In this document: piece after piece, positions 1 to 64,000 of the stretch
Position numbering within the stretch: the stretch's first letter is position 1
Layout: each line of letters opens with the position of its first letter
Notes under the pieces: model-generated
The model's input: only the letters and a program-made list of their open reading frames with translations
Databases searched by the model: none
What the model was told of the DNA's origin: nothing
Program-made: the position numbers and the translations under genes
DNA from: Micromonospora sp. CCTCC AA 2012012
Lineage (GTDB): Bacteria; Actinomycetota; Actinomycetes; Mycobacteriales; Micromonosporaceae
Reading direction: 5' to 3'
NCBI RefSeq assembly: GCF_040499845.1
Contig: NZ_CP159342.1
Location: forward strand, 5,704,001 to 5,768,000
Length of the DNA: 64,000 nt

Positions 1-96
1 GCCGGCTCGCTGAACTTCAACGGTTTCTACGGGTACGGCATCGTCGACGCGTACGCGGCGGTCAAGACCCCGCTGAAGCCGAACGCTCGCCCGTAA
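1..96 (+). CDS. Subtilase-like protein, C-terminal end only
   Basis: The window opens inside an open frame whose last 31 residues end in a segment YGYGIVDAYAAV before a TAA stop. In subtilisin-type (S8) peptidases a glycine-rich G-x-G-h-v-D/N-A-x-x-A-V segment is typical of the last helix of the catalytic domain, so I infer the 3' end of an S8 family gene. The catalytic residues lie outside the window, so this rests on one motif. A strong hairpin follows directly, marking the end of the transcript. Confidence 0.5.
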   Translation, partial: AGSLNFNGFYGYGIVDAYAAVKTPLKPNARP

Positions 97-104
97 CACC
101 ACCG

Positions 105-144
105 CGCAGGGCCCGGGTGACCGAGAGGTCACCCGGGCCCTGCG
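105..144. terminator. Perfect 16-bp hairpin terminator after the subtilase-like gene
   Basis: A perfect 16-bp GC-rich inverted repeat (105-120 with 129-144) encloses an 8-base loop nine bases after the stop codon. There is no long T-run, as is common for actinobacterial terminators. Confidence 0.8.
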
Positions 145-353
145 TCGTTACCCGGGGGATGGCAAGACGCGAAAAGTTGCCGATGGTAATCCCGTTGGGT
201 GGCCGCCCGGTTCGCCCTTTATAGAATTTGTGCAGGTCAGAGCGGTGTGCGGGACTGAAGGCCCTTCCGGTAGTGGCTCCGATCGACTTGGATGATTACT
301 GATAGTGATCGTCTGAGGTGGTCGTGGCGAGCGACCGCCGGGGAGGAGTAGCC

Positions 354-3300
354 ATGACCGACCGCACCGTCCGAAAGGTGACCATCCCGCAGCAGACCAC
401 CGCCGCCGCGGCGACCCTGGGCCCCGCCGACCCACCCGACTACTTCGGGACGACCCCCAACTACGCCAACAGCCCGCTGCCGGTGCTCGTGGGCGGCACC
501 GTCCAGGCCGGTACCGGCATCCGCAAGTTCGTCGACACGCTGCCCGGCCTCGGACCCACCAACGCCAACGACCTCGGCAACTATCTGCCCGTCGCGGTCC
601 CCGACACCATCAGCTACCCGGGGAGTGACTACTACGAGATCGGGCTCCAGCAGTACAGCCAGCAGGTGCACAAGGACCTGCCGCCCACCCGGATGCGCGG
701 CTTCAAGCAGCTCAACAACGGCACCGACGGGACCGGCCACAACACGATCGCCCCGCCCGCCAGGGTCTACTACCTCGGACCGGTGATCCGTGCCCGGCGG
801 GACCGGCCGATCCGGATCAAGCTGGTCAACCAGCTGCCGACCGGCGCGGCGGGGAAGCTCTTCCTCCCCGTCGACATCACCCTCTGCGGTGCCGGCACCG
901 GCCCGCTCAGCCCCACCGAGCTCTACACCCAGAACCGGTCGGTGCTGCACCTGCACGGCTCGGAGACCCAGTGGATCAGCGACGGCACCCCGTTGCAGTG
1001 GTTCACCCCCGCCGGTGAGGTCACGTCGTATCCCCGGGGTGCCGCCTACGCCAACGTGCCCGACATGCCGGACCCCGGGGCGGGCGCGGTCACGCTCTTC
1101 TTCCCGATGCAGCAGAGCGCGCGGATGATGTGGTTCCACGACCACACCGAGGGCACCACCCACCTCAACCCGTACAGCGGTCAGCTCGGGTTCCTCCTGC
1201 TCCAGGATCCGGTCGAGCGGCAACTCGTCGCCGACGGCGTGGTCCCCGCCGAGGAGATCCCGCTGGTCATCCAGGACAAGACCTTCGTCCCCGACCCGGC
1301 ACAACTCGCGGCGCAGGACCCCACCTGGGACACCGTCAACTGGGGTGGCAAGGGCAGCCTCTGGTATCCGCACGTCTACATGCCGAACCAGAACCCCTAC
1401 AACAGCGAGGGTGCCAACCCGATGGGCCGCTGGGACTACGGGCCCTGGTTCTGGCCGCCGTTCACCGGCATCGAACAGGGGCCGGTGCCGAACCCGTACT
1501 ACGGGCCCGACCGGCCGTGGGAGCCACCGGTGCAACCCGGCACCCCACTGCCCACCATCACCCCCGAGGCGTTCATGGACACGCCGATCGTGAACGGCTG
1601 CCCCTATCCGGTGCTCCAGGTGCAGCCCAAGGCGTACCGGTTCCGGATCCTCAACGCCTGCAACGACCGGACGCTCAACCTCCAGCTCTATCACGCCGCC
1701 TCGAACGGGACGATGTGGAACCCGGACGGAACCCTGCGCGACGGGGCCGCCGGCGAGGTGCCGATGGTCGAGGCCTGCCCCAACCCGGCATTCCCGCCCA
1801 CCTGGCCCACGGACGGCCGCGAGGGCGGCGTGCCCGCCCCGACGGCGGTCGGCCCGGACTGGATCCAGATCGGCAACGAGGGCGGGCTGCTCCCGGGCGT
1901 CGCGATCATCCCGCCGCAGCCGATCAACTACGAGTACGACCGTCGCTCGATCACCGTGCTGAACGTCTCCGACCACTCGCTGCTGCTCGGACCGGCCGAA
2001 CGGGCCGACGTGATCGTCGACTTCTCGACGGTGGCGCCCGGCTCGACGATCATCCTCTACAACGACGCGCCGGCCCCGATGCCGGCCTACGACACCCGGT
2101 ACGACTACTACACCGGCGACCCCGACCAGACCGACGTCGGCGGTGCACCCAGCACCCAGCCCGGGTACGGGCCGAACACCCGGACCATCCTCCAGTTCCG
2201 GGTGGTGGGCACGCCGGCCGCGCGGTTCGACCTGGCCCGCCTCCAGGCCCGGCTGCCGCAGGCGTACGGGCAGAGCCAGCCGAAGCCGATCGTGCCGGAG
2301 GAGGCGTACAACGCGGCGTTCGGCACCAGTTTCCCGAACACGTACGTCGCCATCCAGGACACCACCATCACCTTCACCCCGATGGGCGCGAGCAGCCCGG
2401 TCACCCTGGACCTCCAGCCCAAGGCGATCGTGGAGGAGTTCGACCCGGTCTACGGCCGGATGCTGCCCAACCTGGGGGTCGAGCTGCCGAAGACCAGCGC
2501 CTTCATCCAGACCTCCATCCCGCTGCCCTACATCAACCCACCGACCGAGATCCTCTACATGTCCAACCTGGCCACCCCGGTCGGCTCCACCGGTGACGGC
2601 ACCCAGCTCTGGAAGATCACCCACAACGGCGTCGACACGCATCCGGTCCACTTCCACTACTACAACGTGCAACTGGTCAACCGGGTCGGCTGGGACGGGA
2701 TGTACAAGCCGCCGGACGCCAACGAGCTGGGGTGGAAGAAGACCGTGCGGATGAACCCGCTGGAGGACGTCATCGTCGCCATGCGGCCCGCCCTGCCGGT
2801 GAACCTGCCGTTCAAGGTGGGCGACAGCGTCCGGCTGCTCGACCCCACCCAGGTCCCGGGGAGCAGCATGGGCTTCGCCCAGATCGACCCGGCCACCGGC
2901 GACCCCGCCACGGTCACCAACGTGCCCTACAACTTCGGTTGGGAGTACGTCTGGCACTGCCACATGGTCGACCACGAGGACTTTGACATGATGCGGCCGG
3001 TGGTGATCCGGGTGTCCCCCGGAGCGCCGACCAACCTCACCGCGACGGTCAATCCCGGCTCGGTCTCGGTGCCGCCCACCATCGTGCTGAACTGGACCAA
3101 CCCGGCCGGTCTCCCGGCTGCCACCCAGATCGTCGTCCAACGGGCCACCAACCCGTCCTTCACCGCCGGGCTGACGACCTTCACCCTCGGGCCCACCCTC
3201 AGCACCTTCACCGACCCCGGCGCGGTGCCCGGGGTGACCTACTACTACCGGGTCCGTCGCGAGAACAGCGCGAGCTATTCCGCCTGGTCGAACGTGGTCT

Positions 3301-3899
3301 CCGCCGTGATCAACCTGGCGGCGCCCACCGGCCTGACCGCAGTGCAGGCCGGGGGAACCCCGATCCGGGTCGTGCTCACCTGGACGCTGCGGTCCTACTC
3401 GACCGCCGTCGAGCTGCAACGGGCCACCGACCCGACCTTCACCGCGGGCCTGACCACCTTCACCCTCGCCGCCGGTGCCAGCACCTACACCGACACCTCG
3501 GTGGTCGCCGGGACCACCTACTACTACCGGGTCCGGACCACCTTCAACGGCGGAGCGTCCCCCTGGTCGAACGTGGCCTCGGTGGCCGTCTACGGAGCAC
3601 CGGCCGCGCCGACCAACCTGGCGGCCACGGCGATCCCGGTGGCGAACGGCACCGCCACGGTCAACCTCACCTGGCAGGAGAGCGCCACCAGTGTGGTGAA
3701 CGGTTTCACCCTCCAGCGGGCCACCAACGTGACCTTCACGGCCAACCTGGCCTCGATCCCGGTGCAGCCCGGAACGGTCCGGAGCTACAGCGACACCGGA
3801 CGGGCCCGATCCACCACCTACTACTACCGGATCCAGGCGTACAACGGGGTCGGTAGCAGCGCGTACAGCGGCATCATCGCCGTCACCACGCCGGCCTGA
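354..3899 (+). CDS. Multicopper oxidase (CotA-like) with C-terminal fibronectin type III repeats
   Basis: A 1181-residue copper oxidase, expected to oxidise phenolics, bilirubin-like substrates or metals with reduction of O2 to water. All four copper-binding motifs are visible: HLHG (about 199-202), WFHDH (260-264), HPVHFH (763-768) and HCHMVDHEDFDMM (868-880). The last is the T1/T2/T3 cluster typical of CotA/bilirubin-oxidase-type enzymes. After the cupredoxin domains, about 290 residues form three repeats with YYYR(V/I) strands and short APTNL-type linkers, matching fibronectin type III domains. ATG 354 has a good ribosome site (GAGGAG); an upstream in-frame start is less likely. No signal peptide or Tat motif is evident at the N-terminus, which is odd for a large FN3-bearing oxidase. 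Monocistronic; the specific substrate cannot be told. Confidence 0.93.
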   Translation: MTDRTVRKVTIPQQTTAAAATLGPADPPDYFGTTPNYANSPLPVLVGGTVQAGTGIRKFVDTLPGLGPTNANDLGNYLPVAVPDTISYPGSDYYEIGLQQYSQQVHKDLPPTRMRGFKQLNNGTDGTGHNTIAPPARVYYLGPVIRARRDRPIRIKLVNQLPTGAAGKLFLPVDITLCGAGTGPLSPTELYTQNRSVLHLHGSETQWISDGTPLQWFTPAGEVTSYPRGAAYANVPDMPDPGAGAVTLFFPMQQSARMMWFHDHTEGTTHLNPYSGQLGFLLLQDPVERQLVADGVVPAEEIPLVIQDKTFVPDPAQLAAQDPTWDTVNWGGKGSLWYPHVYMPNQNPYNSEGANPMGRWDYGPWFWPPFTGIEQGPVPNPYYGPDRPWEPPVQPGTPLPTITPEAFMDTPIVNGCPYPVLQVQPKAYRFRILNACNDRTLNLQLYHAASNGTMWNPDGTLRDGAAGEVPMVEACPNPAFPPTWPTDGREGGVPAPTAVGPDWIQIGNEGGLLPGVAIIPPQPINYEYDRRSITVLNVSDHSLLLGPAERADVIVDFSTVAPGSTIILYNDAPAPMPAYDTRYDYYTGDPDQTDVGGAPSTQPGYGPNTRTILQFRVVGTPAARFDLARLQARLPQAYGQSQPKPIVPEEAYNAAFGTSFPNTYVAIQDTTITFTPMGASSPVTLDLQPKAIVEEFDPVYGRMLPNLGVELPKTSAFIQTSIPLPYINPPTEILYMSNLATPVGSTGDGTQLWKITHNGVDTHPVHFHYYNVQLVNRVGWDGMYKPPDANELGWKKTVRMNPLEDVIVAMRPALPVNLPFKVGDSVRLLDPTQVPGSSMGFAQIDPATGDPATVTNVPYNFGWEYVWHCHMVDHEDFDMMRPVVIRVSPGAPTNLTATVNPGSVSVPPTIVLNWTNPAGLPAATQIVVQRATNPSFTAGLTTFTLGPTLSTFTDPGAVPGVTYYYRVRRENSASYSAWSNVVSAVINLAAPTGLTAVQAGGTPIRVVLTWTLRSYSTAVELQRATDPTFTAGLTTFTLAAGASTYTDTSVVAGTTYYYRVRTTFNGGASPWSNVASVAVYGAPAAPTNLAATAIPVANGTATVNLTWQESATSVVNGFTLQRATNVTFTANLASIPVQPGTVRSYSDTGRARSTTYYYRIQAYNGVGSSAYSGIIAVTTPA

Positions 3900-3988
3900 C
3901 CCGGCACCTGCCCGATCGGGGCGGCCACCGGTCGCGGGTGGTCGCCCCGCCCGTCCGCCGGCGCGACCGGCTGGTGGTGAGCCGGTCG

Positions 3989-4975
3989 TCACGGCCGCCA
4001 CCCGCCGGCCCGGAGCGCGGCGCACACCTCGGCCTGGACGGCGGGGAACTGCCGGCGCAGCCGGTGGTCGGTCACGGGCACCACCCGCCAACCCGCCCCG
4101 ACCAGCCCGTCCAGCGGCTCGCACCCGAGGGGCGGCCGGTCGGCGAGCGCCCGCCGCCCGGCGTCGTACTGGATCGCGACGCGGAACCGCGGCCACGCCA
4201 GGCCGGGGCGCAGCACCACGCCGGTGCCGAGCCGCACCGGATGCCGGGCGACCGGACGAGGCAGCCCGCCCAGCACGAGCCGGACGCGCAGGTGCGACTC
4301 CGCCGGCGATCCGGACGCCGGATCGGTCAGCCCGAAGACCCAGCCGGCCCGCCGGCTCCCGGGCCAACCGGCCCGCCGATCGGCCACCTCGGCGAGCTCG
4401 TCCCGCCCCAGGAGCCCTCGGCGCAACAGGGTGTCGACGATGCCGACCGCCCGGAACGGCTCGATCCACACGGCCGTCTCCCAGGCGCACTCCGCCGGAC
4501 CGGTGTGCGCAGGTCCGCCCGCGCCGGGGCTGCCCACCTCGGGGCTGCCCGCCCCGGGGCTGCCGGGGTAGCGCGCCGTCGACCGCCCGGCCGCGCCGCC
4601 GACCGGGAAGGTGGCCGGGGCGTGCCGGGGCGCGCCGAGGCGGTGCACCCGGAGCCCGGCCTGTGGGTCGACCCGGGTCGACCCGGTCACCAGCACGTGC
4701 ACGTCGTCGTCGAAGCCGGCGGCGTGCTCCACGCCGTGCAGGTGGGCCGCGGACGGACCGGCGATCAGGGTGCCCGGCGGCAGCCGGAGCAGGGCCGCCC
4801 GGCAGGCGAGGCGGTGATCGCGGTCGAGGCGGGCGTCGGCGTAGACGTCCTGCCGGAGGCGGAGCCAGGACGCGCCCCGGAGCTGGTGCCGGGTGAGCAA
4901 CCCGCGACGGACCACGTCCGATCCCCGGAAGACCTGCCCGGCCAACTCGGCCGGCCGATGCGGTGCAGGAGGCAT
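3989..4975 (-). CDS. AbiEi-antitoxin-like / DUF559-like protein
   Basis: A 328-residue protein of a type common in actinobacteria. The N-terminal third (RGSDVVRRGLLTRHQLR onward) resembles the winged-helix domain of AbiEi-type antitoxins. The C-terminal part has the order seen in DUF559/Vsr-fold proteins, where a strand ending in an acidic E-Y-D signature is followed by an arginine-rich helix. Here that signature reads FRVAIQYDAGRR, so the usual Glu is Gln, which could make a nuclease inactive. A low-complexity PGAGSPEVGSPGAGG insert sits mid-protein. No partner toxin gene lies beside it. ATG 4975 follows a purine-rich stretch; the frame runs open further upstream. Confidence 0.6.
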   Translation of the reverse strand: MPPAPHRPAELAGQVFRGSDVVRRGLLTRHQLRGASWLRLRQDVYADARLDRDHRLACRAALLRLPPGTLIAGPSAAHLHGVEHAAGFDDDVHVLVTGSTRVDPQAGLRVHRLGAPRHAPATFPVGGAAGRSTARYPGSPGAGSPEVGSPGAGGPAHTGPAECAWETAVWIEPFRAVGIVDTLLRRGLLGRDELAEVADRRAGWPGSRRAGWVFGLTDPASGSPAESHLRVRLVLGGLPRPVARHPVRLGTGVVLRPGLAWPRFRVAIQYDAGRRALADRPPLGCEPLDGLVGAGWRVVPVTDHRLRRQFPAVQAEVCAALRAGGWRP

Positions 4976-5121
4976 GCCGACAGCCTGGCCGCACCGGACC
5001 GACCGGGAACACCCCTGTGGACAACCGCAGCCCGCCGCTGCGGCGTGCCCTGTGGACAACCGCCTGACCAGCTCCGCCTTGTGATAACGGGGGCGGGTGG
5101 CGACGGGAGCGGAACGCCGGG

Positions 5122-5790
5122 TCAGGCCAGGGCGGTGGCGATGGCGGAGGCGGCGGTGGTGACCTGGGCGCCGACCAGGTCGACGTCGAGCGGGGAGAGG
5201 GAGACCACGCCGACGCTCGCCTCCAACCCGGGCACCCCGAGCACCGGCGCGGCCACCCCGTACGCCCCGGACTCCAGCTCCCCGGCGGTGCTCACCGGGC
5301 CGGCGGCGCCGGACCGGCCGGCGAGGATGGCCCGCCCCGCCGCCCCGCGCTCCAACGGATGCCGGGACCCCGTCCGGTACGCCACGTGGAACGCCGTCCA
5401 GCTCGGCTCCACCACCGCCAGGGCGACCCCCTCGCCGCCCTCCACGACGGTGAGGTGCGCGGTCGCCCCGGCCTGCTCGGCCAGTCGCCGCAGGGCGGGC
5501 AGCGCCCCCTCGGCCAGCAGCGGCTGGGCGCGCCGGGCCAGGTGCAGCACGCCGGCGCCGAGGCGCAGCCGGCCCCCGCCGTCGCGGCGGAGCATGCCGT
5601 GCCCGGTCAGCGCGCCGACCAGCCGGTAGACGGCGGCCCGTCCGATGCCCAGCCGGTTCGCCGCCTCGGTGACGGTCAGTCCGCCGGGCGCGTCCGCGAC
5701 CAGGTGCAGCAGGCGCAGCCCCCGGTCCAGGGTCTGCGCCGTCTCGCCGCCGCGTACCGCCGCCCCGTCCGCACCCGCCGCCGTGTCCAC
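5122..5790 (-). CDS. IclR family transcriptional regulator
   Basis: 222 residues with an N-terminal winged helix-turn-helix (LTVTEAANRLGIGRAAVYRL, about 39-58) followed by an IclR effector-binding domain of usual length. The start has the IclR-type lead-in QTLDRGLRLLHLVADAPGG. It diverges from cysS with only 63 bp between the starts, so it could affect cysS transcription, but no operator is obvious. No catabolic genes lie nearby, so the ligand is unknown. Confidence 0.9.
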   Translation of the reverse strand: MDTAAGADGAAVRGGETAQTLDRGLRLLHLVADAPGGLTVTEAANRLGIGRAAVYRLVGALTGHGMLRRDGGGRLRLGAGVLHLARRAQPLLAEGALPALRRLAEQAGATAHLTVVEGGEGVALAVVEPSWTAFHVAYRTGSRHPLERGAAGRAILAGRSGAAGPVSTAGELESGAYGVAAPVLGVPGLEASVGVVSLSPLDVDLVGAQVTTAASAIATALA

Positions 5791-5853
5791 AGCACGCAGC
5801 GTACGACCCGGCTCCGGCCAACCCCGAAAAGCACGGACGGCTACCCTTGTACG

Positions 5854-7269
5854 GTGACGCTACGCCTGTATGACACCGCCACCCGATCGGTGCGGGACTT
5901 CGTCCCGCGGGAAGCCGGCAAGGTGGGGGTCTACCTGTGTGGTCTCACCCTCCAGGCCCCGCCGCACATCGGTCACCTTCGCTCCGGCGTCAACTACGAC
6001 GTGCTGCGCCGCTGGCTGCTCGCCGCCGGTTTCGAGGTCACCTTCATCCGCAACGTGACCGACATCGACGACAAGATCCTGGTCAAGGCGATGGAGCAGG
6101 GGCGACCCTTCTGGTCGATCGCCTATGAGAACGAGCTGGTCCTCGCCGAGTCGTACCGGGCGCTGAACGTGCTGCCGCCGACGTACGAGCCGCGCGCCAC
6201 CGGGCACATCCCGGAGATGCACCAGCTGATCGCCCGGCTGATCGAGACGGGGCACGCCTACCCGGCCACCGACGGCTCCGGCGACGTCTACTTCGACGTG
6301 GCCTCCTGGCCGGCGTACGGGTCGCTGTCGGGCCAGTCGCCGGAGGACATGCAGTCCGCCGGGGACGCCCCCGAGCGGGGCAAGCGTGACCCGCGGGACT
6401 TCGCCCTGTGGAAGGGCGCCAAGCCCGACGAGCCGGCCGACGCCTACTGGCCGTCGCCGTGGGGTCGCGGCCGGCCCGGCTGGCACATCGAGTGCTCGGC
6501 GATGTGCTGGCGTTACCTGGGCGCCGAGTTCGACATCCACGGCGGCGGGCTCGACCTGACCTTCCCGCACCACGAGAACGAGATCGCCCAGTCCCAGGCC
6601 GCCGACCTGCCCTTCGCCCGCTGGTGGGTGCACCACGGGCTGCTCAGCATCGGTGGCGCCAAGATGGGCAAGTCGCTGGGGAACGCCCTCGACCTGACCT
6701 ACGTGGCCTCGCTCGGGGTGCGGCCGGTGGAGCTGCGCTACTACTACGCCGCCGCCCACTACCGGTCCCGCATCGACTACTCGGAGGACTCGCTGCGGGA
6801 GTCCGCCGTCGCGTACCGGCGGATCGAGGGCTTCGTGCAGCGGGCCGCCGAACGCGTCGGCGCCGGGCAGCTCGGCGAACTGCCGTCGGGCTTCGTGGCG
6901 GCGATGGAGGACGACCTCAACACCTCCGCCGCGCTCGCCGTGCTGCACGAGGTGATCCGGGACGGCAACACCGCGCTGACCACCGGCGACGATGTGACCG
7001 TCCGCACGACTCTGGCCGCCGCCCGCGCGATGCTGGATATCCTCGGTGTCGACCCCCTCGACCCGGCGTGGACCGGTGGTGGCCGCGCCGACGACCTGCG
7101 CGGTGTGGTGGACTCCCTGATCGCGCTGGCCCTGGAGCAGCGCGCACAGGCCCGCGGCCGCAAGGACTGGGCCGCCGCGGACGCCGTGCGCGACCAGCTC
7201 AAACAGGCCGGCGTGGTCGTCGAGGACACCCCCCAGGGCCCCCGTTGGACTATTGGAGAGCAGGACTGA
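5854..7269 (+). CDS. cysS: Cysteine--tRNA ligase
   Basis: Charges tRNA-Cys with cysteine in the cytoplasm. The 471-residue protein has the class I HIGH signature (PPHIGHLRS), the KMSKS equivalent KMGKS, and the zinc-binding pieces of CysRS (CGLT near the N-terminus, WHIECSAM, and [11 protein letters not shown]). The GTG start at 5854 leads directly into the usual LRLYDT beginning. The CysRS CGPT motif reads CGLTLQAPP, a minor departure. Its stop overlaps the next start (TGATG), so it is translationally coupled to rlmB, the common actinobacterial arrangement. Confidence 0.97.
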
Positions 7270-8396
7270 TGGCCGGCAACTCGCAGCGCCGTGGCCGGCG
7301 ACTGACGCCGAAGGCGGGTGCCCCGAAGGGCTCCGGAGGCAAGAACAAGGACTCGCTCGCCGGGCGCGGCAGGACCCTGCCCGCCGACGAGCGCCCCTGG
7401 CACAAGGCGTACTCGGGCACCGAGAAGCTGCCCCAGCGCACCGCCTGGAAGCAGGACAAGGAGCGCCGCGCGGCGGCCGAGGAGGGGCGTGCCCCCAAGA
7501 TCGGACAGCCGGGCAGCAAGGACACCACCTGGGGCAAGGGCACCAAGGGGGTCGCCCCGACCCGGGGTGGCGGCGGCGGCCGGGGCGGCAAGCCCACCGG
7601 CCGCTCGGGTCCGCGGGTCGCGCCGGGACGCAAGTCCAACCCGGCCAAGGACACCCCGGAGCTGCTGGTCGGCCGGAACCCGGTGCTGGAGTCGCTGCGC
7701 GCGCAGGTGCCGGCGACGGCGCTCTACACCGCGCAGGGCATCGACGCCGACGACCGGGTCAACGAGATCGTCCGGACCGCCGCCGACCGGGGCATCGCGA
7801 TCCTGGAGATCAGCCGGGCCGAGTTGGACCGGATGACCGGCGGCGTGCTGCACCAGGGCGTCGGCCTCCAGGTGCCGCCGTTCGCGTACGAGCCGTTCGA
7901 GGACCTGATGGCCGCCGCGCTGGAGCAGGCCGCCCCGCTGCTGGTCGCGCTGGACGGGGTCACCGACCCGCGCAACCTGGGCGCGGTCATCCGCTCCGCC
8001 GCCGCGTTCGGCGCGCAGGGTGTCTTCGTACCCGAGCGGCGGGCCGCCGGGATCACCGCGACCGCCTGGCGGACCAGTGCCGGCGCGGCCGCGCGGGTGC
8101 CGGTCGCCCAGGTCACCAACCTGACCCGGTCGCTGAAGGCGTGCCGGGACGCCGGGTTCATGGTGGTCGGGCTGGACGCCGACGGCGACACCGACCTCTA
8201 CGACCTGGAGGCCGCGGTCGGGCCGCTGGTCGTGGTGGTCGGCTCCGAGGGGCGCGGCCTGTCCCGCCTGGTCGGCGAGACCTGCGACCTCACCGTCAGC
8301 ATCCCGATGGTCTCCGACGTCGAGTCGCTCAACGCCAGCGTCGCCGCCGCGGTGACCCTCGCCGAGGTCGCCCGCCGCCGGGCCGTCGAGGCCTGA
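7269..8396 (+). CDS. rlmB: 23S rRNA (guanosine-2'-O-)-methyltransferase RlmB (TrmH family)
   Basis: A SPOUT-fold methyltransferase expected to 2'-O-methylate a guanosine of 23S rRNA with S-adenosylmethionine. The first ~120 residues are a basic, glycine-rich, disordered extension usual in actinobacterial members. Then come an RNA-binding region ([12 protein letters not shown]) and the knotted catalytic domain with [29 protein letters not shown] and [18 protein letters not shown], which are SpoU motifs 1-3. The start overlaps the cysS stop by one base. The exact G position modified is not readable from sequence. Confidence 0.93.
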
Positions 8397-8414
8397 CCCC
8401 GCACGAGACACGAA

Positions 8415-8448
8415 AAAGGGGCGGTCCGCCGAAGCGGGCCGCCCCTTT
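8415..8448. terminator. Bidirectional terminator between rlmB and the convergent ABC ATPase gene
   Basis: A stable hairpin whose stem begins AAAGGGGCGG and closes with the complementary CCGCCCCTTT lies between two convergent genes, with A-rich and T-rich edges that allow termination on both strands. Confidence 0.85.
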
Positions 8449-8457
8449 CTGCGTACG

Positions 8458-9549
<1,092 letters not shown>

Positions 9550-9911
9550 GATGGAGCGCTTCCTTTCACCGGCAGGAACGTGCCGGACGATCCGAGTGAA
9601 GGAGCGACCGGCACCCGTGGTGCCGGTCAGCGGACGTCACCCGGGCAGCCGAGGCCGACCGGAGTGTCGTCCGTGTCACTGCACGGTAAACGGGTTTTCC
9701 GTACCTGCCAAGGCGGGGAACACGGGGTGGGACGGACGGCATACGCATTTCGGTCAGCCGGGCACTCCCGGGCATCAATCCCCACAGTCCCCAGTCGATC
9801 CCGGGGACGATCCGTCGGCAGGCGGTCGGTAAATTGACGTTTCCCGTGCTCGGGAGGCCTGCCGAGCGGGAAATCCGGACGTCAGTCGCTATGCTGACGA
9901 CGACGCCGCAC
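9550..9911. other. 362-bp non-coding region between the ABC ATPase and tRNA-Thr
   Basis: Holds the promoter and leader of the leftward ATPase gene and the promoter of the rightward tRNA. I see no open frame with a credible ribosome site and no strong palindrome. Purine-rich sequence immediately before the ATPase start (GGAAGCGCTCC on the minus strand) is its ribosome site. Confidence 0.5.
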
Positions 9912-9985
9912 GCCCCTGTAGCTCAGCTGGCCAGAGCACTCGCCTTGTAAGCGAGATGTCGCCGGTTCGATCCCGGCCGGGGGCT
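9912..9985 (+). tRNA. tRNA-Thr (anticodon TGT)
   Basis: A 74-nt cloverleaf: acceptor stem GCCCCTG pairing with CGGGGGC (one G-T), D-arm GCTC..GAGC, anticodon stem CTCGC/GCGAG with loop CTTGTAA giving anticodon TGT, T-arm CCGG-TTCGATC-CCGG, and discriminator T. No encoded CCA. The gene is intact and its 3' part from 9944 is the left core of the integrated element, so integration preserved the tRNA. Confidence 0.95.
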
Positions 9986-9986
9986 C
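9944..9986 (+). repeat. attL core: 43-bp direct repeat in the tRNA-Thr 3' half
   Basis: Identical over 43 bases to 52329-52371, spanning the anticodon loop to one base past the tRNA end. The integrase gene begins about 130 bp to its right. The two copies bound the 42.4-kb element. Confidence 0.95.
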
Positions 9987-10035
9987 TATATCCGCTCCAC
10001 CTGCGCAAACGTCGGTAAGCCTCGACAAGAGGAGT

Positions 10036-10066
10036 ACCGAACGATGCTCAAAGACCAATCGCTTAT
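10036..10066 (+). repeat. Candidate left integrase arm sites
   Basis: Two 14-bp words, ACCGAACGATGCTC (10036-10049) and GACCAATCGCTTAT (10053-10066), recur each with one mismatch at 52303-52316 and 52251-52264 on the other side of the element, in the same orientation. Their position beside the cores suggests arm-type binding sites of the tyrosine integrase or excisionase. Confidence 0.55.
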
Positions 10067-10121
10067 GGCCGCTGACCTGGTGTCACCCAGGCAGCGGGCG
10101 CGGGCACGGTGGATCGCATGA
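10044..10121 (+). CDS. 25-residue leader peptide coupled to the integrase
   Basis: A very short frame starting ATG after GAGGAG and ending TGA at 10119-10121, where the stop overlaps the integrase ATG (ATGA). That spacing is typical of translational coupling and would set integrase output. It also overlaps the candidate arm sites, so integrase binding could shut off its own leader. Not similar to anything I recognise; it could equally be non-translated leader. Confidence 0.3.
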   Translation: MLKDQSLMAADLVSPRQRARARWIA

Positions 10122-11125
10122 CCCGCCACCCGAAGACCCGCCGACCCGACCCGGGCGCCTACCAGACCTGGATCAACTCCTGGCGCCTGAGCATGGAAGC
10201 CCAGGGACTCAGCGCCCGCACCGTCACCCTCTACGTCGACGTCGCCCAGTTCTTCGGCGGCTGGCTGACCGTCACCCACCCGAAGATCCGCGACTGGGAC
10301 CAGGTCGGCCGCGACGAGCTCCGCGGCTTCTTCGCCTGGCTGCGCCAGGGCAGCGACGCCGGCAAGCCCTGCCCGCACGCCCTACGCGATCCCGCCGCCG
10401 CGCCGCCTGCGTGCCAGGGGTACGGCAAGGGCTACGTCAACAACGTCGGCCGGTCCCTGCAGCAGTTCTTCGGCTGGTACGCCGAGGAGGAGGAGCTGCC
10501 CAACCCCTTCGTCAAGGTGACCGTGCCCGCGGCTCCTCGCGCCGACGAGGCCCCACCGCCGGTGCTGACCCCCGAGCAGCTCCAGGCCCTCATCCGCGAC
10601 GCCGAGCGCGGCCGCGACTTCGAATCCCGGCGCGACGCCGCGATGCTGCGGCTGTTCATGTGCACCGGCACTCGGCTGGCCGAGCTGGCACTGCTGCAGC
10701 TCGACGACGTCAATCTTCAGCGCCGCGAGGCGGTTGTCACGGGCAAGGGGAGCAGACAGCGGATCGTGCCCTTCGACCAGCGCGCCGCCCTGGCCCTCGA
10801 CCGGTACATCCGGGTCCGGACCAAGCACCCCGCCGGGTACCTCCCGGCACTCTGGCTCGGCGTCCGCCGCAGGCAGGCGATGACACCCAACGGCGTCTAC
10901 CAGATGCTCGTCCGCCGCGGCGAGCACCTCGGCATCCGGATCTACCCGCACCTGCTGCGCCACACCTTCGCCCACCGGTGGCTCGACGCCGGCGGCGCCG
11001 AGGGCGACCTCATGGCCCTCGCCGGATGGGACTCCAACCAGATGCTCCGCCACTACGGACGCTCCGCGAAGTCCGCACGGGCGCGTCGGGCCTACGACCG
11101 GATCGACGTGATGGGCGGAATTTGA
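10118..11125 (+). CDS. int: Tyrosine-family site-specific recombinase (integrase)
   Basis: 335 residues. The N-terminal half is a SAM-like core-binding domain (about 10-125) and the C-terminal half the catalytic domain. Catalytic residues are visible as R186 (TGTRLAEL), a beta-hairpin Lys (GKGSRQR), H278-x-x-R281 (HLLRH), a Trp in the His/Trp position (LAGWDS) and nucleophile Y313 (RHYGRS). Expected to recombine attP with the tRNA-Thr attB and, with an excisionase, reverse the reaction. ATG 10118 is chosen because it overlaps the stop of a short upstream frame; a GTG nine bases upstream is the alternative. Transcribed away from attL. Confidence 0.93.
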   Translation: MTRHPKTRRPDPGAYQTWINSWRLSMEAQGLSARTVTLYVDVAQFFGGWLTVTHPKIRDWDQVGRDELRGFFAWLRQGSDAGKPCPHALRDPAAAPPACQGYGKGYVNNVGRSLQQFFGWYAEEEELPNPFVKVTVPAAPRADEAPPPVLTPEQLQALIRDAERGRDFESRRDAAMLRLFMCTGTRLAELALLQLDDVNLQRREAVVTGKGSRQRIVPFDQRAALALDRYIRVRTKHPAGYLPALWLGVRRRQAMTPNGVYQMLVRRGEHLGIRIYPHLLRHTFAHRWLDAGGAEGDLMALAGWDSNQMLRHYGRSAKSARARRAYDRIDVMGGI

Positions 11126-11284
11126 TCGACGTAGATATGGGCGTGAGCAGCGTTTTTAAGCGTGAGTCGAACCGCATGTGAGGGGGTTGTTACAAATTGC
11201 AGATAGCGCAACTTGCACATTGGTACGTGCTGATCACGGCGGGTAGGTTCCGGTGACCGCCGAGCAAACAGGAGGTCGCCTCAC

Positions 11285-11878
11285 ATGTGGCAGCAGATGA
11301 CCATCGCGCTCTTCGCCACGCTCACCCTCTCCACGCCATCCGCCGACCCGTCACACCCAGTGCGAGACGTCATTGACGGGCTCTTTGGTAAGCCCTCCGC
11401 CACGTCTCCAGCGCCAGCAACTCCCGCGCCTACCCGGTCATCCACCACTCCGGCTGGAGCGGCCCCCTCGACCGCGCCGGCGGGTCGCGCTACCGCAGGC
11501 CCGTCTTCGGGGCGTCCGACGGTCGGATCGGCCCCCGTACGTCCAGCAGCACCGCCGGACCAGCAGCTGGCCGGCAAGAGGGGCGTTCCGCCAGCGGCCG
11601 CCCCGTCTGACGCCGGAGTCGCACCGGCTCCTGCTGCGGAAAGCAGCGGGCGGGCTGGTGATGCTGCTCGACCGGCCCCGGGCAACCGTCAGACCGTGCA
11701 CCTCGCCCTGCTGTTCCTGGCTCTGCTCATCGCTGGGGTCTGCGCCGTGGCCATCCCGGTCGTGCGTCGCCGCGCCAGGAGCCGCGGCTTCGATCAGGGA
11801 TTCCTCGAAGGCGCCGCCGGCGAGACACGTCCGGCGGAACCCGAGACACGGCTGCGGCTGGTCCAGGACGCGCAGTGA
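11285..11878 (+). CDS. Membrane-anchored Pro/Ala/Ser/Thr-rich protein
   Basis: 197 residues: a short hydrophobic N-terminus (MWQQMTIALFATLTLS), about 110 residues rich in P, A, S and T, then one strong transmembrane segment (HLALLFLALLIAGVCAVAIPVV) followed by RRRARSR and a short cytoplasmic tail. This suggests a surface-exposed stalk anchored at its C-terminal end. AGGAGG lies 8 bases before ATG. No family recognised. It sits alone between int and a convergent GntR regulator, one base from the latter's stop. Confidence 0.6.
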   Translation: MWQQMTIALFATLTLSTPSADPSHPVRDVIDGLFGKPSATSPAPATPAPTRSSTTPAGAAPSTAPAGRATAGPSSGRPTVGSAPVRPAAPPDQQLAGKRGVPPAAAPSDAGVAPAPAAESSGRAGDAARPAPGNRQTVHLALLFLALLIAGVCAVAIPVVRRRARSRGFDQGFLEGAAGETRPAEPETRLRLVQDAQ

Positions 11879-11879
11879 C

Positions 11880-12101
11880 CTACCATGCCTCCGCCACGTA
11901 CACGCCGACGCCGGCGCGGCCGACAGTGAGGCCTCGGTCGCGGGTCAGCTCCAAGGCGCGCTGGATGGTGGACACGCTGACCGAGTACAGGTCCGCGAAC
12001 TCCCGCAGGCTGGGCAGCTTCTCCCCTGGCGGGTACTCACCCGCACGGATGCGCGCGGATAGGTCGTCCGCGATTTCCCGGGACGACATAGGTATGGGCA
12101 T
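11880..12101 (-). CDS. Small GntR-type winged-helix regulator
   Basis: 73 residues comprising only the GntR DNA-binding domain: SSREIADDLSARIRAGEY, PPGEKLPSLREFADLYSVS and STIQRALELTRDRGL match its three helices and wing; no effector domain follows. Such short GntR proteins are frequent regulators in actinobacterial conjugative elements. ATG 12101 has GGGAGA upstream; a longer frame exists but lacks a better site. A near-perfect palindrome at 12170-12190, 70 bp upstream, is a plausible operator. Confidence 0.8.
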   Translation of the reverse strand: MPIPMSSREIADDLSARIRAGEYPPGEKLPSLREFADLYSVSVSTIQRALELTRDRGLTVGRAGVGVYVAEAW

Positions 12102-12163
12102 GGTGGATCTCCCTGGCTGGCACGCCGATTCGATCACGCACCGACATCCGCCTCAAGCAGTGA

Positions 12164-12193
12164 TTGCACCTAGGTCACACAGTGGCCTAGCGT
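12164..12193 (+). promoter_or_regulatory. Putative promoter overlapped by a 21-bp palindrome
   Basis: TTGCAC (12164-12169) and TAGCGT (12188-12193), 18 bases apart, resemble a housekeeping actinobacterial promoter. The spacer is filled by CTAGGTCAC-aca-GTGGCCTAG (12170-12190), a palindrome with one mismatch, well placed for a repressor such as the adjacent GntR protein. Confidence 0.45.
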
Positions 12194-12240
12194 GAGCAGC
12201 GGGTTGACCGTCCCTGGCTGGCGTCCGGGTCGAGACACCC

Positions 12241-12273
12241 AGGCCGGGAGGCGACTCGATCGCCTCCCGGCCT
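12241..12273 (+). terminator. Strong hairpin 50-80 bases downstream of the putative promoter
   Basis: A perfect 14-bp stem (12241-12254 with 12260-12273) and 5-base loop followed by TTTCC. It lies before, not after, the next gene (start 12369), so it either ends a short RNA begun near 12200 or attenuates the downstream regulator gene. Confidence 0.65.
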
Positions 12274-12368
12274 TTCCGTGCTCCTGGGAGTACCGTCGAG
12301 AGTGGCGGGCCCGCCGGTTGTAGCGGTCGGCGGGCCGCCGCCCAGACCGCTACCTGGGAGAGCCGATC

Positions 12369-13589
12369 ATGAGCACACCGACCACGGGCCAGCGTCTCGC
12401 CCGGATCCGCCGCAAGGCCCAGCTCACGCAGGAGGCGCTGGCCGAGGCCTCCGGCGTCAGCGTCGATACCATCCGCAAGCTGGAGCAGGGGGTCCGCCAC
12501 AGCGCGCGGCTGGACACACTGCACGCGCTCGCTCGCCCCCTGGGCGTGGCCACCACCGCCCTGCTCGGCGACGCGTCGGAGGCCGCAGCGCGGCGCGAGC
12601 CGGATCACCGGCCGCTGTCCCTGGCCGCGATCCGCCGCTCGCTGACCCCGGCCCGGGGCCTGGGCGTACCGATCACCGTGGCAGCGGACGGACCGCCGCC
12701 CACCGTGGACGTTCTCCGCGGCCGGGTCGGCGCGGCCGACGCCGCCTACCATCGGGGTGACTACGCGACCGCGCTCGCCGCCGCGCCCCGGCTCCTCGAC
12801 GATGCCCGGCGCACCGCCGAGGCGACCGGGGCCCCGCTCGCGTACGCGACCCTCGCGCAGGCCCGATACCTGGCCACCGAGTTGCTCATCCAGTTGCGCG
12901 CCGGGGACCTGGCGTACGCGGCTGTCTCTGGTGCGCTCGACGCCGCTCAGACGGCTGGTGACCCGGTGCTCGGCGCGTCTACGGTCAAGGGCACGTCGTG
13001 GCTGCTGCTGCGGCAGGGTCGGCTGGCCGAGGCGGAGCAGGTGGCCATTGCCACTGCCGACGAGATCGAGCCGCGGGTGCGCCGGGCCCAGCCAGCGGAA
13101 CTGGCCGTGTGGGGGTGGCTGCTGCTCGCCGGTGCCGCCGCGGCGTCCCGGGACAACCGGCCCCGCGATGCCGCCGCTCTGCTGGACACCGCGTCGGCAG
13201 CCGCCGCCGCGCTCGCGGACCGGCCCGTCGATGGGCTGGCCATCCTCGGCGGGTTCCGGTCGGCCCGGGTGGAGATGATGCGCGTGGAGACGGCGGCGGT
13301 GGCCGGCGAGCCGGGCCGTGTGCTGGAGCTGGCCGAGCGGGTGCCGGTCGGGCAGGCGCAGCCGACGTCGTGGCAGCGGCACCGCTTGGACGTGGCGTGG
13401 GCACACGCCGAGCGTCGAGAGTACGGCGAGGCGACCGGCGTGCTGCTGGAGCTGCGGGATCGGGCGCCGGCGTGGCTGCGGCATCAGCGGTATGCGCGCC
13501 GGATCGTGGAAGGGATCGCGGCCGGCCGCCGGCGAGCGATGTCGGCGGAGCTGGCGGGCCTGGCGGAGCTGGTGGGCTGCGACCTGTAG
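12369..13589 (+). CDS. XRE-family regulator with TPR-like C-terminal region
   Basis: 406 residues. The N-terminus is a classic XRE helix-turn-helix (RLARIRRKAQLTQEALAEAS, then GVSVDTIRKLEQG). The remaining ~330 residues are alanine-rich helical repeats (RGDYATALAAAPRLLDDAR; GRLAEAEQVAIATADEIE) like TPR-containing regulators of streptomycete and Micromonospora mobile elements. Probably a ligand- or peptide-sensing switch for the left-arm genes that follow on the same strand. ATG start. Confidence 0.82.
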   Translation: MSTPTTGQRLARIRRKAQLTQEALAEASGVSVDTIRKLEQGVRHSARLDTLHALARPLGVATTALLGDASEAAARREPDHRPLSLAAIRRSLTPARGLGVPITVAADGPPPTVDVLRGRVGAADAAYHRGDYATALAAAPRLLDDARRTAEATGAPLAYATLAQARYLATELLIQLRAGDLAYAAVSGALDAAQTAGDPVLGASTVKGTSWLLLRQGRLAEAEQVAIATADEIEPRVRRAQPAELAVWGWLLLAGAAAASRDNRPRDAAALLDTASAAAAALADRPVDGLAILGGFRSARVEMMRVETAAVAGEPGRVLELAERVPVGQAQPTSWQRHRLDVAWAHAERREYGEATGVLLELRDRAPAWLRHQRYARRIVEGIAAGRRRAMSAELAGLAELVGCDL

Positions 13590-13734
13590 CAGTCGCACAT
13601 GACGTCCTAGTTTCCGCCTCGATGCCGGGTTGTCGCCTCCCCGGCCCCTGTTTGGTCATCGGTCATGCAGTCACCGTAGGTGTCGGGAATGGTTACCGGC
13701 CGCTGTCCCCGTGGCGACCGGCATCCGGCCCGAC

Positions 13735-13783
13735 GGGTGGCGGCGGTGGTCCTTCCAACGCACGTCGAGCACCGCCGCCACCC
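13735..13783 (+). terminator. 14-bp hairpin between the XRE-TPR gene and the small-gene operon
   Basis: GGGTGGCGGCGGTG (13735-13748) pairs perfectly with 13770-13783 around a 21-base loop, just before the next gene's ribosome site. It may terminate the upstream gene or act in the leader. The rest of 13590-13805 shows no open frame. Confidence 0.45.
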
Positions 13784-13805
13784 CCCGATCTGAGGGAGGC
13801 GACTC

Positions 13806-13964
13806 GTGGCGACCCCGATCCGGACCCTGCTGCGCCGGCTAGCCGGCCAACCCGACCCGGTTCCGCCCGGCACCGGGCAGCGCATCCAGGAAGCCGAGCA
13901 GCGGCGAGCTAAGCAGCTGCTGCTGGAGTCCAACCGGATCCGCGAGCACCGGTGGTCCCGGTGA
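13806..13964 (+). CDS. Small hypothetical basic protein (52 aa)
   Basis: Starts at GTG 13806 six bases after GGGAGG and ends in TGA overlapping the next GTG start. It encodes a basic protein with an amphipathic helix rich in Arg, Gln and Leu (EAEQRRAKQLLLESNRIR). The ribosome site and 4-base coupling to the next gene are the support; no family recognised. Confidence 0.6.
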   Translation: MATPIRTLLRRLAGQPDPVPPGTGQRIQEAEQRRAKQLLLESNRIREHRWSR

Positions 13965-14155
13965 GCGTCATCGAGACGTTCGACGCTGACGCCGTGGTGC
14001 TGGTCGCCTCGATGGTCGTCGACGCCCACCAAGGCGGCCGGGCGTGCCCGCAGTGCACCGACGACGGCTGCGGACAGGAGGCGTGGGCGGCCGACATCCT
14101 CGCCCAGCACGCCGCCGACCGCGCCGCGTTCTGCGAGCGGGTGGCGGCGTGGTGA
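13961..14155 (+). CDS. Small zinc-ribbon-like protein (64 aa)
   Basis: Begins GTG in a GTGA overlap with the previous gene and ends overlapping the next (GTGA). It has a CPQCTDDGC cluster and a downstream His/Cys pair (AQHAADRAAFC) that could bind zinc. Such proteins are common in the variable parts of actinobacterial mobile elements; role unknown. Confidence 0.6.
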   Translation: MSVIETFDADAVVLVASMVVDAHQGGRACPQCTDDGCGQEAWAADILAQHAADRAAFCERVAAW

Positions 14156-14403
14156 CCGTGCCGGCCGGCACCCGGGTGTCCCTGCGCGCCGGGGAATGGG
14201 CGAGCCACCTGGGCCAGCTCGGCACCATCCACCTCGACATCAGGACCGTCGAGGTCGACGGCGAGCTGGAGGGCATGACCGGCTGGACGTGGGTACGCGG
14301 CCACGCTCTGGAGTGCAGCTGGGAGAGCTCCGACTGCACCCGCGACTGGTGCATCAAGGTGGCCGTGCAGGACACGGCGCTCTACGACGCCGCGAACAGG
14401 TAG
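14152..14403 (+). CDS. Hypothetical protein (83 aa)
   Basis: Coupled to the preceding gene by GTGA. The sequence is beta-rich (RVSLRAGEWASHLGQLGTIH, with GWTWVRGHALECSWESSDC) with three Cys in its last third, suggesting a small folded domain. No family recognised. Confidence 0.6.
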   Translation: MTVPAGTRVSLRAGEWASHLGQLGTIHLDIRTVEVDGELEGMTGWTWVRGHALECSWESSDCTRDWCIKVAVQDTALYDAANR

Positions 14404-14496
14404 CCCGGTGCGCTGGAGTCGAGCACCGCCGCCTCGCCGGTACACTGACCCGGCCCGTGAGCTGCCAAGATCCGCCAATTGATCAGGAGAGCAACC

Positions 14497-15018
14497 GTGC
14501 AGACCAGTCAGGCCCTGGACCTCATCGAGGCCCTCCTGCGAGCCGCCGAGCACCCCGACATCACCGCCATCGAGCGGTACGGTCGGGACGCGCAGCCTGG
14601 CGGCCAGTCTCCGGCGGGCGTGAAGGCGCAGCACCGGTCGTCGGACGCTTGGGCGTTGCTGTCGGCGGACGTGCCGCCGCGCACCGCCCAGCCCGCACCT
14701 CTGCCCACCGAGCCCCTGCCCCCGCGGTGGCGGGCAGCTCGGATGCTCGTGCTCGTGCACGAGCTGCTGGACGCCGCCCGACCCGAGCAGTTCGCCGGGT
14801 GGGAGCTGGTGCGCCAGGAGGGCACGCACAGCCCGGTCGCAGCCGGCATCCGCATCACCGCGCGAGACGGCTCGGTGATCTACCTGCGGGGCATGGCGGC
14901 GTCGGGGCAGCAGCGTGACCCCGAGATCGAACCGTACCCGGACTACCGAATCCCCCAAGGAGTCCAACAGTGGCACCACAGAGTCAGTGCTCCACCTGCG
15001 GAGCGCGTGTCGGCGTAG
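14497..15018 (+). CDS. Hypothetical protein (173 aa)
   Basis: GTG 14497 follows AGGAGA. The N-terminal ~35 residues (ALDLIEALLRAAEHPDITAI) look helical, the centre is proline-rich and the C-terminal part mixed. No known domain recognised. Its 3' end overlaps the start of the next small gene in another frame. Confidence 0.6.
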   Translation: MQTSQALDLIEALLRAAEHPDITAIERYGRDAQPGGQSPAGVKAQHRSSDAWALLSADVPPRTAQPAPLPTEPLPPRWRAARMLVLVHELLDAARPEQFAGWELVRQEGTHSPVAAGIRITARDGSVIYLRGMAASGQQRDPEIEPYPDYRIPQGVQQWHHRVSAPPAERVSA

Positions 15019-15098
15019 CCCCCGGCAAGTCCTGCCCTCCGCACCAGGCGATGGGCAGCCGCGGCACCTGCCCCGGCTCCGGCAAGCCCACCTACTGA
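14970..15098 (+). CDS. Small Cys-rich protein (42 aa)
   Basis: Begins GTG 14970 after AAGGAG, overlapping the end of the preceding gene. It has CSTC and CPPH/TCPG elements giving four Cys and one His in 42 residues, consistent with a single zinc knuckle. A strong terminator follows directly. Confidence 0.6.
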   Translation: MAPQSQCSTCGARVGVAPGKSCPPHQAMGSRGTCPGSGKPTY

Positions 15099-15105
15099 GC
15101 AACGA

Positions 15106-15140
15106 CGACGCCCCCCGACCGTGTTGGTCGGGGGGCGTCG
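15106..15140. terminator. Bidirectional terminator between convergent genes
   Basis: A perfect 15-bp stem (15106-15120 with 15126-15140) and 5-base loop separates the small-gene operon from the convergent HTH gene. Confidence 0.85.
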
Positions 15141-15152
15141 CTGCGTCTGGGG

Positions 15153-15389
15153 CTACTGGTCGCCGTGCACTCGACGGCTCTCGGCCAGCTTCGTGAGCAC
15201 GTCCTCGGGATGGCACTCGCGGTGCCGGCCCGTGCCGGCCTTGCGCCGGTAGCGGATCTCGGGCGGATCCGCATTGAGCATCCGGACGACGGTGCTCTTG
15301 GACGCGCCCAGCACCAGGGCGACGTCGCCCGGCCGCAGCCACTCGCCGTCGCGGAGCGCACGCTCCAGCTCTTCCACCGTCCTGGCCAT
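15153..15389 (-). CDS. Small helix-turn-helix protein, excisionase candidate
   Basis: 78 residues with a MerR/Xis-type winged helix: a helix-turn-helix RPGDVALVLGASKSTVVRML, then a basic wing with RYRRKAGTGRHRECHPEDVL, the common form of excisionases and BldC-like regulators (R-x-G-G/T-H-R...DV). It diverges from the membrane-protein operon, and direct repeats at 15451-15481 lie between them. As the only Xis-like protein in the element it is the best excisionase candidate, though a local repressor role is equally possible. Confidence 0.65.
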   Translation of the reverse strand: MARTVEELERALRDGEWLRPGDVALVLGASKSTVVRMLNADPPEIRYRRKAGTGRHRECHPEDVLTKLAESRRVHGDQ

Positions 15390-15450
15390 CGTGCCGATCG
15401 TAGCGGGCGGGTCGAGTGTGTTGGTGATCGACACGAGCGCTCCCCTCACC

Positions 15451-15481
15451 GTGCCTAATGTGTCTGTCGTGCCTAGTGTGT
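15451..15481. promoter_or_regulatory. Tandem direct repeats in the divergent promoter region
   Basis: GTGCCTAATGTGT (15451-15463) and GTGCCTAGTGTGT (15469-15481) differ at one base and are 18 bp apart, ending 13 bp before the ATG of the membrane-protein operon. Likely sites for the divergent HTH protein or another element-encoded regulator. Confidence 0.5.
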
Positions 15482-15494
15482 CATACTGGCCGGC

Positions 15495-16793
15495 ATGAAG
15501 CTGATCAGTCGGACTCCCCGGCTCTCCCCGGCCGAGCTCGCCCAGCTCGAAACCGCGCGGATCCGCGCCGAGGACGAGCGTCGCCGCCTGGCTGCCGACT
15601 TCGCACGCGATCAGGCCGCCGCCGCACGCGAAGAGCGCCGGCGGACCGAGCGCGAGCACGTCCGCGCCGAGCGGAAGCGCCGCAAGGCCCGCGAGAAGGC
15701 CAGGGCCCGCCGCCGGCGGCAGCTCGCCCACCTGGCCACGACCGGCCGCACGGTCGCCCCGCTCCTCGTCGTCAACGCGGCCACGGTCGGTGGCCAGCTG
15801 GCGTACACGTACGACCAGACCCCGGCCACCTGGCCGACCCCGGTGCGGGTGGCCGTGGCCGTCGGCGTGGCCACCGCCGCCGAGAGCGTCGCCCTGTACG
15901 TCGGCTGGCACGCCCACGACGCGCTACTCAAGCGCGCGTACGGCACGGCCGCGCGGCTCCGGCGAGCCTCGTACGCCATCGCCCTGGTCATGGCCGCCGT
16001 CAACTACAGCCACTTCACCAAAGGTCCGCTCGATCCCACCGCCCTCGCGGTCATCCTCGGCGTGCTCTCAAGCCTCTCGCCCTGGTTGTGGGGCCTGCAC
16101 ACGCGCCGAGCCCAGCACGTGCAACTGGTGCGCGAGGACCTGGTCGACGAGACCGGCGCCGTGTTCGGCCCGGACCGTCGCCGGGCATTCCCGGTCCGCT
16201 CGTGGCAGGCCCGCCGCTGGAGCATCGACAACAATGTCCGCGACCCCAAGATGGCCTGGAACGGCTACAAGGCCGAGCGTGAGGCCAAGCGGGCCGCAGC
16301 CCGGCCCGGGCGGTGGGGCACCGCGTGGGCCGGGCTGCGCGGCCGCGCCGAGGTGGTGCGGTCGACGCCGGCGCCCGTCGACGAGAACGACCCAGGTATC
16401 CGGCAGTGCCGGAAGGTGCAGCGGGAGATGGCCGCGGCGCGGGAAAGCATCATGCCGCGGCTGGCCCGGATCGTGCTGGCCGACCGGCTGGCGAACCTCC
16501 GGCCGGCCGGTGGCCAGCCGATTGGCCAGGCCGGTGGCCAACGGGTGAACGGTGGCCGGCCGCCAGCAGCACCCGACCCGGACGGCCAGCAGCCGGTACC
16601 GCCGCCGTCCGCGCCCGAGCCTCCGCCGCCGCCGGCGGACAGCGCCACCGCCCGGGTCGCCGCCGCCTACGACGAACTGGTGGCTGAGCTCCGACGGCCA
16701 CCGTCCGGCCGGCAGGTGGCCAGACGCGCCGGCGTCAGCAAGACCACCGCCAACGACTGGCTCAACGAGCACCGCAGGAAGCAGGGGAACTGA
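15495..16793 (+). CDS. Multi-spanning membrane protein (DUF2637/Spd-like) with C-terminal HTH
   Basis: 432 residues. A highly charged N-terminal coiled coil (about 15-75) is followed by about four hydrophobic segments (for example VAPLLVVNAATVGGQLAY, RVAVAVGVATAAESVALYVG, ASYAIALVMAAVNY, LAVILGVLSSLSPWLWG). Then come a long cytoplasmic region, a GGQ/PPP low-complexity linker (about 330-385) and a terminal helix-turn-helix (PSGRQVARRAGVSKTTANDW). The layout resembles DUF2637 proteins of actinobacterial conjugative elements, sometimes linked to plasmid spread; that assignment is by general resemblance. First gene of a six-gene operon. Confidence 0.68.
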   Translation: MKLISRTPRLSPAELAQLETARIRAEDERRRLAADFARDQAAAAREERRRTEREHVRAERKRRKAREKARARRRRQLAHLATTGRTVAPLLVVNAATVGGQLAYTYDQTPATWPTPVRVAVAVGVATAAESVALYVGWHAHDALLKRAYGTAARLRRASYAIALVMAAVNYSHFTKGPLDPTALAVILGVLSSLSPWLWGLHTRRAQHVQLVREDLVDETGAVFGPDRRRAFPVRSWQARRWSIDNNVRDPKMAWNGYKAEREAKRAAARPGRWGTAWAGLRGRAEVVRSTPAPVDENDPGIRQCRKVQREMAAARESIMPRLARIVLADRLANLRPAGGQPIGQAGGQRVNGGRPPAAPDPDGQQPVPPPSAPEPPPPPADSATARVAAAYDELVAELRRPPSGRQVARRAGVSKTTANDWLNEHRRKQGN

Positions 16794-16795
16794 CC

Positions 16796-16945
16796 ATGTC
16801 CCACCGCCTCGCGCTCATCGGGGTCGGCTTCAACGCCGGCGTCATCCTCCTCGGCGACGCCCGGACCACCCGCCTCATCGGCGTCGCCAGCCTGCTCCTG
16901 TGCCTGGCCATCGCCGCCGTCACCAGCCCCAACAACCGCCTGTGA
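16796..16945 (+). CDS. Small membrane protein (49 aa)
   Basis: Starts two bases after the preceding stop. It has two hydrophobic stretches (LALIGVGFNAGVILLG and LIGVASLLLCLAIAAVTS), so probably two short membrane segments. Tight packing in the operon supports it as a real gene; function unknown. Confidence 0.55.
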   Translation: MSHRLALIGVGFNAGVILLGDARTTRLIGVASLLLCLAIAAVTSPNNRL

Positions 16946-17019
16946 TAGCTGCCGGGGCGCGGTCGACCCGACCAAGAGCAGCCGCGCCCCGGCCCTCCCG
17001 GGATGGAAGGACCACCATC

Positions 17020-17364
17020 ATGACGACCACCCACCTGATCCGCGGCCAGGTGCCGCCCGACTCGCCGCTGCGCGCCCTGGCCGGCCGCACCGTCACTACC
17101 CCGGCCAGCGACGTCACTGAGCTGGCCGGCCGGGTCCGCGAACTGCGGCTGGCGAACATCGACCCGGTGATCCTGCCGGCCCGCCGCGTGCCGTGGACGC
17201 CGATCGCGGTAACCCTGGCCGCCGGCGTGCTGGCCGCCGTGGCCACCGCGCTGGCCGCTCTCCTGGCCGGCCACCCGGCCGTGGCCTGGACGGCGGCCGG
17301 CGCGATGGTGCTCCTCGGCGTCGCCCTGTTCCCTGTCCTCACGCACCTGGAAATGGACCGCTGA
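17020..17364 (+). CDS. Two-TM membrane protein (114 aa)
   Basis: ATG 17020 follows GGAAGG. The N-terminal ~60 residues are soluble, followed by two transmembrane segments (TPIAVTLAAGVLAAVATALA and VAWTAAGAMVLLGVALFPVL). It ends overlapping the next start (TGATG). No family recognised; part of the membrane-protein operon. Confidence 0.65.
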   Translation: MTTTHLIRGQVPPDSPLRALAGRTVTTPASDVTELAGRVRELRLANIDPVILPARRVPWTPIAVTLAAGVLAAVATALAALLAGHPAVAWTAAGAMVLLGVALFPVLTHLEMDR

Positions 17365-17600
17365 TGGCCGCCCTGCCGTACCGCCTGCACATTCACGACG
17401 GCCAGTACGAGGTCCTGCACAACCGTCGGCACATCGTCGTCCTGGACCTGTCGGTCCCCGGGTACGCGACGATCCTCAGCCAGCAGCTGCAGGCCCTGAC
17501 CCGGGAGGCGCTGGCCGCGAACGAGCCGATGGACTCGCCCCGGCTCACGGTGCACGACGCGGCCACCGACACGTACGTGCTCGATTGGACGGGAGCCTGA
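17364..17600 (+). CDS. Small soluble hypothetical protein (78 aa)
   Basis: Coupled to both neighbours by one-base overlaps. The sequence (YRLHIHDGQYEVLHNRRHIV, ... DTYVLDW) looks like a small alpha/beta domain without membrane segments. It is the only cytoplasmic member among membrane proteins in this operon; role unknown. Confidence 0.65.
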   Translation: MAALPYRLHIHDGQYEVLHNRRHIVVLDLSVPGYATILSQQLQALTREALAANEPMDSPRLTVHDAATDTYVLDWTGA

Positions 17601-18211
17601 TGCTCTACGCGATCCTGGCGGCGGTGCCCACGCCGACGCCGAGCCCGACCAGGCCTCCCGCTCACGGCGGCCAGGCCGAGGCGTTCCTGCACACCATGTC
17701 CCCGACCACCGTGTCGGTGCTGCTGCTGCTCGCCCTGCTCGTCGACTGGATGAGCGTCGGCCCGAACAGCCTCCGGGACCGGCTGGCGTTCATCATCGCG
17801 GTGCCGACGATCAGGGAGGGCTTCGACGGCAGCCCGCTGGACGAGTGGACCGTCGGAACGCTGAGCAAGGTGATCCAGAGCCTGCTCGACTCCACCGGCG
17901 GCGCGTACATCGCCGGGACCAGCATCAACTACTTCATCGGCGCGCTGATCGGCTGCCTGTGGATCTACGCGGTGGGCTGCATGCTGCCGGTCAAGTGGAG
18001 CAAGAAGCTCGGCCGGTTTGCCACCCTGGCGTTTCCCTCCTCGGGGATGCGCCGGCTCAACACTCCGTTGTGGGTGGTGGCCGCCGCGCTCGGCATGATG
18101 TCCGACCTGCCGGGCGGTGTCGTAGGTGACATCGCCCGCTCGCTGATCGACGTCGCGGGGTCGCTCGTCGCCCCGCTCCCGGAAGTGCTCTTCGGAACTG
18201 GTGGTGCCTGA
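17600..18211 (+). CDS. Multi-spanning membrane protein (203 aa)
   Basis: ATG 17600 overlaps the previous stop. Hydrophobic segments at TVSVLLLLALLVDWMSVG, INYFIGALIGCLWIYAVGCML and WVVAAALGMMSDLPGGVVGD, with a Pro/Thr-rich N-terminus. This type of protein sits beside DUF2637-like genes in actinobacterial integrative elements and phage-like elements; function not established. Confidence 0.65.
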   Translation: MLYAILAAVPTPTPSPTRPPAHGGQAEAFLHTMSPTTVSVLLLLALLVDWMSVGPNSLRDRLAFIIAVPTIREGFDGSPLDEWTVGTLSKVIQSLLDSTGGAYIAGTSINYFIGALIGCLWIYAVGCMLPVKWSKKLGRFATLAFPSSGMRRLNTPLWVVAAALGMMSDLPGGVVGDIARSLIDVAGSLVAPLPEVLFGTGGA

Positions 18212-18711
18212 TGACGACCGTACTGATTGCCGCTGACCAGGAATCGTCCCGCGGCTGGGGTGGCCCGATCGCTCTACTGGTAGCCGTCGTGCTCTTCCTG
18301 GTGGTCATCGGGGTCCAGGAGCATCTGCGTCCGGCCGGCGGCCGGGCCCCCTCCCCCACCGACGAGGGTGACCCCGACGATGGTGTCACCGCGCAGGTCA
18401 GCGAGGTGTCTGACACCGATGACACCGACCGTGACACCAGCCCGTGGGGGTGGATCGTCAACCGGGGCGGGCGGCGCGTCCGGGTCTACACCGAGCCCGG
18501 CCGGGATGACGAGCTGGACCTCGACCTGGACGCTGCGGCCGAGCAGGAGGCCGAGACGCTGGAGGACGTCGTCGACCGGATGGAGGAGGACGGCGTGGCG
18601 TACGCGGAGATCGTCCGCCGGCTGATGGCTGACCACCGGGTGTCGGAGTCGACGGCGAAGCGGGCCATCCGCCGCAGCCGGGAGGCCCGGGCCAAGCAGC
18701 GCGCCAGCTGA
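18211..18711 (+). CDS. Single-TM protein with C-terminal helix-turn-helix
   Basis: 166 residues: one transmembrane segment near the N-terminus (PIALLVAVVLFLVVIGVQEHL), an acidic middle, then a helix-turn-helix-like end (YAEIVRRLMADHRVSESTAK, followed by RAIRRSREARAKQR). A membrane-anchored DNA- or RNA-binding protein is the simplest reading. Last gene of the operon, coupled to the previous one, and followed by a terminator. Confidence 0.65.
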   Translation: MTTVLIAADQESSRGWGGPIALLVAVVLFLVVIGVQEHLRPAGGRAPSPTDEGDPDDGVTAQVSEVSDTDDTDRDTSPWGWIVNRGGRRVRVYTEPGRDDELDLDLDAAAEQEAETLEDVVDRMEEDGVAYAEIVRRLMADHRVSESTAKRAIRRSREARAKQRAS

Positions 18712-18725
18712 CCCCGGACGCCATG

Positions 18726-18762
18726 AAGCGCCCCCGCCGGCTGGTGCCGCGCGGGGGCGCTT
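18726..18762. terminator. Terminator after the membrane-protein operon
   Basis: 12-bp stem AAGCGCCCCCGC (18726-18737) pairing with 18751-18762, followed by a T-run; it lies between convergent genes. Confidence 0.8.
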
Positions 18763-18774
18763 TCGTGTGCGGGG

Positions 18775-19047
18775 CTACTCCTGCGGGCTGTCGGCGCGGC
18801 GCTTGGCGCCGCCGGTGACGCCGCGGGCGATCTGGGAGGCGCGGGCCGGGTGAAGGTGCAGCTCCTCGCCGACCTGGTCCCAGGTGCGGCCCACCTTGAG
18901 CTCATTGACGGCCTCAGCCCGCAGGGCGCGGAGGGTGCTCTGGAGCTCGGGCACGGCCTCGAGGGCGGCGCCGAGGGCGCGGGCCCGGTCGGCGGGGTCG
19001 TCCGGCAGGCCGGCGGCCAGGGCGGCGATGGGGGTCGGGAGCGTCAT
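18775..19047 (-). CDS. Small HTH protein (90 aa), likely repressor of the divergent promoter
   Basis: The C-terminal half has a sigma-region-4-like helix-turn-helix (KVGRTWDQVGEELHLHPARA, SQIARG); the N-terminal half is an alanine-rich helix. ATG 19047 is 13 bp from a set of three evenly spaced palindromes, so it probably binds them and controls itself and the divergent gene. Confidence 0.65.
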   Translation of the reverse strand: MTLPTPIAALAAGLPDDPADRARALGAALEAVPELQSTLRALRAEAVNELKVGRTWDQVGEELHLHPARASQIARGVTGGAKRRADSPQE

Positions 19048-19059
19048 GCGGATGAGGGT

Positions 19060-19119
19060 AGTGGGTACCCCTCCAGATTTCCAGTGGGTACCCACTTGCG
19101 TTCTCAGTGGGTACCCACT
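19060..19119. promoter_or_regulatory. Three palindromic operators AGTGGGTACCCACT spaced exactly 23 bp
   Basis: Two perfect 14-bp palindromes at 19083-19096 and 19106-19119 and one with a degenerate right half at 19060-19073. Starts are 23 bp apart each time, close to two helical turns, so dimers would stack on one face. They fill the interval between two divergent genes. Confidence 0.85.
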
Positions 19120-19159
19120 AGGCTATGAGTACAGGCAGGAACGAGCTAGGGAGACGGAC

Positions 19160-19303
19160 ATGGACAAGGTCGAGGCGAAGACGCAGGAGATCCTGGCGAT
19201 GGACGCGACGATGAGCCCGACCCGGGCCCGGATCGCCGCCATGAAGGCCGTCGCCGCCCAGCAGCTCGCCGACTACCACCGCCGGGTGATGGACGAGAAC
19301 TGA
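19160..19303 (+). CDS. Small helical protein (47 aa)
   Basis: ATG 19160 follows GGGAGA. The protein is wholly helical and charged (KVEAKTQEILAMDATMSPTR, ARIAAMKAVAAQQLADYHRR). It is divergent from the HTH gene across the three-palindrome operator. Could be an antirepressor, an antitoxin-like partner or a phage regulator; no homolog recognised. Confidence 0.5.
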   Translation: MDKVEAKTQEILAMDATMSPTRARIAAMKAVAAQQLADYHRRVMDEN

Positions 19304-19411
19304 GCCCCCGGGGCCCGGGAAACCGGGCCCCACCCGCGCGCCGACGTGCTGAGGCGTCGGCAACTCGACACAGACCTGGCATGGTTGCCGATGGCCGATA
19401 CGGTGCCCGAC

Positions 19412-20005
19412 ATGGTCCGTACCCGCCACCTCGCCACCGCCCTGGTCCTCACCACCGCCGCCCTGGCTGGCTGCGGCGATCAGGAGCCGGTCGGCGCCCC
19501 CTCGTCCACCGCTAGCTCGTCCTCACCGTCGCCGGCGGTCAGCTCGGCATCGCCGACCCCCAGCGCCAGCCCGACCGCGGCTCCCGACGTGCAGCTCGCT
19601 CTGGGCAAGAGCAAGGAATCACCCGACGGCGCGGTCATCTCCACCGTGTACGCCTACAAGCAGCCCGTCGCCAAGTCGGCGCCCCGCCCCGAAGAGCAGG
19701 CCGGCTACGAGTGGGGTGCAGCGGACGTGAAGGTGTGCGTCAAGAAGAGCTACACCGCGAACTCGGTCAGCGTCAGCAACTCCCCGTGGACCCTCGTGTA
19801 CGCCGACGACTCCCAGATCGAGGCGTCGGGCACCGGCTACGAATCGTTCCCCGAACCGGCGTTCCCGTTCGGCGAGAAGACGTTGGCTCCGGGGCGGTGC
19901 GTGCGCGGGTGGATCACCTTCCCCGTGCCGGCGAAGAAGCGGCCCGCCGCTGTGGAGTACGCCGGCCAGAGCGAGCCGGTGCCGCCGCGCTGGGTGGTGA
20001 AGTAG
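19412..20005 (+). CDS. Secreted lipoprotein with Ig-like (DUF4352-like) domain
   Basis: 197 residues. A basic N-region and hydrophobic core lead to lipobox LAGC (Cys21), then a Ser/Pro/Thr-rich spacer (to about 60) and a beta-rich domain (GAVISTVYAYKQPV ... PGRCVRGWITFPVP) with two Cys, resembling DUF4352-type immunoglobulin-like domains. Expected on the outer face of the host membrane. A lipoprotein expressed from a prophage could be a superinfection-exclusion or lysogenic-conversion factor; this is inference. An earlier in-frame start exists, but ATG 19412 gives a proper signal peptide. Confidence 0.75.
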   Translation: MVRTRHLATALVLTTAALAGCGDQEPVGAPSSTASSSSPSPAVSSASPTPSASPTAAPDVQLALGKSKESPDGAVISTVYAYKQPVAKSAPRPEEQAGYEWGAADVKVCVKKSYTANSVSVSNSPWTLVYADDSQIEASGTGYESFPEPAFPFGEKTLAPGRCVRGWITFPVPAKKRPAAVEYAGQSEPVPPRWVVK

Positions 20006-20039
20006 GCCAGAACGAGTCCCGTGCCCGGGAACGCACGAA

Positions 20040-20069
20040 GCGGCCCGCCCCCGACCGGGGGCGGGCCGC
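20040..20069. terminator. Terminator after the lipoprotein gene
   Basis: 13-bp stem (20040-20052 with 20057-20069) and 4-base loop between the rightward lipoprotein gene and the end of the leftward late operon. Confidence 0.8.
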
Positions 20070-20089
20070 AGTCTGTGCAGAGACGGGGC

Positions 20090-20431
20090 TTACCTGATGT
20101 GCGTCGCCGGGTCGGATCTTGGGGTGACCTGCGGGCGGATCCCGAACAGGGCGAAGCCGGCGACGACGGCTCCACCGATCGCGGCCACCGTCCCGTCCGA
20201 GACGTGGAAGCCGTACTCGGCGAGCAGCGACGCCGCCGCGGCCACCGCGCCGACGTAGAGGGCTGGCGCGACCGGCCGCGTCGCCCAGGCGGTGACGCCC
20301 GCCGTCACCAGCGCGGTGATGGCCGCAGCGGCACCAGCGGACAGGCCCGGCACGCCGAGGGCGGCCAGCACGGTGATGAGGGAACCGATCGCGCCGATGA
20401 CCAGCGCAGGCTCCCGACCGAAGATCTTCAC
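20090..20431 (-). CDS. Holin-like membrane protein
   Basis: 113 residues with three or four hydrophobic segments (ALVIGAIGSLITVLAALGVP, AAAAITALVTAGVTAW, ALYVGAVAAAASLLA, GTVAAIGGAVVAGFALFG). It lies last in the late operon, downstream of the endolysin. Size and place fit a phage holin that forms the membrane lesion for endolysin release. GTG 20431 with AGGAG upstream is preferred over a more distal start. Confidence 0.72.
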   Translation of the reverse strand: MKIFGREPALVIGAIGSLITVLAALGVPGLSAGAAAAITALVTAGVTAWATRPVAPALYVGAVAAAASLLAEYGFHVSDGTVAAIGGAVVAGFALFGIRPQVTPRSDPATHIR

Positions 20432-20473
20432 GATGCTCCTAGGGTGAGGGTGTGCGAACACCGGCGGCGGTGA

Positions 20474-20827
20474 CTACCGCTCGTCGGACGGGTAGGTGCC
20501 GTTCATGCCGTCGCCGATCGGCACCATCGCCCGCAGCCGCGGCATCGTCATCGACGGCTCATGGATCGCCATGACCAAGGTGTGCAGCCGGGCCGCCAGC
20601 GCCTCCGCCTCACGGCGAACCGCCCGCATCTCCCGGCGTGCCTCCACCGCCTCGTTACGGGCCTCAGCCAGCCACTGCCGCTGCTCGGCTGAGTCCTCCC
20701 GATCGGCCGTCGCCTCGTCGCGCTTCTCCGCCGCCCGCGTCGCCCTGGTCGACGCGCGGTAGGTCAACCCCGCCGTGACCATCGTGCCGACGAGCGCCAG
20801 CAGCGCTAAGGCGAGGGATGCGTCCAC
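20474..20827 (-). CDS. N-terminally anchored coiled-coil protein of the lysis cassette
   Basis: 117 residues: one transmembrane helix (ASLALALLALVGTMVTAGLTY) then a long charged coiled coil (RAAEKRDEATADREDSAEQR onward). Start GTG 20827 follows GGAAGGAA and overlaps the previous gene. Proteins with this layout sit beside holins in many actinobacterial phages; possibly a spanin-like or second holin component. Confidence 0.6.
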   Translation of the reverse strand: MDASLALALLALVGTMVTAGLTYRASTRATRAAEKRDEATADREDSAEQRQWLAEARNEAVEARREMRAVRREAEALAARLHTLVMAIHEPSMTMPRLRAMVPIGDGMNGTYPSDER

Positions 20828-21243
20828 TGTCGTTCCTTCCAGCCGCGCGGCGGCTCCGGCCAGCTCGCGATGATCGCCACGAAACCGGCGAAGCCACCGA
20901 AGATCACGGCGTTGAGATACCACTGGTCGACGCCGCCGATCACCCCGGACGCCACAGCCAGGAGCGTCCACAACACCTTGATGGCGATGGCGCACGCGAA
21001 CGCGCCGGAGTCCTTACGTCGCCAGGAACGGGACAGGCACAGCAGGCCGACGCCGCCCCACAGGACCGCCCACACCGGCAGCGGCAGGAAGCTGGTGAGG
21101 AACGTCAGCCAGGGGGCCGAGCGGTCACGTTCGGACGGGAAGAGCAGCCGGTAGCAGTAGACGAGGTCCACCAGGGCCAGGAAGAGCAGAGTGGAACCGC
21201 GGTGGCCGACGCGCCGCCGCAGCCCGGCGGCCACCCGGCGCAT
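20806..21243 (-). CDS. Four-TM membrane protein of the lysis cassette
   Basis: 145 residues with about four hydrophobic segments (STLLFLALVDLVYCYRLLF, WLTFLTSFLPLPVWAVLWGG, AIAIKVLWTLLAVASGVIGG, VIFGGFAGFVAIIASW). Its start overlaps the endolysin stop (ATGA), so it is co-translated with the endolysin. A holin or holin regulator is likely. Confidence 0.62.
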   Translation of the reverse strand: MRRVAAGLRRRVGHRGSTLLFLALVDLVYCYRLLFPSERDRSAPWLTFLTSFLPLPVWAVLWGGVGLLCLSRSWRRKDSGAFACAIAIKVLWTLLAVASGVIGGVDQWYLNAVIFGGFAGFVAIIASWPEPPRGWKERQWTHPSP

Positions 21244-22220
21244 CAGCTCTGCTGGGCGGCGTTGATCCGGCGGCCCAGCTCGCCGAGCACCTGGTCGACA
21301 TCGGCGCCGCCGGCCGGACCCGGGTCACCCTTCGGGCCCTGCGGACCAACCGGACCGGCCGGCCCCTTCGGCCCCGGGTCGCCCTTCTGGGCGGCGGAGA
21401 ATCGGCGCACGAACAGCGCCTGGACTCGGATGTACGAGTCCGCGTCGTACGTCCGCCCGTCCGACGTGACGCCCACCGACGCCTCCGCCTGCTTCAGCGC
21501 CGCCGCGGTGCCGTCGCCGTACACGCCGTCGATGGTGCCGGGGACGAACCCGCAGTTGTTCAGGGCGTACTGCAGGGCGCGGACATTCTCGCCCCGATCC
21601 CCGTATCTACAGAACATCTGAGCTACTCCCTCGAGTCGTTCTTTCTGTCCCCACTGGCCGAAGTCGGTCACCATGGCGCGGTTGAGATCGACGGTGCCGC
21701 CAGCCAGCTGCACCCCGTTTCGGTACTGCTGGAGATGTATCCCGGGCGCCCACCGGCCGCCGGACCAGGCGTAGGTCTGCCAGAACCAGCGGGCGGTACC
21801 GGCCGCCTGGGCGTGGCGGATGACGTTGTACCCGCCGTACAGGCCGACACGGGCTGCGCCGATGACGTCGGCCGCTCCGCGCAGCGCCTCGTCGACGTCG
21901 TCCATCTCGCTCGGGCGGACGTCCCAGTCCGCCGAGAAGTAGATCGGCCGGTCGGCCGGCATTCCAAGGCCCCGGAAGTGGCTGTCCGCCTGCTGTGCCC
22001 ATGAGCGGCCCGCTGTGCGGCCGCGGAAGCCGCTCGCGGTTCCCTCAGCGTTCGCGACGACTGCGATACCGGCGGCCAGCAGCTCCCGGAGCTCAGCTGG
22101 CTGAAGCTGCTTGCCGTCGGACCCCGGCCCGCCGTACCTGACCACGAACTGCTTGCCGGCAGGCACCAAGCTGGAGATGGTCGGCCGGTCCCAGGCGTAG
22201 TCGATGCCCTCGATTGCCAT
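21243..22220 (-). CDS. Endolysin: DUF1906 glycoside-hydrolase-like domain, peptidoglycan-binding domain, collagen-like tail
   Basis: 325 residues. Residues ~1-200 match the DUF1906 (Rv2525c-like) TIM-barrel fold: GIDYAWDRP at the start, IYFSADWDVRP, VGLYGGYNVI, WFWQTYAW and HLQQYRN. Next is a peptidoglycan-binding-like repeat (RGENVRALQYALNNCGFVPG). The end has a short collagen-like run of G-x-y triplets (about 285-310) and a helix. Position between tail fibre and holin genes and the wall-hydrolase fold support an endolysin that cleaves host peptidoglycan. ATG 22220 follows GAGGAG. Confidence 0.85.
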   Translation of the reverse strand: MAIEGIDYAWDRPTISSLVPAGKQFVVRYGGPGSDGKQLQPAELRELLAAGIAVVANAEGTASGFRGRTAGRSWAQQADSHFRGLGMPADRPIYFSADWDVRPSEMDDVDEALRGAADVIGAARVGLYGGYNVIRHAQAAGTARWFWQTYAWSGGRWAPGIHLQQYRNGVQLAGGTVDLNRAMVTDFGQWGQKERLEGVAQMFCRYGDRGENVRALQYALNNCGFVPGTIDGVYGDGTAAALKQAEASVGVTSDGRTYDADSYIRVQALFVRRFSAAQKGDPGPKGPAGPVGPQGPKGDPGPAGGADVDQVLGELGRRINAAQQS

Positions 22221-22256
22221 GCTCGGCTCCTCGTCGGTGAGTTCTCGCGGCACCTC

Positions 22257-23723
22257 CTACGCGCTGAGGTCCCAGGTGACGCCGTCCAGCCAGATCGACT
22301 GGCCAGCGGTAAACGCCGCTTGGTAGGTGATCGTGCCGTCGGCGGCGATGTCGAATTTGTTGCCGCCGCCGGTGTATCTGACAATCGTGGTCACCCCGTG
22401 CAGCGGACGGTGCGCGGTCGTGGGGATCGTGGCGATGACCGCGCCGGAGGCGACCGCACCGGTGGCGGTGAGGGTGCCGCGCAGCCGGCCCGCGTCCCCA
22501 CCGCGCTCCAGTCGCGTTGCAGCATGGGTCGACCCGTGCGACATGCCGGTGCCCGGGGTGATGTCGACGAACGCCGACGGCCCAGCCTCGTTGGAGCCGC
22601 CGCCCCCCGCTGCCGTGGCCCACGTGCCCGGCGTGCCGGCCGCCGTGCACAGGTACAGCGCCCCTGCCGAGTCAAGGACGACATCGCCGGCCGCCCAGGT
22701 GCCGGACGTCGGCGCGCCCGTGCTGGCACGCTGGCCACGGAAGGTGATCGCGGTCAGTCCGTTGTAGTTGCCGCCGGCGCGGACGCCGAGCAAGGCGCTG
22801 AGCACCCTGGTCGCCTCGACCCAGCCGGGTTTGGAGGAATGGCCGGTGCCGTACGCGCCGAGCAGCGCTTCCCTGTTCGCCGCGTTGAGCGGGTTGGTGC
22901 TCAGCTCGAAGAATCTGCCGGTCGACGGGCCGTTGCGGTTCTCGTACGCCTCGAAGATCCGCCCGGCGACCCGGTTGGGCAGGGAGGGGGCAGCGCGCAC
23001 CTCGCCGTTCCCGTTGAACCAGCCAGTCTTGATGGACTGGCCGGTGGCGGACGTGGAGAAGAACTGCAGGGCGTCGGGGTTGTCGTCGGTGGCGCTGTAC
23101 GGCTGGGTGAGCTTGAGCCACGGGTTACCGGACTGCCCTTGCGCCGGGTCGGGCGGCTGCGCGGTGTTGCCCACGTAGGTGGCGCCGGACGGCGGGGGAT
23201 TGAGCAGCGTCGCCCCGGAGGCCACCGAGGGCGGCACCAGCCCGAACCCGCCGCCGGCGACGACGCCGAGCAGGTCGCCCACGTTCCGGCCGGCCGGTGG
23301 TGGTACGGCCACGTCGCTGAGGTTGGCCACTCCGGTGCTGTGCCCGTTGGCTTGGGCCTTGTGGGAGGCGAGGTCGACGGCGGTCGCCACGGCCTGGTCG
23401 CCGACGTCGGCGGGCATCCACACGCGGGGGCCGCCGCCGGCGGACGCCCACGCGCCGGTCACGTTGTCCGGGTACTGCACCCGAGGGATCTGGCCGAGCG
23501 CCCGGCCGTCGGTCGTGTCGGACGACTGCACCGACGTGACGGGCTGCCCGACGGAGTTGAGGAGGTCCTCGTACTGGGTGCCGCTGGTCTCGTCGTTGTA
23601 CCACTTCACCTCGATGCCGCCGACGACCACCGCGTTCTTGCCGGTGACCGCGCCGACCGTGACCGTGTCACCCGAGACGATGGTGTAGTCGGAGGGCCCA
23701 CCGCCGGCCGTGTAGCGAGTCAT
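22257..23723 (-). CDS. Tail fibre / receptor-binding protein candidate
   Basis: 488 residues, Gly/Thr/Ala-rich and beta-strand-rich throughout, with a conserved-looking start and a C-terminal domain (FDIAADGTITYQAAFTAGQS) of the kind at the tips of phage fibres. Located between a baseplate-type protein and the endolysin, the usual place for the host-recognition protein. Confidence 0.7.
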   Translation of the reverse strand: MTRYTAGGGPSDYTIVSGDTVTVGAVTGKNAVVVGGIEVKWYNDETSGTQYEDLLNSVGQPVTSVQSSDTTDGRALGQIPRVQYPDNVTGAWASAGGGPRVWMPADVGDQAVATAVDLASHKAQANGHSTGVANLSDVAVPPPAGRNVGDLLGVVAGGGFGLVPPSVASGATLLNPPPSGATYVGNTAQPPDPAQGQSGNPWLKLTQPYSATDDNPDALQFFSTSATGQSIKTGWFNGNGEVRAAPSLPNRVAGRIFEAYENRNGPSTGRFFELSTNPLNAANREALLGAYGTGHSSKPGWVEATRVLSALLGVRAGGNYNGLTAITFRGQRASTGAPTSGTWAAGDVVLDSAGALYLCTAAGTPGTWATAAGGGGSNEAGPSAFVDITPGTGMSHGSTHAATRLERGGDAGRLRGTLTATGAVASGAVIATIPTTAHRPLHGVTTIVRYTGGGNKFDIAADGTITYQAAFTAGQSIWLDGVTWDLSA

Positions 23724-23735
23724 GCGTGTCCTTTC

Positions 23736-24653
23736 CTAGGTGGCGTGCCAGACGAGCGAGCCGTCCACCGTGCGGTCCTCGCCGACGGTGACGCCGGCCG
23801 GCGTCACGACGTAGATCCCGGCCGAGGTGACGCGCAGCCCGGCCGGCAGGCCGCCGGACCACCAGAGGACCGCCGACTGAACCGGGAAGGTCGGCGCGAA
23901 GCCGCTGGGCACGTTCGCGACCTTGGTGATCGCGCCGGCCGGGAACGCCGCGTTCGTGCGCTGGACCTTGAGGTTGAGGACGCACACGCCGCCGCGCCGC
24001 TGCAGGTTGTTCTCGGTCGCGCTGAAGCCGGTGAGCAGGGGCACGGCGAGGACCCCGGAGTCGTCGACGGCGTTACGCCAGTTGGTGCCGTCGGAGAGGA
24101 TCCAGCGGCCGGTGTCGACCTCGAAGGCGCTGCGTCCCGGGTGGTGTGGGGGCCTGCGGTCGGACTCGCAGAGGATCTGCCCGTCCTCGTTGAGGTACCA
24201 GGCCTTGTCGGTGACGGTCGATCCGGCCAGCGTGGTGACGTTGTTCGCCACCGTCACGGTGGCCAGCTCGATCTCGTAGGTGGTGCCTGATCCGGTGCTC
24301 GGGTTCCGGGTCGCCGCGGGCGCGCCGGCGCCGGGCGTGCCCTGGACGATCTGCACCGTGACTGACCAGGTGGAGCGGTTGAGCCGCAGCACCACCAGGT
24401 CGACGCGCGTCGACCCGGACGTGTTCGCCGCCAGGGTCTTGGTGATCACGGCGGCGTCGTTGGCCCAGCCGTAGCCCTCGACGACGCCCTGGCGGGAGGC
24501 GCGGATGCGGATCTCGCGGGTGCCGGTGTTGTCGGCGTACACCAGGGCCTGGTCGTCGGGGTGGCCGAGCAGCCCGGAGGGCAGGGCCCGGCCGAGGAGC
24601 CGTTCGTGCTGCAGCTCGGTGACGCCCGGGTTCGGGTACGAGGTCTCCGCCAT
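23736..24653 (-). CDS. Minor tail / baseplate protein
   Basis: 305 residues beginning METSYPNPG-like (AETSYPNPGVTELQHERLLG), with GYGWANDAAVITKTLAANTS and repeated VDLVVLRLN-type strands. Such proteins follow Gp37-like genes in actinobacterial siphoviruses and form the upper baseplate or fibre attachment. Starts overlapping the stop of the next gene upstream. Confidence 0.68.
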   Translation of the reverse strand: MAETSYPNPGVTELQHERLLGRALPSGLLGHPDDQALVYADNTGTREIRIRASRQGVVEGYGWANDAAVITKTLAANTSGSTRVDLVVLRLNRSTWSVTVQIVQGTPGAGAPAATRNPSTGSGTTYEIELATVTVANNVTTLAGSTVTDKAWYLNEDGQILCESDRRPPHHPGRSAFEVDTGRWILSDGTNWRNAVDDSGVLAVPLLTGFSATENNLQRRGGVCVLNLKVQRTNAAFPAGAITKVANVPSGFAPTFPVQSAVLWWSGGLPAGLRVTSAGIYVVTPAGVTVGEDRTVDGSLVWHAT

Positions 24654-25843
24654 CAGATGGTCTCCAATCCGTCCACGCGGCGAGACAGGTCACGCAGGTA
24701 CCTGAGCCACAGTTGGTCGCTGGAGGCCTCCTGCGTACCGACCAGCGCGGTGACGACCTCCCCGGCCTCGGGCGACACCTCCAGGTGCACGGCGCGGACC
24801 ACGTCGGTGACCTGGACGCCGGAGGCGAGTTCCACCGAGACCCGGTCGCCGAGCTGGTAGTGCGTGCCGTACCGCTGGTCGGGGGTGTCCACGGTGACCG
24901 AGGTCAGGCGGGCGGTCTCCGCGCCGCGCGTCAGTGCCTCGTCGCCGGCCTGGTTGAGCTCGGTGGTGTCGGCGGCGGTGTCGGTGGACTGCCGCTGGTC
25001 GACGAACGTCTCCATCCGCCCCCACGACGTCGACGCCGTGGTGTTGACGCGCTCGACGACGACGCGGGAGGTGCCGACGTCCTTGCCGCCGACGATCGCC
25101 GCGGTGACTGTCGGGGCCTTTGGCTCATACCGGTAGGACCGGAGGTTCCCGAGGCCGGGCGAGAATCGCACCGAGCTGGCCAGGTCCTGCGGGGCGTAGA
25201 CGTCGAAGAGCAGCTGGCCGGTGGCGATGTCCTGCCGGGTGCGCATCCCCAGCCCCCCGCCGGCGATCGCCGCCGAGCGCAGCGCGTCGCCGAGCGGCTC
25301 GAAGCGGCTGCCGACCTTGATGGTGGTGCCGAGGCCGGCCCCGCCGCCGAGGGCCAGCTGCGGCACCCGCCGTGCTGTCAGCGCGCCGGGGCCGGCGTTG
25401 AGGTTGACCAGGGACCGCATGATGTCGCCGGCGGCCGCCGTGGCGGTCCACCGGGCGGTCGACGTCTGCGCGGTCGCCGCGGCGGCCGGGTTGGGGTAGG
25501 TGATCCGGGCGACGACGGCCGCCAGGTCGTCGGAGAACTGGACCTCGCAGATGCCGGGCCCGGACGCCTGCCCGGAGACCGACCAGTCCTCCGGGCCGGG
25601 CTCCTCGATGGGGCCAGCGCAGAACACGGCTCCGTCTCGGATCACCACGACCCGGTTGCCCGGGGCGAGTTGCGCGGCGGACACGGCGGTCCGCGGTGCC
25701 CGCAGGACGCCGGTGGCCGGCTCGTTGAAGCGGAGGGTGATGTCCAGGTCGGTCCAGCCGCTGATCGGGTCGCCGATGACGTTGAGGTCCCGGTCGGTGA
25801 CGAGGATGGTGATCCGCGCTGGCGCGGGCAGCGACAGGGGCAT
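24653..25843 (-). CDS. Siphovirus Gp37-like tail protein
   Basis: 396 residues matching the ReqiPepy6 Gp37-like family: ITILVTDRDLNVIGDPISGW at the start, then GVLRAPRT, IRDGAVFCAGPIEEP and a C-terminal LGDRVSVEL ... VTALVGTQEA. Expected in the tail-tip complex directly after Dit, with a role like the tail-associated (Tal) protein. ATG 25843 chosen. Confidence 0.82.
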   Translation of the reverse strand: MPLSLPAPARITILVTDRDLNVIGDPISGWTDLDITLRFNEPATGVLRAPRTAVSAAQLAPGNRVVVIRDGAVFCAGPIEEPGPEDWSVSGQASGPGICEVQFSDDLAAVVARITYPNPAAAATAQTSTARWTATAAAGDIMRSLVNLNAGPGALTARRVPQLALGGGAGLGTTIKVGSRFEPLGDALRSAAIAGGGLGMRTRQDIATGQLLFDVYAPQDLASSVRFSPGLGNLRSYRYEPKAPTVTAAIVGGKDVGTSRVVVERVNTTASTSWGRMETFVDQRQSTDTAADTTELNQAGDEALTRGAETARLTSVTVDTPDQRYGTHYQLGDRVSVELASGVQVTDVVRAVHLEVSPEAGEVVTALVGTQEASSDQLWLRYLRDLSRRVDGLETI

Positions 25844-25845
25844 GG

Positions 25846-26802
25846 TCAGGCCGTCTCGTATCGAGGGACGTAGGACAGGGTGATCGAGGTGCCCGCGCCA
25901 GCGCCGGCCACGGCGAACTCGACGTCGTTGAGGCCCGGCTGCAGGCCCCACAGCACCGCCCCCGGCCAGGACAGCTTCCCGGTCCAGATCGCGTCACCGG
26001 GGCCGCGCACGGTTGGCGGGTCGGTGGTGATGGTCGCGACCTGGCCGGCGGTGAGCGTGCCGGTGAGGGTGAAGCTCTCGCCGGTGGTGTGGTTGGTCGC
26101 GACCACCGACGTGGCCGGGCCGACGATCGTCCACTCCGGCCACGCCTCGACGTCGCCAGCGTTGGTCGCTGTGGCGACGCCCAGCACGCTGGTCGGGCTC
26201 ACCGTCAGGTACGGGCTGAGGTAGGACACCGGCGCGCCGGCGTAGGCGTACGGGATGCTCTCGGGGGTGACGTCGCGCCAGTAGGGGTCGGGGCAGTAGA
26301 GGCTGAGCACGGCCGTGTCGTACAGCCAGCCCTGGCCGGGCTCACCCTCAATGCCGCCCTGGTAGTAGCACTCGATCTCCCTGGCCGAGCCGTCCGGGCG
26401 CAGGATCCGCAGTTTCCCGGGGCCGAGCCGGCGGGTGGCCACGATCGGCCGGACGAAGTCCCGCCAGCCGCCCACCAGCTCCATGTGGGTGTCGGCGCGC
26501 ACCCGCACCGGCAGCGTCATGGTGCGTGGCTGCGGCTGGACGTGCCCCACCCGGGTACCGCCGCGCGGGTGCGGGTAGGCGACGATGATGATCGGTGCCG
26601 CGCCGACCACGTTGGACCAGCCGTCGAGGGTGAAGTGCAGCTCGGTGTCGCTGGTCAGCTGCAGCTCGGTGCCGTCGGGCCCGATCCACACCAGCTGGAA
26701 GCGGCCGGGGTCGCGCGGCCGCTGCGGGGCCGGCGCTGGGGTGGGCGTCGGCTCGGGGGCCGGGGTGGTGGGCGGGCTGATTACGCCGACGTAGACGGGC
26801 AT
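25846..26802 (-). CDS. Distal tail (Dit-like) protein
   Basis: 318 residues: a Pro-rich N-terminus, then a beta-rich domain (FQLVWIGPDGTELQLTSDTE, PVRVRADTHMELVGGWRDFV) and a galectin-like C-terminal region (AWPEWTIVGPATSVVATNHT). Order after the tape measure and fold pattern match the Dit hub of the siphovirus baseplate. Confidence 0.8.
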   Translation of the reverse strand: MPVYVGVISPPTTPAPEPTPTPAPAPQRPRDPGRFQLVWIGPDGTELQLTSDTELHFTLDGWSNVVGAAPIIIVAYPHPRGGTRVGHVQPQPRTMTLPVRVRADTHMELVGGWRDFVRPIVATRRLGPGKLRILRPDGSAREIECYYQGGIEGEPGQGWLYDTAVLSLYCPDPYWRDVTPESIPYAYAGAPVSYLSPYLTVSPTSVLGVATATNAGDVEAWPEWTIVGPATSVVATNHTTGESFTLTGTLTAGQVATITTDPPTVRGPGDAIWTGKLSWPGAVLWGLQPGLNDVEFAVAGAGAGTSITLSYVPRYETA

Positions 26803-28935
26803 CTACCGAGGCCTCCCCAACCTGGCCAGCGCGTCCTGCCGGCGCTGCAGCGCGGACAGGTCGTGCACCGTGAAATTCGCCTGCTGCGGGTAGACGGCGA
26901 TCCGGTTGTCGTTGGTCACCGACGGGCCCGGCCCCCAGCTGCCCTGGGGCACGACTCGCTGTCCGTACCAGCGGGCCGCCGTGGCGAGGATGTCCAGCGA
27001 CCGGTCCCGGTTTCCGTTGCGCGGGATGAAGGCCTCGCCGCCGGTGGCGGGCTCGGCGAACGCGTACCGGGCCGGGGAGACGGCGCTGTAGACGGCGGCC
27101 TCGCGGAGGTTCACCAGGCCGTCCTGGGCGTGCTCGTAGACGCCACCCCACCGGTTCTTCAGCGACGTGCCGCCGGGCAACTTCAGGTCGCCGTTGGACT
27201 TGTAGTAGACGCCGACCGTGATGTTCTTGCTGTTGATCTTCCCGAGGCCGGCTTGCACCCGGGCGATCGCCGACAGGGCCTGCTCGCTGTTGACCGACAC
27301 GGTGCGCTGGATGTTCGGGATGCCGAACAGCCGGTCGGCCAGGGCCTTCGCCTTACCGGCCTCCATGCCCATCGCGTCGGCGGCCTTGAGGAACGCGGCC
27401 CGGCCCCGCTCGGTCGCCGCGTTCGCGGCTTCCTGGGAGCCGGTCTCGGCCAGGGTCGCGTCCCGCTTGCGGTACGTGGTCTTGACGATCGCGTCCAGGG
27501 CGGCCTGGTTGGCCCGGCCCTTCTCGGTGCCGTCGGACAGGGCCTGGCCGTTGCGCTTCACCGACTCGGTCGCCGCGTCCACGGCCGCCTCGAAATCCCG
27601 GTTCGCCGCCCGGGCGTCGAGGGTCTTGCTGGACAGCTCGTCGAGGATGTCGCGCAGCGACCGCACCTCGAAGGTCGCCTCGGTGGCGGCGCCGTCGACC
27701 TTGAGCAGGCCACCCTGGATCTTCTGGCCGGCCCCGTCGCCGGCGTCGCCGCCGGCGTCGAGGGCGTCCTTCAGCTCGTGCATCCGGTCTCGGTTGTGCT
27801 CGACCTGGTCGCCGATGACCGGCAGCCACCCGTACAGCGAGTACGTGAAGTCGGCCGCGGCCACGCCGGCCTCGACGAGCCACCGGTAGAGGGTGGACAT
27901 GCCGTCGACCAGCATCGTCACCCCGGCGATGGTGTCCTCGACGGCCAGGAAGATCAGGTGGATGGCGGAGGCGCCCTCGTCGGCGTGGTCGGCGACTGTG
28001 GACAGCAGCTCGGACAGCTCCCGGCCGACGCCAGGCAGGTCGTTTTCGACGACGGCGATGATCGGACCGGCGGCCGCCGCGGCGTCGGCGATACCGGGGG
28101 CGAGCTCGCGGACGAAGCCAGCCACCCCACGCGCCAGGGGCTCGACGTAGCGGGAGGTGGAGGCGAACACGTCGTCGATGTCGCCGGCGACGTCCTCCCA
28201 CGCCGAGCGGAGGATCCCGATCCCGGCGATGGCCGGCTGCACGAACCGGCTGCCGGAGTCCTCCAGGTCACCGAGGACCGCGTCGGCGAGGTCCTTCCCG
28301 GCCGCCTGGACCCGCTGGTCCTTCGCGGCGATCTTCAGCCCGCCGACCACCCCGCCGACGCCGACCCCACCGACGATCGCGCCGGAGATCGTGGCGCCGA
28401 TGACGGCGGCGGCCGGCACCGCGATGATGCCGCCCATCGCGGCGCCGGCCGGGCCGAGCGGCGCGTTGGACAGCATCCCCTTCAGCTTGTCGATGATCTG
28501 CGTGCCGACCGAGTCGGGGATGACGTCCTCGACGTCCTTGAAGTCGATCAGCTTGCGGATGCTGGTCTGCTGACGCAGCTTGCCCTGCTCGGCGGACAGC
28601 TTCTCGCTGAGCTTCGCCCGTTCCGCCTCATCGGAGGTGCGGGCGATCTCCCGAGCCAGTTCCCGGACGCTACTGGCGGTCTCGTCGATCTGCCGGTCGA
28701 GCCGGGCCGCGTCGTCGCGCAGCGACCCCAGCTTGCGGCCGGCGTCGCGGGCGGAGTCACCGAGCCCGTCGGTGGACTCGCTGGCCCGCTCGGTGCCGGT
28801 GGCGACGTCCTTCGCGCTGTCGGCGACGTCGTCGAGGCTGTCCTCCAGGCGCTGCGCCGCGCCGGTCGCGTTGTCCATGCCGCGCACGAAGGGCTGCTCG
28901 TCGACGTCCAGGCCGACCTTCGTCGTACGCGACAC
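26803..28935 (-). CDS. Tail tape measure protein
   Basis: 710 residues: long coiled-coil start (RELAREIARTSDEAERAKLS), a Gly/Ala-rich hydrophobic stretch (IIAVPAAAVIGATISGAIVG), more helix, and a C-terminus with FAEPATGGEAFIPRNGNRDR, the E-A-F-I-P motif frequent near the ends of tape measures. Sets tail length; at 710 residues a tail of roughly 100 nm would be expected by the usual ~0.15 nm per residue rule. Confidence 0.92.
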   Translation of the reverse strand: MSRTTKVGLDVDEQPFVRGMDNATGAAQRLEDSLDDVADSAKDVATGTERASESTDGLGDSARDAGRKLGSLRDDAARLDRQIDETASSVRELAREIARTSDEAERAKLSEKLSAEQGKLRQQTSIRKLIDFKDVEDVIPDSVGTQIIDKLKGMLSNAPLGPAGAAMGGIIAVPAAAVIGATISGAIVGGVGVGGVVGGLKIAAKDQRVQAAGKDLADAVLGDLEDSGSRFVQPAIAGIGILRSAWEDVAGDIDDVFASTSRYVEPLARGVAGFVRELAPGIADAAAAAGPIIAVVENDLPGVGRELSELLSTVADHADEGASAIHLIFLAVEDTIAGVTMLVDGMSTLYRWLVEAGVAAADFTYSLYGWLPVIGDQVEHNRDRMHELKDALDAGGDAGDGAGQKIQGGLLKVDGAATEATFEVRSLRDILDELSSKTLDARAANRDFEAAVDAATESVKRNGQALSDGTEKGRANQAALDAIVKTTYRKRDATLAETGSQEAANAATERGRAAFLKAADAMGMEAGKAKALADRLFGIPNIQRTVSVNSEQALSAIARVQAGLGKINSKNITVGVYYKSNGDLKLPGGTSLKNRWGGVYEHAQDGLVNLREAAVYSAVSPARYAFAEPATGGEAFIPRNGNRDRSLDILATAARWYGQRVVPQGSWGPGPSVTNDNRIAVYPQQANFTVHDLSALQRRQDALARLGRPR

Positions 28936-28941
28936 CGGATC

Positions 28942-29370
28942 TCACCTCCTCGGCACGAGACGGACCGCGTGGATCATCGCGGCCGGGAACTGCGGGTTCA
29001 GCGCGGCGGTGTCGCGCTCGGAGCGCTGCAGGGCGGCACAGCAGTGGCACTGCACCGGCGTGCCCTCCACCGGCCGGTACACCCCCGTGCCGCGCGGGTT
29101 GTTGAAGTCGTTCTCCATCGCCGTGGAGGCCTCCAGCGGCTCCCCGCACTGCTTGCACAGGCCGGCCTCGTACGCCTCCAGCGCGACCATCCAGGCCAGC
29201 TGCTCCGCGGTCCACTCCGTCTCCGGGGTGGAGCGGACCAGCCGGCCGTCGGCGTACTCGTGAACGGTGGACGGCTCCCAGCCCTCCAGCCGGCGCGGGC
29301 TTACGCCGAGGGTTCGGGCGAGCCGGAGTCGCTGCCGGAGGTCGGGCTCGTCAGCAATCCGGCGACGGAG
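28942..29370 (-). CDS. Tail assembly chaperone, -1 frame (T-like) extension
   Basis: A 142-residue open frame downstream of the tail chaperone gene in the -1 frame with no credible start of its own. It would be made as a fusion when ribosomes slip at the heptamer CCCTTTC (29376-29370). It carries two Cys pairs (CKQCGEP; CHCC) and ends six bases before the tape-measure start, as gpT-type extensions do. Translation only as a fusion is inferred. Confidence 0.75.
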   Translation of the reverse strand, partial: LRRRIADEPDLRQRLRLARTLGVSPRRLEGWEPSTVHEYADGRLVRSTPETEWTAEQLAWMVALEAYEAGLCKQCGEPLEASTAMENDFNNPRGTGVYRPVEGTPVQCHCCAALQRSERDTAALNPQFPAAMIHAVRLVPRR

Positions 29371-29867
29371 AAAGGGAGGTCGACCTCGCGGACGTTGAGG
29401 TTCCAGCACTTGCGCCACCAGGTGCGCCACTGCTGCACGGCCAGCCGCCCGCTGTCCAGGTCGAGCAGCTGCTCCCACGTGGCCTCGGCCAGCGCCGGAC
29501 TGACCGTCGACCGCCGCACCAAGGCGGGCAGGAACGTCGCCCGGTTGACGCCCATCCGCAGGTCGTCCTCGTCGTCGGTGCGCGCCGGGTGTTCCTCGAC
29601 GAGCTCGTTCCACCGCTTCGGGGTCAGCCCCCGCAGCTGGAACTCGACGGTGGCCGCCTCCACCTGGTCGCGCAGCTCCTCCATCCGCTGCGCCAGCGCG
29701 GTGGTGCCGTCGCCGGCGACCCGCGGGTCAGCGGCCGAGCGGGCTTTCGCCTCGGCGAGCTCCCGGCCGAGCTGGGTCCACTGCGCGACCAGGTCGAGGC
29801 GGGTGCACACCTTCATGGTGTCCTCGGGCAGCCGCGCGCCGGTCAGCAGCGCGTCGACGTCGGTCAC
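29301..29867 (-). CDS. Tail assembly chaperone (G-like)
   Basis: 188 residues, helical, with DTMKVCTRLDLVAQWTQLGR, a tail-chaperone-like start, and LQQLLDL-type helices (WEQLLDLDSGRLAVQQWRTW). Lies between tail tube and tape measure, the standard place for the gpG/gpGT pair, and contains the frameshift heptamer 22 codons before its stop. GTG 29867 overlaps the previous stop. Confidence 0.8.
   Translation of the reverse strand: MTDVDALLTGARLPEDTMKVCTRLDLVAQWTQLGRELAEAKARSAADPRVAGDGTTALAQRMEELRDQVEAATVEFQLRGLTPKRWNELVEEHPARTDDEDDLRMGVNRATFLPALVRRSTVSPALAEATWEQLLDLDSGRLAVQQWRTWWRKCWNLNVREVDLPFSVAGLLTSPTSGSDSGSPEPSA
29370..29376 (-). promoter_or_regulatory. Programmed -1 frameshift heptamer C_CCT_TTC
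   Basis: On the coding strand the zero-frame codons CTC CCT TTC contain CCCTTTC in the canonical X_XXY_YYZ phase, so tRNAs on CCT and TTC can re-pair with CCC and TTT. It joins the G-like frame to the long -1 frame ending at 28942. Confidence 0.75.
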
Positions 29868-30376
29868 GCCACCACCGCCACGTCCATGTGCACCACGTTG
29901 GTGACGAACAGCCGCTGCGTGGCCGTGTGCACGCTGTTGGCGCCGTTCCAGTTCTTCATCGGCTCGCCGGCCTCGATCGGCCACACGTCGACGATGTCGG
30001 CGACCGCGTAGGCCTGCGTCGACGGCACCCCGTAGCGGGGCACGATGAAGCCCTTGACGCCCTCGGCGAGGGTCAGGTACGCCTCGTTGTTGTCCGGGCT
30101 GGCCGGGTTGTGCACGTACACGACCGTCAGCGACTTGGACTTGCGGCCGGGCTTCTCGAAGTCCTGGACGGTGGCGATCCGGCTGTCGGTGACGGTGGCC
30201 TGCTCGCCGCCCGGCTGCCAGCCGTCGCCGGTGATGTAGCCGTGCAGGTCCAGCGACGTCACCGCGTTGAGCTCGGTCAGCTTCGGTGCGGACGGGTCGG
30301 TGAGCGACACCACGAACTTGAAGGCCAGGGTGCCGTCGCTCTTGACGGAATCGGGCAGCTGCAGCGGCGACGTCAT
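29864..30376 (-). CDS. Major tail tube protein
   Basis: 170 residues, beta-rich (FKFVVSLTDPSAPKLTELNA, LDLHGYITGDGWQPGGEQAT, KSLTVVYVHNP). Position between connectors and tail chaperone and the length are typical of siphovirus tube subunits in actinobacterial phages. Confidence 0.8.
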   Translation of the reverse strand: MTSPLQLPDSVKSDGTLAFKFVVSLTDPSAPKLTELNAVTSLDLHGYITGDGWQPGGEQATVTDSRIATVQDFEKPGRKSKSLTVVYVHNPASPDNNEAYLTLAEGVKGFIVPRYGVPSTQAYAVADIVDVWPIEAGEPMKNWNGANSVHTATQRLFVTNVVHMDVAVVA

Positions 30377-30573
30377 CGGGTCTGCTCCTTGCTCTTCGTG
30401 CCGGTGGTGGCGGCCGGGGCGGGCGGCAGCGGCTCACCCAGGTTGTTGACCGCCGGCTGGCCGGTGAGGATCTCGACGTCGCCGCGCTCGACGAGCTGCT
30501 CGGCCCGCCTCTTCGGCAGCGACGATTCGGTCTTGGCGGTCTTGTCGCGTACGCGCACGAACTCAGTCGGCAC
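30373..30573 (-). CDS. Small hypothetical protein in the tail operon (66 aa)
   Basis: Overlaps the tail tube start by 4 bases. Short basic sequence with VRDKTAKTESSLPKRRAEQL and a Pro/Ala-rich end; similar small proteins of unknown role commonly precede tail tube genes in these phages. Confidence 0.65.
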   Translation of the reverse strand: MPTEFVRVRDKTAKTESSLPKRRAEQLVERGDVEILTGQPAVNNLGEPLPPAPAATTGTKSKEQTR

Positions 30574-30599
30574 GACTCCTCCAGTGGGTGTGGTGCCGG

Positions 30600-31025
30600 T
30601 CAGCCCGGCAGGGTTTCGAGACGGAACAGGTACGTCTGGTCGACGACCAGGCGGCCGGTGGACTCGTCCGGCCGGGCCGGTGGCGAGTCGAGGTAGCGGA
30701 TCGGGTACGACTGCCGGCCGGCGATGGTCGGGACGACGTCGAGCAGCGCGTTGACGACCTGCTGCGCTACCGCGCGGGCGGCGATGTCGTTGCCGCCGAC
30801 GCAGTGGCAGGTGATGTCGAAGACGGCCCGGGTGGTCGCCGCGACGATCGACGGGCCGAGCGCGAAGCCGGGCCGGATCTGCGCCGCTACGTACGGCGGC
30901 TCCGCGCCGTCGGGGACGATCTGGCCGGTGTCGTCCGGCTCCTCGGGCGGGTACACCGGCAGGTCTGGGACGCCGCGCAGCAGGCCCAGGACCGCGTTGG
31001 CGTGGGCCTGGATGTCGATGCTCAC
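30600..31025 (-). CDS. Tail terminator-like protein
   Basis: 141 residues with IQAHANAVLGLLRGVPDLPV, an alpha/beta layout and FDITCHCVGGNDIAARAVAQ, as in tail completion/terminator proteins (gpU/DUF3168 type). Its place just before the tail tube supports this. Couples to the next upstream gene by a 4-base overlap. Confidence 0.68.
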   Translation of the reverse strand: MSIDIQAHANAVLGLLRGVPDLPVYPPEEPDDTGQIVPDGAEPPYVAAQIRPGFALGPSIVAATTRAVFDITCHCVGGNDIAARAVAQQVVNALLDVVPTIAGRQSYPIRYLDSPPARPDESTGRLVVDQTYLFRLETLPG

Positions 31026-31420
31026 GTCCGGCCGTCCAGGGCGTCCGCTGCGGCCTTGCCCAGGCCCTGCTCCCAGTCGGGGGTCCAGATGTCCAGCGCC
31101 GGCCCCAGGTGGGCGTACGGCGGGTTGTTGATGGTGCCGTACTCCAGGATGTTGCCCAGCGCGCCCTGGCGGCGTTCCTTCTCCGGGCCGATCTCCGCGC
31201 TGACCCCGTCGCCGACGCCGCGGTCGTCGACGTCGTAGGTGATCGCCTTCGGGTAGTCCGGGGCGTGGGCCAGGCCGGAGGCGAACTCCCGGCTGGTGTC
31301 CTTGATGCCGCGGGCGGTGAATTCGGTGGCCTTGACGATGTTGCGGTGCGCGTTGGCCGGCACCTGCTCCAGGTGCGCCACCAGGTTGTTGAGGTCCGCG
31401 GCGTCCAGGTCGATCTTCAC
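31022..31420 (-). CDS. HK97 gp10-like head-tail connector
   Basis: 132 residues. NNLVAHLEQVPANAHRNIVK, then KDTSREFASGLAHAPDYPKA and GNILEYGTINNPPYAHLGPA follow the pattern of gp10-family proteins (the E-Y-G-T-...-P-x-x-P segment). GTG 31420 overlaps the upstream stop (GTGA). Confidence 0.8.
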   Translation of the reverse strand: MKIDLDAADLNNLVAHLEQVPANAHRNIVKATEFTARGIKDTSREFASGLAHAPDYPKAITYDVDDRGVGDGVSAEIGPEKERRQGALGNILEYGTINNPPYAHLGPALDIWTPDWEQGLGKAAADALDGRT

Positions 31421-31815
31421 GACGTGCGCTCCTTGACCTTCAGCCGGCGCGCGGTGGCGTCGGAGTGCCGGTGCGGGGCGTCGACGACGAACGTCCGGCC
31501 GACCAGGTCGGGGTCGCCGGCCGAGGCGGTGATCACGCACTCGTCGCCGGGCTGCGGCGCGGGCGTGCCGCTCATCGGGATGTGCACCTCGACGCCGACC
31601 ATCACCACCACCGCCTCCCCGGCGGTGGCCGGTGCGGCGGTGGGTGACGGCTGCTTGACCCGGCACTTGCCGGCGTACCCGGCGGCGTACGTCGGGGTGA
31701 TCTTGCCGGTGGTCGGGTTGGTGACGGTGCCGGTCTTGCGGCGGAACGCGCAGGTGTCGCGCATCCGCGCCTCGGCGACGCGGCGGCCGCGGGCCACGGC
31801 TCGGTCGATGCGCAT
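31417..31815 (-). CDS. Head closure / connector protein (DUF6093-like)
   Basis: 132 residues. Begins with a basic helix and RDTCAFRRKTG, then a beta-barrel-type sequence (GDECVITASAGDPDLVGRTF, VVDAPHRHSDATARRLKV) typical of SPP1 gp16/HK97 gp7-like head-closure proteins. Order in the connector cluster agrees. Confidence 0.72.
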   Translation of the reverse strand: MRIDRAVARGRRVAEARMRDTCAFRRKTGTVTNPTTGKITPTYAAGYAGKCRVKQPSPTAAPATAGEAVVVMVGVEVHIPMSGTPAPQPGDECVITASAGDPDLVGRTFVVDAPHRHSDATARRLKVKERTS

Positions 31816-32375
31816 CAGCGTCTCCGCCCGTACTGGCGGCGCAGGGCCGCGCGCAGCGCCGGCGTGCCGTCCATGTGGGTGGACATCGTCGCGTAGGTGG
31901 CGGACCAGTCGTCCTGGGACTCGGCCTTGAGGCCTTCCGGGTTACCGGGGATGTCGCGGATCAGGCCGAGGACCGCGGAGCGGGCCAGCTGCAGCTCCTG
32001 CGCGTCGGGTGGGTATCCGTGGCTGTAGACGACGGTGACCGGGATCAGGTCGTCGGGCTGGTCGGACCAGCCGCACCGCCGGTACAGGCGGGTGCCGTGC
32101 AGCCGGTACCCGGCGGCGCCGGACGTCAGCGGGCTGCCGTTGTAGTCCACCGAGGTGACCGACTGGACCGGGAACTGCGGCAGGGCCAGCCACTGGCCCG
32201 GGCCGGCGGTGAGCACCGCGGTGTCGTCGACGACCTGGATGATCCGCTGCCCGCCGGCGGCGGCCTGGACCACCGCGGTGGCGCACTCGATCAGCAGGGT
32301 CACCTGCGCGTCGTTGAGGCCCTGGTCATCGAGCAGGTTCTTCAGGTCGGCCGGGGCCGCCAGCTGGTCCGCCAC
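31815..32375 (-). CDS. Head-tail adaptor (gp6-like)
   Basis: 186 residues with ADLKNLLDDQGLNDAQVTLL followed by VQSVTSVDYNGSPL, TVVYSHGYPP and ELQLARSAVLGLIRD, the layout of gp6/YqbG-type adaptors that bind the portal ring. Shares stop/start overlap with the next gene. Confidence 0.78.
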   Translation of the reverse strand: MADQLAAPADLKNLLDDQGLNDAQVTLLIECATAVVQAAAGGQRIIQVVDDTAVLTAGPGQWLALPQFPVQSVTSVDYNGSPLTSGAAGYRLHGTRLYRRCGWSDQPDDLIPVTVVYSHGYPPDAQELQLARSAVLGLIRDIPGNPEGLKAESQDDWSATYATMSTHMDGTPALRAALRRQYGRRR

Positions 32376-32439
32376 CGCGTCCTCCTTCCCTCACGTCAGG
32401 CCCGGCCGGCAGAGCACACCTGCCGGCCGGGCCGGGCGT

Positions 32440-33093
32440 TCAGCTGCGGCTGCTGCCGGTGGCCTTGGCCGCGGTGGCCTTCGTCGCCTTGGCCGGGGTG
32501 GCCTTGGCCGAGGTGGACTTCGCCGGCGCGGCGGCCGCCGAGGTGTCGCCGGCGCCAGCGGCGAGCGGGTCCGGGTCGGGAACGGCCACCCCACCCGGGG
32601 TGACCGGGGCGATCACCAGGCCGTCGTCGGTGATGGCCTCGGGCACCGCCGGCGGTTCGGTCTCCTGCCCGCCCATGAGCTTCTGCAGCTCCGCGACCAG
32701 GCCCTGCCGGGTGTTGAGGCCCTTGGTCTGTTCCATGTCCAGGGCGACCCGGGCCCGGGCGAGGTCCTCGCCGACCCAGTCGAGGATGGCCTCGGCGGTG
32801 CCGGCGGTGATGATGTCCCGGTCGATCTCGTCCGGCTCGACCAGGCCCGGCACCGGCCGGCCGGCCGGCGTACCGAACCGGGTGGTCGGCCCCTCGGTGT
32901 CGGCCGGGGCGTCCTTGTCGTCCTGCAGTCCGATCGCGCCGGCGTCGAGCAGCCGCTGACGGTGCTCGTCCGACACGTCGCCGGGCAGGGGCGAACCGTG
33001 CGGGACGTCGACCTGGGCGCGGCCGGCGCCCACCTGCGTCTCCACGGTCACGTAGCCGGCCGTGACGACGTACTTCTCCGTGTCCTTGCCCAT
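32440..33093 (-). CDS. Hypothetical head-region protein with Lys/Ala-rich tail
   Basis: 217 residues. The N-terminal part (TAGYVTVETQVGAGRAQVDV) looks beta-rich; the middle has helices (TAEAILDWVGEDLARARVAL); the C-terminus is an H1-histone-like run of AKATPAKAT repeats ending in SRS. Located directly after the major capsid gene, so it may decorate or stabilise the head; the basic tail could contact DNA. Confidence 0.65.
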   Translation of the reverse strand: MGKDTEKYVVTAGYVTVETQVGAGRAQVDVPHGSPLPGDVSDEHRQRLLDAGAIGLQDDKDAPADTEGPTTRFGTPAGRPVPGLVEPDEIDRDIITAGTAEAILDWVGEDLARARVALDMEQTKGLNTRQGLVAELQKLMGGQETEPPAVPEAITDDGLVIAPVTPGGVAVPDPDPLAAGAGDTSAAAAPAKSTSAKATPAKATKATAAKATGSSRS

Positions 33094-33107
33094 GATCGTG
33101 GGGCTCC

Positions 33108-34292
33108 TTACGCCTTGAGGTTGACGATCTTGCCGTGCTTGCGCTCGTTGCCGTATCCGAGCCCGACCTCGCCGTAGATCTGGTTCTTGTCGTAGGCGCC
33201 GGTCTTGGCCAGGGGCTCTTCGAACATGTGTCCCTTGCCGGGGACCTCCAGGTAGACCGGCTTGCACTCCTCGAGGGAGACGACCTGCACCACGTCGGCC
33301 GGCATGTGCCGGTTGAGCATGATGTTGAGGATCCCGAAGTCGGTCTCGATCCGGTTGACGGTCACACCGCCGACGGTGGAGATCTCCTTGGTGACGTAGC
33401 CGGCCGCCACGTAGGCGTTGGTGATCGCCAGCTTCTGGGACGCGCTGACCATGATCGTGGCGGTCTCGGACTGCATGATGCCGCCGTTGTTGAAGACGGT
33501 CATCAGCAGCGCGTCGACCATGGTCTTGGTGAGGGCGACGCCCTTGGCCCAGACCACGGTGCCGTCGACGGCGATATTGACCGCCGCGCCGCCCTTGGTC
33601 AGCGAGACGCTGAAGGTGTTCGCCGAGCTGGCCACCACGTAGTACACGTCGGTGGTGGTCAGCGGGGTGGCGGTGCCGACCGACGTGAACCGGACCGAGT
33701 CGCCGTTGGCCAGGCCGTGGGCGGTCAGGGTGATCAGGTCGGTCGCGGCGGCCGCGGTGCCGGTGGCGGTGGCGCCGCCGGCGGCGTCGACGACGTTGGA
33801 CACCGTCGCGGCGAGGATGCCCCGGGTCTTGCGGGCAGTCAGGTTGTCCGCCGGCAGCTGGTAGATGCCGTTGATGAACGACCACTCGACGTCCCGGGCG
33901 ATCTGCTGCAGCATCAGCTCGGTCTGCCAGTCCAGCTCGTCGACGACCGGGTTGGTCGCGCCGCCGGTGGCCAGCCCCGCCAGCCGGCCGGTCGCGGCCC
34001 GCTTGGTGTAGCTGACGCCGACGGTCTCGTGGTGGATCTGCGTGACGTTCTTCTTCTGCCCGCGGACCCGGTTCTGCGGGGTCGGCGCGTCCTGGCCCTC
34101 CAGGGCCGTGTTCTGACCGGCGGCGCGCAGGTCGTACTCCGACCATTCGAACTCGACGTCGGTGGTCTGCCCGCCGCCGGTCAGCCCGCCGATCGCCGAG
34201 AAGAACGGCGTGTCGGTCGGGGTGAGCAGGTGCAGGATGCCCGTGTAGTTGGGCAGGTTGTAGGTGGTGCCGAGCGCGGTGATACCAGCCAT
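33108..34292 (-). CDS. Major capsid protein (SU10/DUF5309-like)
   Basis: 394 residues. N-terminus GTTYNLPNYTGILHLLTPTD then TPFFSAIGG, ending with KTGAYDKNQIYGEVGLGYGN ERKHGKI, which is characteristic of the SU10-type/DUF5309 HK97-fold capsid proteins. Between about residues 175 and 235 an extra beta-rich block (LTAHGLANGDSVRFTSVGTA ... TFSVSL) interrupts the fold, probably a surface-exposed domain. Confidence 0.88.
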   Translation of the reverse strand: MAGITALGTTYNLPNYTGILHLLTPTDTPFFSAIGGLTGGGQTTDVEFEWSEYDLRAAGQNTALEGQDAPTPQNRVRGQKKNVTQIHHETVGVSYTKRAATGRLAGLATGGATNPVVDELDWQTELMLQQIARDVEWSFINGIYQLPADNLTARKTRGILAATVSNVVDAAGGATATGTAAAATDLITLTAHGLANGDSVRFTSVGTATPLTTTDVYYVVASSANTFSVSLTKGGAAVNIAVDGTVVWAKGVALTKTMVDALLMTVFNNGGIMQSETATIMVSASQKLAITNAYVAAGYVTKEISTVGGVTVNRIETDFGILNIMLNRHMPADVVQVVSLEECKPVYLEVPGKGHMFEEPLAKTGAYDKNQIYGEVGLGYGNERKHGKIVNLKA

Positions 34293-34348
34293 CGCTGGTC
34301 GCTCCCTTCGATGTCGTTCCGTGGGCGCGGCCCGCGCCGGCCCCTCGG

Positions 34349-35086
34349 TTACTGCTGGACGGTCGAGGCCAACTTCTGCTTCTGCAGACGGATGACCTCA
34401 CGGACGTTGCCGGTCTTCTGCGCCGCGGCGATCTGCGCGTCGAGGTCCACCGGCGGTGCAGTGCCCCGGCTGCCCTGTGACGGGTCCGGAGCAGGATTAC
34501 GCGGCCCGGCCGGCGCGGCGGGGAACAGCGTGAGCAGCTCGGCGGCGTCGGCCTCCAGCTCCTCACGCGTCGAGCCCTGCAGCCGGGCGGCCTGCTGGAG
34601 GGTGAGGCCCTTCGCGGCGGCGATCTCCGCCCGCCAGCGGGCCGTCCGCTCCGAGTTCAGCTCCTCCTCGTGCTTGGTCAGCCGCTCGGTGAGCTGCTCC
34701 AGCTCGGTCGGCGCGTTGCCGGTCGGCTTGCTGCCGAGCAGCTCCGCCAGCTGCTTGAGCGGCGCCAGCTCGCCGAGCTGCTTCTCCAGGGCCTTGCGGG
34801 CCTCCCGCTCCTCCCGCAGCGCCTTCTCCCCGCCCGGGCCGAGCGGCTTGTCGGTCGGGTCACCGGCTGGCGGCGGGGTGGTGGGCGGCTGGCCGGCGCC
34901 CGCGCCGGGATCCGCGGGCGGGTTCGCCGACGGCTGACCGGCCCCGGGGGCCGGGTCCGCGGGCGGGTCCGGAGCGGCGCCGAGCTGCGGCCACACCAGG
35001 CGACCGGATTGGGTACGGCCGATCGCGCGCAACGGGTCGCCCGTGCGCGGGTGCAGCAGGTACGGGTGGGTGGGCAGGTGGGTCAT
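34349..35086 (-). CDS. Capsid scaffolding protein
   Basis: 245 residues: proline-rich N-terminal third, then a long coiled coil (EKALREEREARKALEKQLGE ... LTKHEEELNSERTARWRAEI) and a basic C-terminus. Placement directly before the major capsid gene is standard for scaffolds. ATG 35086 has a strong GGAGGT site; a start nine codons upstream is less likely. Confidence 0.8.
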   Translation of the reverse strand: MTHLPTHPYLLHPRTGDPLRAIGRTQSGRLVWPQLGAAPDPPADPAPGAGQPSANPPADPGAGAGQPPTTPPPAGDPTDKPLGPGGEKALREEREARKALEKQLGELAPLKQLAELLGSKPTGNAPTELEQLTERLTKHEEELNSERTARWRAEIAAAKGLTLQQAARLQGSTREELEADAAELLTLFPAAPAGPRNPAPDPSQGSRGTAPPVDLDAQIAAAQKTGNVREVIRLQKQKLASTVQQ

Positions 35087-35155
35087 CGCGACCTCCGGTA
35101 GGTGGCCCGGCATCGCGCCGAACCAGGTGATGAGCGGTGGCCTGGCGCGCCGCGC

Positions 35156-35503
35156 TCAGGTGTGGTCGGGCCAGTGCCAGGTGCCGCCTCGAAGTGACGG
35201 CTCGATCCAGCCGCAGGCGCAGTAGCGGAAGGGGCTGCCGTGATGCGCCCGGTTCAGGCAGCGCGGGTCGCCAGGCGTCTCCGCGCCGTCGTGGTACTCC
35301 AAGCCGCCGTCGTCCGCGAGCGGGTGGAAGAACAGGCCGGTGGGGTTGGCCACCATCACGCCGACCCGGCCGGCTTCCCCGACCTCCGTGATCGTGGCCG
35401 CCCGGCACGCCGGCGGGAACTTCCCGTCCGCGCTGCCTCGAGCGACGTAGTGGACCGCGCGGCCGATGGCCGGGGGCTGCTCGGGGGCCGGCGTCTCAGG
35501 CAC
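35156..35503 (-). CDS. Hypothetical head-region protein with CxC motif (115 aa)
   Basis: Shares the start pattern IGRAVHYVARG with the next gene upstream (IGRIVHYTLT) and continues GRVGVMVANPTGLFFHPLAD and FRYCACGWIEPSL. The two look like distant paralogs. Not recognised as a structural family, though such small proteins are common between portal and scaffold genes. Confidence 0.65.
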   Translation of the reverse strand: MPETPAPEQPPAIGRAVHYVARGSADGKFPPACRAATITEVGEAGRVGVMVANPTGLFFHPLADDGGLEYHDGAETPGDPRCLNRAHHGSPFRYCACGWIEPSLRGGTWHWPDHT

Positions 35504-35798
35504 GAGGCGGCCAAATCCAGCGGCCCTGCTCGCCGGCCTCGCCCTCGGGACGGGAGGTCGCCCAGTAGGTGTCGTTGCCGTCGAGGAACACCTGCAGGTT
35601 GGCAGCGTCGGCGCCGAACACGCGGACGACCATGGCCGGGTAGGTGTCGCCGGCCTCGACGCGGTTGCCGACGTGGCCCACGAAGCCGGTGTTGCCGGGC
35701 GTCGACTGGTCCGCGAAGTCCTTCCGACGGCGGTTGACCGCCTCGGCGTCGAACGTGGTCAGGGTGTAGTGAACGATGCGGCCGATGGTGGGCTGCAT
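35496..35798 (-). CDS. Hypothetical head-region protein (100 aa)
   Basis: ATG 35798 follows AGGAGA and the stop overlaps the next gene. IGRIVHYTLTTFDAEAVNRR, GHVGNRVEAGDTYPAMVVRV and FLDGNDTYWATS suggest a small beta-barrel. Probably paralogous to its downstream neighbour. Confidence 0.65.
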   Translation of the reverse strand: MQPTIGRIVHYTLTTFDAEAVNRRRKDFADQSTPGNTGFVGHVGNRVEAGDTYPAMVVRVFGADAANLQVFLDGNDTYWATSRPEGEAGEQGRWIWPPRA

Positions 35799-35809
35799 GG
35801 GGTCTCCTC

Positions 35810-36868
35810 TCATCGGATGTAGCCGAACCGCTTGAGCAGTCGGAGCGCTTCGGCCTGGTCGTCGCCGGCGGCGGCGAGGATGCTCTCGGGCATCAGCCGG
35901 GGAGTGCGGGCCTCCCGGTACCGGCCGCCGTCCTTGACCCCTCGCTCCCGGGCGCCGAGCCGGACGCCGGCCAGGCCGCGGGTGGTGATGCCCTCGGTGG
36001 TGGTGTAGACCTGCCGGCCGTACACCGCGCGGGTGGCGAGCTGGCCGCGGTCGCGGCCGCCGCGCAGCATCCGCGCCTCGTCGGCGGTGATGCGGGCGCC
36101 GGCCGGTGTCAGCCCGTACGCGCCGCGGCGGGCGTTGACGACCTGGCTGATGTCGGCGCCGAGGCGGATGGCCGCGGCGCCGGCCTTGGTGAACTGCCGG
36201 TCCTGCTCTTCTGCGCTCAGGCTGTCGAACCAGGCCCGAGGGTTCGTGGCGATCGCGTCGACGGTGTCCTCGGCGGCGGGGACGTGGACGCAGTCGCAGC
36301 AGGGGTGCCGGTCGAATGCCTCGGACAGCTTGTAGCGGCGCCCGGCGAGGACCACGCAGCGGCCGCAGGTGGTGCCAACGACCATCCGCACGTAGTCGTC
36401 GACGCCACGGACGGCCATCGCGGTGACGTCGGCGACCCGGCCGGCGTCGGCGACCTGGGTACGCACCGCCGTCTCCAGGGCGGCGTACCCGCCGGCGAGA
36501 GCCCGCCGGGTGTCGACGCCGTCGCCGATCGCGGTCAGCGCGGTGACGGCCGGCTGGTAGAGCAGCGACGCCAGGGGCCGCCCGTCGGAGGCGACGCCGG
36601 CGAGCGCGGCCGCCACCACGGTCGCCCGGGGTGCCGGCGTCACGCCCTGGGCGGCGAGCACCGCGTCGAGGTAGGTGTCCGCGGTGATCGCCGCGGCGTA
36701 CTGCGCCGCGGTGGCCACGGGCACCAGGTCGGCCAACTGGGTGGTCCAGCTGCGGGCGATGGCGTCGGGGTCGACGCGCGCCCACAGCTGACGGGACACC
36801 GTGACCAGCCGGTCGACGAGCCGGCGCCGGCGGCGGTGGTGCTCGCGGGCGACCTGCTCAGCCGACAC
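35810..36868 (-). CDS. VG15/MuF-like minor capsid protein
   Basis: 352 residues. Helical N-terminal ~150 residues with RRRLVDRLVTVSRQLWARVD, then GTTCGRCVVLAGRRY and RHPCCDCVHVPA (Cys/His cluster), then TPAGARITADEARMLRGGRD. This is the arrangement of VG15-type proteins that sit on the portal inside the head. Overlaps the portal stop by 11 bases. Confidence 0.85.
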   Translation of the reverse strand: MSAEQVAREHHRRRRRLVDRLVTVSRQLWARVDPDAIARSWTTQLADLVPVATAAQYAAAITADTYLDAVLAAQGVTPAPRATVVAAALAGVASDGRPLASLLYQPAVTALTAIGDGVDTRRALAGGYAALETAVRTQVADAGRVADVTAMAVRGVDDYVRMVVGTTCGRCVVLAGRRYKLSEAFDRHPCCDCVHVPAAEDTVDAIATNPRAWFDSLSAEEQDRQFTKAGAAAIRLGADISQVVNARRGAYGLTPAGARITADEARMLRGGRDRGQLATRAVYGRQVYTTTEGITTRGLAGVRLGARERGVKDGGRYREARTPRLMPESILAAAGDDQAEALRLLKRFGYIR

Positions 36869-38366
36869 CGGCCGGCACCGGCTCGGGCGCTGGGGCCGGC
36901 GCGGTTGGTGGCACCGGTGGCTCGACCGGGGCTGGCTGGCCGCCCATGCCCATGTTGATGATCTCCCGGACCGGGTCCTGTTGTGCGGCCGCGTCGTCCT
37001 CGGCCTGCATCCGTCGGATCTGGCCCTGGGTGTAGCCGAGGTCCTCGCGGGCCTGCCGCTTGGTGATGATCGGCTCGTCGCTGCCGAACAGTTTCCGGAC
37101 GGCGTCGGCGGCCTGCGCCCGGGTCGGGGTGGCCGGGTCCTGCCAGATGGTTTCCAGCCGCTTGGCCTGCGGGTCCCAGTCGCCGTCCTGCAGCCGGCGC
37201 ACGTGCCGGTTGACCCGCTTGTACGGGCCGGACATGGCTTTCTGCCGCCGCTCGGCCCGCTTGATCAGCCGGGCCTCGGCCGCCCGCCACGCCTCCGCGC
37301 TGGCCGGGGTGTCGGTGACCACTCCGAACGCGGTCGGCGGCAGGCCGACCAGGGCGGTGGCGTGCTTGGCCAGCTGCGTCAGGGACTGGTGGAAGTTGGC
37401 CAGGCTGGACGCGGCGAACTCGTGGGCCTTGATGCCGCCGCCGTCGGAGTCCTCACCGCCGCTGCCTTCCAGGGTGAGCAGCTTGCCCATGATGACCTGC
37501 AGCGCGGACTGCTTCTGGCCCTTGTCGTCGACCAGGTCGTCCTCACCGATGCCGAACAGCGCGCGCAGCGGGATCGCGTGGAACTCGGCGGCCACCATCA
37601 TGTCGCTGGCCAGCTTGTTGGCGGCGTGCGACAGCGACAGCAGCGGGATGGTCAGTTCCGACTTGCCGTACCGGTCGGCCAGCCGGCCCCGGTTGGTCAG
37701 CGGCGTGACGAGGACCTCGCCGACGTTGTGCACGTCCCGGCCGGTCTCCCGCCAGCCCTGCGGCCCCCGGTCGTACCAGACGGTGTAGTTAGGCATGTAG
37801 AGGGTCGCGTACTCCTCGGGCAGCTTGATCAAGCTGTCCGGGTCCTCCACCCAGCGGCGCAGCGCCGCCCGCGGCTGCCGGGTGCGGGGGTCGATGTCGG
37901 CGTACATCTCCAGCGGCGACTCCACGGTCACCAGCGGGGTGTCCTCGTCGTCCTCGTTGGTGCCCACCGCCAGGTACGACCGCTTCATCACCAGGGCGTC
38001 GAGGCGTCCGAGCTGCGCCTCCTCGTCGAGGTCGTTGTCCTGCCACACTCGCATCAGGTTCTTGTCCGCCGTCGCCGACGCGAGCTCCGCCGGCGCGACG
38101 TCCGGATCGGGCCGCTCGTCGTCCTCCGGATACCGGAAGCCCAGCGGATCGAGACGTTCCTCGAGCGGGTCGACCGCGAGCATCGGCCACCCGAGGGACA
38201 CGGCCTGGAGGCGGTCGCCGACCTCCCGCAGGATCTCCGGGTGGATGTAGTGCAGCGGCGCGCTGCCCTCGTAGAGGGCGTTGAGCTCTTGCAGCTGCGG
38301 CTTGTCCCGGTCGTGCCGGTTCGCCAGGTGGGTGACCCAGCCCAGGTCATCGGACGGCAGCGCCAC
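36858..38366 (-). CDS. Portal protein (SPP1 gp6-like)
   Basis: 502 residues. YEGSAPLHYIHPEI-type start (LNALYEGSAPLHYIHPEILR), VDPLEERLDPLGFRYP, LTNRGRLADRYGKSEL and TPASAEAWRAAEARLIKRAE are typical of actinobacterial phage portals that form the dodecameric DNA gate. Just downstream of the large terminase, as usual. Confidence 0.92.
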   Translation of the reverse strand: MALPSDDLGWVTHLANRHDRDKPQLQELNALYEGSAPLHYIHPEILREVGDRLQAVSLGWPMLAVDPLEERLDPLGFRYPEDDERPDPDVAPAELASATADKNLMRVWQDNDLDEEAQLGRLDALVMKRSYLAVGTNEDDEDTPLVTVESPLEMYADIDPRTRQPRAALRRWVEDPDSLIKLPEEYATLYMPNYTVWYDRGPQGWRETGRDVHNVGEVLVTPLTNRGRLADRYGKSELTIPLLSLSHAANKLASDMMVAAEFHAIPLRALFGIGEDDLVDDKGQKQSALQVIMGKLLTLEGSGGEDSDGGGIKAHEFAASSLANFHQSLTQLAKHATALVGLPPTAFGVVTDTPASAEAWRAAEARLIKRAERRQKAMSGPYKRVNRHVRRLQDGDWDPQAKRLETIWQDPATPTRAQAADAVRKLFGSDEPIITKRQAREDLGYTQGQIRRMQAEDDAAAQQDPVREIINMGMGGQPAPVEPPVPPTAPAPAPEPVPAGVG

Positions 38367-38369
38367 GGG

Positions 38370-40013
38370 TCACCTCCTGACGATGATCTGCTTGCGTTTC
38401 TTGCGTTTCCAGCCGCCCTTGGCGAGGGCGTCCAGGCGGGCTCTCCAGGACAGGCATCCGGCCATGGCCAGGTCGATGTACTTCGTCGAGTCCGGCCGCA
38501 CCTTGTAGATCGTCCAGAGCGGGGTCTCGTCGTCGTCGCGGATCTTCAGGTCGCCGCGCACCGAGTTGCCGATGTGCTCGGCGTACGTCGTGTCGCCGTT
38601 GTGGGTGAGCTCGCCGGAGGTCTGCGCGGTCCGGTAGGCGCGCATCGCCTGGCCGATCTGGCGGGGCCGGTTGGTGTACCACTCCAGCACCCGACGCTCT
38701 CCCCACCGGCCTGACCAGCGGGCCACGGCGGACTCGAAGCGCGGCGGGTCGGCGTACACCAGCCGCACCGCGTAGAGGTCCATCGCCTCGGTCAGGACGC
38801 CGTCGACGTCGTCGTCGGTGACCTCCCAGCCCTCGGCGTCGTCGGGGCGCACCCAGTAGCGCAGTGGCCACTGGAAGCCGGTCTCGATGTGCGTGGCGAT
38901 GAAGCCGACGGCGTCGCGCCAGCGGGCCCCGTCGAAGCCGATGGTGATCGGCTCGCCGTGCTCGATCCGGACCTCGCGCCGGGCGAGGGTTTCCCACCGC
39001 GCCGGGTCGAAGGCGTTGCGCTCGGCCGAGCGCCGGCGGTTGAGCCACACCCGCTGGAAGTACATCTTGTCGGTGTCGGGCTGCTGATACAGCGACGCGA
39101 TCGACTCGACCTGGCCCTCGAAGTCCGGCCACGCCGCGATCGCCGGCCCGGACGCCTCTCGGATCGCCGCCTTCAGCTGCTCCCGGTCCTCCAGGTCCTC
39201 GTCGTCGCGCCAGGACGCCTCCCGGTGGAAGAAGAACAGCGACGGGTCCCGGGCCTTGCCGGCGGCGATCATCTCGGCGTACTGGTGGGTGTCCTCCGCG
39301 CAGGAGCCCTGACCCTCGCCGTAGGTGGTGGTGGTCTCCAGCTCCCACGCGTCCGCGAGCACCCGCTTGGGCAGGTTGTTCCGCATGGTCTGCCGGGCGT
39401 CCTTGAGCCGCGGCAGGAGCATGCGGTGCGTCTCGTCGAAGTGCTGGAAGGTCGTGCGAGCACCGTCGGCCGCCGAGGGCGACCCGGCGACCGCCTCTGC
39501 CTTGCCCTCCCCGTCGATGCGGGTGATGTGCTCCTTGCCCGAGTCGAACAGGTCTGCGTCCGGGCCCTCGGTGCACATCACCAGCAGCGCCCCGTACGCC
39601 AGCTCCTCGGTCTGCTCCTCGGTGTAGGCCAGCATCGGGATGTACGGGTCGGTGACCGGCGCGCCGACCGGCTGCCACACCCCGTCGACCAGGTGGAAGC
39701 CGGCCGCGCGGACCGGCGCTTCCGGGTGCAGCTCCGCGTACGCGACCCACGCCGCGAGCTCCGTCTTCGCGGTGCCCTTGCGCAGGCTGATCGCGGCCCG
39801 CTTGAAGCGCCGGCGCCCGGCCCGGGGATGCCCTCGCGGGTACACCTCGTACGCCCGGTAGAGCAGCGCCCGCTTCTCCACGTCGATGCTGGCCGGCCGG
39901 CCGCGCAGGTCGCCCGGGCCGTGGATGGCCCGCTCTTCGAGGAAGTCGCACAGCTGCGGGCCGAGGCTCGGCCAGGGTTGCTCATCGAGGGGCGGGACGA
40001 CGAAGACGCTCAC
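38370..40013 (-). CDS. Terminase large subunit
   Basis: 547 residues. ATPase Walker A-like LRKGTAKTELAAW (about 70-82) and Walker B with FQHFDETHRM; nuclease half with GFDGARWRDA, YADPP and DLAMAGCLSWRA carrying metal-binding aspartates. It cuts and pumps phage DNA into the prohead. Overlaps terS by 4 bases. Confidence 0.92.
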   Translation of the reverse strand: MSVFVVPPLDEQPWPSLGPQLCDFLEERAIHGPGDLRGRPASIDVEKRALLYRAYEVYPRGHPRAGRRRFKRAAISLRKGTAKTELAAWVAYAELHPEAPVRAAGFHLVDGVWQPVGAPVTDPYIPMLAYTEEQTEELAYGALLVMCTEGPDADLFDSGKEHITRIDGEGKAEAVAGSPSAADGARTTFQHFDETHRMLLPRLKDARQTMRNNLPKRVLADAWELETTTTYGEGQGSCAEDTHQYAEMIAAGKARDPSLFFFHREASWRDDEDLEDREQLKAAIREASGPAIAAWPDFEGQVESIASLYQQPDTDKMYFQRVWLNRRRSAERNAFDPARWETLARREVRIEHGEPITIGFDGARWRDAVGFIATHIETGFQWPLRYWVRPDDAEGWEVTDDDVDGVLTEAMDLYAVRLVYADPPRFESAVARWSGRWGERRVLEWYTNRPRQIGQAMRAYRTAQTSGELTHNGDTTYAEHIGNSVRGDLKIRDDDETPLWTIYKVRPDSTKYIDLAMAGCLSWRARLDALAKGGWKRKKRKQIIVRR

Positions 40014-40633
40014 ACCGCACGCAGCGCGGCGAGCGGGTCAGCCGCGGGGGCACCCGACGTCGCCGCGGCTGCCGGCTGCTGCCGTTCGGCTCGCTCGGCT
40101 CGCTTGGCGGCGGTCTCGTCCTCGACGACCTCCCACCGCAGCCGCAGCATCGCCATCGGCGACAGGCCGAGCCGGTCCGACCACTGCCGGGCCTCCTTGG
40201 CCGCGGCGAGGTCGCCGAGCTCGGCGAGGACCTTGTGCCGCACGTACTGCGCGACGTCGCGCGTCCAGCGCAGCCGCTCCCACGCCACCGCCTGCGGCAG
40301 CCGCCACAGGTCCCGCCACAGGTCAGCCTCCAGCGCGCGCTGCGCCTTCATCTGCGCCTGGACGATGGCCAGCTTCTCCCTGGTCGCCTCCAGCCGCCGG
40401 CGGACCGACGCCTCCTTGCGGGTGCCCTCCAGCTCGGCCAGGTCCTCCTCCAGGTCGACCACCGCGGCGGCGAGCATGTCTCGCCGCGCGGCCATCACCA
40501 CGTCGGGGACCAGCGGCCAGTTCGGTGCCCGTCGACCTCCGCGCCCCTCCACCGGCAGCCGGGTCGTCGCGACCGTGGCGTTGCGGCGGCGGCGCTGTCC
40601 CGCCGGCTTCGGCGCCGGCCCCATCCCACCCAT
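40010..40633 (-). CDS. Terminase small subunit
   Basis: 207 residues with a basic N-terminus, APNWPLVPDVVMAARRDMLA, a coiled coil (LEEDLAELEGTRKEASVRRR) and LPQAVAWERLRWTRDVAQYV. Position between an HNH gene and terL and the helical layout indicate the DNA-recognition subunit. ATG 40633 follows GAGGGGGA. Confidence 0.8.
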   Translation of the reverse strand: MGGMGPAPKPAGQRRRRNATVATTRLPVEGRGGRRAPNWPLVPDVVMAARRDMLAAAVVDLEEDLAELEGTRKEASVRRRLEATREKLAIVQAQMKAQRALEADLWRDLWRLPQAVAWERLRWTRDVAQYVRHKVLAELGDLAAAKEARQWSDRLGLSPMAMLRLRWEVVEDETAAKRAERAERQQPAAAATSGAPAADPLAALRAV

Positions 40634-40736
40634 GATCGGTTCCCCCTCGCGGCATCGCGCCGCAGACGGCCCGACCGTCACATCGCGTGACGGTCGCGGG
40701 GTGCCCCGGATCTCCCAGACCCGTACACCCCATTTT

Positions 40737-40916
40737 CTACCTCCCCGGCGGTACTGCTGACCTGGGGCCTTGGGGGTCACCCCCCACCCCTCCGGCGTTC
40801 ATCACTCTGCGTGACATTCGCGAGGGGGGCGTCTGGTACCAGCGTCGGGCTTGCTCGACGATGCGTGCCGCTCGTTCGGCGTCGGCCTGCCTCGGGATGA
40901 ACAGTTCATCGGGCAT
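40737..40916 (-). CDS. Small hypothetical protein between HNH and terS (59 aa)
   Basis: ATG 40916 lies 5 bases after GGGAGG inside the end of the HNH gene, overlapping its stop by 11 bases. The N-terminal half is helical and charged (ADAERAARIVEQARRWYQ). Support is the ribosome site and overlap; no family recognised. Confidence 0.5.
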   Translation of the reverse strand: MPDELFIPRQADAERAARIVEQARRWYQTPPSRMSRRVMNAGGVGGDPQGPRSAVPPGR

Positions 40917-41301
40917 GCCAGCCTCCCGGCTGCTCGGCGGTGGTGTGCTTGCTGTGGCATCGGCCGCACAGGCCGCGGCCGCGGCGCGGGTCGTTGGGGT
41001 CGAGGCCTGCGGCGACCAGGTCGCGTCGGTCGCGGGGCCAGTGGTCGGCGTGCCGGGACGGGCGTAGGCACTGGGCGCCGTGGCCGTGGCCGTCGTCGGT
41101 GCACACGCACAGCGGGTTCTTCAGCAGGACCTGGCGGCGGAAGCGCCGCTCGTGCCGCCGGTCGTATCCCCGTTCCCGCGATGTACCCCGGACCTGCTCG
41201 GCCCGGGCGATGCAGGCCGGGCACCGGCCCGACGGCACCGGCTCGATGCAGCCCGTCCCGTCCGGGCCCGCACCCGAGCAGATCTTCCACGCCCTCGGCA
41301 T
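40906..41301 (-). CDS. HNH endonuclease (packaging-associated)
   Basis: 131 residues. Two zinc-binding Cys pairs (CIEP/CPAC) and an HNH core: RHADHWPRDRRDLVAAGLDP with N-D-P, then LCGRCHSKHT. An HNH gene beside the terminases is typical of cos-type HK97-like phages, where it assists terminase cutting. Start ATG 41301 or, in frame, the GTG 12 bases upstream. Confidence 0.85.
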   Translation of the reverse strand: MPRAWKICSGAGPDGTGCIEPVPSGRCPACIARAEQVRGTSRERGYDRRHERRFRRQVLLKNPLCVCTDDGHGHGAQCLRPSRHADHWPRDRRDLVAAGLDPNDPRRGRGLCGRCHSKHTTAEQPGGWHAR

Positions 41302-41401
41302 CGGCCCCTCCACGACGAACGCCCCGGACGGAGGGCCGGGGCGTTCGCTGGGCTGCGGGGCTCGACGCCCTGCGGCCTGCCGCGTGCAACAGGTAGATCA
41401 T

Positions 41402-41426
41402 CCAGTAGGTACACCTGTCCTACTGG
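41402..41426. promoter_or_regulatory. Inverted repeat upstream of the packaging/late operon
   Basis: CCAGTAGG (41402-41409) and CCTACTGG (41419-41426) form a perfect 8-bp inverted repeat with a 9-base centre that includes TACACCTGT. AGGTACACCT here (41407-41416) also occurs in the immunity region at 51490-51499. Likely operator for the late genes; the surrounding 41302-41483 has no gene. Confidence 0.5.
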
Positions 41427-41483
41427 AGGATGAGCGTACGCGCTGCTCCCGGGGTTGATCAAGCAGCCGGGTCGACCGGCGCG

Positions 41484-42491
41484 TCACCCCTGGGCGGCGG
41501 CTGCCTTCCGGGCCCGATCGGCAGCCCGCCGAGCCCGTTCCTCCTCGTCTCGCTGGCGCTGCTCGGCGATCTGGTCGAGCAGGTTCAGGACGTCCCCGAA
41601 CTTATAGCGCGGCCGCTGCCACTCGTCGACGTCGAGCAGCAGCGGGCCCTCGACTCCGTCGTCCAGTGCGATCCGCGCCGCGACCAGGCGGCCGCGCTGG
41701 GCGAGGGCGCGCAGCTGCCCGGCGGTGCAGGGCCGGCCGAGCCGGGCGGCGGCGGTGGCCAGCTGCGTCGCGGTGCCGAGGACGTCGCGGGCCTCGTCGA
41801 GCAGCCACCGTACGCGGGGTCCGGTCTGGTGGGTGGTGTGGCAGCCGGGGCAGCGGACCCAGGTGACGCCGGGCCAGGCGTACAGGTCGGTCGGGCACGG
41901 GCGGTCCGGGTCGCCGTCGATCGGGGTGGCGCAGGTGCCGGCGTACCAGCGGTCCGCCGGGTTCTCGATGATCCGCTTGACGGCGTTCGCCGCGCCGAGC
42001 AGCTCTTCGGCGGCGTCGGCAGCATCGGGCTGGCGGCGGAGCCAGTGCAGGTGGTCGACGACGAACTGGGCGGCGGCCGCGACCGGGTGCTCGGGGCGGC
42101 GGTCGCGGATCACGTCGCACGACGGGTGGCCGCACCGGCCGGGCAGGGCTGCCCAGCCGGCGCCTGGGCACAGCGGCCCGATGGCGCGGGCACGCCGGCG
42201 CGGCAGCGGCACGCCCCGGGCGGTCGCGATGTGGTCCATCCAGGTGACCACGACGTGCGCGGCGGCCCACGCGGCCGCAGAGGCGTCGAGGTCGACGGGG
42301 ATGGGCGGCTCGGCGGAGCGCGGGCCGTTCGTCGCGCCGTAGCGGGCCTGCCGGCTGACGTTGACGTCGGGCTCGCCAGCGAGGGTCACCATCTCCCGCA
42401 GCGCGAGGCCGACCGGCCGGTAGCAGGCGGGGCAGACGTAGCCGCCGGTCGGGTCGGGCTTCTGGCACCACTGGCACCGGTGCGCGGTCAC
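41484..42491 (-). CDS. Zinc-finger and HTH protein of unknown function
   Basis: 335 residues. N-terminal CQWCQKPDPTGGYVCPAC zinc ribbon, a central domain with CGHPSCDVI, a second CPTDLYAW ... CPGCHTTH ribbon and a C-terminal HTH-like segment (CTAGQLRALAQRGRLVAARI). Common in actinobacterial prophages and integrative elements; probably DNA-binding, possibly replication or late-gene control. GTG start overlaps the previous stop. Confidence 0.7.
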   Translation of the reverse strand: MTAHRCQWCQKPDPTGGYVCPACYRPVGLALREMVTLAGEPDVNVSRQARYGATNGPRSAEPPIPVDLDASAAAWAAAHVVVTWMDHIATARGVPLPRRRARAIGPLCPGAGWAALPGRCGHPSCDVIRDRRPEHPVAAAAQFVVDHLHWLRRQPDAADAAEELLGAANAVKRIIENPADRWYAGTCATPIDGDPDRPCPTDLYAWPGVTWVRCPGCHTTHQTGPRVRWLLDEARDVLGTATQLATAAARLGRPCTAGQLRALAQRGRLVAARIALDDGVEGPLLLDVDEWQRPRYKFGDVLNLLDQIAEQRQRDEEERARRAADRARKAAAAQG

Positions 42492-43561
42492 AGGTCCTCC
42501 TCAGCGGCGGGTGGGGTGGCGGGGACAGCTCCGGGTGGCCAGACGTAGTGAGGCTCAGGTGGCGGCAGGGCCGGGGGACGGGACCGCCGGTGGTAGATGT
42601 CCGGGGAGTCCGGGGGCCGGGCCGGCTGGGTGGGGCGAGGGCTGGGATCGGGGTGATCACGGCGGTGCCCGACCCGACCCAGCTGGGTACCCCCCTCGAC
42701 GCCCGCGGGCCGCTGTTCGTGCTGGTCGCCGCCGTGCTGCGGATACACCTGTCCTGTCGACTCGTCGTTTGGATCACCGTTTCGATCACCGTTGGGGTCG
42801 GTGACGGGATCAGTGATCGGATCAGCGCCCGATCGGTGATCGGTGGCTGTTTCGTCGGTGATCCGTTGGTGGTCGGGGAGGTCGTTGAGCACCTGGTCGC
42901 GGGCGGCCCACGCGCCGCGTTGTTGCGGGGTGGGCTCGGGCAGCAGGACCATGTCAGCCTCGTAGGGGGTGCGGTGGCCCTTGTACTCGTTGCAGCGGCC
43001 GCAGCAGACGACGAGGTTCGCGCCGTCCTCGCCGGCGGCCTTGTCGGGGTCGACGTGGTCGTAGGTGAGGACCTTGCGGCGGTCCCGGGCGCGGCCGGCC
43101 TTGGCCGACAGCGGTCCGGATCGGCAGTACCGGCAGGCGCCGCCGTCGCGGGCGTACACCATCGCCTTGAGCGGCGCGGAGCGCAGGTCTGCCCGCTGGG
43201 CGCGGTTGCGCTCGTACTCGGTGCGGGACGGGTTGCGGCGCAGGAAGTTATGGATCCGGTAGGCGTAGCCGTCGATCCACGTGTCGCCGAGGCAGGGGCA
43301 GTCGTCGTCCGGCCGGTGCAGCAGAGGCTGCTCGTCGAGCACCGGCGTGCACAGCAGGTCGAGCCAACGGCGGCGGCGGGCGTACCGGATCGCGGTCTGT
43401 TCGGTGAGGTAGCCGTCCTTCTTGATGTGACTGGCCTTGGCCTTGAGGCGGCAGTAGGCCGCCTGGAGGTGGTCGACGGCGTTAGCGTCGCCGCCGGCGA
43501 GGACGTCCCACACCGCTTCGTCCGCGAAGGTGTCAGATTCGAGCCAATACGGCATCAGCAC
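42488..43561 (-). CDS. HNH endonuclease with N-terminal phage replication-like domain
   Basis: 357 residues. Residues 1-115 (YWLESDTFADEAVWDVLAGG, CRLKAKASHIKKDGYLTEQT) resemble N-termini of actinophage early proteins. Next an HNH domain: RDGGACRYCRSGPL, LTYDHVDPDKAAGEDGANLV, VCCGRCNEYKGHRTP. The last third is low-complexity, with DP repeats encoded by GATC-rich DNA (see 42772-42863). Role could be recombination, DNA processing or replication; not certain. GTG 43561, or ATG two codons later. Confidence 0.78.
   Translation of the reverse strand: MLMPYWLESDTFADEAVWDVLAGGDANAVDHLQAAYCRLKAKASHIKKDGYLTEQTAIRYARRRRWLDLLCTPVLDEQPLLHRPDDDCPCLGDTWIDGYAYRIHNFLRRNPSRTEYERNRAQRADLRSAPLKAMVYARDGGACRYCRSGPLSAKAGRARDRRKVLTYDHVDPDKAAGEDGANLVVCCGRCNEYKGHRTPYEADMVLLPEPTPQQRGAWAARDQVLNDLPDHQRITDETATDHRSGADPITDPVTDPNGDRNGDPNDESTGQVYPQHGGDQHEQRPAGVEGGTQLGRVGHRRDHPDPSPRPTQPARPPDSPDIYHRRSRPPALPPPEPHYVWPPGAVPATPPAAEEDL
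42772..42863. repeat. Cluster of GATCACCG repeats inside the HNH gene
   Basis: GATCACCG occurs at 42772 and 42784 and its complement CGGTGATC at 42834-42841 and 42856-42863, with degenerate copies between. It encodes a Thr/Asp/Pro-rich linker. Could be coding low complexity or a protein-binding cluster. Confidence 0.4.
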
Positions 43562-43604
43562 ACCCGCCTAATGATCAACTTCAATGAGTGTCCCTGCATG
43601 CGAT

Positions 43605-43636
43605 GGCGCGGCCATCCGTCAAGGGATGGCCGCGCC
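43605..43636. terminator. Hairpin terminator between early subgroups
   Basis: A perfect 13-bp stem (43605-43617 with 43624-43636) around a 6-base loop in a 108-bp gap between two leftward genes, likely separating transcription units. Confidence 0.7.
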
Positions 43637-43669
43637 GCGGTGAGCGAGGTGCGTGGCGGCGGGAAGCCG

Positions 43670-43921
43670 CTACACGGGTGATTCGGGCGGGTCGACGCGC
43701 TCGCGCCACCGCGCGGTCAGGCCGTAGTCGCTGCGTTCGATCAACGCGGTGCCAGGTGCTCCGGCCAGGTCGAGCCCCTTGACGAAGTCACGGATCACGC
43801 TGGCGTCCCAGCCGGCGATGCCGCGGACCACGACGTCCACCTGCATGGTCCGCATCGGCCCGTCCCCGTCGTTGGTGTACTGCCGCTCAACCTGGGTTGC
43901 GGTGCGGACGATCTCGGCCAT
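43670..43921 (-). CDS. Hypothetical early protein (83 aa)
   Basis: Small alpha/beta protein (MQVDVVVRGIAGWDASVIRD, FVKGLDLAGAPGTALIERSD). No family recognised. The last gene before the terminator at 43605-43636. Confidence 0.6.
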   Translation of the reverse strand: MAEIVRTATQVERQYTNDGDGPMRTMQVDVVVRGIAGWDASVIRDFVKGLDLAGAPGTALIERSDYGLTARWRERVDPPESPV

Positions 43922-43923
43922 AG

Positions 43924-44253
43924 TCAGCTCCTCGGCGGCGGGTTGAGGAACTCGGTGGTCGGGGCGAGCGCCCAGGCGATCGAGTCCTGCCGGAACTCCG
44001 CGGCGAGGCCAGCGAGGATCGCGCGAAGCCGGTCGACGGGCGCCGGGTCAGCGGGCAGTTGCAGGGCCCAGCAGGCGTTCTGCCATGAGTCGGCGGGCAG
44101 GGACATCCACTGGCCGTGGACACCGCCGCCCGCGTACTCGGACGCCTCCTGCACAGCGAGAGCGACCCGCCAGACGAAGTCCGCCCACTCCCGCTGGGTG
44201 AGCTTGTCGTCGGAGTTGCCGATGCTGATGTACGCCACGGGTGTCGAGGTCAT
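43924..44253 (-). CDS. Hypothetical early protein (109 aa)
   Basis: Starts VAYISIGNSDDKLTQREWAD and continues as a helix-rich small protein with FVWRVALAVQEASEYAGGGV, a pattern of small beta-alpha-beta phage proteins of unknown role. Overlaps the upstream gene by 4 bases. Confidence 0.65.
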   Translation of the reverse strand: MTSTPVAYISIGNSDDKLTQREWADFVWRVALAVQEASEYAGGGVHGQWMSLPADSWQNACWALQLPADPAPVDRLRAILAGLAAEFRQDSIAWALAPTTEFLNPPPRS

Positions 44254-44969
44254 GCCGTCTCTCCAGGGGTGTCGGTGGTCGTCGTGACATCCAAGTGACG
44301 GGCGGGTCGGGTCCGGGTGCCGAGCCTGCGCCACCAAGGCGTCAGCGGGGCCGGTCCGGCGGCCGCCGCAGGCTTCGCCGGAGGCTGTGGCGTGGCGGGT
44401 GCGGCGGGCAGCTCCCGGGCTGCCGGTCCGGACTGGGCGGGCCTCGGTGCCCGGTCGCAGTGCGGTCGGTGCAGCCGGTGCCCGGCCGGCACAGACGTCG
44501 AGAGGCCGCACGCGCAGTACGGACCCCATCGGCCGGTCGACGTCGGCTGGCCGAGCGTCGGCTCCCGGCCGTCGGTCATGTTGGCCAGCTCGCCGAGCAG
44601 GTGCGCGGCCAACTCGAAGGCGCTCGGCCCGGCCGGGGCGGCGTTGACGATCAGCGCGGCGACCAGGCTGGTCACCAGCCCACTGCGCAGGTCGGAGCCG
44701 ATCGCCTGCCGCAGCTTGGTCTCCAGGTGGCGGTTGGCGGCCTGGACGGTGGCCAGTTCCTCGGCCAGTCGCAGGCGCTCCGCGTTCGCACGGTCGGCCT
44801 GCTCGCGGTACCGGTCGCGGTGCGCGTCGGCGGTCGTGACCGCCTGGTGCAGCTCGTCGACGCGGCCCCACGCGTACGTCAGGCCCTTCTGCTGCTCCTT
44901 ACACACGCGGGCCAGGGTGAGCTGGTGGTCGAGCAGCGCGTCGACGGCCCGGCTGTCGGTGTGGGTCAC
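44250..44969 (-). CDS. Coiled-coil protein with Cys/His cluster (239 aa)
   Basis: Residues 1-95 are a long charged helix (RDRYREQADRANAERLRLAE), followed by a small helical domain, then YCACGLSTSVPAGHRLHRPH, which could bind zinc, and a Pro/Ala-rich basic end. No family recognised. Confidence 0.65.
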   Translation of the reverse strand: MTHTDSRAVDALLDHQLTLARVCKEQQKGLTYAWGRVDELHQAVTTADAHRDRYREQADRANAERLRLAEELATVQAANRHLETKLRQAIGSDLRSGLVTSLVAALIVNAAPAGPSAFELAAHLLGELANMTDGREPTLGQPTSTGRWGPYCACGLSTSVPAGHRLHRPHCDRAPRPAQSGPAARELPAAPATPQPPAKPAAAAGPAPLTPWWRRLGTRTRPARHLDVTTTTDTPGETA

Positions 44970-45244
44970 TTCGGTCCTCCAGAGGTGGCGGGCTTGCAGG
45001 CGGGGCAGCGAGATCCGGGCAGGCCCCAGACCGGCCGGTAGCAGGCGACGCAGGCCACGTACTCGTAGCCGGCCGGCGGGGACGGCTCGGACGGCTCGGC
45101 GGCCTCGGCCGGTGCGTCGCCGGCGAGCGCGGCGTCGACGAGGGCGCGGCCGCGGCGGGCCCGCTCGGCGGCCTCGGTCGGGGTGCGGGCCTCCCGGGCG
45201 GCCAGGTCGGATTCCCAGGCGGGGCGGCGGCGGTGTGTGGGCAT
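44966..45244 (-). CDS. Zinc-ribbon protein (92 aa)
   Basis: ATG 45244 follows GAGGAGG. Basic helical N-terminus and a C-terminal CVACYRPVWGLPGSRCPAC ribbon. Typical small protein of actinobacterial mobile elements; function unknown. Confidence 0.65.
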   Translation of the reverse strand: MPTHRRRPAWESDLAAREARTPTEAAERARRGRALVDAALAGDAPAEAAEPSEPSPPAGYEYVACVACYRPVWGLPGSRCPACKPATSGGPK

Positions 45245-45299
45245 CGGGAGCCTCCTCATGCCGTGTGTGCTCGGAACGGGGCGGGGGTGGGCGGCGCGG

Positions 45300-46109
45300 T
45301 CACGGGGTCACCCGGGCTGCGGCGATCGAGCACTGCGGGAAGTGCAGGTAGGCGGTTTCTCCGCACTCGGGGCACACGTATGGCTCATCGCTGGGCTCGG
45401 CGGCGAGAGCGTCAGCGAAGTCGTCCGGGTCGTACTCGCGGTCGATGTGGCCGGGGTTGACGCCGTGCTTGACGAGCGTCTCGACTAGCCAGTCCTGCCA
45501 CTCGCCGTTGAGGGCTCCCGCCTCGGGCGTCAGATCCCAAATGAGGTTGGGGGCGTCGGCCGGGTCGGCGAGCGCTGCGGCGGTGGTGGTGGCCGCTCCG
45601 GCGGCCAGGATGAGGTAGCCGAGGTCGAGGCGGGACCCGGCATGCGGGCCAGCCGCCAGGTGAGCGTTGATCTCGGTTTGGAAGACGGCGTAGGCGGCGA
45701 GGGCTTCAGCGGCGTAGTGCCGGATCCAGGCGTCGCGGGTGGCGGTGTCGCGGGTGGCGGGCTGGGGGGCGAGGCGGTGAGCGGCCTCGAACGGCGTCTC
45801 GGTGGTGGGGGGCAGCTCGTCGGAGTCCGCTGCGGTAGCACCCGCGCCTCGGGTCAGCTCGTTGACTCGGGTCTTCAGCCGCTCGATCTCGACGCGGGCG
45901 GCGTCCAGCTCGGTGTTGGTGGTGCCGTCGGGCCAGGTCAGGCCGATGCCAGCTTTCGCGATCAGGTCGGCGACCTCGTCGGCGAGCGACGCGTCCAGCT
46001 CGGCGGTGTCGTACGCCTGCCCGATGTGCGCCCACACTTCGGGGGCCGTGACGAAACGGGCGTTGCTGACCATCAGGTCGGCGGCGATGGTCTTCGGGTC
46101 GAGGTTCAT
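45300..46109 (-). CDS. Hypothetical early protein with C-terminal zinc motif (269 aa)
   Basis: Helical protein with a short coiled coil (ELDAARVEIERLKTRVNELT, about 68-87), an alanine-rich helical middle and a C-terminal CPECGETAYLHFPQC cluster. Directly downstream of the replication-initiator candidate, the place where a helicase loader would be found in lambda-like modules, but no ATPase motif is present. Confidence 0.62.
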   Translation of the reverse strand: MNLDPKTIAADLMVSNARFVTAPEVWAHIGQAYDTAELDASLADEVADLIAKAGIGLTWPDGTTNTELDAARVEIERLKTRVNELTRGAGATAADSDELPPTTETPFEAAHRLAPQPATRDTATRDAWIRHYAAEALAAYAVFQTEINAHLAAGPHAGSRLDLGYLILAAGAATTTAAALADPADAPNLIWDLTPEAGALNGEWQDWLVETLVKHGVNPGHIDREYDPDDFADALAAEPSDEPYVCPECGETAYLHFPQCSIAAARVTP

Positions 46110-46119
46110 GGCAGTCTCC

Positions 46120-47037
46120 TCAGGCCGTGTGAGCGCGGAGCGGGATCACCGAGGCCAGCTCGTGGCCGTCGTGATCGGGGTCGGGTAGTTCCTGGGGGCG
46201 GATCTCGCCGGCGAGGACTCGGCGAGCGAGGTCCGCGCCCGGGCCGCGGCGGGGGGCCTGCCGGGCGGCCAGGTCTAGGCGCCAGGCCGGCACCGGCCGG
46301 TCGTCGGCCGCCGTCGGGGGCAGAGCCGGGCGGGCGGCGGTGCGGACGGCCGTCAGGTGGTCGATGAGGTCGTCGTGGGTCAGGCTCCGGACGTACGCGC
46401 CGAGCGAGCGGGGCGGCTTCCGGGCAGCTGCTCGGATCTGCTCGATGACCTTCGTTGCCTCGTCGTCATCCACGCTCAACCGGTCGGCGACGTAGGCGAC
46501 GGTCCCACCGCGCTGAGGATGATGTTGAGAGGTACTTCTGAGAGAGGAGTTGCGTTCCCCCGTGGGAACTACCGTGGTTCCCTCCTGGGAACCACCGGTC
46601 TCGGAAAGGGAACTAGCGGCGGCCGGAAGGGAACTACCAGCGGCGGCCGGTAGTTCCCCGGTGGGAACCACGCCGGGTTCGGTAGTTCCCTCCGGGCTGT
46701 CGTCGGTAGTTCCCTCCGGGGTACCAGCGGCGGCAGCTGGGATGGCCAGCCGGTAGAGCGTCGGTCGGCGCGGGATGACCCGGACGGGCACCAGCCAGCC
46801 CTTCTCGACCAGGAGCTGCTGGGTGGAGGTAACGAGCGCCCGCTTGCCGATGCTGGCCTGATCCATCGCCCGGTCGTAGGTCAGCCAGGACAGGTCGGCC
46901 GCCGGCGTGCGGTCGCCCTGGCCGTCGCGGACGTGCCGGGCATAGGCGAGGGCGAGGAGCTTGGCGCGCGGTGGCAGGGACGAGTCCCAGACCGCGTCCT
47001 GGTAGGTGTCCGCGTACCAGCGGACCGGGGCGGTCAT
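46120..47037 (-). CDS. Winged-helix protein, phage replication initiator (O-like) candidate
   Basis: 305 residues. Residues ~10-100 look like the winged helix of phage replication proteins: LPPRAKLLALAYARHVRDGQ, LSWLTYDRAMDQASIGKRAL, VTSTQQLLVEKGWLVPV. A 90-residue low-complexity linker (EGTT, GSSLPAAA repeats) follows, then a C-terminal domain with DDDEATKVIEQIRAAARKPP and SLGAYVRSLTHDDLIDHL. A DNA repeat cluster lies exactly in the linker-coding part, as lambda ori lies in gene O. Initiator function is inferred from this architecture. Confidence 0.65.
   Translation of the reverse strand: MTAPVRWYADTYQDAVWDSSLPPRAKLLALAYARHVRDGQGDRTPAADLSWLTYDRAMDQASIGKRALVTSTQQLLVEKGWLVPVRVIPRRPTLYRLAIPAAAAGTPEGTTDDSPEGTTEPGVVPTGELPAAAGSSLPAAASSLSETGGSQEGTTVVPTGERNSSLRSTSQHHPQRGGTVAYVADRLSVDDDEATKVIEQIRAAARKPPRSLGAYVRSLTHDDLIDHLTAVRTAARPALPPTAADDRPVPAWRLDLAARQAPRRGPGADLARRVLAGEIRPQELPDPDHDGHELASVIPLRAHTA
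46564..46714. repeat. Iteron cluster GGTAGTTCCC, candidate replication origin
   Basis: Five exact copies of GGTAGTTCCC or its complement (46564, 46629, 46649, 46681, 46705) and four degenerate ones (46576, 46587, 46608, 46663) in 151 bp, in both orientations. They are read in different codon phases (EGTT, GSSL, GELP, VVP), so the conservation is at DNA level. A stretch of only about half G+C follows at 46511-46552. Confidence 0.65.
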
Positions 47038-47162
47038 CGCGCACCTGCAGAGGGTCGGCCGGGTGCGGTACGGTGAGGTTTCACATCTGGTCCTTCGGGA
47101 TCACAGGCGGCGCGGCACCCATGCCCGGGTGCCGCGCCGTTGGTGTTGACGGTCAGGGTCAT
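47034..47162 (-). CDS. Small hypothetical protein (42 aa)
   Basis: ATG 47162 overlaps the stop of the upstream gene (ATGA) and its own stop overlaps the initiator-like gene start. Two Cys (HGCRAACD); no family recognised. Supported by the overlaps only. Confidence 0.45.
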   Translation of the reverse strand: MTLTVNTNGAAPGHGCRAACDPEGPDVKPHRTAPGRPSAGAR

Positions 47163-47350
47163 GCAGCCCGGCCCTTGGGGCGCAGGGCGTCCAGGAGTGC
47201 CCGACGGCGGTGCCGCTGAGGGCCATCCGTCGAGTCGGCCAGGCGGCGTACGGGCACCGGCGGTGGCGCGGACTGCTCGACGGCGACGTCGACGGGGCTG
47301 CCGTAGCGCTCGGCGAGTACCTGCTGGAGTTGGTCGTCGGGTTTTCTCAT
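47159..47350 (-). CDS. Small hypothetical protein (63 aa)
   Basis: Starts MRKPDDQLQQVLAERYGSPV and ends in a basic region (RHRRRALLDALRPKGR). Start and stop overlap neighbours by 4 bases. No family recognised. Confidence 0.6.
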   Translation of the reverse strand: MRKPDDQLQQVLAERYGSPVDVAVEQSAPPPVPVRRLADSTDGPQRHRRRALLDALRPKGRAA

Positions 47351-47649
47351 CGGTCGAGGAACCTTTCGGCTTGCTCGTCGACGTCGGCGAGGATGCGTCG
47401 TCCGAGCTCGGTCGGTTCGATCTGGTGCTGGGACCGCTGCTGGGGAAGGGCGGGGCCGATCCGGATCCACTCGGCGGCCAGCTGCTCCTTGGCGCGAGCG
47501 GTGACGCCGGAGGAGCGGCTCTGGCCGGTGGAGGTGTCTCGGAGCGAGAAGGAGTCCTCACCGCAGTCGTGGGTGACGTCGCCGGCGGCGGCTGCACGCA
47601 GCAACGCGATCCGGGTCTTGGTGCGGGCCAGCAGTCGCTGGTGGTCCAT
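47347..47649 (-). CDS. Small hypothetical protein (100 aa)
   Basis: Helical, charged protein (MDHQRLLARTKTRIALLRAA ... ELGRRILADVDEQAERFLDR). Overlaps both neighbours. No recognisable domain. Confidence 0.6.
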   Translation of the reverse strand: MDHQRLLARTKTRIALLRAAAAGDVTHDCGEDSFSLRDTSTGQSRSSGVTARAKEQLAAEWIRIGPALPQQRSQHQIEPTELGRRILADVDEQAERFLDR

Positions 47650-47858
47650 CAGGCCCCCTCGCTGGTGCGGACGTGGACACGGATGTACTGGCGGTAGCGG
47701 CCGGCGTCGGGGCCGGCCAGGACGTGCGGGTCGCCGACCTCGAGTAGCCGGCCGCCGCCGGCGAGCTGCGAGCGCAGCCCGGTCAGCTCGTCCCAGCTGC
47801 CGATGGCCCACACCTCCAGGCCGAGCGAGGAGTTGGCGCGCGGCTTGGCGCTAGGCAC
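47649..47858 (-). CDS. Small hypothetical protein (69 aa)
   Basis: GTG 47858 overlaps the upstream stop. LGLEVWAIGSWDELTGLRSQ and RYRQYIRVHVR give a beta-alpha-beta impression, similar to single-domain phage proteins of unknown role. The frame is open further upstream but there overlaps a better gene. Confidence 0.55.
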   Translation of the reverse strand: MPSAKPRANSSLGLEVWAIGSWDELTGLRSQLAGGGRLLEVGDPHVLAGPDAGRYRQYIRVHVRTSEGA

Positions 47859-48177
47859 GGCGGCCGCCGAACGGCCAGGGCCGGCGCGGCTGGGTGGCGT
47901 CCAGGGCGGCGTACGCGGCGCGGGTGAGGCGGTAGCGGGCCGGCCGGGTGTAGCCGAGGCGGGCCAGCTCGGCAATCGCCATGCGCAGCAGGTCGTCCCG
48001 GACCGCCCGGCCGGTGGCGGCCAGGACATCGGTCACCTGGTCGCCCGGGCAGACACCGGCGTGCGGGCAGGCGTCGGCGTCGACGTGCTCGGCGGCGCCG
48101 GCGACGAGGTCGACCAGCGCGGCGCGGGTCTGGTCGAGGTGCGCGGTCACCGCCGGCGGCGGAGTCAGGTCGTCCAT
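47851..48177 (-). CDS. Hypothetical HTH-like early protein (108 aa)
   Basis: Contains CPHAGVCPGDQVTDVL and a winged-helix-like C-terminal half (LLRMAIAELARLGYTRPARY, RLTRAAYAALD). ATG 48177 overlaps the upstream stop. Could be a small DNA-binding protein. Confidence 0.58.
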   Translation of the reverse strand: MDDLTPPPAVTAHLDQTRAALVDLVAGAAEHVDADACPHAGVCPGDQVTDVLAATGRAVRDDLLRMAIAELARLGYTRPARYRLTRAAYAALDATQPRRPWPFGGRRA

Positions 48178-48407
48178 CACCACTCCCGCTCGCCGAGGAT
48201 CCGGTCCTCCAGCTCCTGCGCCGCCGGCGGCGTCGGCGGCATCGCGGTCAGCTCGTCCGGGTGCTGGACGTCGCCAGCGCGGCCGACCTTGTGGCACTCC
48301 CGGCACGGCGCGAGCTTCGACCAGGGGTCCTCGGGCACGCCGTCCTGCCGCACGTACCGGTGCGGCAGGACGGTCGGCCGAGCGGGCCGGCGCGGCACCC
48401 TAGACAC
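48177..48407 (-). CDS. Small Cys/His protein (76 aa)
   Basis: Contains HRYVRQDGVPEDPWSKLAPC and CRECHKVG, resembling half of an HNH/zinc finger. GTG 48407, or the GTG three codons later. Very short for a nuclease; function unknown. Confidence 0.55.
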   Translation of the reverse strand: MSRVPRRPARPTVLPHRYVRQDGVPEDPWSKLAPCRECHKVGRAGDVQHPDELTAMPPTPPAAQELEDRILGEREW

Positions 48408-48759
48408 CGCTGGTGGCCTCGACGGTCAGGCCGAGCAGCGGCGCCAGGTGCTCGGCGAGCATCCGCGCCTGGTCGACCGGGACCAGGGTGATCGGACCGC
48501 CGCCGATCTGCACCGCGAGGTTGGTCTGCTCGTCGGCGACCTCGTCGAGGGTCCGTCGCTTCCGGTCGGCCTCGCCGTACCGCACGGAGCCGGGGCGCTG
48601 CAGCTGCGCCACCAGCAGCACCGAGTCGCCCATCGGCAGGACGAGGACGAGGCGCTGCGGCGGGCTGCGGTGCACGCCGCCGGCAGCCGGCAGGGTCGGC
48701 ACCTCCGCGTCGCACAGGGCCGGCTCGCACCAGTCCGGGTGAGGCAGGGTCGTGATCAT
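48400..48759 (-). CDS. DUF6907-like protein (119 aa)
   Basis: Starts LPHPDWCEPALCDAE, then a beta-rich domain (LVLVLPMGDSVLLVAQLQRP) and a helix near VDQARMLAEHLAPLLGL. The W-C-x-x-x-x-C entry and layout resemble the DUF6907 proteins frequent in actinobacterial mobile elements; the assignment is tentative. Confidence 0.6.
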   Translation of the reverse strand: MITTLPHPDWCEPALCDAEVPTLPAAGGVHRSPPQRLVLVLPMGDSVLLVAQLQRPGSVRYGEADRKRRTLDEVADEQTNLAVQIGGGPITLVPVDQARMLAEHLAPLLGLTVEATSGV

Positions 48760-49058
48760 CGGGTAGCCGCCAATCCCGCGAGAGCGTGGAAGAGCCGGGC
48801 CGGTTCCTGGGCGGCGATACGCAGAACGCCCAGGTGCTCGTCGACGACCTCCCGGTACGGGGCGGCGGCGAGCGCCAGCGGCGTGCGGGCCAGCGGAGCG
48901 GCCTCGGCGAGGCGCATCTCGCGGAGCTGCTGCGCCCAGCCGATGCTGTCCGCGCCCTCGTGCTCCGGCTCCCGGGCGAACCGCTCACCGACGATGCGCT
49001 TCACGGCGGCCGCGGCCACCGCAGCGGTCCGGCCGGGCGTGGTCAGGTTGATGGTCAT
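48756..49058 (-). CDS. Small helical protein (100 aa)
   Basis: MTINLTTPGRTAAVAAAAVK start and alanine-rich helices throughout. Overlaps both neighbours by 4 bases. No family recognised. Confidence 0.6.
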   Translation of the reverse strand: MTINLTTPGRTAAVAAAAVKRIVGERFAREPEHEGADSIGWAQQLREMRLAEAAPLARTPLALAAAPYREVVDEHLGVLRIAAQEPARLFHALAGLAATR

Positions 49059-49189
49059 GCGCTGGCTCCGATCAGGAAGAGCAGGAAGGTCCACAGCAGC
49101 TGGAGAACACCGGCGGCGGCCGCCCACATGGCGAGGCAGATCAGGACGAGGGCGAGCAGCGCGCCGGCGGTGCGCAGGGCGTCGGTCAC
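49055..49189 (-). CDS. Small membrane protein (44 aa)
   Basis: GTG 49189 sits in a GTGA overlap with the upstream stop. Nearly the whole protein is hydrophobic (ALLALVLICLAMWAAAAGVL, LLWTFLLFLIGA): two membrane segments. Tight packing supports translation. Confidence 0.55.
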   Translation of the reverse strand: MTDALRTAGALLALVLICLAMWAAAAGVLQLLWTFLLFLIGASA

Positions 49190-49398
49190 GTGCGCCCACC
49201 ACCCACCCGCTTGCGCGGCTGGCGCTTCGGCGGAACCGACTCGACCAGGCCGAGGACCGGCAGCAGGTCCTCGTTGCCGGTGCGCTCGAGGTAGGCGCGG
49301 GCGTCGGCCTGCCGCTGCTCGCGGTGGATCCGATCAGCCGCGGCGCCGGACACCCGGGCGGTGTCGACGCCTCCGTCGATCATGTCGATCTGGCTCAC
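49186..49398 (-). CDS. Small hypothetical protein (70 aa)
   Basis: GTG 49398 follows AGGAGG. Helical centre (AADRIHREQRQADARAYLER) and a basic tail. Immediately downstream of the GGDEF gene and overlapping it by 4 bases. Confidence 0.58.
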   Translation of the reverse strand: MSQIDMIDGGVDTARVSGAAADRIHREQRQADARAYLERTGNEDLLPVLGLVESVPPKRQPRKRVGGGRT

Positions 49399-49991
49399 GC
49401 TGCCTCCTGATCAGAAAGTCGGTCTCGCAGCCGCACGCGGGGGCGAGGGTGGACCGGACGGTCGTCCATCGACGGGTCGTAGGCGACGAGCGAGCCCTTC
49501 GCGGCGCGCTTGGCGCGGTACATCGCGGCGTCGGCGCGCAGCAGTGTGGTGGCCAGGTCGCCGGGCACCACGTCGGTCATGCCGACGGTGGCGGTGACGT
49601 GCAGCACGGGCGCGCCGGGCACGGGCAGCGGCACCGGCCACCACCGGTCGGGCCCGCCGGGCATCCGGCCGATCACGACCAGCTCGTCACCGCCGAGCCG
49701 AGCGGCGATCGGGTACCCGCACAGGCTGGCGCTGATCGCGGTGAGAACGGCGTCGCCGGCGGCGTGGCCGTAGGTGTCGTTGACGGCCTTGAAGCCGTCC
49801 AGGTCGAGCAGCGCCAGCTTGTAGTTGCCCTGGACCGCCCACCACGCCTCGGCCAGGCCGGCCCGGTTGTAGAGGCCGGTGAGGGGGTCCCGGCGGGCCG
49901 CGTCGAGAGCCTCCTGGAGCTGGCTCTCCAGCTCCGCGACTCGCGCCTGCAGCTGGGCGACCTGCCGGTCGCGCTCCAGCCCGGGCGCCAT
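49395..49991 (-). CDS. Stand-alone GGDEF-domain (diguanylate cyclase-like) protein
   Basis: 198 residues. A short coiled coil (about 8-33) precedes a GGDEF domain: RDPLTGLYNRAG, the metal-binding segment LLDLDGFKAVNDTYGHAAGD (61-80), and active-site loop RLGGDELVVIG with GGDEL at 100-104. Expected product c-di-GMP from GTP. No RxxD inhibitory site precedes the loop, and there is no sensor or membrane domain. A Pro-rich 20-residue insert (GPDRWWPVPLPVPGAPV) follows the loop. ATG 49991 forms ATGA with the upstream gene. C-di-GMP controls actinomycete development via BldD, so a host-directed role is possible. Confidence 0.88.
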   Translation of the reverse strand: MAPGLERDRQVAQLQARVAELESQLQEALDAARRDPLTGLYNRAGLAEAWWAVQGNYKLALLDLDGFKAVNDTYGHAAGDAVLTAISASLCGYPIAARLGGDELVVIGRMPGGPDRWWPVPLPVPGAPVLHVTATVGMTDVVPGDLATTLLRADAAMYRAKRAAKGSLVAYDPSMDDRPVHPRPRVRLRDRLSDQEAA

Positions 49992-50740
49992 CACTGGGCG
50001 ACCTTCACGCCGAGCGCCTTCGCGTGCTGCCGTGCGGCGGCCCGCAGCGCGGTGCGGGCCTTCGCCTTGCTCCGCCCGCAGTCGACCACCACCGGGTCGC
50101 CGCCGCCGTCCGGCCGGTGCCTCACCTTCCAGCCGTCCTCGCGGCTGTAGCGGGCCTCCGCGAGGTGGTCCGCGACCTCCGGGCTGTGGACGGTGTCGAG
50201 GGTGGCGACCGCGAACATCGGCGCGTCGCGGGCGTAGTCGTACTCGACGATCCGGATCTCGGCCGTGCCGTGCGGGCGCAGCGCCGGTCCGGCCGCGTCG
50301 AGCCGCCGGAACCCGGGGATCAGCCACGAGTAGTCCGGGCCGGTCTGGTCGGTCCACACCCGCATCGGCGCGTACTCGCTGGTCTGCTCGACCCGCTCGA
50401 CGGTCTCCCACCGGTTCAACGGCGACACGAACCGCCACCCCTGCCACAGCCGCTTCGCCTGCGGTCGGGTGTCGTCACAGCCCAGGCAGTGCTTCCTGCC
50501 GCCGCAGCTGAGGCAGGTCGGCTCGCGGTCGTGCAGTACCTGGGCGGCCAGGCCGGGCCGGTGACGCAGGACCCGCAGCACCGGCGAGACCCAGTCGGCC
50601 GCGTTCGGGGCGATCTCCGCCACCGCGGACCGCAGCTCCGCCACGGCCTGGTCGAAGTCGTAGTTGCCGTCCGGCAGGTAGGGCAGCTTCTGGTTCGCCT
50701 CGTACTGCCGGGACCAGCCAGCGATATCCACGGTGCTCAC
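49991..50740 (-). CDS. Hypothetical early protein with CxxC zinc motif (249 aa)
   Basis: Contains a CLSCGGRKHCLGCD zinc knuckle (about 80-93), KRLWQGWRFVSPLNRWETVE and a C-terminal beta-rich part ending AAARQHAKALGVKVAQ. No family recognised. GTG 50740 overlaps the stop of the 32-residue gene upstream. Confidence 0.62.
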   Translation of the reverse strand: MSTVDIAGWSRQYEANQKLPYLPDGNYDFDQAVAELRSAVAEIAPNAADWVSPVLRVLRHRPGLAAQVLHDREPTCLSCGGRKHCLGCDDTRPQAKRLWQGWRFVSPLNRWETVERVEQTSEYAPMRVWTDQTGPDYSWLIPGFRRLDAAGPALRPHGTAEIRIVEYDYARDAPMFAVATLDTVHSPEVADHLAEARYSREDGWKVRHRPDGGGDPVVVDCGRSKAKARTALRAAARQHAKALGVKVAQ

Positions 50741-50835
50741 GAGAACGTCACCTCGTCCTCGCGAAGCGCCGAGTCCTGCATTGGAGCCGGCCACGTCCAC
50801 CGGGGCAGCTCCACCTCCGGTACGATCTCGGTCAT
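50737..50835 (-). CDS. Very small protein (32 aa)
   Basis: ATG 50835 lies 5 bases after AGGAGA, and the stop overlaps the next gene (GTGA). Acidic, Trp-containing peptide (VELPRWTWPAPMQDSAL). Good translation signals; no known function. Confidence 0.5.
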   Translation of the reverse strand: MTEIVPEVELPRWTWPAPMQDSALREDEVTFS

Positions 50836-50914
50836 CTGGATCTCCTGGTCTTGGCGGGTCAGGGACTGGCATTGCGGGCCCTCTGCCGTAGCCGCGGCTG
50901 AGGGCTCGTGTCGT

Positions 50915-51202
50915 TCAGGCCGCATCGCGGCTCCGCTTCTTCGCGCTCGCGAGGGCCATCCGGCGGTAGTGCGCCTTCTTGAGCCGGTCGACCGCAGCCG
51001 CCAGCTCGTCCGCGCTGAGCACACCGGCCGGGTCGGCCTGGCGCTCCCACTGCTTCTGGCGGGCCGCCCGGGCCGGCGCGAGCGCCTCCGTTCGCTGCTC
51101 CTGGCTGTTCACGCGAGACCAGCGAGTCAGCGAGCCGAGTGACGCGTGCAGCTGGCGCTGCGAGGGCGGCAGGGCGGCGTAGCCCTGCGTCTCGCGGCCC
51201 AT
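50915..51202 (-). CDS. Hypothetical basic early protein (95 aa)
   Basis: Helical, basic (SADELAAAVDRLKKAHYRRM ALASAKKRSRD). ATG 51202 overlaps the upstream XRE stop, so it is co-expressed with the regulator as the second gene of the leftward early operon; Cro/antitermination-type partner roles are possible but unproved. Confidence 0.58.
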   Translation of the reverse strand: MGRETQGYAALPPSQRQLHASLGSLTRWSRVNSQEQRTEALAPARAARQKQWERQADPAGVLSADELAAAVDRLKKAHYRRMALASAKKRSRDAA

Positions 51203-51450
51203 CAGGCTGCTGCCGTGTCTGCTCGTAGCGCGTCTCTGTCGGTCAGCTGGAGGACCTGGAGCAGCGCCTTGTGCACCGTCGGGCTGACGCGCTTGGAGTG
51301 CCCGAGCTCCAGCTTCGAGATGTACGGCCTGGACACCTGAATTCGGCGTGCCAGCTCCGCTACCTCTATCCCTCGGTCGATTCGGATCCGTCGCAGGGCG
51401 GCCCCGTTGATCGGGACCGCAGTGGTGGGCCTTGCCCTACGTGTCCTCAT
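51202..51450 (-). CDS. Small XRE-family regulator (Cro-like)
   Basis: 82 residues, essentially one helix-turn-helix: GAALRRIRIDRGIEVAELAR, RRIQVSRPYISKLELGHSKR. First gene of the leftward early operon and divergent from a second regulator, with repeated motifs between, as Cro and CI are arranged in temperate phages. ATG 51450 is chosen; a longer frame runs into the operator region. Confidence 0.78.
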   Translation of the reverse strand: MRTRRARPTTAVPINGAALRRIRIDRGIEVAELARRIQVSRPYISKLELGHSKRVSPTVHKALLQVLQLTDRDALRADTAAA

Positions 51451-51461
51451 GGCGGCCACTC

Positions 51462-51613
51462 TAGGCACAGGTAGGCACAACTAGCAACCAGGTACACCTA
51501 GGAACACCGAAAAACCTTCCCTACCTGGGGTGAGTGAACACGCGAGAAGGATTCACGGGCACGGATAGCGCGCCGTGTCTAACCAGGGGTTCGCGCGTTC
51601 CTGTGCGTTCCTG
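51462..51613. promoter_or_regulatory. Divergent immunity control region with repeated motifs
   Basis: Between the two divergent XRE genes are TAGGCACA twice (51462-51469, 51472-51479), AGGTACACCT (51490-51499, also at 41407-41416) with AGGAACAC following, and GCGTTCCTG twice (51595-51603, 51605-51613). The 10-bp spacing of the pairs suggests operators on one helix face. Confidence 0.55.
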
Positions 51614-51630
51614 GCACACTGAGGGCTGCC

Positions 51631-52245
51631 GTGGGGGCAAAGAGGGCGACTCGCTACGCAACCGGGAGCGACCTAGGCATGGGCAGGCAGGCTGAGCGCC
51701 ACCACGAGGCGTCCGACAGCAGCCGTGAGCGGCTAGACCTCGACGACCGCCGACAGGCCCTCGGCCGAGAGGTGCGCAACCGACGCCAGGCCGCCGGCCT
51801 GACGATCGACCGAGCGGCGAAGCAGGCGCCGATGAGTCCCGAGACGTGGCGGAAGGCCGAGACCGGCGAGCGCCTCAAGGCCTTCAGCTACGCGGGCGTC
51901 GAGCGGGTGATGCGCTGGCCGGCCGGCACCATCGAGAGGTTCATCAACGACGGCCAGGAACTGCCCGAGGGCGTGATGCCCTCGGGCTCCTACTCGGCCG
52001 CCACGCCTGTGTCCCCGGTGCTGGACGTCGACTTCCTGCTCGGACTCGACCGGCCTGACTCGGTCAAGGTGGTGTTGATCAGGGCCGTACGGGCAGGCGG
52101 CGACCCGCTGGACGCGGTCCTGGCGCTGGACGCTCCGGACGCGGACAAGGTCGCTGCGATCCGGACGCTCCGGGATCTCCAGCCGCCCGCCGGCGGGAGC
52201 GAGGGAGGAGCCGAACCGGTCGAGCCAGACGCTCGATCGGCCTAG
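51631..52245 (+). CDS. XRE-type regulator, candidate prophage repressor
   Basis: 204 residues. HTH-like segment REVRNRRQAAGLTIDRAAKQ, APMSPETWRKAETGERLKAF near residues 46-90, then a short helical C-terminal region. Divergent from the Cro-like gene and adjacent to attR, it is the best candidate for the maintenance repressor. GTG 51631 has GAGGG upstream; ATG 51679 is the alternative start and still keeps the HTH. Confidence 0.68.
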   Translation: MGAKRATRYATGSDLGMGRQAERHHEASDSSRERLDLDDRRQALGREVRNRRQAAGLTIDRAAKQAPMSPETWRKAETGERLKAFSYAGVERVMRWPAGTIERFINDGQELPEGVMPSGSYSAATPVSPVLDVDFLLGLDRPDSVKVVLIRAVRAGGDPLDAVLALDAPDADKVAAIRTLRDLQPPAGGSEGGAEPVEPDARSA

Positions 52246-52250
52246 TCAGC

Positions 52251-52316
52251 GACCATTCGCTTATCGGGTTTGCGCACGCGCTGATCACGCGGAAAGCCTG
52301 GAACCGAACGACGCTC
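52251..52316 (+). repeat. Candidate right integrase arm sites
   Basis: GACCATTCGCTTAT (52251-52264) and ACCGAACGACGCTC (52303-52316) match the left-end words at 10053-10066 and 10036-10049 with one mismatch each, same orientation, lying 13-78 bp before the core. Confidence 0.55.
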
Positions 52317-52328
52317 GGCCGGTGTCTG

Positions 52329-52371
52329 CTTGTAAGCGAGATGTCGCCGGTTCGATCCCGGCCGGGGGCTC
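52329..52371 (+). repeat. attR core: 43-bp copy of the tRNA-Thr 3' half
   Basis: Exact copy of 9944-9986; no acceptor or D-arm half precedes it, so it is not a functional tRNA. Marks the right end of the element. Confidence 0.95.
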
Positions 52372-52409
52372 CAATTCCATCAGGCACCCGACCGGCAGTG
52401 GGCAGAGCG

Positions 52410-52443
52410 CCGCGCGGGTGGCCGGTGGTCACCACCCGCGCGG
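52410..52443. terminator. Terminator downstream of the AhpD-like gene
   Basis: Perfect 12-bp stem (52410-52421 with 52432-52443) just after the stop of the leftward AhpD-like gene. Confidence 0.75.
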
Positions 52444-52450
52444 TTCCTGC

Positions 52451-52915
52451 TCAGCCCCAGTGCTGCGGGGCCGGCTGGCGGGTCGTCGCGTTGATCCGGT
52501 TGAAGAAGTTCGTGGTGGCGATCCAGAGCACCAGTGCCGCCAGCTCCTGCTCGCCGAAGTGGCGGGCCGCCTCGGCCCAGATCGCGTCCGGCACCGGGTC
52601 GCTCCGGTCGGCGAGCCGGGTCGCGGCCTCGGAGAGGGCGAGCGCGGCCCGCTCCGCCTCGGTGAAGTACGGCGTCTCCCGCCAGGCGGCCACCGCGAAG
52701 AGTCGCTCCTCCGTCTCGCCGGCCTTGCGGGAGGCGCGTGCTCCGGAGTCGACGCAGGCGCTGCAGCCGTTGATCTGGCTGGCCCGGAGGTGGACCAGTT
52801 CCAGGGTGGTGCCGGGTACGCCCGCCGAGTGCGCGGCCCGGTAGAGCAGGTTGATCGCCTTCACGGCCTCGGGGAGCAGGGTCGCCGGGTTCTGGATGCG
52901 CGCTTCCTGGGTCAT
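52451..52915 (-). CDS. Carboxymuconolactone decarboxylase / AhpD family protein
   Basis: 154 residues with the AhpD-like CxxC-x6-H-type region LRASQINGCSACVDSGARAS (final His replaced by Ala/Arg side), and LALSEAATRLADRSDPVPDA, NFFNRINATTRQPAP, which is the actinobacterial CMD pattern. Probably a thiol-dependent peroxidase-like or redox enzyme. It diverges from an ECF41-type sigma factor; members of that sigma group are typically encoded beside such COE-type genes and control them. Confidence 0.9.
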   Translation of the reverse strand: MTQEARIQNPATLLPEAVKAINLLYRAAHSAGVPGTTLELVHLRASQINGCSACVDSGARASRKAGETEERLFAVAAWRETPYFTEAERAALALSEAATRLADRSDPVPDAIWAEAARHFGEQELAALVLWIATTNFFNRINATTRQPAPQHWG

Positions 52916-52986
52916 TTCTGGTCCGTCCTGTCCTGTTAGGCTCGTCGGCGCCGGTCGCGCCGCCGCTCGTGCTCCGTCACCTGGAT

Positions 52987-53013
52987 GTCGAGGCCCGGAC
53001 GGGCGGCGTGACA
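52987..53013 (-). promoter_or_regulatory. Candidate ECF41-type promoter for the AhpD-like gene
   Basis: On the minus strand TGTCACG (53013-53007) and CGAC (52990-52987) are separated by 16 bases, one mismatch each from the published ECF41 consensus TGTCACA-N16-CGTC. It points at the AhpD-like gene 72 bp downstream. Confidence 0.45.
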
Positions 53014-53065
53014 GATGTGGCGACGGTCACTCTCGGGCTGCGAGGTCGGTCAGGATGGCGGGGGC

Positions 53066-53956
53066 GTGAGCGACACCGATCTGCTGGCCCGACGCTTCGA
53101 GGAACAGCGCCCGCGGCTGCGCGCGGTGGCCCACCGGATGCTCGGCTCCGCCGCCGAGGCCGACGACGCCGTGCAGGACACCTGGCTGCGGCTCAGCCGC
53201 GTCGACGCGGAGACCATCGAGAACCTGCCGGGCTGGCTCACCACCACGGTCGGCCGGGTCTGCCTGGACCGACTGCGGTCGGCCGCGGCGCGGCACGAGG
53301 AATCGGTGGACGTGGCCGGTGACGGACCGTCCGCCGACGTGCCCGGCGAACGCGATCCGGAGCAGGAGGCACTGCTCACCGAGTCGGTCGGTCGGGCGCT
53401 CGACGTGGTGCTCACGTCACTCGGCCCCACCGAACGGCTGGTGTTCGTCCTGCACGACATGTTCGCCGTCTCCTTCGACGAGATCGCCCCGGTGGTGGAG
53501 CGCACCCCGGAGGCCGTACGCCAGATCGCCAGCCGGGCCCGCCGCCGGGTGCGGAACGGCCCCACCGTGCCGGAGACCGACCCGGTCCGGCAGCGCGGCG
53601 TGGTGGAGGCGTTCCTCGCCGCCTCCCGCGAGGGGCGGTTCGACGACCTGGTCACCCTGCTCGACCCGCACGTCGTCCTGCGCCCCGATGCCGTCGTCGT
53701 CCGGAACGGCGCGACCGGCGAGCTGCACGGCTCCTCGGCGGTGGCGCGGTTCTTCTCCGGCCGGGCGCAGGCCGCCGTGCCGGCGTTCGTGGACGGGGCG
53801 CCCGGGGCGGTGGTGGTCGTCGACGGTCAGCTCCGCTTCGCGCTCAGCTTCGTCGTCGCCGACCGGATCCTCGCCGTCGAGGCGATCGCGGATCCGGCGC
53901 TGCTCGCCGCCCTCGACGTGGTCGTGGCGACCGGCTCCGGCGCCGACGAGCGGTAG
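53066..53956 (+). CDS. ECF sigma factor, SigJ/ECF41 type with SnoaL-like C-terminal domain
   Basis: 296 residues. Sigma region 2 (HRMLGSAAEADDAVQDTWLR), region 4 (SFDEIAPVVERTPEAVRQIA) and a fused C-terminal SnoaL-like domain (about 175-290). ECF41 proteins lack a classical anti-sigma partner and use this extension for control. GTG 53066 is chosen; the gene faces away from an AhpD-like gene, the usual ECF41 partner. Confidence 0.88.
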   Translation: MSDTDLLARRFEEQRPRLRAVAHRMLGSAAEADDAVQDTWLRLSRVDAETIENLPGWLTTTVGRVCLDRLRSAAARHEESVDVAGDGPSADVPGERDPEQEALLTESVGRALDVVLTSLGPTERLVFVLHDMFAVSFDEIAPVVERTPEAVRQIASRARRRVRNGPTVPETDPVRQRGVVEAFLAASREGRFDDLVTLLDPHVVLRPDAVVVRNGATGELHGSSAVARFFSGRAQAAVPAFVDGAPGAVVVVDGQLRFALSFVVADRILAVEAIADPALLAALDVVVATGSGADER

Positions 53957-53966
53957 CCTGACGGCG

Positions 53967-54368
53967 ATGAGCCGCGCCGTGGAGGAGTCCAACCGGGCGA
54001 TGCTGCGTGCCCGCGACGCGATGGACCGGTCGTACGCGCAGCCGCTCGACGTGCCGGCGCTGGCCCGGATCGCGCACGTCTCCGAGGCGCACTTCATCCG
54101 CACGTTCCGGGCCACCTTCGGCGAGACCCCGCACCGCTATCTGCAACGGCGTCGGGTGGAGCGGGCGATGGACCTGCTGGTGCAGACCGAGCAGTCGGTC
54201 ACCGAGATCTGCTATGCGGTGGGCTTCGGCAGCCTGGGCACGTTCAGCCGGACGTTCCGGGACATCGTCGGCGAGTCCCCGTCGGAGCACCGGCGCCGCC
54301 GGGCACCGGTCACGGCGGTGCCGAGTTGCTTCGCCAAGGCCTGGATGCGCCCGAGCAGCGCCCGCTGA
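53967..54368 (+). CDS. AraC-family regulator, DNA-binding domain only
   Basis: 133 residues with two AraC helix-turn-helix motifs: LDVPALARIAHVSEAHFIRT and VTEICYAVGFGSLGTFSRTF, then FRDIVGESPSEHRRR. No effector domain. Eleven bases after the sigma gene and 53 before a VOC protein; AraC-VOC pairs of this form are frequent in actinomycetes, suggesting it regulates the VOC gene. Confidence 0.9.
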   Translation: MSRAVEESNRAMLRARDAMDRSYAQPLDVPALARIAHVSEAHFIRTFRATFGETPHRYLQRRRVERAMDLLVQTEQSVTEICYAVGFGSLGTFSRTFRDIVGESPSEHRRRRAPVTAVPSCFAKAWMRPSSAR

Positions 54369-54421
54369 CTGGTCAGTTTTGGATAAGCACCAGGTCAGGG
54401 CGTCGGTCTAGCGTTCTCGGC

Positions 54422-54841
54422 ATGACGATGAACTCGATTACCCGCTCCCAGATCTATGTTCTCGACCAGGACCAGGCGCTCGACTTCTATGTCGGCAAGC
54501 TCGGCATGGAGGTCAACACCGACCAGGACCTCGGCTTCATGCGTTGGCTCACGGTCAACCTGCCCGGCGAGCCGACGCGGGAGATCCTGCTGGAGAAGCC
54601 CGGCCCGCCGGCCCTCGACCCGGCCACCGCCGAGCAGGTCCGGGAGCTGCTCACCAAGGGCGCGCTGGGCGGTTTCCTCTTCATGACCACCGACGACGCG
54701 CAGAAGACGTACGAGGATCTGGTGGCCAAGGGCGTGGAGATCACCGACGAGCCGACCGAGCGGCCGTACGGGATCGACTTCGGCATCCGTGACCCGTTCG
54801 GCAACAAGATCCGCATCGGCCAGATGTTCCCGCGCGCCTGA
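54422..54841 (+). CDS. VOC (glyoxalase/bleomycin-resistance fold) protein
   Basis: 139 residues with two beta-alpha-beta-beta-beta units: QIYVLDQDQALDFYVGKLGM and FLFMTTDDAQKTYEDLVAKG, ending FGIRDPFGNKIRIGQ (the metal-binding D-P-x-G-N type segment). Substrate unknown. Likely controlled by the AraC protein upstream. Confidence 0.88.
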   Translation: MTMNSITRSQIYVLDQDQALDFYVGKLGMEVNTDQDLGFMRWLTVNLPGEPTREILLEKPGPPALDPATAEQVRELLTKGALGGFLFMTTDDAQKTYEDLVAKGVEITDEPTERPYGIDFGIRDPFGNKIRIGQMFPRA

Positions 54842-54908
54842 GCCGGCGGGGCGGCGCGACCGGTGGGCGCGGGCTAGGCTCGCGCCCACCGATCAGGCGA
54901 GGTGGCGA

Positions 54909-55520
54909 GTGGCGACACGGGTGCTCTTCCTGGCCCGGCACGGCGAGCAGGACCGGCCGGAGGCCGGCACGGACACCGGGCTCACCGGGCGCGGGCGGCG
55001 GCAGGCGACGCTGCTGGGCGAGCGGCTGCGCCGGACGCCGCTCACGGCCGTCCACCACGGGCCGCTCCGCCGGGCCGCGGAGACCGCCGGCCTGGTCGCC
55101 GCCGCACTGCCCGGTGTCCCGGTGTACGCCGACGAGACGGTCGGTGACCACCTGCCGCACGACACGGCTCCGGCGGGGCTGCCCCCGGCGTACGCCGGTC
55201 TGCTGGCCGGGTTCGACGAGCCTGACCGGATCGACGGGCCGCGCCGGACGGCGGAGGCGGTGGCCCGGTTCGCTGCTCCGCCGGCCGACGGTGACGTCCG
55301 CGAGCTGGTGGTCACGCACGCCTTCCTGATCGCCTGGTTGGTCCGGCACGCGCTGGACGCGCCGGAGCGGCGCTGGCTGGGCCTCAACTTCCACAACGGC
55401 GGCCTGACGGTGATCCGCTACAGCTCCGGCGGCCCACCCACCCTGATCGCCCTCAACGACGTCGCCCACCTGCCACCCGACCTACGCGCCACCGGCCTCC
55501 CCCCGCCCTACACCTTCTAA
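54909..55520 (+). CDS. Histidine phosphatase family protein
   Basis: 203 residues beginning with the catalytic RHGE signature (VLFLARHGEQDRPEAG), plus TGLTGRGRRQATLLGERL, a GPLRRAAETA helix with the second Arg, and VVTHAFLIAWLVRH carrying the second catalytic His. A phosphoglycerate-mutase-like phosphatase with unknown substrate. GTG 54909. Confidence 0.85.
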   Translation: MATRVLFLARHGEQDRPEAGTDTGLTGRGRRQATLLGERLRRTPLTAVHHGPLRRAAETAGLVAAALPGVPVYADETVGDHLPHDTAPAGLPPAYAGLLAGFDEPDRIDGPRRTAEAVARFAAPPADGDVRELVVTHAFLIAWLVRHALDAPERRWLGLNFHNGGLTVIRYSSGGPPTLIALNDVAHLPPDLRATGLPPPYTF

Positions 55521-55560
55521 CCGCCGCACCCGGGATCCGCCCGCGCCGCCGTTTCCCTTT

Positions 55561-55610
55561 TTCACGGAAAGAGTGGCCATCCGGCGTGGAATGGCCACTC
55601 TTTCCGTGAA
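55561..55610. terminator. Perfect 20-bp inverted repeat between convergent genes
   Basis: 55561-55580 is the exact reverse complement of 55591-55610, with a 10-base loop. It is far less GC-rich than a normal local terminator and is preceded by CCCTTT. It lies between convergent genes so probably terminates both, but its length is unusual. Confidence 0.7.
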
Positions 55611-55648
55611 TTTGCGTCCGTCCGGCAGGGTGTGCGGGGCGGGGTGGG

Positions 55649-56308
55649 TCAGGCGTTGGTGAGGGTGACGATGGCTTCGGCGAGGGCGCGGGCCGACTGG
55701 GGGTTCTGGCCGGTGACGAGGCGGTCGTCGACGACCACGTGCTCGGTGAAGTCGGGGGCCGGGACGTGCTGGGCGCCGGCCTCGGTGAGCTTGTCGGCGA
55801 GCAGGAACGGCACCTGGTCGGTCAGGCCGACCGCCGCCTCCTCGTCGTTGGTGAAGCCGGCCACCCGCTTGCCGGCGACCAGGTTCGCGCCGTCGGAGAG
55901 CTTCAGGTCGACCAGCGCGGCCGGGCCGTGGCAGACCGCGGCGACCACGCCACCGCGCTCGTAGATCGAGCGGGCGATCCGGGCCAGGTCGGGGTTGCCC
56001 GGGAAGTCCCACATCGCGCCGTGTCCGCCGGCGAAGACGAGGATGTCGTATCCGGCCGGGTCGACCTCCGCCGCCTTCGGCGTGTTCGCCACGTCGGCGG
56101 TGGCGAGGAAGTCGTTCTGGGTCTTGTCGTTCTCCTCCCGGCCGTCCTGGGGCGGCTGCCCGCCGGCCACGGAGACGAGGTCGACGTCATAGCCGGCGGC
56201 CCGGAAGACCTCCCACGGCTCCGCGGCCTCGCCGACATAGAAGCCGGTCTCGCGGCCGGTCTCGCCGAGCTTGGAGTGACTGGTCAGAGCGATGAGTGCA
56301 CGAGTCAT
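55649..56308 (-). CDS. DJ-1/PfpI (class I glutamine-amidotransferase-like) protein
   Basis: 219 residues. Nucleophile elbow AVCHGPAAL with Cys, DILVFAGGHGAMWDFPGNPD, and the Hsp31-like TGFYVGEAAEPWEVF region near the N-terminus. Related proteins act as chaperones, deglycases or glutathione-independent glyoxalase III. ATG 56308; single gene. Confidence 0.88.
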   Translation of the reverse strand: MTRALIALTSHSKLGETGRETGFYVGEAAEPWEVFRAAGYDVDLVSVAGGQPPQDGREENDKTQNDFLATADVANTPKAAEVDPAGYDILVFAGGHGAMWDFPGNPDLARIARSIYERGGVVAAVCHGPAALVDLKLSDGANLVAGKRVAGFTNDEEAAVGLTDQVPFLLADKLTEAGAQHVPAPDFTEHVVVDDRLVTGQNPQSARALAEAIVTLTNA

Positions 56309-56416
56309 GCCACCACTCTGGCGCGCTGTCACGGGGGCCGGCCATAGGTGAACGCCACACCGGCGACAGGTTTGCCGGGCCCCTTCACCGGCGCGGCGGG
56401 GAGGGGGCCCGGTCCG

Positions 56417-56878
56417 TCAGGCGGTGGCGCGGGTGAGCAGGTCGGCCACGGCGGCGGTGGTCGCCGGGCGGTCGGGGTCGGTGGGGCAGTCGACGAAACC
56501 GGTGGTGCGGCTGCCCGCCGTGAGCTGGTAGGTGAACGCGTCGGCGCAGTTGGTCGGGGCGGCGGTGTCGGCCGGTTCGGCGGCCAGCTTCGGGTCGGTG
56601 GTGAGCTGGCGCAACCGGTCGAGGTCGGCGGGGGAGAGCTGCCCGGTGCGGGTCGCGCCGGTCTTGTCGGCCACGGTCCAGCGACCGTCCGGCTCGACGG
56701 TGACCGTGTCCCGCAGGCCGGCGATGCCACCGGACTTCGTCAGCACCACGCGTACGCCGGTGGTGGCCGAGGGGGAGGCGGCGTTCGGGGCGGAGGGGGT
56801 GGAGCCGGTCGTCGCGCAACCGGTGAGTGCGATGAGAAGGGTGGCGGCGGTGGCCACCAGGGCGGGGGTCGGTCTCAT
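56417..56878 (-). CDS. Lipoprotein with emfourin-like (M4 protease inhibitor) domain
   Basis: 153 residues: signal peptide ending LTGC (Cys21), Ser/Pro linker, then a domain starting VRVVLTKSGGIAGLRDTVTV (42-61) and ending QLTAGSRTTGFVDCPTDP. The h-x-x-x-S-G-G-x-A-G strand and overall size resemble actinobacterial protealysin-inhibitor (emfourin) proteins. Divergent from an M4 metalloprotease gene, the classic genetic partner, so a membrane-tethered inhibitor protecting the producer is likely. The two Cys in the domain could form a disulfide. Family assignment is from motif resemblance. Confidence 0.7.
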   Translation of the reverse strand: MRPTPALVATAATLLIALTGCATTGSTPSAPNAASPSATTGVRVVLTKSGGIAGLRDTVTVEPDGRWTVADKTGATRTGQLSPADLDRLRQLTTDPKLAAEPADTAAPTNCADAFTYQLTAGSRTTGFVDCPTDPDRPATTAAVADLLTRATA

Positions 56879-56985
56879 GCCGGATCGGACGCACGACGGT
56901 GCCGCCCGGTTCCCACACCTGCGCCGCCTCATCCGTTCGGCCAGTGTGTCCGGCAGGAAAGCGTTGCCCCCTTCCGCTCCTCTCC

Positions 56986-57004
56986 GTATATCGCTATATC
57001 TACA
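56986..57004. promoter_or_regulatory. AT-rich near-palindrome in the protease/inhibitor divergent promoter
   Basis: TATATCGCTATAT within 56986-57004 is the only strongly AT-rich segment in the 170-bp divergent region, about 50 bp before the protease GTG. Probably a promoter -10 element, an operator, or both. Confidence 0.4.
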
Positions 57005-57048
57005 TGCGTGACTACCCCCGTCACAACTTTCCCCCGTCAGGAGGGCCC

Positions 57049-59451
57049 GTGAAAAGACCCCTCGCGGCCGTCAGCGCAGCGCTGCTCACCAGCAGCGTGC
57101 TGACCTGCGTCACCACCACGGCGTACGCGACGACTCCCAGCGCCCCCGCCCCGTCCACCGCCGCAGCTCGGGCGGACAGTCTGCTCCGTGCCCACCCCGG
57201 CGCCGTCCAGGGCGTCAGCGGTGAGGCGTACCAGGCGGTCCGCACGAAGGTCGACGCCAACGGCGCGGCGCACACCCGCTACACCCGGACCTACCACGGC
57301 CTGCGGGTCTACGGCGGTGACTTCGTCATCCACACCGCCCCCGACGGCAACCTGGCCGGCACCTCGGTCGGCCTGGCCGCGCCGCTGACCCTCGGCACCA
57401 CCGCCAAGGTCGGCAAGGCGGCGGCGCAGGCGAGCGCGCGGAAGACGTTCTCCGGCTCGCTCAGCTCCGTGGGCACCCCGGAGCTCTTCGTCGACGCCAG
57501 CTCGGGCAAGGGTCGGCTGGCCTGGGAGACGGTCGCCTCCGGCATGAGGGCGGACAAGCAGACCCCGTCGAAGCTGCACGTCATCACCGACGCCACGACC
57601 GGCAAGGTGATCGGCTCGTACGACGAGATCGAGTCGGTCGCGGGCACCGGCAACAGCATCTTCTCCGGCACGGTCAGCGTCGACACCACGCTCTCCGGCA
57701 GCACCTACCAGATGGTGGACCCGTCGCACGGCAACGGCCGTACCTGCGACATGAACAACACCACCAGCGGCACCTGCACCACGTTCACCGACGCCGACAA
57801 CACCTGGGGCACCGGGTCGAACTCCAGCCGGCAGTCCGCCGCGGTGGACGCGCACTTCGGCGCCGCCAAGACGTTCGACTACTTCACCAACGTGCACGCC
57901 CGGAACGGCATCTTCGGCAACGGCACCGGCGTGCCGAGCCGGGTGCACTACGGCAGCAACTACGTCAACGCGTTCTGGGACGGCTCCCAGATGACCTACG
58001 GCGACGGTTCGGGCAACGCCAACCCGCTGGTCGCGCTCGACGTGGCCGGCCACGAGATGAGCCACGGCGTCACCGAGAACGTGGTGCCCGGCGGCCTGAC
58101 CTACTCCGGTGAGTCCGGCGGCCTCAACGAGGCCACCAGCGACATCTTCGGCACCATGGTCGAGTTCTACGCCAACACCACCGCCGACCCGGGTGACTAC
58201 CAGATCGGCGAGAAGATCAACATCAACGGCAACGGTACGCCGCTGCGCTACATGTACAATCCGTCGCTGGACGGCTCGTCCGACTCCTGCTGGACCACCA
58301 GCACGAAGAACAAGGACGTGCACTACTCGTCCGGCCCGGCCAACCACTTCTTCTTCAACCTGGCCGAGGGCACCGGTGCCACCGCGTACGGCACCTCGCC
58401 GGTCTGCGGCTCGGCTCCGGCGGTGACCGGCATCGGCCGCGCCAAGGCGGAGAAGATCTGGTTCCGGGCGCTCGACGTCTACTTCACCTCGAACACGTCG
58501 TACGTCAACACCACCACCCCGTCGAACACCGCCCGGGCCTACAGCCTCAAGGCGGCGACCGACCTGTACGGCAACTGCTCCACCGAGTACAAGGCCGTCC
58601 AGGCGGCGTGGACCGCGGTGGCCGTCTCCGGCTCCGACGCGCCCTGCTCGTCGACCGGGAACGACTTCTCCGTCGCGCTCTCCCCGACCTCCGGCTCGGT
58701 GACCGCCGGTGGTTCCGTCTCCACCACCGTGTCGACCGCGACCACCAGCGGGACCGCGCAGACCGTGTCGTTCTCCGCGACCGGCCTGCCGAGCGGCGCC
58801 ACCGCGTCGTTCAACCCGACCTCGGTGACCTCGGGCGGCTCGTCCACCCTCACCATCGCCACCTCGGCGAGCACCCCGGCGGGGACGTACACGGTGACCG
58901 TCACCGGCACCGGCGCGGTCGCCCACTCGGCGACCTACTCGCTGACGGTGAACGGCACGGGCGGCGGCTGCACCAGCCCCGGCCAGAAGCTCGGCAACCC
59001 GGGCTTCGAGTCCGGTAACACCGTCTGGTCGTCCACCTCGGGGGTCATCGGCCAGTACGGCGGCTCCGGCCAGCCGACCCACGGCGGCACCTGGAACGCC
59101 TGGCTGGACGGCTACGGCAGCACCCACACCGACACGCTCTCCCAGTCGGTGAGCCTGCCGAGCGGCTGCACGAACTACAACTTCAGCTTCTGGCTGCACA
59201 TCGACAGCGCCGAGACCACCACCGGCACCGCGTACGACACGCTCAAGGTGCAGGTGCTCAACTCCTCCGGCACCGTGCTGGCGACCCTGGCCACGTACTC
59301 GAACCTGAACAAGGCCACCGGTTACAGCCTGAAGTCCTTCTCGCTGGCCCCGTACGCCGGCCAGACCGTCACCCTGAAGCTCACCGGCGCGGAGGACGTC
59401 TCGCTGCAGACCTCCTTCGTGGTGGACGACACCGCGGTCAACGTCTCCTGA
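57049..59451 (+). CDS. Secreted M4-family (thermolysin-like) metalloprotease
   Basis: 800 residues. Signal peptide (1-26), FTP/PepSY propeptide (about 40-205), M4 catalytic domain with HEMSH (335-339) and GGLNEATSD (third zinc ligand E361), and a C-terminal half with an Ig-like domain (ALSPTSGSVTAGGSVSTTVS) and a jelly-roll-like domain (NPGFESGNTVWSST onward) that may bind cell wall or carbohydrate. The Met in HEMSH replaces the usual Leu but zinc ligands and catalytic Glu are intact. GTG 57049 follows AGGAGG. Confidence 0.94.
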   Translation: MKRPLAAVSAALLTSSVLTCVTTTAYATTPSAPAPSTAAARADSLLRAHPGAVQGVSGEAYQAVRTKVDANGAAHTRYTRTYHGLRVYGGDFVIHTAPDGNLAGTSVGLAAPLTLGTTAKVGKAAAQASARKTFSGSLSSVGTPELFVDASSGKGRLAWETVASGMRADKQTPSKLHVITDATTGKVIGSYDEIESVAGTGNSIFSGTVSVDTTLSGSTYQMVDPSHGNGRTCDMNNTTSGTCTTFTDADNTWGTGSNSSRQSAAVDAHFGAAKTFDYFTNVHARNGIFGNGTGVPSRVHYGSNYVNAFWDGSQMTYGDGSGNANPLVALDVAGHEMSHGVTENVVPGGLTYSGESGGLNEATSDIFGTMVEFYANTTADPGDYQIGEKININGNGTPLRYMYNPSLDGSSDSCWTTSTKNKDVHYSSGPANHFFFNLAEGTGATAYGTSPVCGSAPAVTGIGRAKAEKIWFRALDVYFTSNTSYVNTTTPSNTARAYSLKAATDLYGNCSTEYKAVQAAWTAVAVSGSDAPCSSTGNDFSVALSPTSGSVTAGGSVSTTVSTATTSGTAQTVSFSATGLPSGATASFNPTSVTSGGSSTLTIATSASTPAGTYTVTVTGTGAVAHSATYSLTVNGTGGGCTSPGQKLGNPGFESGNTVWSSTSGVIGQYGGSGQPTHGGTWNAWLDGYGSTHTDTLSQSVSLPSGCTNYNFSFWLHIDSAETTTGTAYDTLKVQVLNSSGTVLATLATYSNLNKATGYSLKSFSLAPYAGQTVTLKLTGAEDVSLQTSFVVDDTAVNVS

Positions 59452-59550
59452 CCTGACCCCGGCCCCGGCGGGCCCGGCGGCCACCCCACGCGGGTGGTCG
59501 TCGGGCCCGCGCCGTTATGGTCAGCCGAACCGTCGGCCCTGGAGGAGAAC

Positions 59551-60318
59551 ATGTCGGACGCGGAGCTGACCGTCGAGGTGACCGGGGCGGTGGCGACGGT
59601 GGTGATCCGGAACCCGGCCCGCCGCAACGCGATGACGGCCGCGATGTGGCGGCAGCTCCCGGTGCTGCTCGACGGGCTGGAGGCGGACCGCGCGGTGCAC
59701 GCGCTGGTGCTCACCGGCGCGGCGGGCACCTTCTGCGCCGGGGCCGACCTCGGTGACCTGGACGAGCTGCTGGACGCGGGTGACGCCAGCATCGCCGTCA
59801 CCGCCGAGGAGCGGCTGGCCACCTTCGCCAAGCCGACGGTGGCCGAGATCCGGGGCGCCTGCGTCGGCGGCGGCTGCCAGCTCGCCGTCGCCTGCGACCT
59901 GCGGATCGCCGCCGCGGACGCCCGCTTCGGCGTACCCCCGGCGCGGTTGGGGCTGGTCTATCCCGCGCCGACCACCCGGCGGCTGGCCCGGCTGGTGGGT
60001 CCGTCGGCCGCGAAGCACCTGCTGTTCACCGGCGAGCTGATCGACGCCGAGCGGGCGCTGCGGATCGGTCTGGTCGACGAGGTGCTGCCGGCCGACGCGG
60101 TGGCCGCCCGGGTCGCGGCGCTCACCGGCGTGATCGCGGAGCGCTCGCGACTGACCGTCGCGGCGGCCAAGGAGATCATCGACGAGCGGGCCGACGCCGA
60201 GCGGATCGCCTGGTGGCACGGGCAGGTCCGGGCCAGCGGCGAGGCCCGCGAGGGGGTGGCCGCGGCCAACGAGCGGCGCCCGCCGCGTTTCGGCTGGACA
60301 CCGCCGGCCGCTCACTGA
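59551..60318 (+). CDS. Enoyl-CoA hydratase/isomerase family protein
   Basis: 255 residues of the crotonase fold: oxyanion-hole segments NPARRNAMTAAM and TGAAGTFCAGADLGDL, then CVGGGCQLAVACDLRIAAAD. The second catalytic Glu position (ARLGLVYPAPTTRRL) lacks one of the usual glutamates, so true hydratase activity is uncertain. Strong site GGAGGAGAAC before ATG. Confidence 0.9.
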   Translation: MSDAELTVEVTGAVATVVIRNPARRNAMTAAMWRQLPVLLDGLEADRAVHALVLTGAAGTFCAGADLGDLDELLDAGDASIAVTAEERLATFAKPTVAEIRGACVGGGCQLAVACDLRIAAADARFGVPPARLGLVYPAPTTRRLARLVGPSAAKHLLFTGELIDAERALRIGLVDEVLPADAVAARVAALTGVIAERSRLTVAAAKEIIDERADAERIAWWHGQVRASGEAREGVAAANERRPPRFGWTPPAAH

Positions 60319-60379
60319 CCGCCGTGTGACCGGGCGCCGTCGGGGGTACGTCGAAGCCCTCGACGACCGACGGGGGACC

Positions 60380-61000
60380 ATGGTGGACGGTGCCGAGCAG
60401 AGTCGGAACGACCGCTGGCGGATGCGACGCCGGGTCCTGGCGGGCGTCTGCGCCTTCGCCGTCCTCTCCCTCCTGGTCGGCCTGCTGGCCGCCTACGGCA
60501 TGCCGCGCTGGTTCCTGCGGCACGGTGACCCGCCCGCTCCGGTCGCGGTGACCGGTGGCGTGCTCGCCGTACTCGGGCTGGTGATCGAGGTGGCCGCCCT
60601 GGTGCGGGCCGCGCGCAGCGGCAGCTTCCGTGCCGCCCGGGAGTCGGCGCTGCCGGCGGCCGGGCCGCGCCGCCGCGAGTTGCTCCGGGCGGTCCGGCGG
60701 GGAGAGGTGCCGACCGAGACCGACCGGCCGGTGCTGCGCGCGGTCGCCGAGCAGCTGATCCGGCAGCGTTGGGTCGTGCCTCTGTTCGGCGGCCTGGTGA
60801 CGATGCAACTCGGGCAGGCGTTGCTGCAGTTCTCGCCGGCCTTCCTGGCGCTCTTCGGGCTGACCGGCGTCCTGTTCGTCCTCGCCTGCTGGCACATCCT
60901 GCGCGACGCCCGTCGCGGTGAGGCGTTCCTGCGGGCCCATCCGGCCGCCGACTCCGCCGCGGCCCTCGACGGCCCGGCCGGTGCCGGTCCGACGGCGTGA
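60380..61000 (+). CDS. Integral membrane protein (206 aa)
   Basis: Four hydrophobic segments (VLAGVCAFAVLSLLVGLLAA, VAVTGGVLAVLGLVIEVAAL, WVVPLFGGLVTMQLGQALLQ, FLALFGLTGVLFVLACW) with a charged cytoplasmic loop between the second and third. No family recognised. ATG 60380 follows GGGGGA; a GTG 54 bases upstream is possible. Confidence 0.78.
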   Translation: MVDGAEQSRNDRWRMRRRVLAGVCAFAVLSLLVGLLAAYGMPRWFLRHGDPPAPVAVTGGVLAVLGLVIEVAALVRAARSGSFRAARESALPAAGPRRRELLRAVRRGEVPTETDRPVLRAVAEQLIRQRWVVPLFGGLVTMQLGQALLQFSPAFLALFGLTGVLFVLACWHILRDARRGEAFLRAHPAADSAAALDGPAGAGPTA

Positions 61001-61072
61001 CGGCGAGGACCGGCGGGCGCCGCGCCGGGGCGTACCCCCCGACGCGGCCCCCTGTGCCCGCCGGCCGGCCCG

Positions 61073-61516
61073 TCACCGCCCGGCGAGCGCCGCCCAGCCC
61101 GGCGTCACCGGCTCCCGCCGCAGCGGCATGCCCGCCTCGGCCGGGGTCCGGTCGCTCTTGCGCTGGTTGCACTCGTAGCAGGCGGCGGTGGTGTTCCGCC
61201 AGGTGTTCCGGCCGCCGCGGGAGCGGGGCAGGATGTGGTCGATGGTGCTGGCCGGGGCGTCGCAGTAGGCGCAGCGCCGGCCGTCGCGGCGCAGCACGCC
61301 GCCCCGGGACCAGGCCGGTCCGGCGGTGAACCGCCAGCGGGTCACCACGTACCGGACGAGGCGGACCACGCGCGGCATCGGAAAGACGCCGATGAGCTGG
61401 TCCGGCTCGGCCTCGTGGATCTCGGCGACCCGCCGGCAGAGCATCCGGATCGCGTGCTGGACGGTGACCCGGTGCAGCGGGCCGAGGTCGGCGTTGACGA
61501 CGAGGACGGCGTCCAC
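61073..61516 (-). CDS. HNH endonuclease family protein
   Basis: 147 residues. HNH core CAYCDAPASTIDHILPRSRG and NTTAACYECNQRKSDRTP with two zinc-binding CxxC pairs and the H-N-H triad (DHILPRS, N in RNTWRN, N/K end). This is the chromosomal actinobacterial type that occurs as a single housekeeping-like gene, not the phage kind. GTG 61516 follows AAGGGAG. Confidence 0.88.
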   Translation of the reverse strand: MDAVLVVNADLGPLHRVTVQHAIRMLCRRVAEIHEAEPDQLIGVFPMPRVVRLVRYVVTRWRFTAGPAWSRGGVLRRDGRRCAYCDAPASTIDHILPRSRGGRNTWRNTTAACYECNQRKSDRTPAEAGMPLRREPVTPGWAALAGR

Positions 61517-61742
61517 CGGGCACTCCCTTCTCACGACTGCGGTGGTGCGGTCCGGACAGCGAAAAGCCGCCCGGTCCGGCGATCGGACGGGCGGCGGGGA
61601 CGCGTGCGGCACACGCGTCAGTCGGGCCACCCGACGGCGGGACCTTCGGCTCGGCAACCGTCGCGCAGCAGCCACGACGGCACGGTGGTGACGTGCGGTA
61701 GCGACATCGACGGCTCCCGGAGCGGTGGTTGACCTTGCCGGG

Positions 61743-62891
61743 TCACGGTAGATCCGCGCCGGTGAGGCGGGCAACGGATTTCGATCCGTCCCGCAGCGGG
61801 TGGCGTTGTCGGCCGGCGCGGCCGGCGGTCCGGGCGGTGGCCAGCGGACGGTTGACCCGGGCCGCCATCTGCACGGCCAGCTCGCTCTCCAGCAGCGGCC
61901 GGTTCACCTCGGCGGCCACCGACAGGGCCGGACCGGAGATCGTCCGCCAGATCGCGGTCAGCCCCGCGCCCAGGCCGAGCAGGGCCACCGCCGCCCGGGT
62001 GGCGGGCGAGCCGGCCGCCGCGGCGGCGCTCACCCCGACCACGGCCACGAGCACCACCAGCAGGGGTACGAGCACCGGCCAGAAGATCCCGCGGGCCGCC
62101 TGCACCACCAGCTTCCGGTCCCGGATGATCAGGTTCCGGGCGACCACCGCCCAGTTCTCCTCGTCGAGCAGGTCACCCGGGTGCAGTCCGCCGGTCAGCA
62201 CGCCGCGCCACAGGTCGCCCTGGTTGCGCAGCTCACGGGCCAGTTCGGGCAGTCCCGCCTCGGTCGGGTCGCCGACGCCCGCGCGGGTGACCGCGCCCGC
62301 CCAGTCGGCCAGCGACCGGCGCACCACCGCCGCCGAGTACGGGGGAAGCACGCTGGCCAGCTCGTCCAGCCACCGGCTGATCTGCACCTGCCGCCCGCCG
62401 AAGCGTTGGACGAGCTGGTCGGCGTCGCCGCGCCGGACCGTGTCGGCGAGGGACCGACCGAGCCGGTAGGCCAGCCCGACCCGGTGGTTGGTGGCCATCG
62501 TCCAGCGCAGCAGGTCGACGTTCAGCTCGTCCAGGGCGAGCAGGAGCGGCTCCCGCTCACCGTCGGTGGCGGCGCGGGCGGCGGCGGTCGACGGGACGGG
62601 CCGGCCGGGGAGGGTCAGCGCCGCCACCTGGGTGATCGCGACCTCCGCGCCGTCCAGGTACATCCGGAGCCGGTCCGGGCCCGGCATCTCGGTCACGTTG
62701 GACAGCTTCGCCGGGGCGGTGGCGGGTGGCCCGTCGGCGGTCAGGTCGGCGGTCTGCGCGTGCTGGTACGCGTCGGCGAGCCACCAGCCGAGCCGCAGCG
62801 CGGTGACGATGCACGCCCGCTCGTCCCGGAGCAGCCCGTACGCGTCGTCCCGGCCGTCCTCCTCGACGGCCGGCCGCTGCGCTGCCCACAT
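61743..62891 (-). CDS. Hypothetical two-TM protein (382 aa)
   Basis: Long helical soluble region (1-285) with no known motif, then a pair of transmembrane segments (GIFWPVLVPLLVVLVAVVGV, AAVALLGLGAGLTAIW) and a basic end. Not recognised. Monocistronic; the 226-bp gap before it and the HNH gene shows nothing further. Confidence 0.75.
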   Translation of the reverse strand: MWAAQRPAVEEDGRDDAYGLLRDERACIVTALRLGWWLADAYQHAQTADLTADGPPATAPAKLSNVTEMPGPDRLRMYLDGAEVAITQVAALTLPGRPVPSTAAARAATDGEREPLLLALDELNVDLLRWTMATNHRVGLAYRLGRSLADTVRRGDADQLVQRFGGRQVQISRWLDELASVLPPYSAAVVRRSLADWAGAVTRAGVGDPTEAGLPELARELRNQGDLWRGVLTGGLHPGDLLDEENWAVVARNLIIRDRKLVVQAARGIFWPVLVPLLVVLVAVVGVSAAAAAGSPATRAAVALLGLGAGLTAIWRTISGPALSVAAEVNRPLLESELAVQMAARVNRPLATARTAGRAGRQRHPLRDGSKSVARLTGADLP

Positions 62892-63107
62892 GCTCCTGAC
62901 CTCCCGTGCCGCCGCCGGATCGACGTCAGTCGAGCGTAAGGCCGCTTTCGCGTCTTATGTAGGGATTCACATATCCCGACTAATGGGACGGAACGCGGGA
63001 CGGGACCTTCGGCAGCGGTCCACCGGGTCCTTCCGCCCCACCGCCGCACCGCCCGGTCGCCCAGTCTGAGGTTGCCCCTGACGCCACAACCGCCGAGGTG
63101 AGAGAGC

Positions 63108-64000
63108 ATGTCCACCGAACTCGACGTCACGATCGACAGCCTGGTCGCCGACGGACTCAAGGCGCTCGCCGACTATGACCGGTTCACCCAGGAGCAGGTC
63201 GACCACATCGTGCGGAAGGCGTCCGTGGCTGCCCTCGACCGGCACGCCGCGCTCGCCCAGCTCGCCGTGGAGGAGACCGGACGGGGCGTCTTCGAGGACA
63301 AGGCCGTCAAGAACATCTTCGCCTGCGAGCACGTGACGCACTCGATGGCGACGCTGAAGACGGTCGGCGTGATCAGCCGGGACGAGATCAACGGGATCGT
63401 GGAGATCGCCGACCCGGTGGGGGTGATCGCCGGCATCACGCCGGTCACCAACCCCACCTCCACCACCATCTTCAAGGCCCTGCTCGCGCTGAAGACCCGC
63501 AACCCGATCGTCTTCGCGTTCCACCCCTCGGCGCAGCGGTGCAGCGTCGAGGCGGCCCGCACGGTGCGCGACGCGGCCGTCGCCGCCGGGGCACCCGAGC
63601 ACTGCATCCAGTGGATCGACCAGCCCTCGGTCGAGGCCACCACCGCGCTGATGCACCACCCCGGCATCGCCACCATCCTCGCCACCGGCGGCAACAGCAT
63701 GGTCCGGGCGGCGTACTCGGCGGGGAAGCCGGCGCTCGGCGTCGGGGCCGGCAACGTACCCGCCTACGTCGAGGCGAGCGCGAAACTGAAGCGGGCCGTC
63801 AACGACATCGTGCTCTCCAAGTCGTTCGACAACGGCATGATCTGCGCCTCCGAACAGGCCGCCATCGTCGACGACACGATCTGGGACGCCGCGCTGGACG
63901 AGTTCCGCACGCTGCACGCGTACGTGGCCACGGCCGAGGACAAGCGCCGGCTGGAGGCGCTGCTCTTCCCCAACGGGAAGCTGAACCCGGACGTCGTCGG
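63108..64000 (+). CDS. adhE: Bifunctional acetaldehyde/alcohol dehydrogenase AdhE, N-terminal part
   Basis: The frame stays open from ATG 63108 to the window end (297 codons). It follows the acetylating aldehyde dehydrogenase pattern of AdhE: ETGRGVFEDKAVKN, GVIAGITPVTNPTSTTIFKA, FHPSAQRCS, the NAD-binding LATGGNSMVRAAYSAGKPAL-type segment and the active Cys region FDNGMICASEQAAIV (Cys near residue 246). Converts acetyl-CoA to acetaldehyde and, if the full fusion is present beyond the window, to ethanol. It could instead be a shorter stand-alone acetaldehyde dehydrogenase. GAGGTGAGAG precedes the start. Confidence 0.85.
   Translation, partial: MSTELDVTIDSLVADGLKALADYDRFTQEQVDHIVRKASVAALDRHAALAQLAVEETGRGVFEDKAVKNIFACEHVTHSMATLKTVGVISRDEINGIVEIADPVGVIAGITPVTNPTSTTIFKALLALKTRNPIVFAFHPSAQRCSVEAARTVRDAAVAAGAPEHCIQWIDQPSVEATTALMHHPGIATILATGGNSMVRAAYSAGKPALGVGAGNVPAYVEASAKLKRAVNDIVLSKSFDNGMICASEQAAIVDDTIWDAALDEFRTLHAYVATAEDKRRLEALLFPNGKLNPDVV

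Follow-up and report, generated by a model that had tools for sequence, protein, structure and literature searches.

A probable O-like prophage initiator gene in Micromonospora with a proposed replication origin inside its own coding sequence

An origin placed inside the gene of its own initiator is an established plan, described for lambdoid O (PMC7466680) and pSK41 Rep (PMC5703833). In lambdoid phages (lambda and the Stx phages P27 and 933W), iterons and an AT-rich tract occupy the central part of the initiator gene, and extra iterons lengthen the protein (PMC7466680). The staphylococcal RepA_N protein pSK41 Rep (319 aa) uses a winged-helix N-domain to bind boxes inside rep; its linker is encoded by ori, and its helical C-domain is DnaD-like (PMC5703833). 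In hybrid Rep proteins of the pPR9 type, which have a pfam13730 helix-turn-helix N-domain, the N-domain and origin were replaced as a unit and the C-domain was kept (PMC5703833). RepA of the mycobacteriophages Miko, Rachaly, and Jeeves (320 to 350 aa, with an N-terminal helix-turn-helix) belongs to extrachromosomal parABS prophages. For Miko plasmids, repA plus 171 bp of upstream sequence is sufficient, and the authors suspect an origin within or next to repA, with no repeats identified there in the available text (PMC7157519). In the Streptomyces plasmid pWTY27, which encodes a RepA of 522 aa, GTGGGAAC/TTCCCAC repeats pointing in both directions make up an iteron in a 300-bp noncoding sequence (PMC3583192).

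The window (the entire 64-kb stretch of Micromonospora DNA analyzed here) contains an intact-looking prophage of 42.4 kb, situated at a tRNA-Thr gene and bounded by 43-bp perfect repeats (Table 1). On sequence evidence, one of its genes very probably encodes an O-like phage replication initiator and harbors, within its own coding sequence, an origin composed of iterons and an AT-rich unwinding element. Separately, ARAGORN called a tRNA-Gly at positions 44384-44463, inside the gene at 44250-44969 on the opposite strand; this call is probably a false positive.

Table 1. Features of the prophage and its initiator gene, in window coordinates
Feature	Position	Strand	Basis or remark
att repeat, left prophage end; 3' end of tRNA-Thr	9944..9986	+	43-bp perfect repeat
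Tyrosine integrase	10109..11125	+	PF00589 over cut-off; phrog_1, E 1e-37
Endolysin	21243-22253		Profile match
Tape-measure-like protein	26803-28935		Profile match
Major tail protein	29864-30376		Profile match
SU10-type capsid protein	33108-34292		Profile match
Portal	36858-38366		Profile match
Terminase	38370-40013		Profile match
Two HNH endonuclease genes near terminase	40906-41313, 42488-43561	-	Second kept in G342 sister prophage
Gene for 305-aa O-like initiator, containing the proposed origin	46120..47037	-	ORF, relatives, O-like PHROG matches of the family
C-terminal four-helix domain, residues 177-235	46333..46509	-	pLDDT 93-98 at residues 181-230; candidate for recruiting host replication proteins
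Linker-coding part, residues 108-173, predicted disordered	46519..46716	-	pLDDT <50 at 108-154 and 159-173
N-terminal winged-helix domain, residues 6-104	46726..47022	-	AlphaFold2 pLDDT 90-96 at residues 11-100
Isolated near copy GGTAGTTCCT	46184..46193	+	Near 3' end of initiator gene
AT-rich stretch, proposed DNA unwinding element	46507..46556		48% AT; 3' of words in gene direction
Nine half-site words GGTAGTTCCC/GGGAACTACC, proposed iterons	46564..46714	Both orientations	5 exact
Exact copies of GGTAGTTCCC	46564, 46629, 46649, 46681, 46705	-, -, +, +, +	Sequence scan
One-mismatch copies of GGTAGTTCCC	46587, 46608	-, -	Sequence scan
Two-mismatch copies of GGTAGTTCCC	46573, 46663	+, -	Sequence scan
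Paired half-sites GTAGTTCC-N6-GGAACCAC	46650..46671	+	
GGDEF (diguanylate cyclase) domain protein inside prophage	49395-50447	-	PF00990, E 5e-18
att repeat, right prophage end	52329..52371	+	43-bp perfect repeat

The sequence-only reading of this window had reported nine copies of GGTAGTTCCC, five of them exact and in both orientations, within 151 bp of the linker-coding part of a 305-residue protein. A recount confirmed each of these figures (5 exact copies, 2 with one mismatch, and 2 with two mismatches in 46564-46714), as did the ORF length of 305 aa. The words are half-sites, frequently paired as GTAGTTCC-N6-GGAACYAC. In the 6.73-Mb genome, the pattern GTAGTTCCN5-7GGAACYAC has a single exact match, namely, the pair within the initiator gene. 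Initiator sites usually take such a form, with half-sites in pairs and steps of 21 to 24 bp (approximately two helical turns). When up to two mismatches are allowed, the whole window contains 64 words versus a shuffle mean of 43.6 and a top shuffle of 63. This loose count is only mildly high; thus, the cluster, and not window-wide abundance, constitutes the signal.

Codon choice did not account for the words. In the synonymous nulls, the protein was held fixed and codon choice alone was varied (500 within-gene shuffles and 500 codon-usage recodings). The window gene contains 6 exact 8-mers (GGAACTAC/GTAGTTCC), 5 of which belong to the cluster, whereas the sixth is located toward the 3' end; at ≤1 mismatch, there are 10. 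The corresponding maxima were 2 and 6 in the shuffles and 0 and 4 in the recodings. Because the words also occupy all three codon phases and both strands of the gene, the peptide is not their cause, and the earlier contention that the DNA word is what is kept was borne out. Across 13 family genes, exact counts exceeded all 500 within-gene shuffles in 10/13 and counts at ≤1 mismatch did so in 9/13, although these counts are not independent, as the genes are related. All misses came from three to four Longispora fulva paralogues, whose word counts were not above those of the shuffles.

In genome G342, a sister prophage has the att sequence next to an early region akin to the one here; five of its early genes and the initiator match. 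Over the 690 nucleotides compared between the two initiator genes, the words were identical at 68/72 bases, versus 116/165 in the linker outside the words (P = 1.5e-5) and 362/453 across the remaining gene sequence (P = 0.0016). At third codon positions, 20/22 were identical in the words versus 37/57 (P = 0.025). Among conserved amino acids, codons were unchanged in 17/19 cases within the words versus 74/119 in the remainder of the gene (P = 0.02); this difference is modest, and the proportion was also high in the linker outside the words (27/34). All nine words persist in the G342 gene, and the series of eight gaps between them is identical in the two genes.

Twelve further genes, from the genus, other Micromonosporaceae, and three IMG/VR contigs, carry the word at ≤1 mismatch in the same linker; the resulting 13-gene set leaves out L022, which is part of the G342 gene, and L026, which duplicates the M. 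pisi gene of L005. Plantactinospora has 11 sites and M. pisi 10; Micromonospora 15K316 and G342 have 9 apiece, and the other eight genes have 5 to 7, with one L. fulva gene having no exact copy. A spacing of 14, 9, 22, and 21 bp with fixed orientations recurs in five genes besides those of the window and G342. Judging from these comparisons, the word is shared across genera and is not element specific. What stands out is an apparent cassette of one N-domain plus word, common to several genera, with divergent C-terminal parts. N-domain similarity was detectable by BLASTP in 666/666 member pairs, the window protein included, and single linkage joined 29/36 C-terminal parts in one cluster (P0021 dropped).

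A family-level search of 300 genomes for relatives of the gene (E ≤ 0.001) yielded matches in seven, including the source genome. One of these (G234, L007) was judged spurious, and another (G020, L006) shares the C-domain alone with the window protein; the N-domain is present in four other genomes of the seven. A genus search matched 3/151 genomes (the source genome and G273 among them), and in a phylum sample of 396 genomes, the source genome alone matched. Two protein searches, which scored only the candidates with the most words in common, retrieved 5 and 34 relatives. The named sources are Micromonospora, Verrucosispora, Longispora, Plantactinospora, and one Dormibacteraeota assembly; one source labels the Plantactinospora protein "Replication protein," by label alone. 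No relative was retrieved by tblastn with three queries from 50,697 phage or 72,556 plasmid records; thus, with these queries, no characterized replicon carries the gene. Pattern scans of genomes and viral contigs with single sequences gave no match. Alignment-based queries retrieved four viral and two genome loci, and a further search recovered the same four viral contigs. The cassette pattern of distant relatives matched three IMG/VR stretches, on three contigs already known to carry the gene, and it can be seen in the genes themselves.

In the AlphaFold2 model, the word cluster falls between the predicted winged-helix N-domain and the helical C-domain. The structural neighbors of the N-domain are general winged helices, with no lambda O entry among the matches listed, and the C-terminal domain gave no convincing fold match. 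For the window protein itself, neither Pfam nor, at E ≤ 0.1, the initiator PHROG profiles gave a match. When PDB sequences were searched with the family profile, weak matches alone were returned, all named DnaK or Hsp70 (E ≥ 0.75). At E ≤ 0.1, phrog_391 ("replication initiation O-like") was matched by 28/37 family members, phrog_270 ("replication initiation protein") by 25/37, and phrog_678 ("O-like") by 13/37. Of the proteins retrieved by search, P0001, which is the window protein, and the 155-aa P0034 were left out. The figure of 37 overstates independence: L003/P0013 and L005/P0012 are each the same protein, and the members of the pairs L002/P0008 and L004/P0017 overlap or differ little. 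In a scan of 10 proteins at E ≤ 0.001, 8 matched an initiator profile over the N-domain and 7 matched O-like profiles; the C-terminal part of P0031 additionally matched a DnaD-like loader profile. HTH_36 (PF13730) was the commonest Pfam match in the family (12/37 at E ≤ 1; best, 3.9e-4), and RepA_N (PF06970) was absent from the 16 Pfam families matching any of the 37 members at E ≤ 1.

An AT-rich stretch adjoining the cluster had also been claimed, and it is real: 46507-46556 is the most AT-rich 50 bp of the initiator gene, versus a prophage mean of 27.7% AT. Its AT content is reached by 0.5% of 50-bp windows in the prophage, at 11 places (10 besides this one). In 11/13 genes, the AT-richest 40 bp either overlaps the last words (4 genes) or starts ≤20 bp after them (7 genes). 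The exceptions are the IMG/VR gene V27, where it lies elsewhere, and Plantactinospora, where 65 bp separate it from the last word. The window gene and its G342 counterpart have in common an unbroken 16-base run, ACCTCTCAACATCATC, in this stretch. By eye, a CTCTCTCT tract followed by AGAGAGAG was seen approximately 40 to 130 bp after the last word in L024, L025, L027, and L005, past the AT-rich element; the two would form a putative inverted repeat with a long loop.

As the sequence-only reading had stated, no helicase, loader, primase, or polymerase was recognizable among the prophage ORFs scanned (a subset): helicase, primase, and loader families had no match, and the lone "DNA polymerase" PHROG match was a short collagen-like match of the endolysin. 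The downstream gene (45300-46109) has no Pfam match, only weak PHROG matches of unknown function, and no counterpart in the G342 sister prophage stretch; therefore, any loader encoded there would not be a conserved part of the unit. Since the scanned ORFs include no P-like loader and the downstream gene is not conserved, we do not assign the locus to the lambda O/P system. A missing P gene does not preclude an origin in this gene, given that repA with 171 bp of upstream sequence suffices in Miko (PMC7157519). Neither GC skew nor skew at 4-fold sites across the prophage switches at 46.6 kb, and no DnaA box within one mismatch of the consensus occurs in 44-49 kb.

Compared with these known systems, the element appears to follow the plan of lambda O and pSK41 Rep, and it is O-like by the profile matches of its relatives. 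It resembles lambdoid O/ori in having iterons and an AT-rich tract inside the initiator gene, and several O-like PHROG profiles match relatives of the window protein. It differs in that no P-type loader gene was found, in that the half-sites occur in both orientations with the 14/9/22/21 spacing, and in that the window protein itself falls below profile detection. With pSK41 Rep (PMC5703833) it shares its approximate size (319 versus 305 aa) and the predicted arrangement of N-domain, linker, and C-domain, but there is no RepA_N Pfam match in 37 members. The prevalence of HTH_36 recalls pPR9-type Rep (PMC5703833); here, in contrast, the N-domain and word stay while the C-terminal parts diverge. 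Like mycobacteriophage RepA (PMC7157519), the window protein would be an actinobacterial phage initiator of similar size with an N-terminal helix-turn-helix; those prophages, however, are extrachromosomal, and tblastn of the window protein gave no phage match. A GGTGGGAACC variant at 46649-46673 resembles the GTGGGAAC repeat of pWTY27, possibly by chance; the pWTY27 iteron, unlike this one, is noncoding, and its RepA is larger (PMC3583192). Among the best matches in the open-licence literature, there was no report of this origin or family, which is weak evidence of absence.

The lambda-like intragenic origin first proposed for this gene is the best-supported reading, given the DNA-level conservation of the word, the domain layout, the AT-rich stretch, and the O-like matches of the family. 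We prefer it because it explains the place, the geometry, the AT-rich neighbor, the domain plan, and the profile matches together. The activities that we infer are as follows. The winged-helix N-domain would bind GGTAGTTCC half-sites, often as head-to-head pairs approximately 14 bp apart that repeat at about two helical turns. Oligomerized on these sites, the initiator-DNA complex would open the adjacent AT-rich stretch, and the C-terminal domain may then recruit host helicase or primase. We propose host recruitment because the scanned ORFs revealed no loader belonging to the prophage.

The words could instead be operators through which the protein regulates its own or early transcription from inside the gene, with the prophage replicating from elsewhere. 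We consider this improbable. Among 13 loci of 15 to 20 kb, the best 250-bp word cluster lies in the initiator gene in 12/12 loci that carry the gene (L020 is without it), and neither an AT-rich partner at a fixed place nor O-like profile matches would be expected of autoregulation alone. Still less likely is that the repeats serve in packaging, partition, or copy control and not in initiation. Iteron arrays in other systems do function in copy control as well; however, no ParA/ParB-type or similar gene was found among the ORFs scanned (a subset), and the lone Longispora copies of the gene have no neighbors in common among called genes. That the DNA repeats are a by-product of a low-complexity linker with peptide repeats (EGTT and GSSL) is largely refuted and very improbable: the linker peptides are conserved too, and synonymous shuffles do reproduce the repeats of the alternative initiators L006 and L032, but the window words defy the same nulls, disregard codon phase and strand, and stay while the spacers diverge between the window gene and G342.

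If the intragenic origin is accepted, it gives a candidate origin and initiator to a prophage whose scanned ORFs revealed no other replication gene, and it provides comparative DNA evidence for the lambda O and staphylococcal Rep plan in this actinomycete family. As a compact replicon consisting of one gene, it could also be of use in genera where genetic engineering is difficult. Should one word serve many elements in one host family, prophage cross-talk would become directly testable.

Longispora fulva (G062) contains five lone chromosomal copies of the initiator (L012 to L016, with genes at L002, L008, L009, L010, and L011), of which the gene caller missed the one in L014. The sequence common to these copies is the gene and about 140 to 160 bp upstream alone. 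Their word clusters are weaker, and dN/dS was 0.21 and 0.29 in the two pairs compared. A tentative and rather speculative extension is that one winged-helix domain and one fixed word make up a portable specificity cassette, which has moved among the prophages of Micromonosporaceae and into other elements and has become attached to recruiting domains that diverge. Copies resident in a genome, the five lone L. fulva genes under purifying selection among them, could then recognize, fire, or titrate each other's origins, resulting in cross-element incompatibility or a domesticated decoy.

Two loci (L006:955-1824 and L032:1468-1677) encode a segment related to the C-domain of the window protein, together with another N-domain and other linker repeats. 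This arrangement is akin to the pPR9-type swap (PMC5703833), seen here at the protein level alone. We rejected these loci as cases of "other N-domain, other word": their linker repeats were reproduced by synonymous shuffles, so this pairing is at most suggestive. The L006 linker also contains TGTGGATAAC, which we take to be a DnaA-box-like word.
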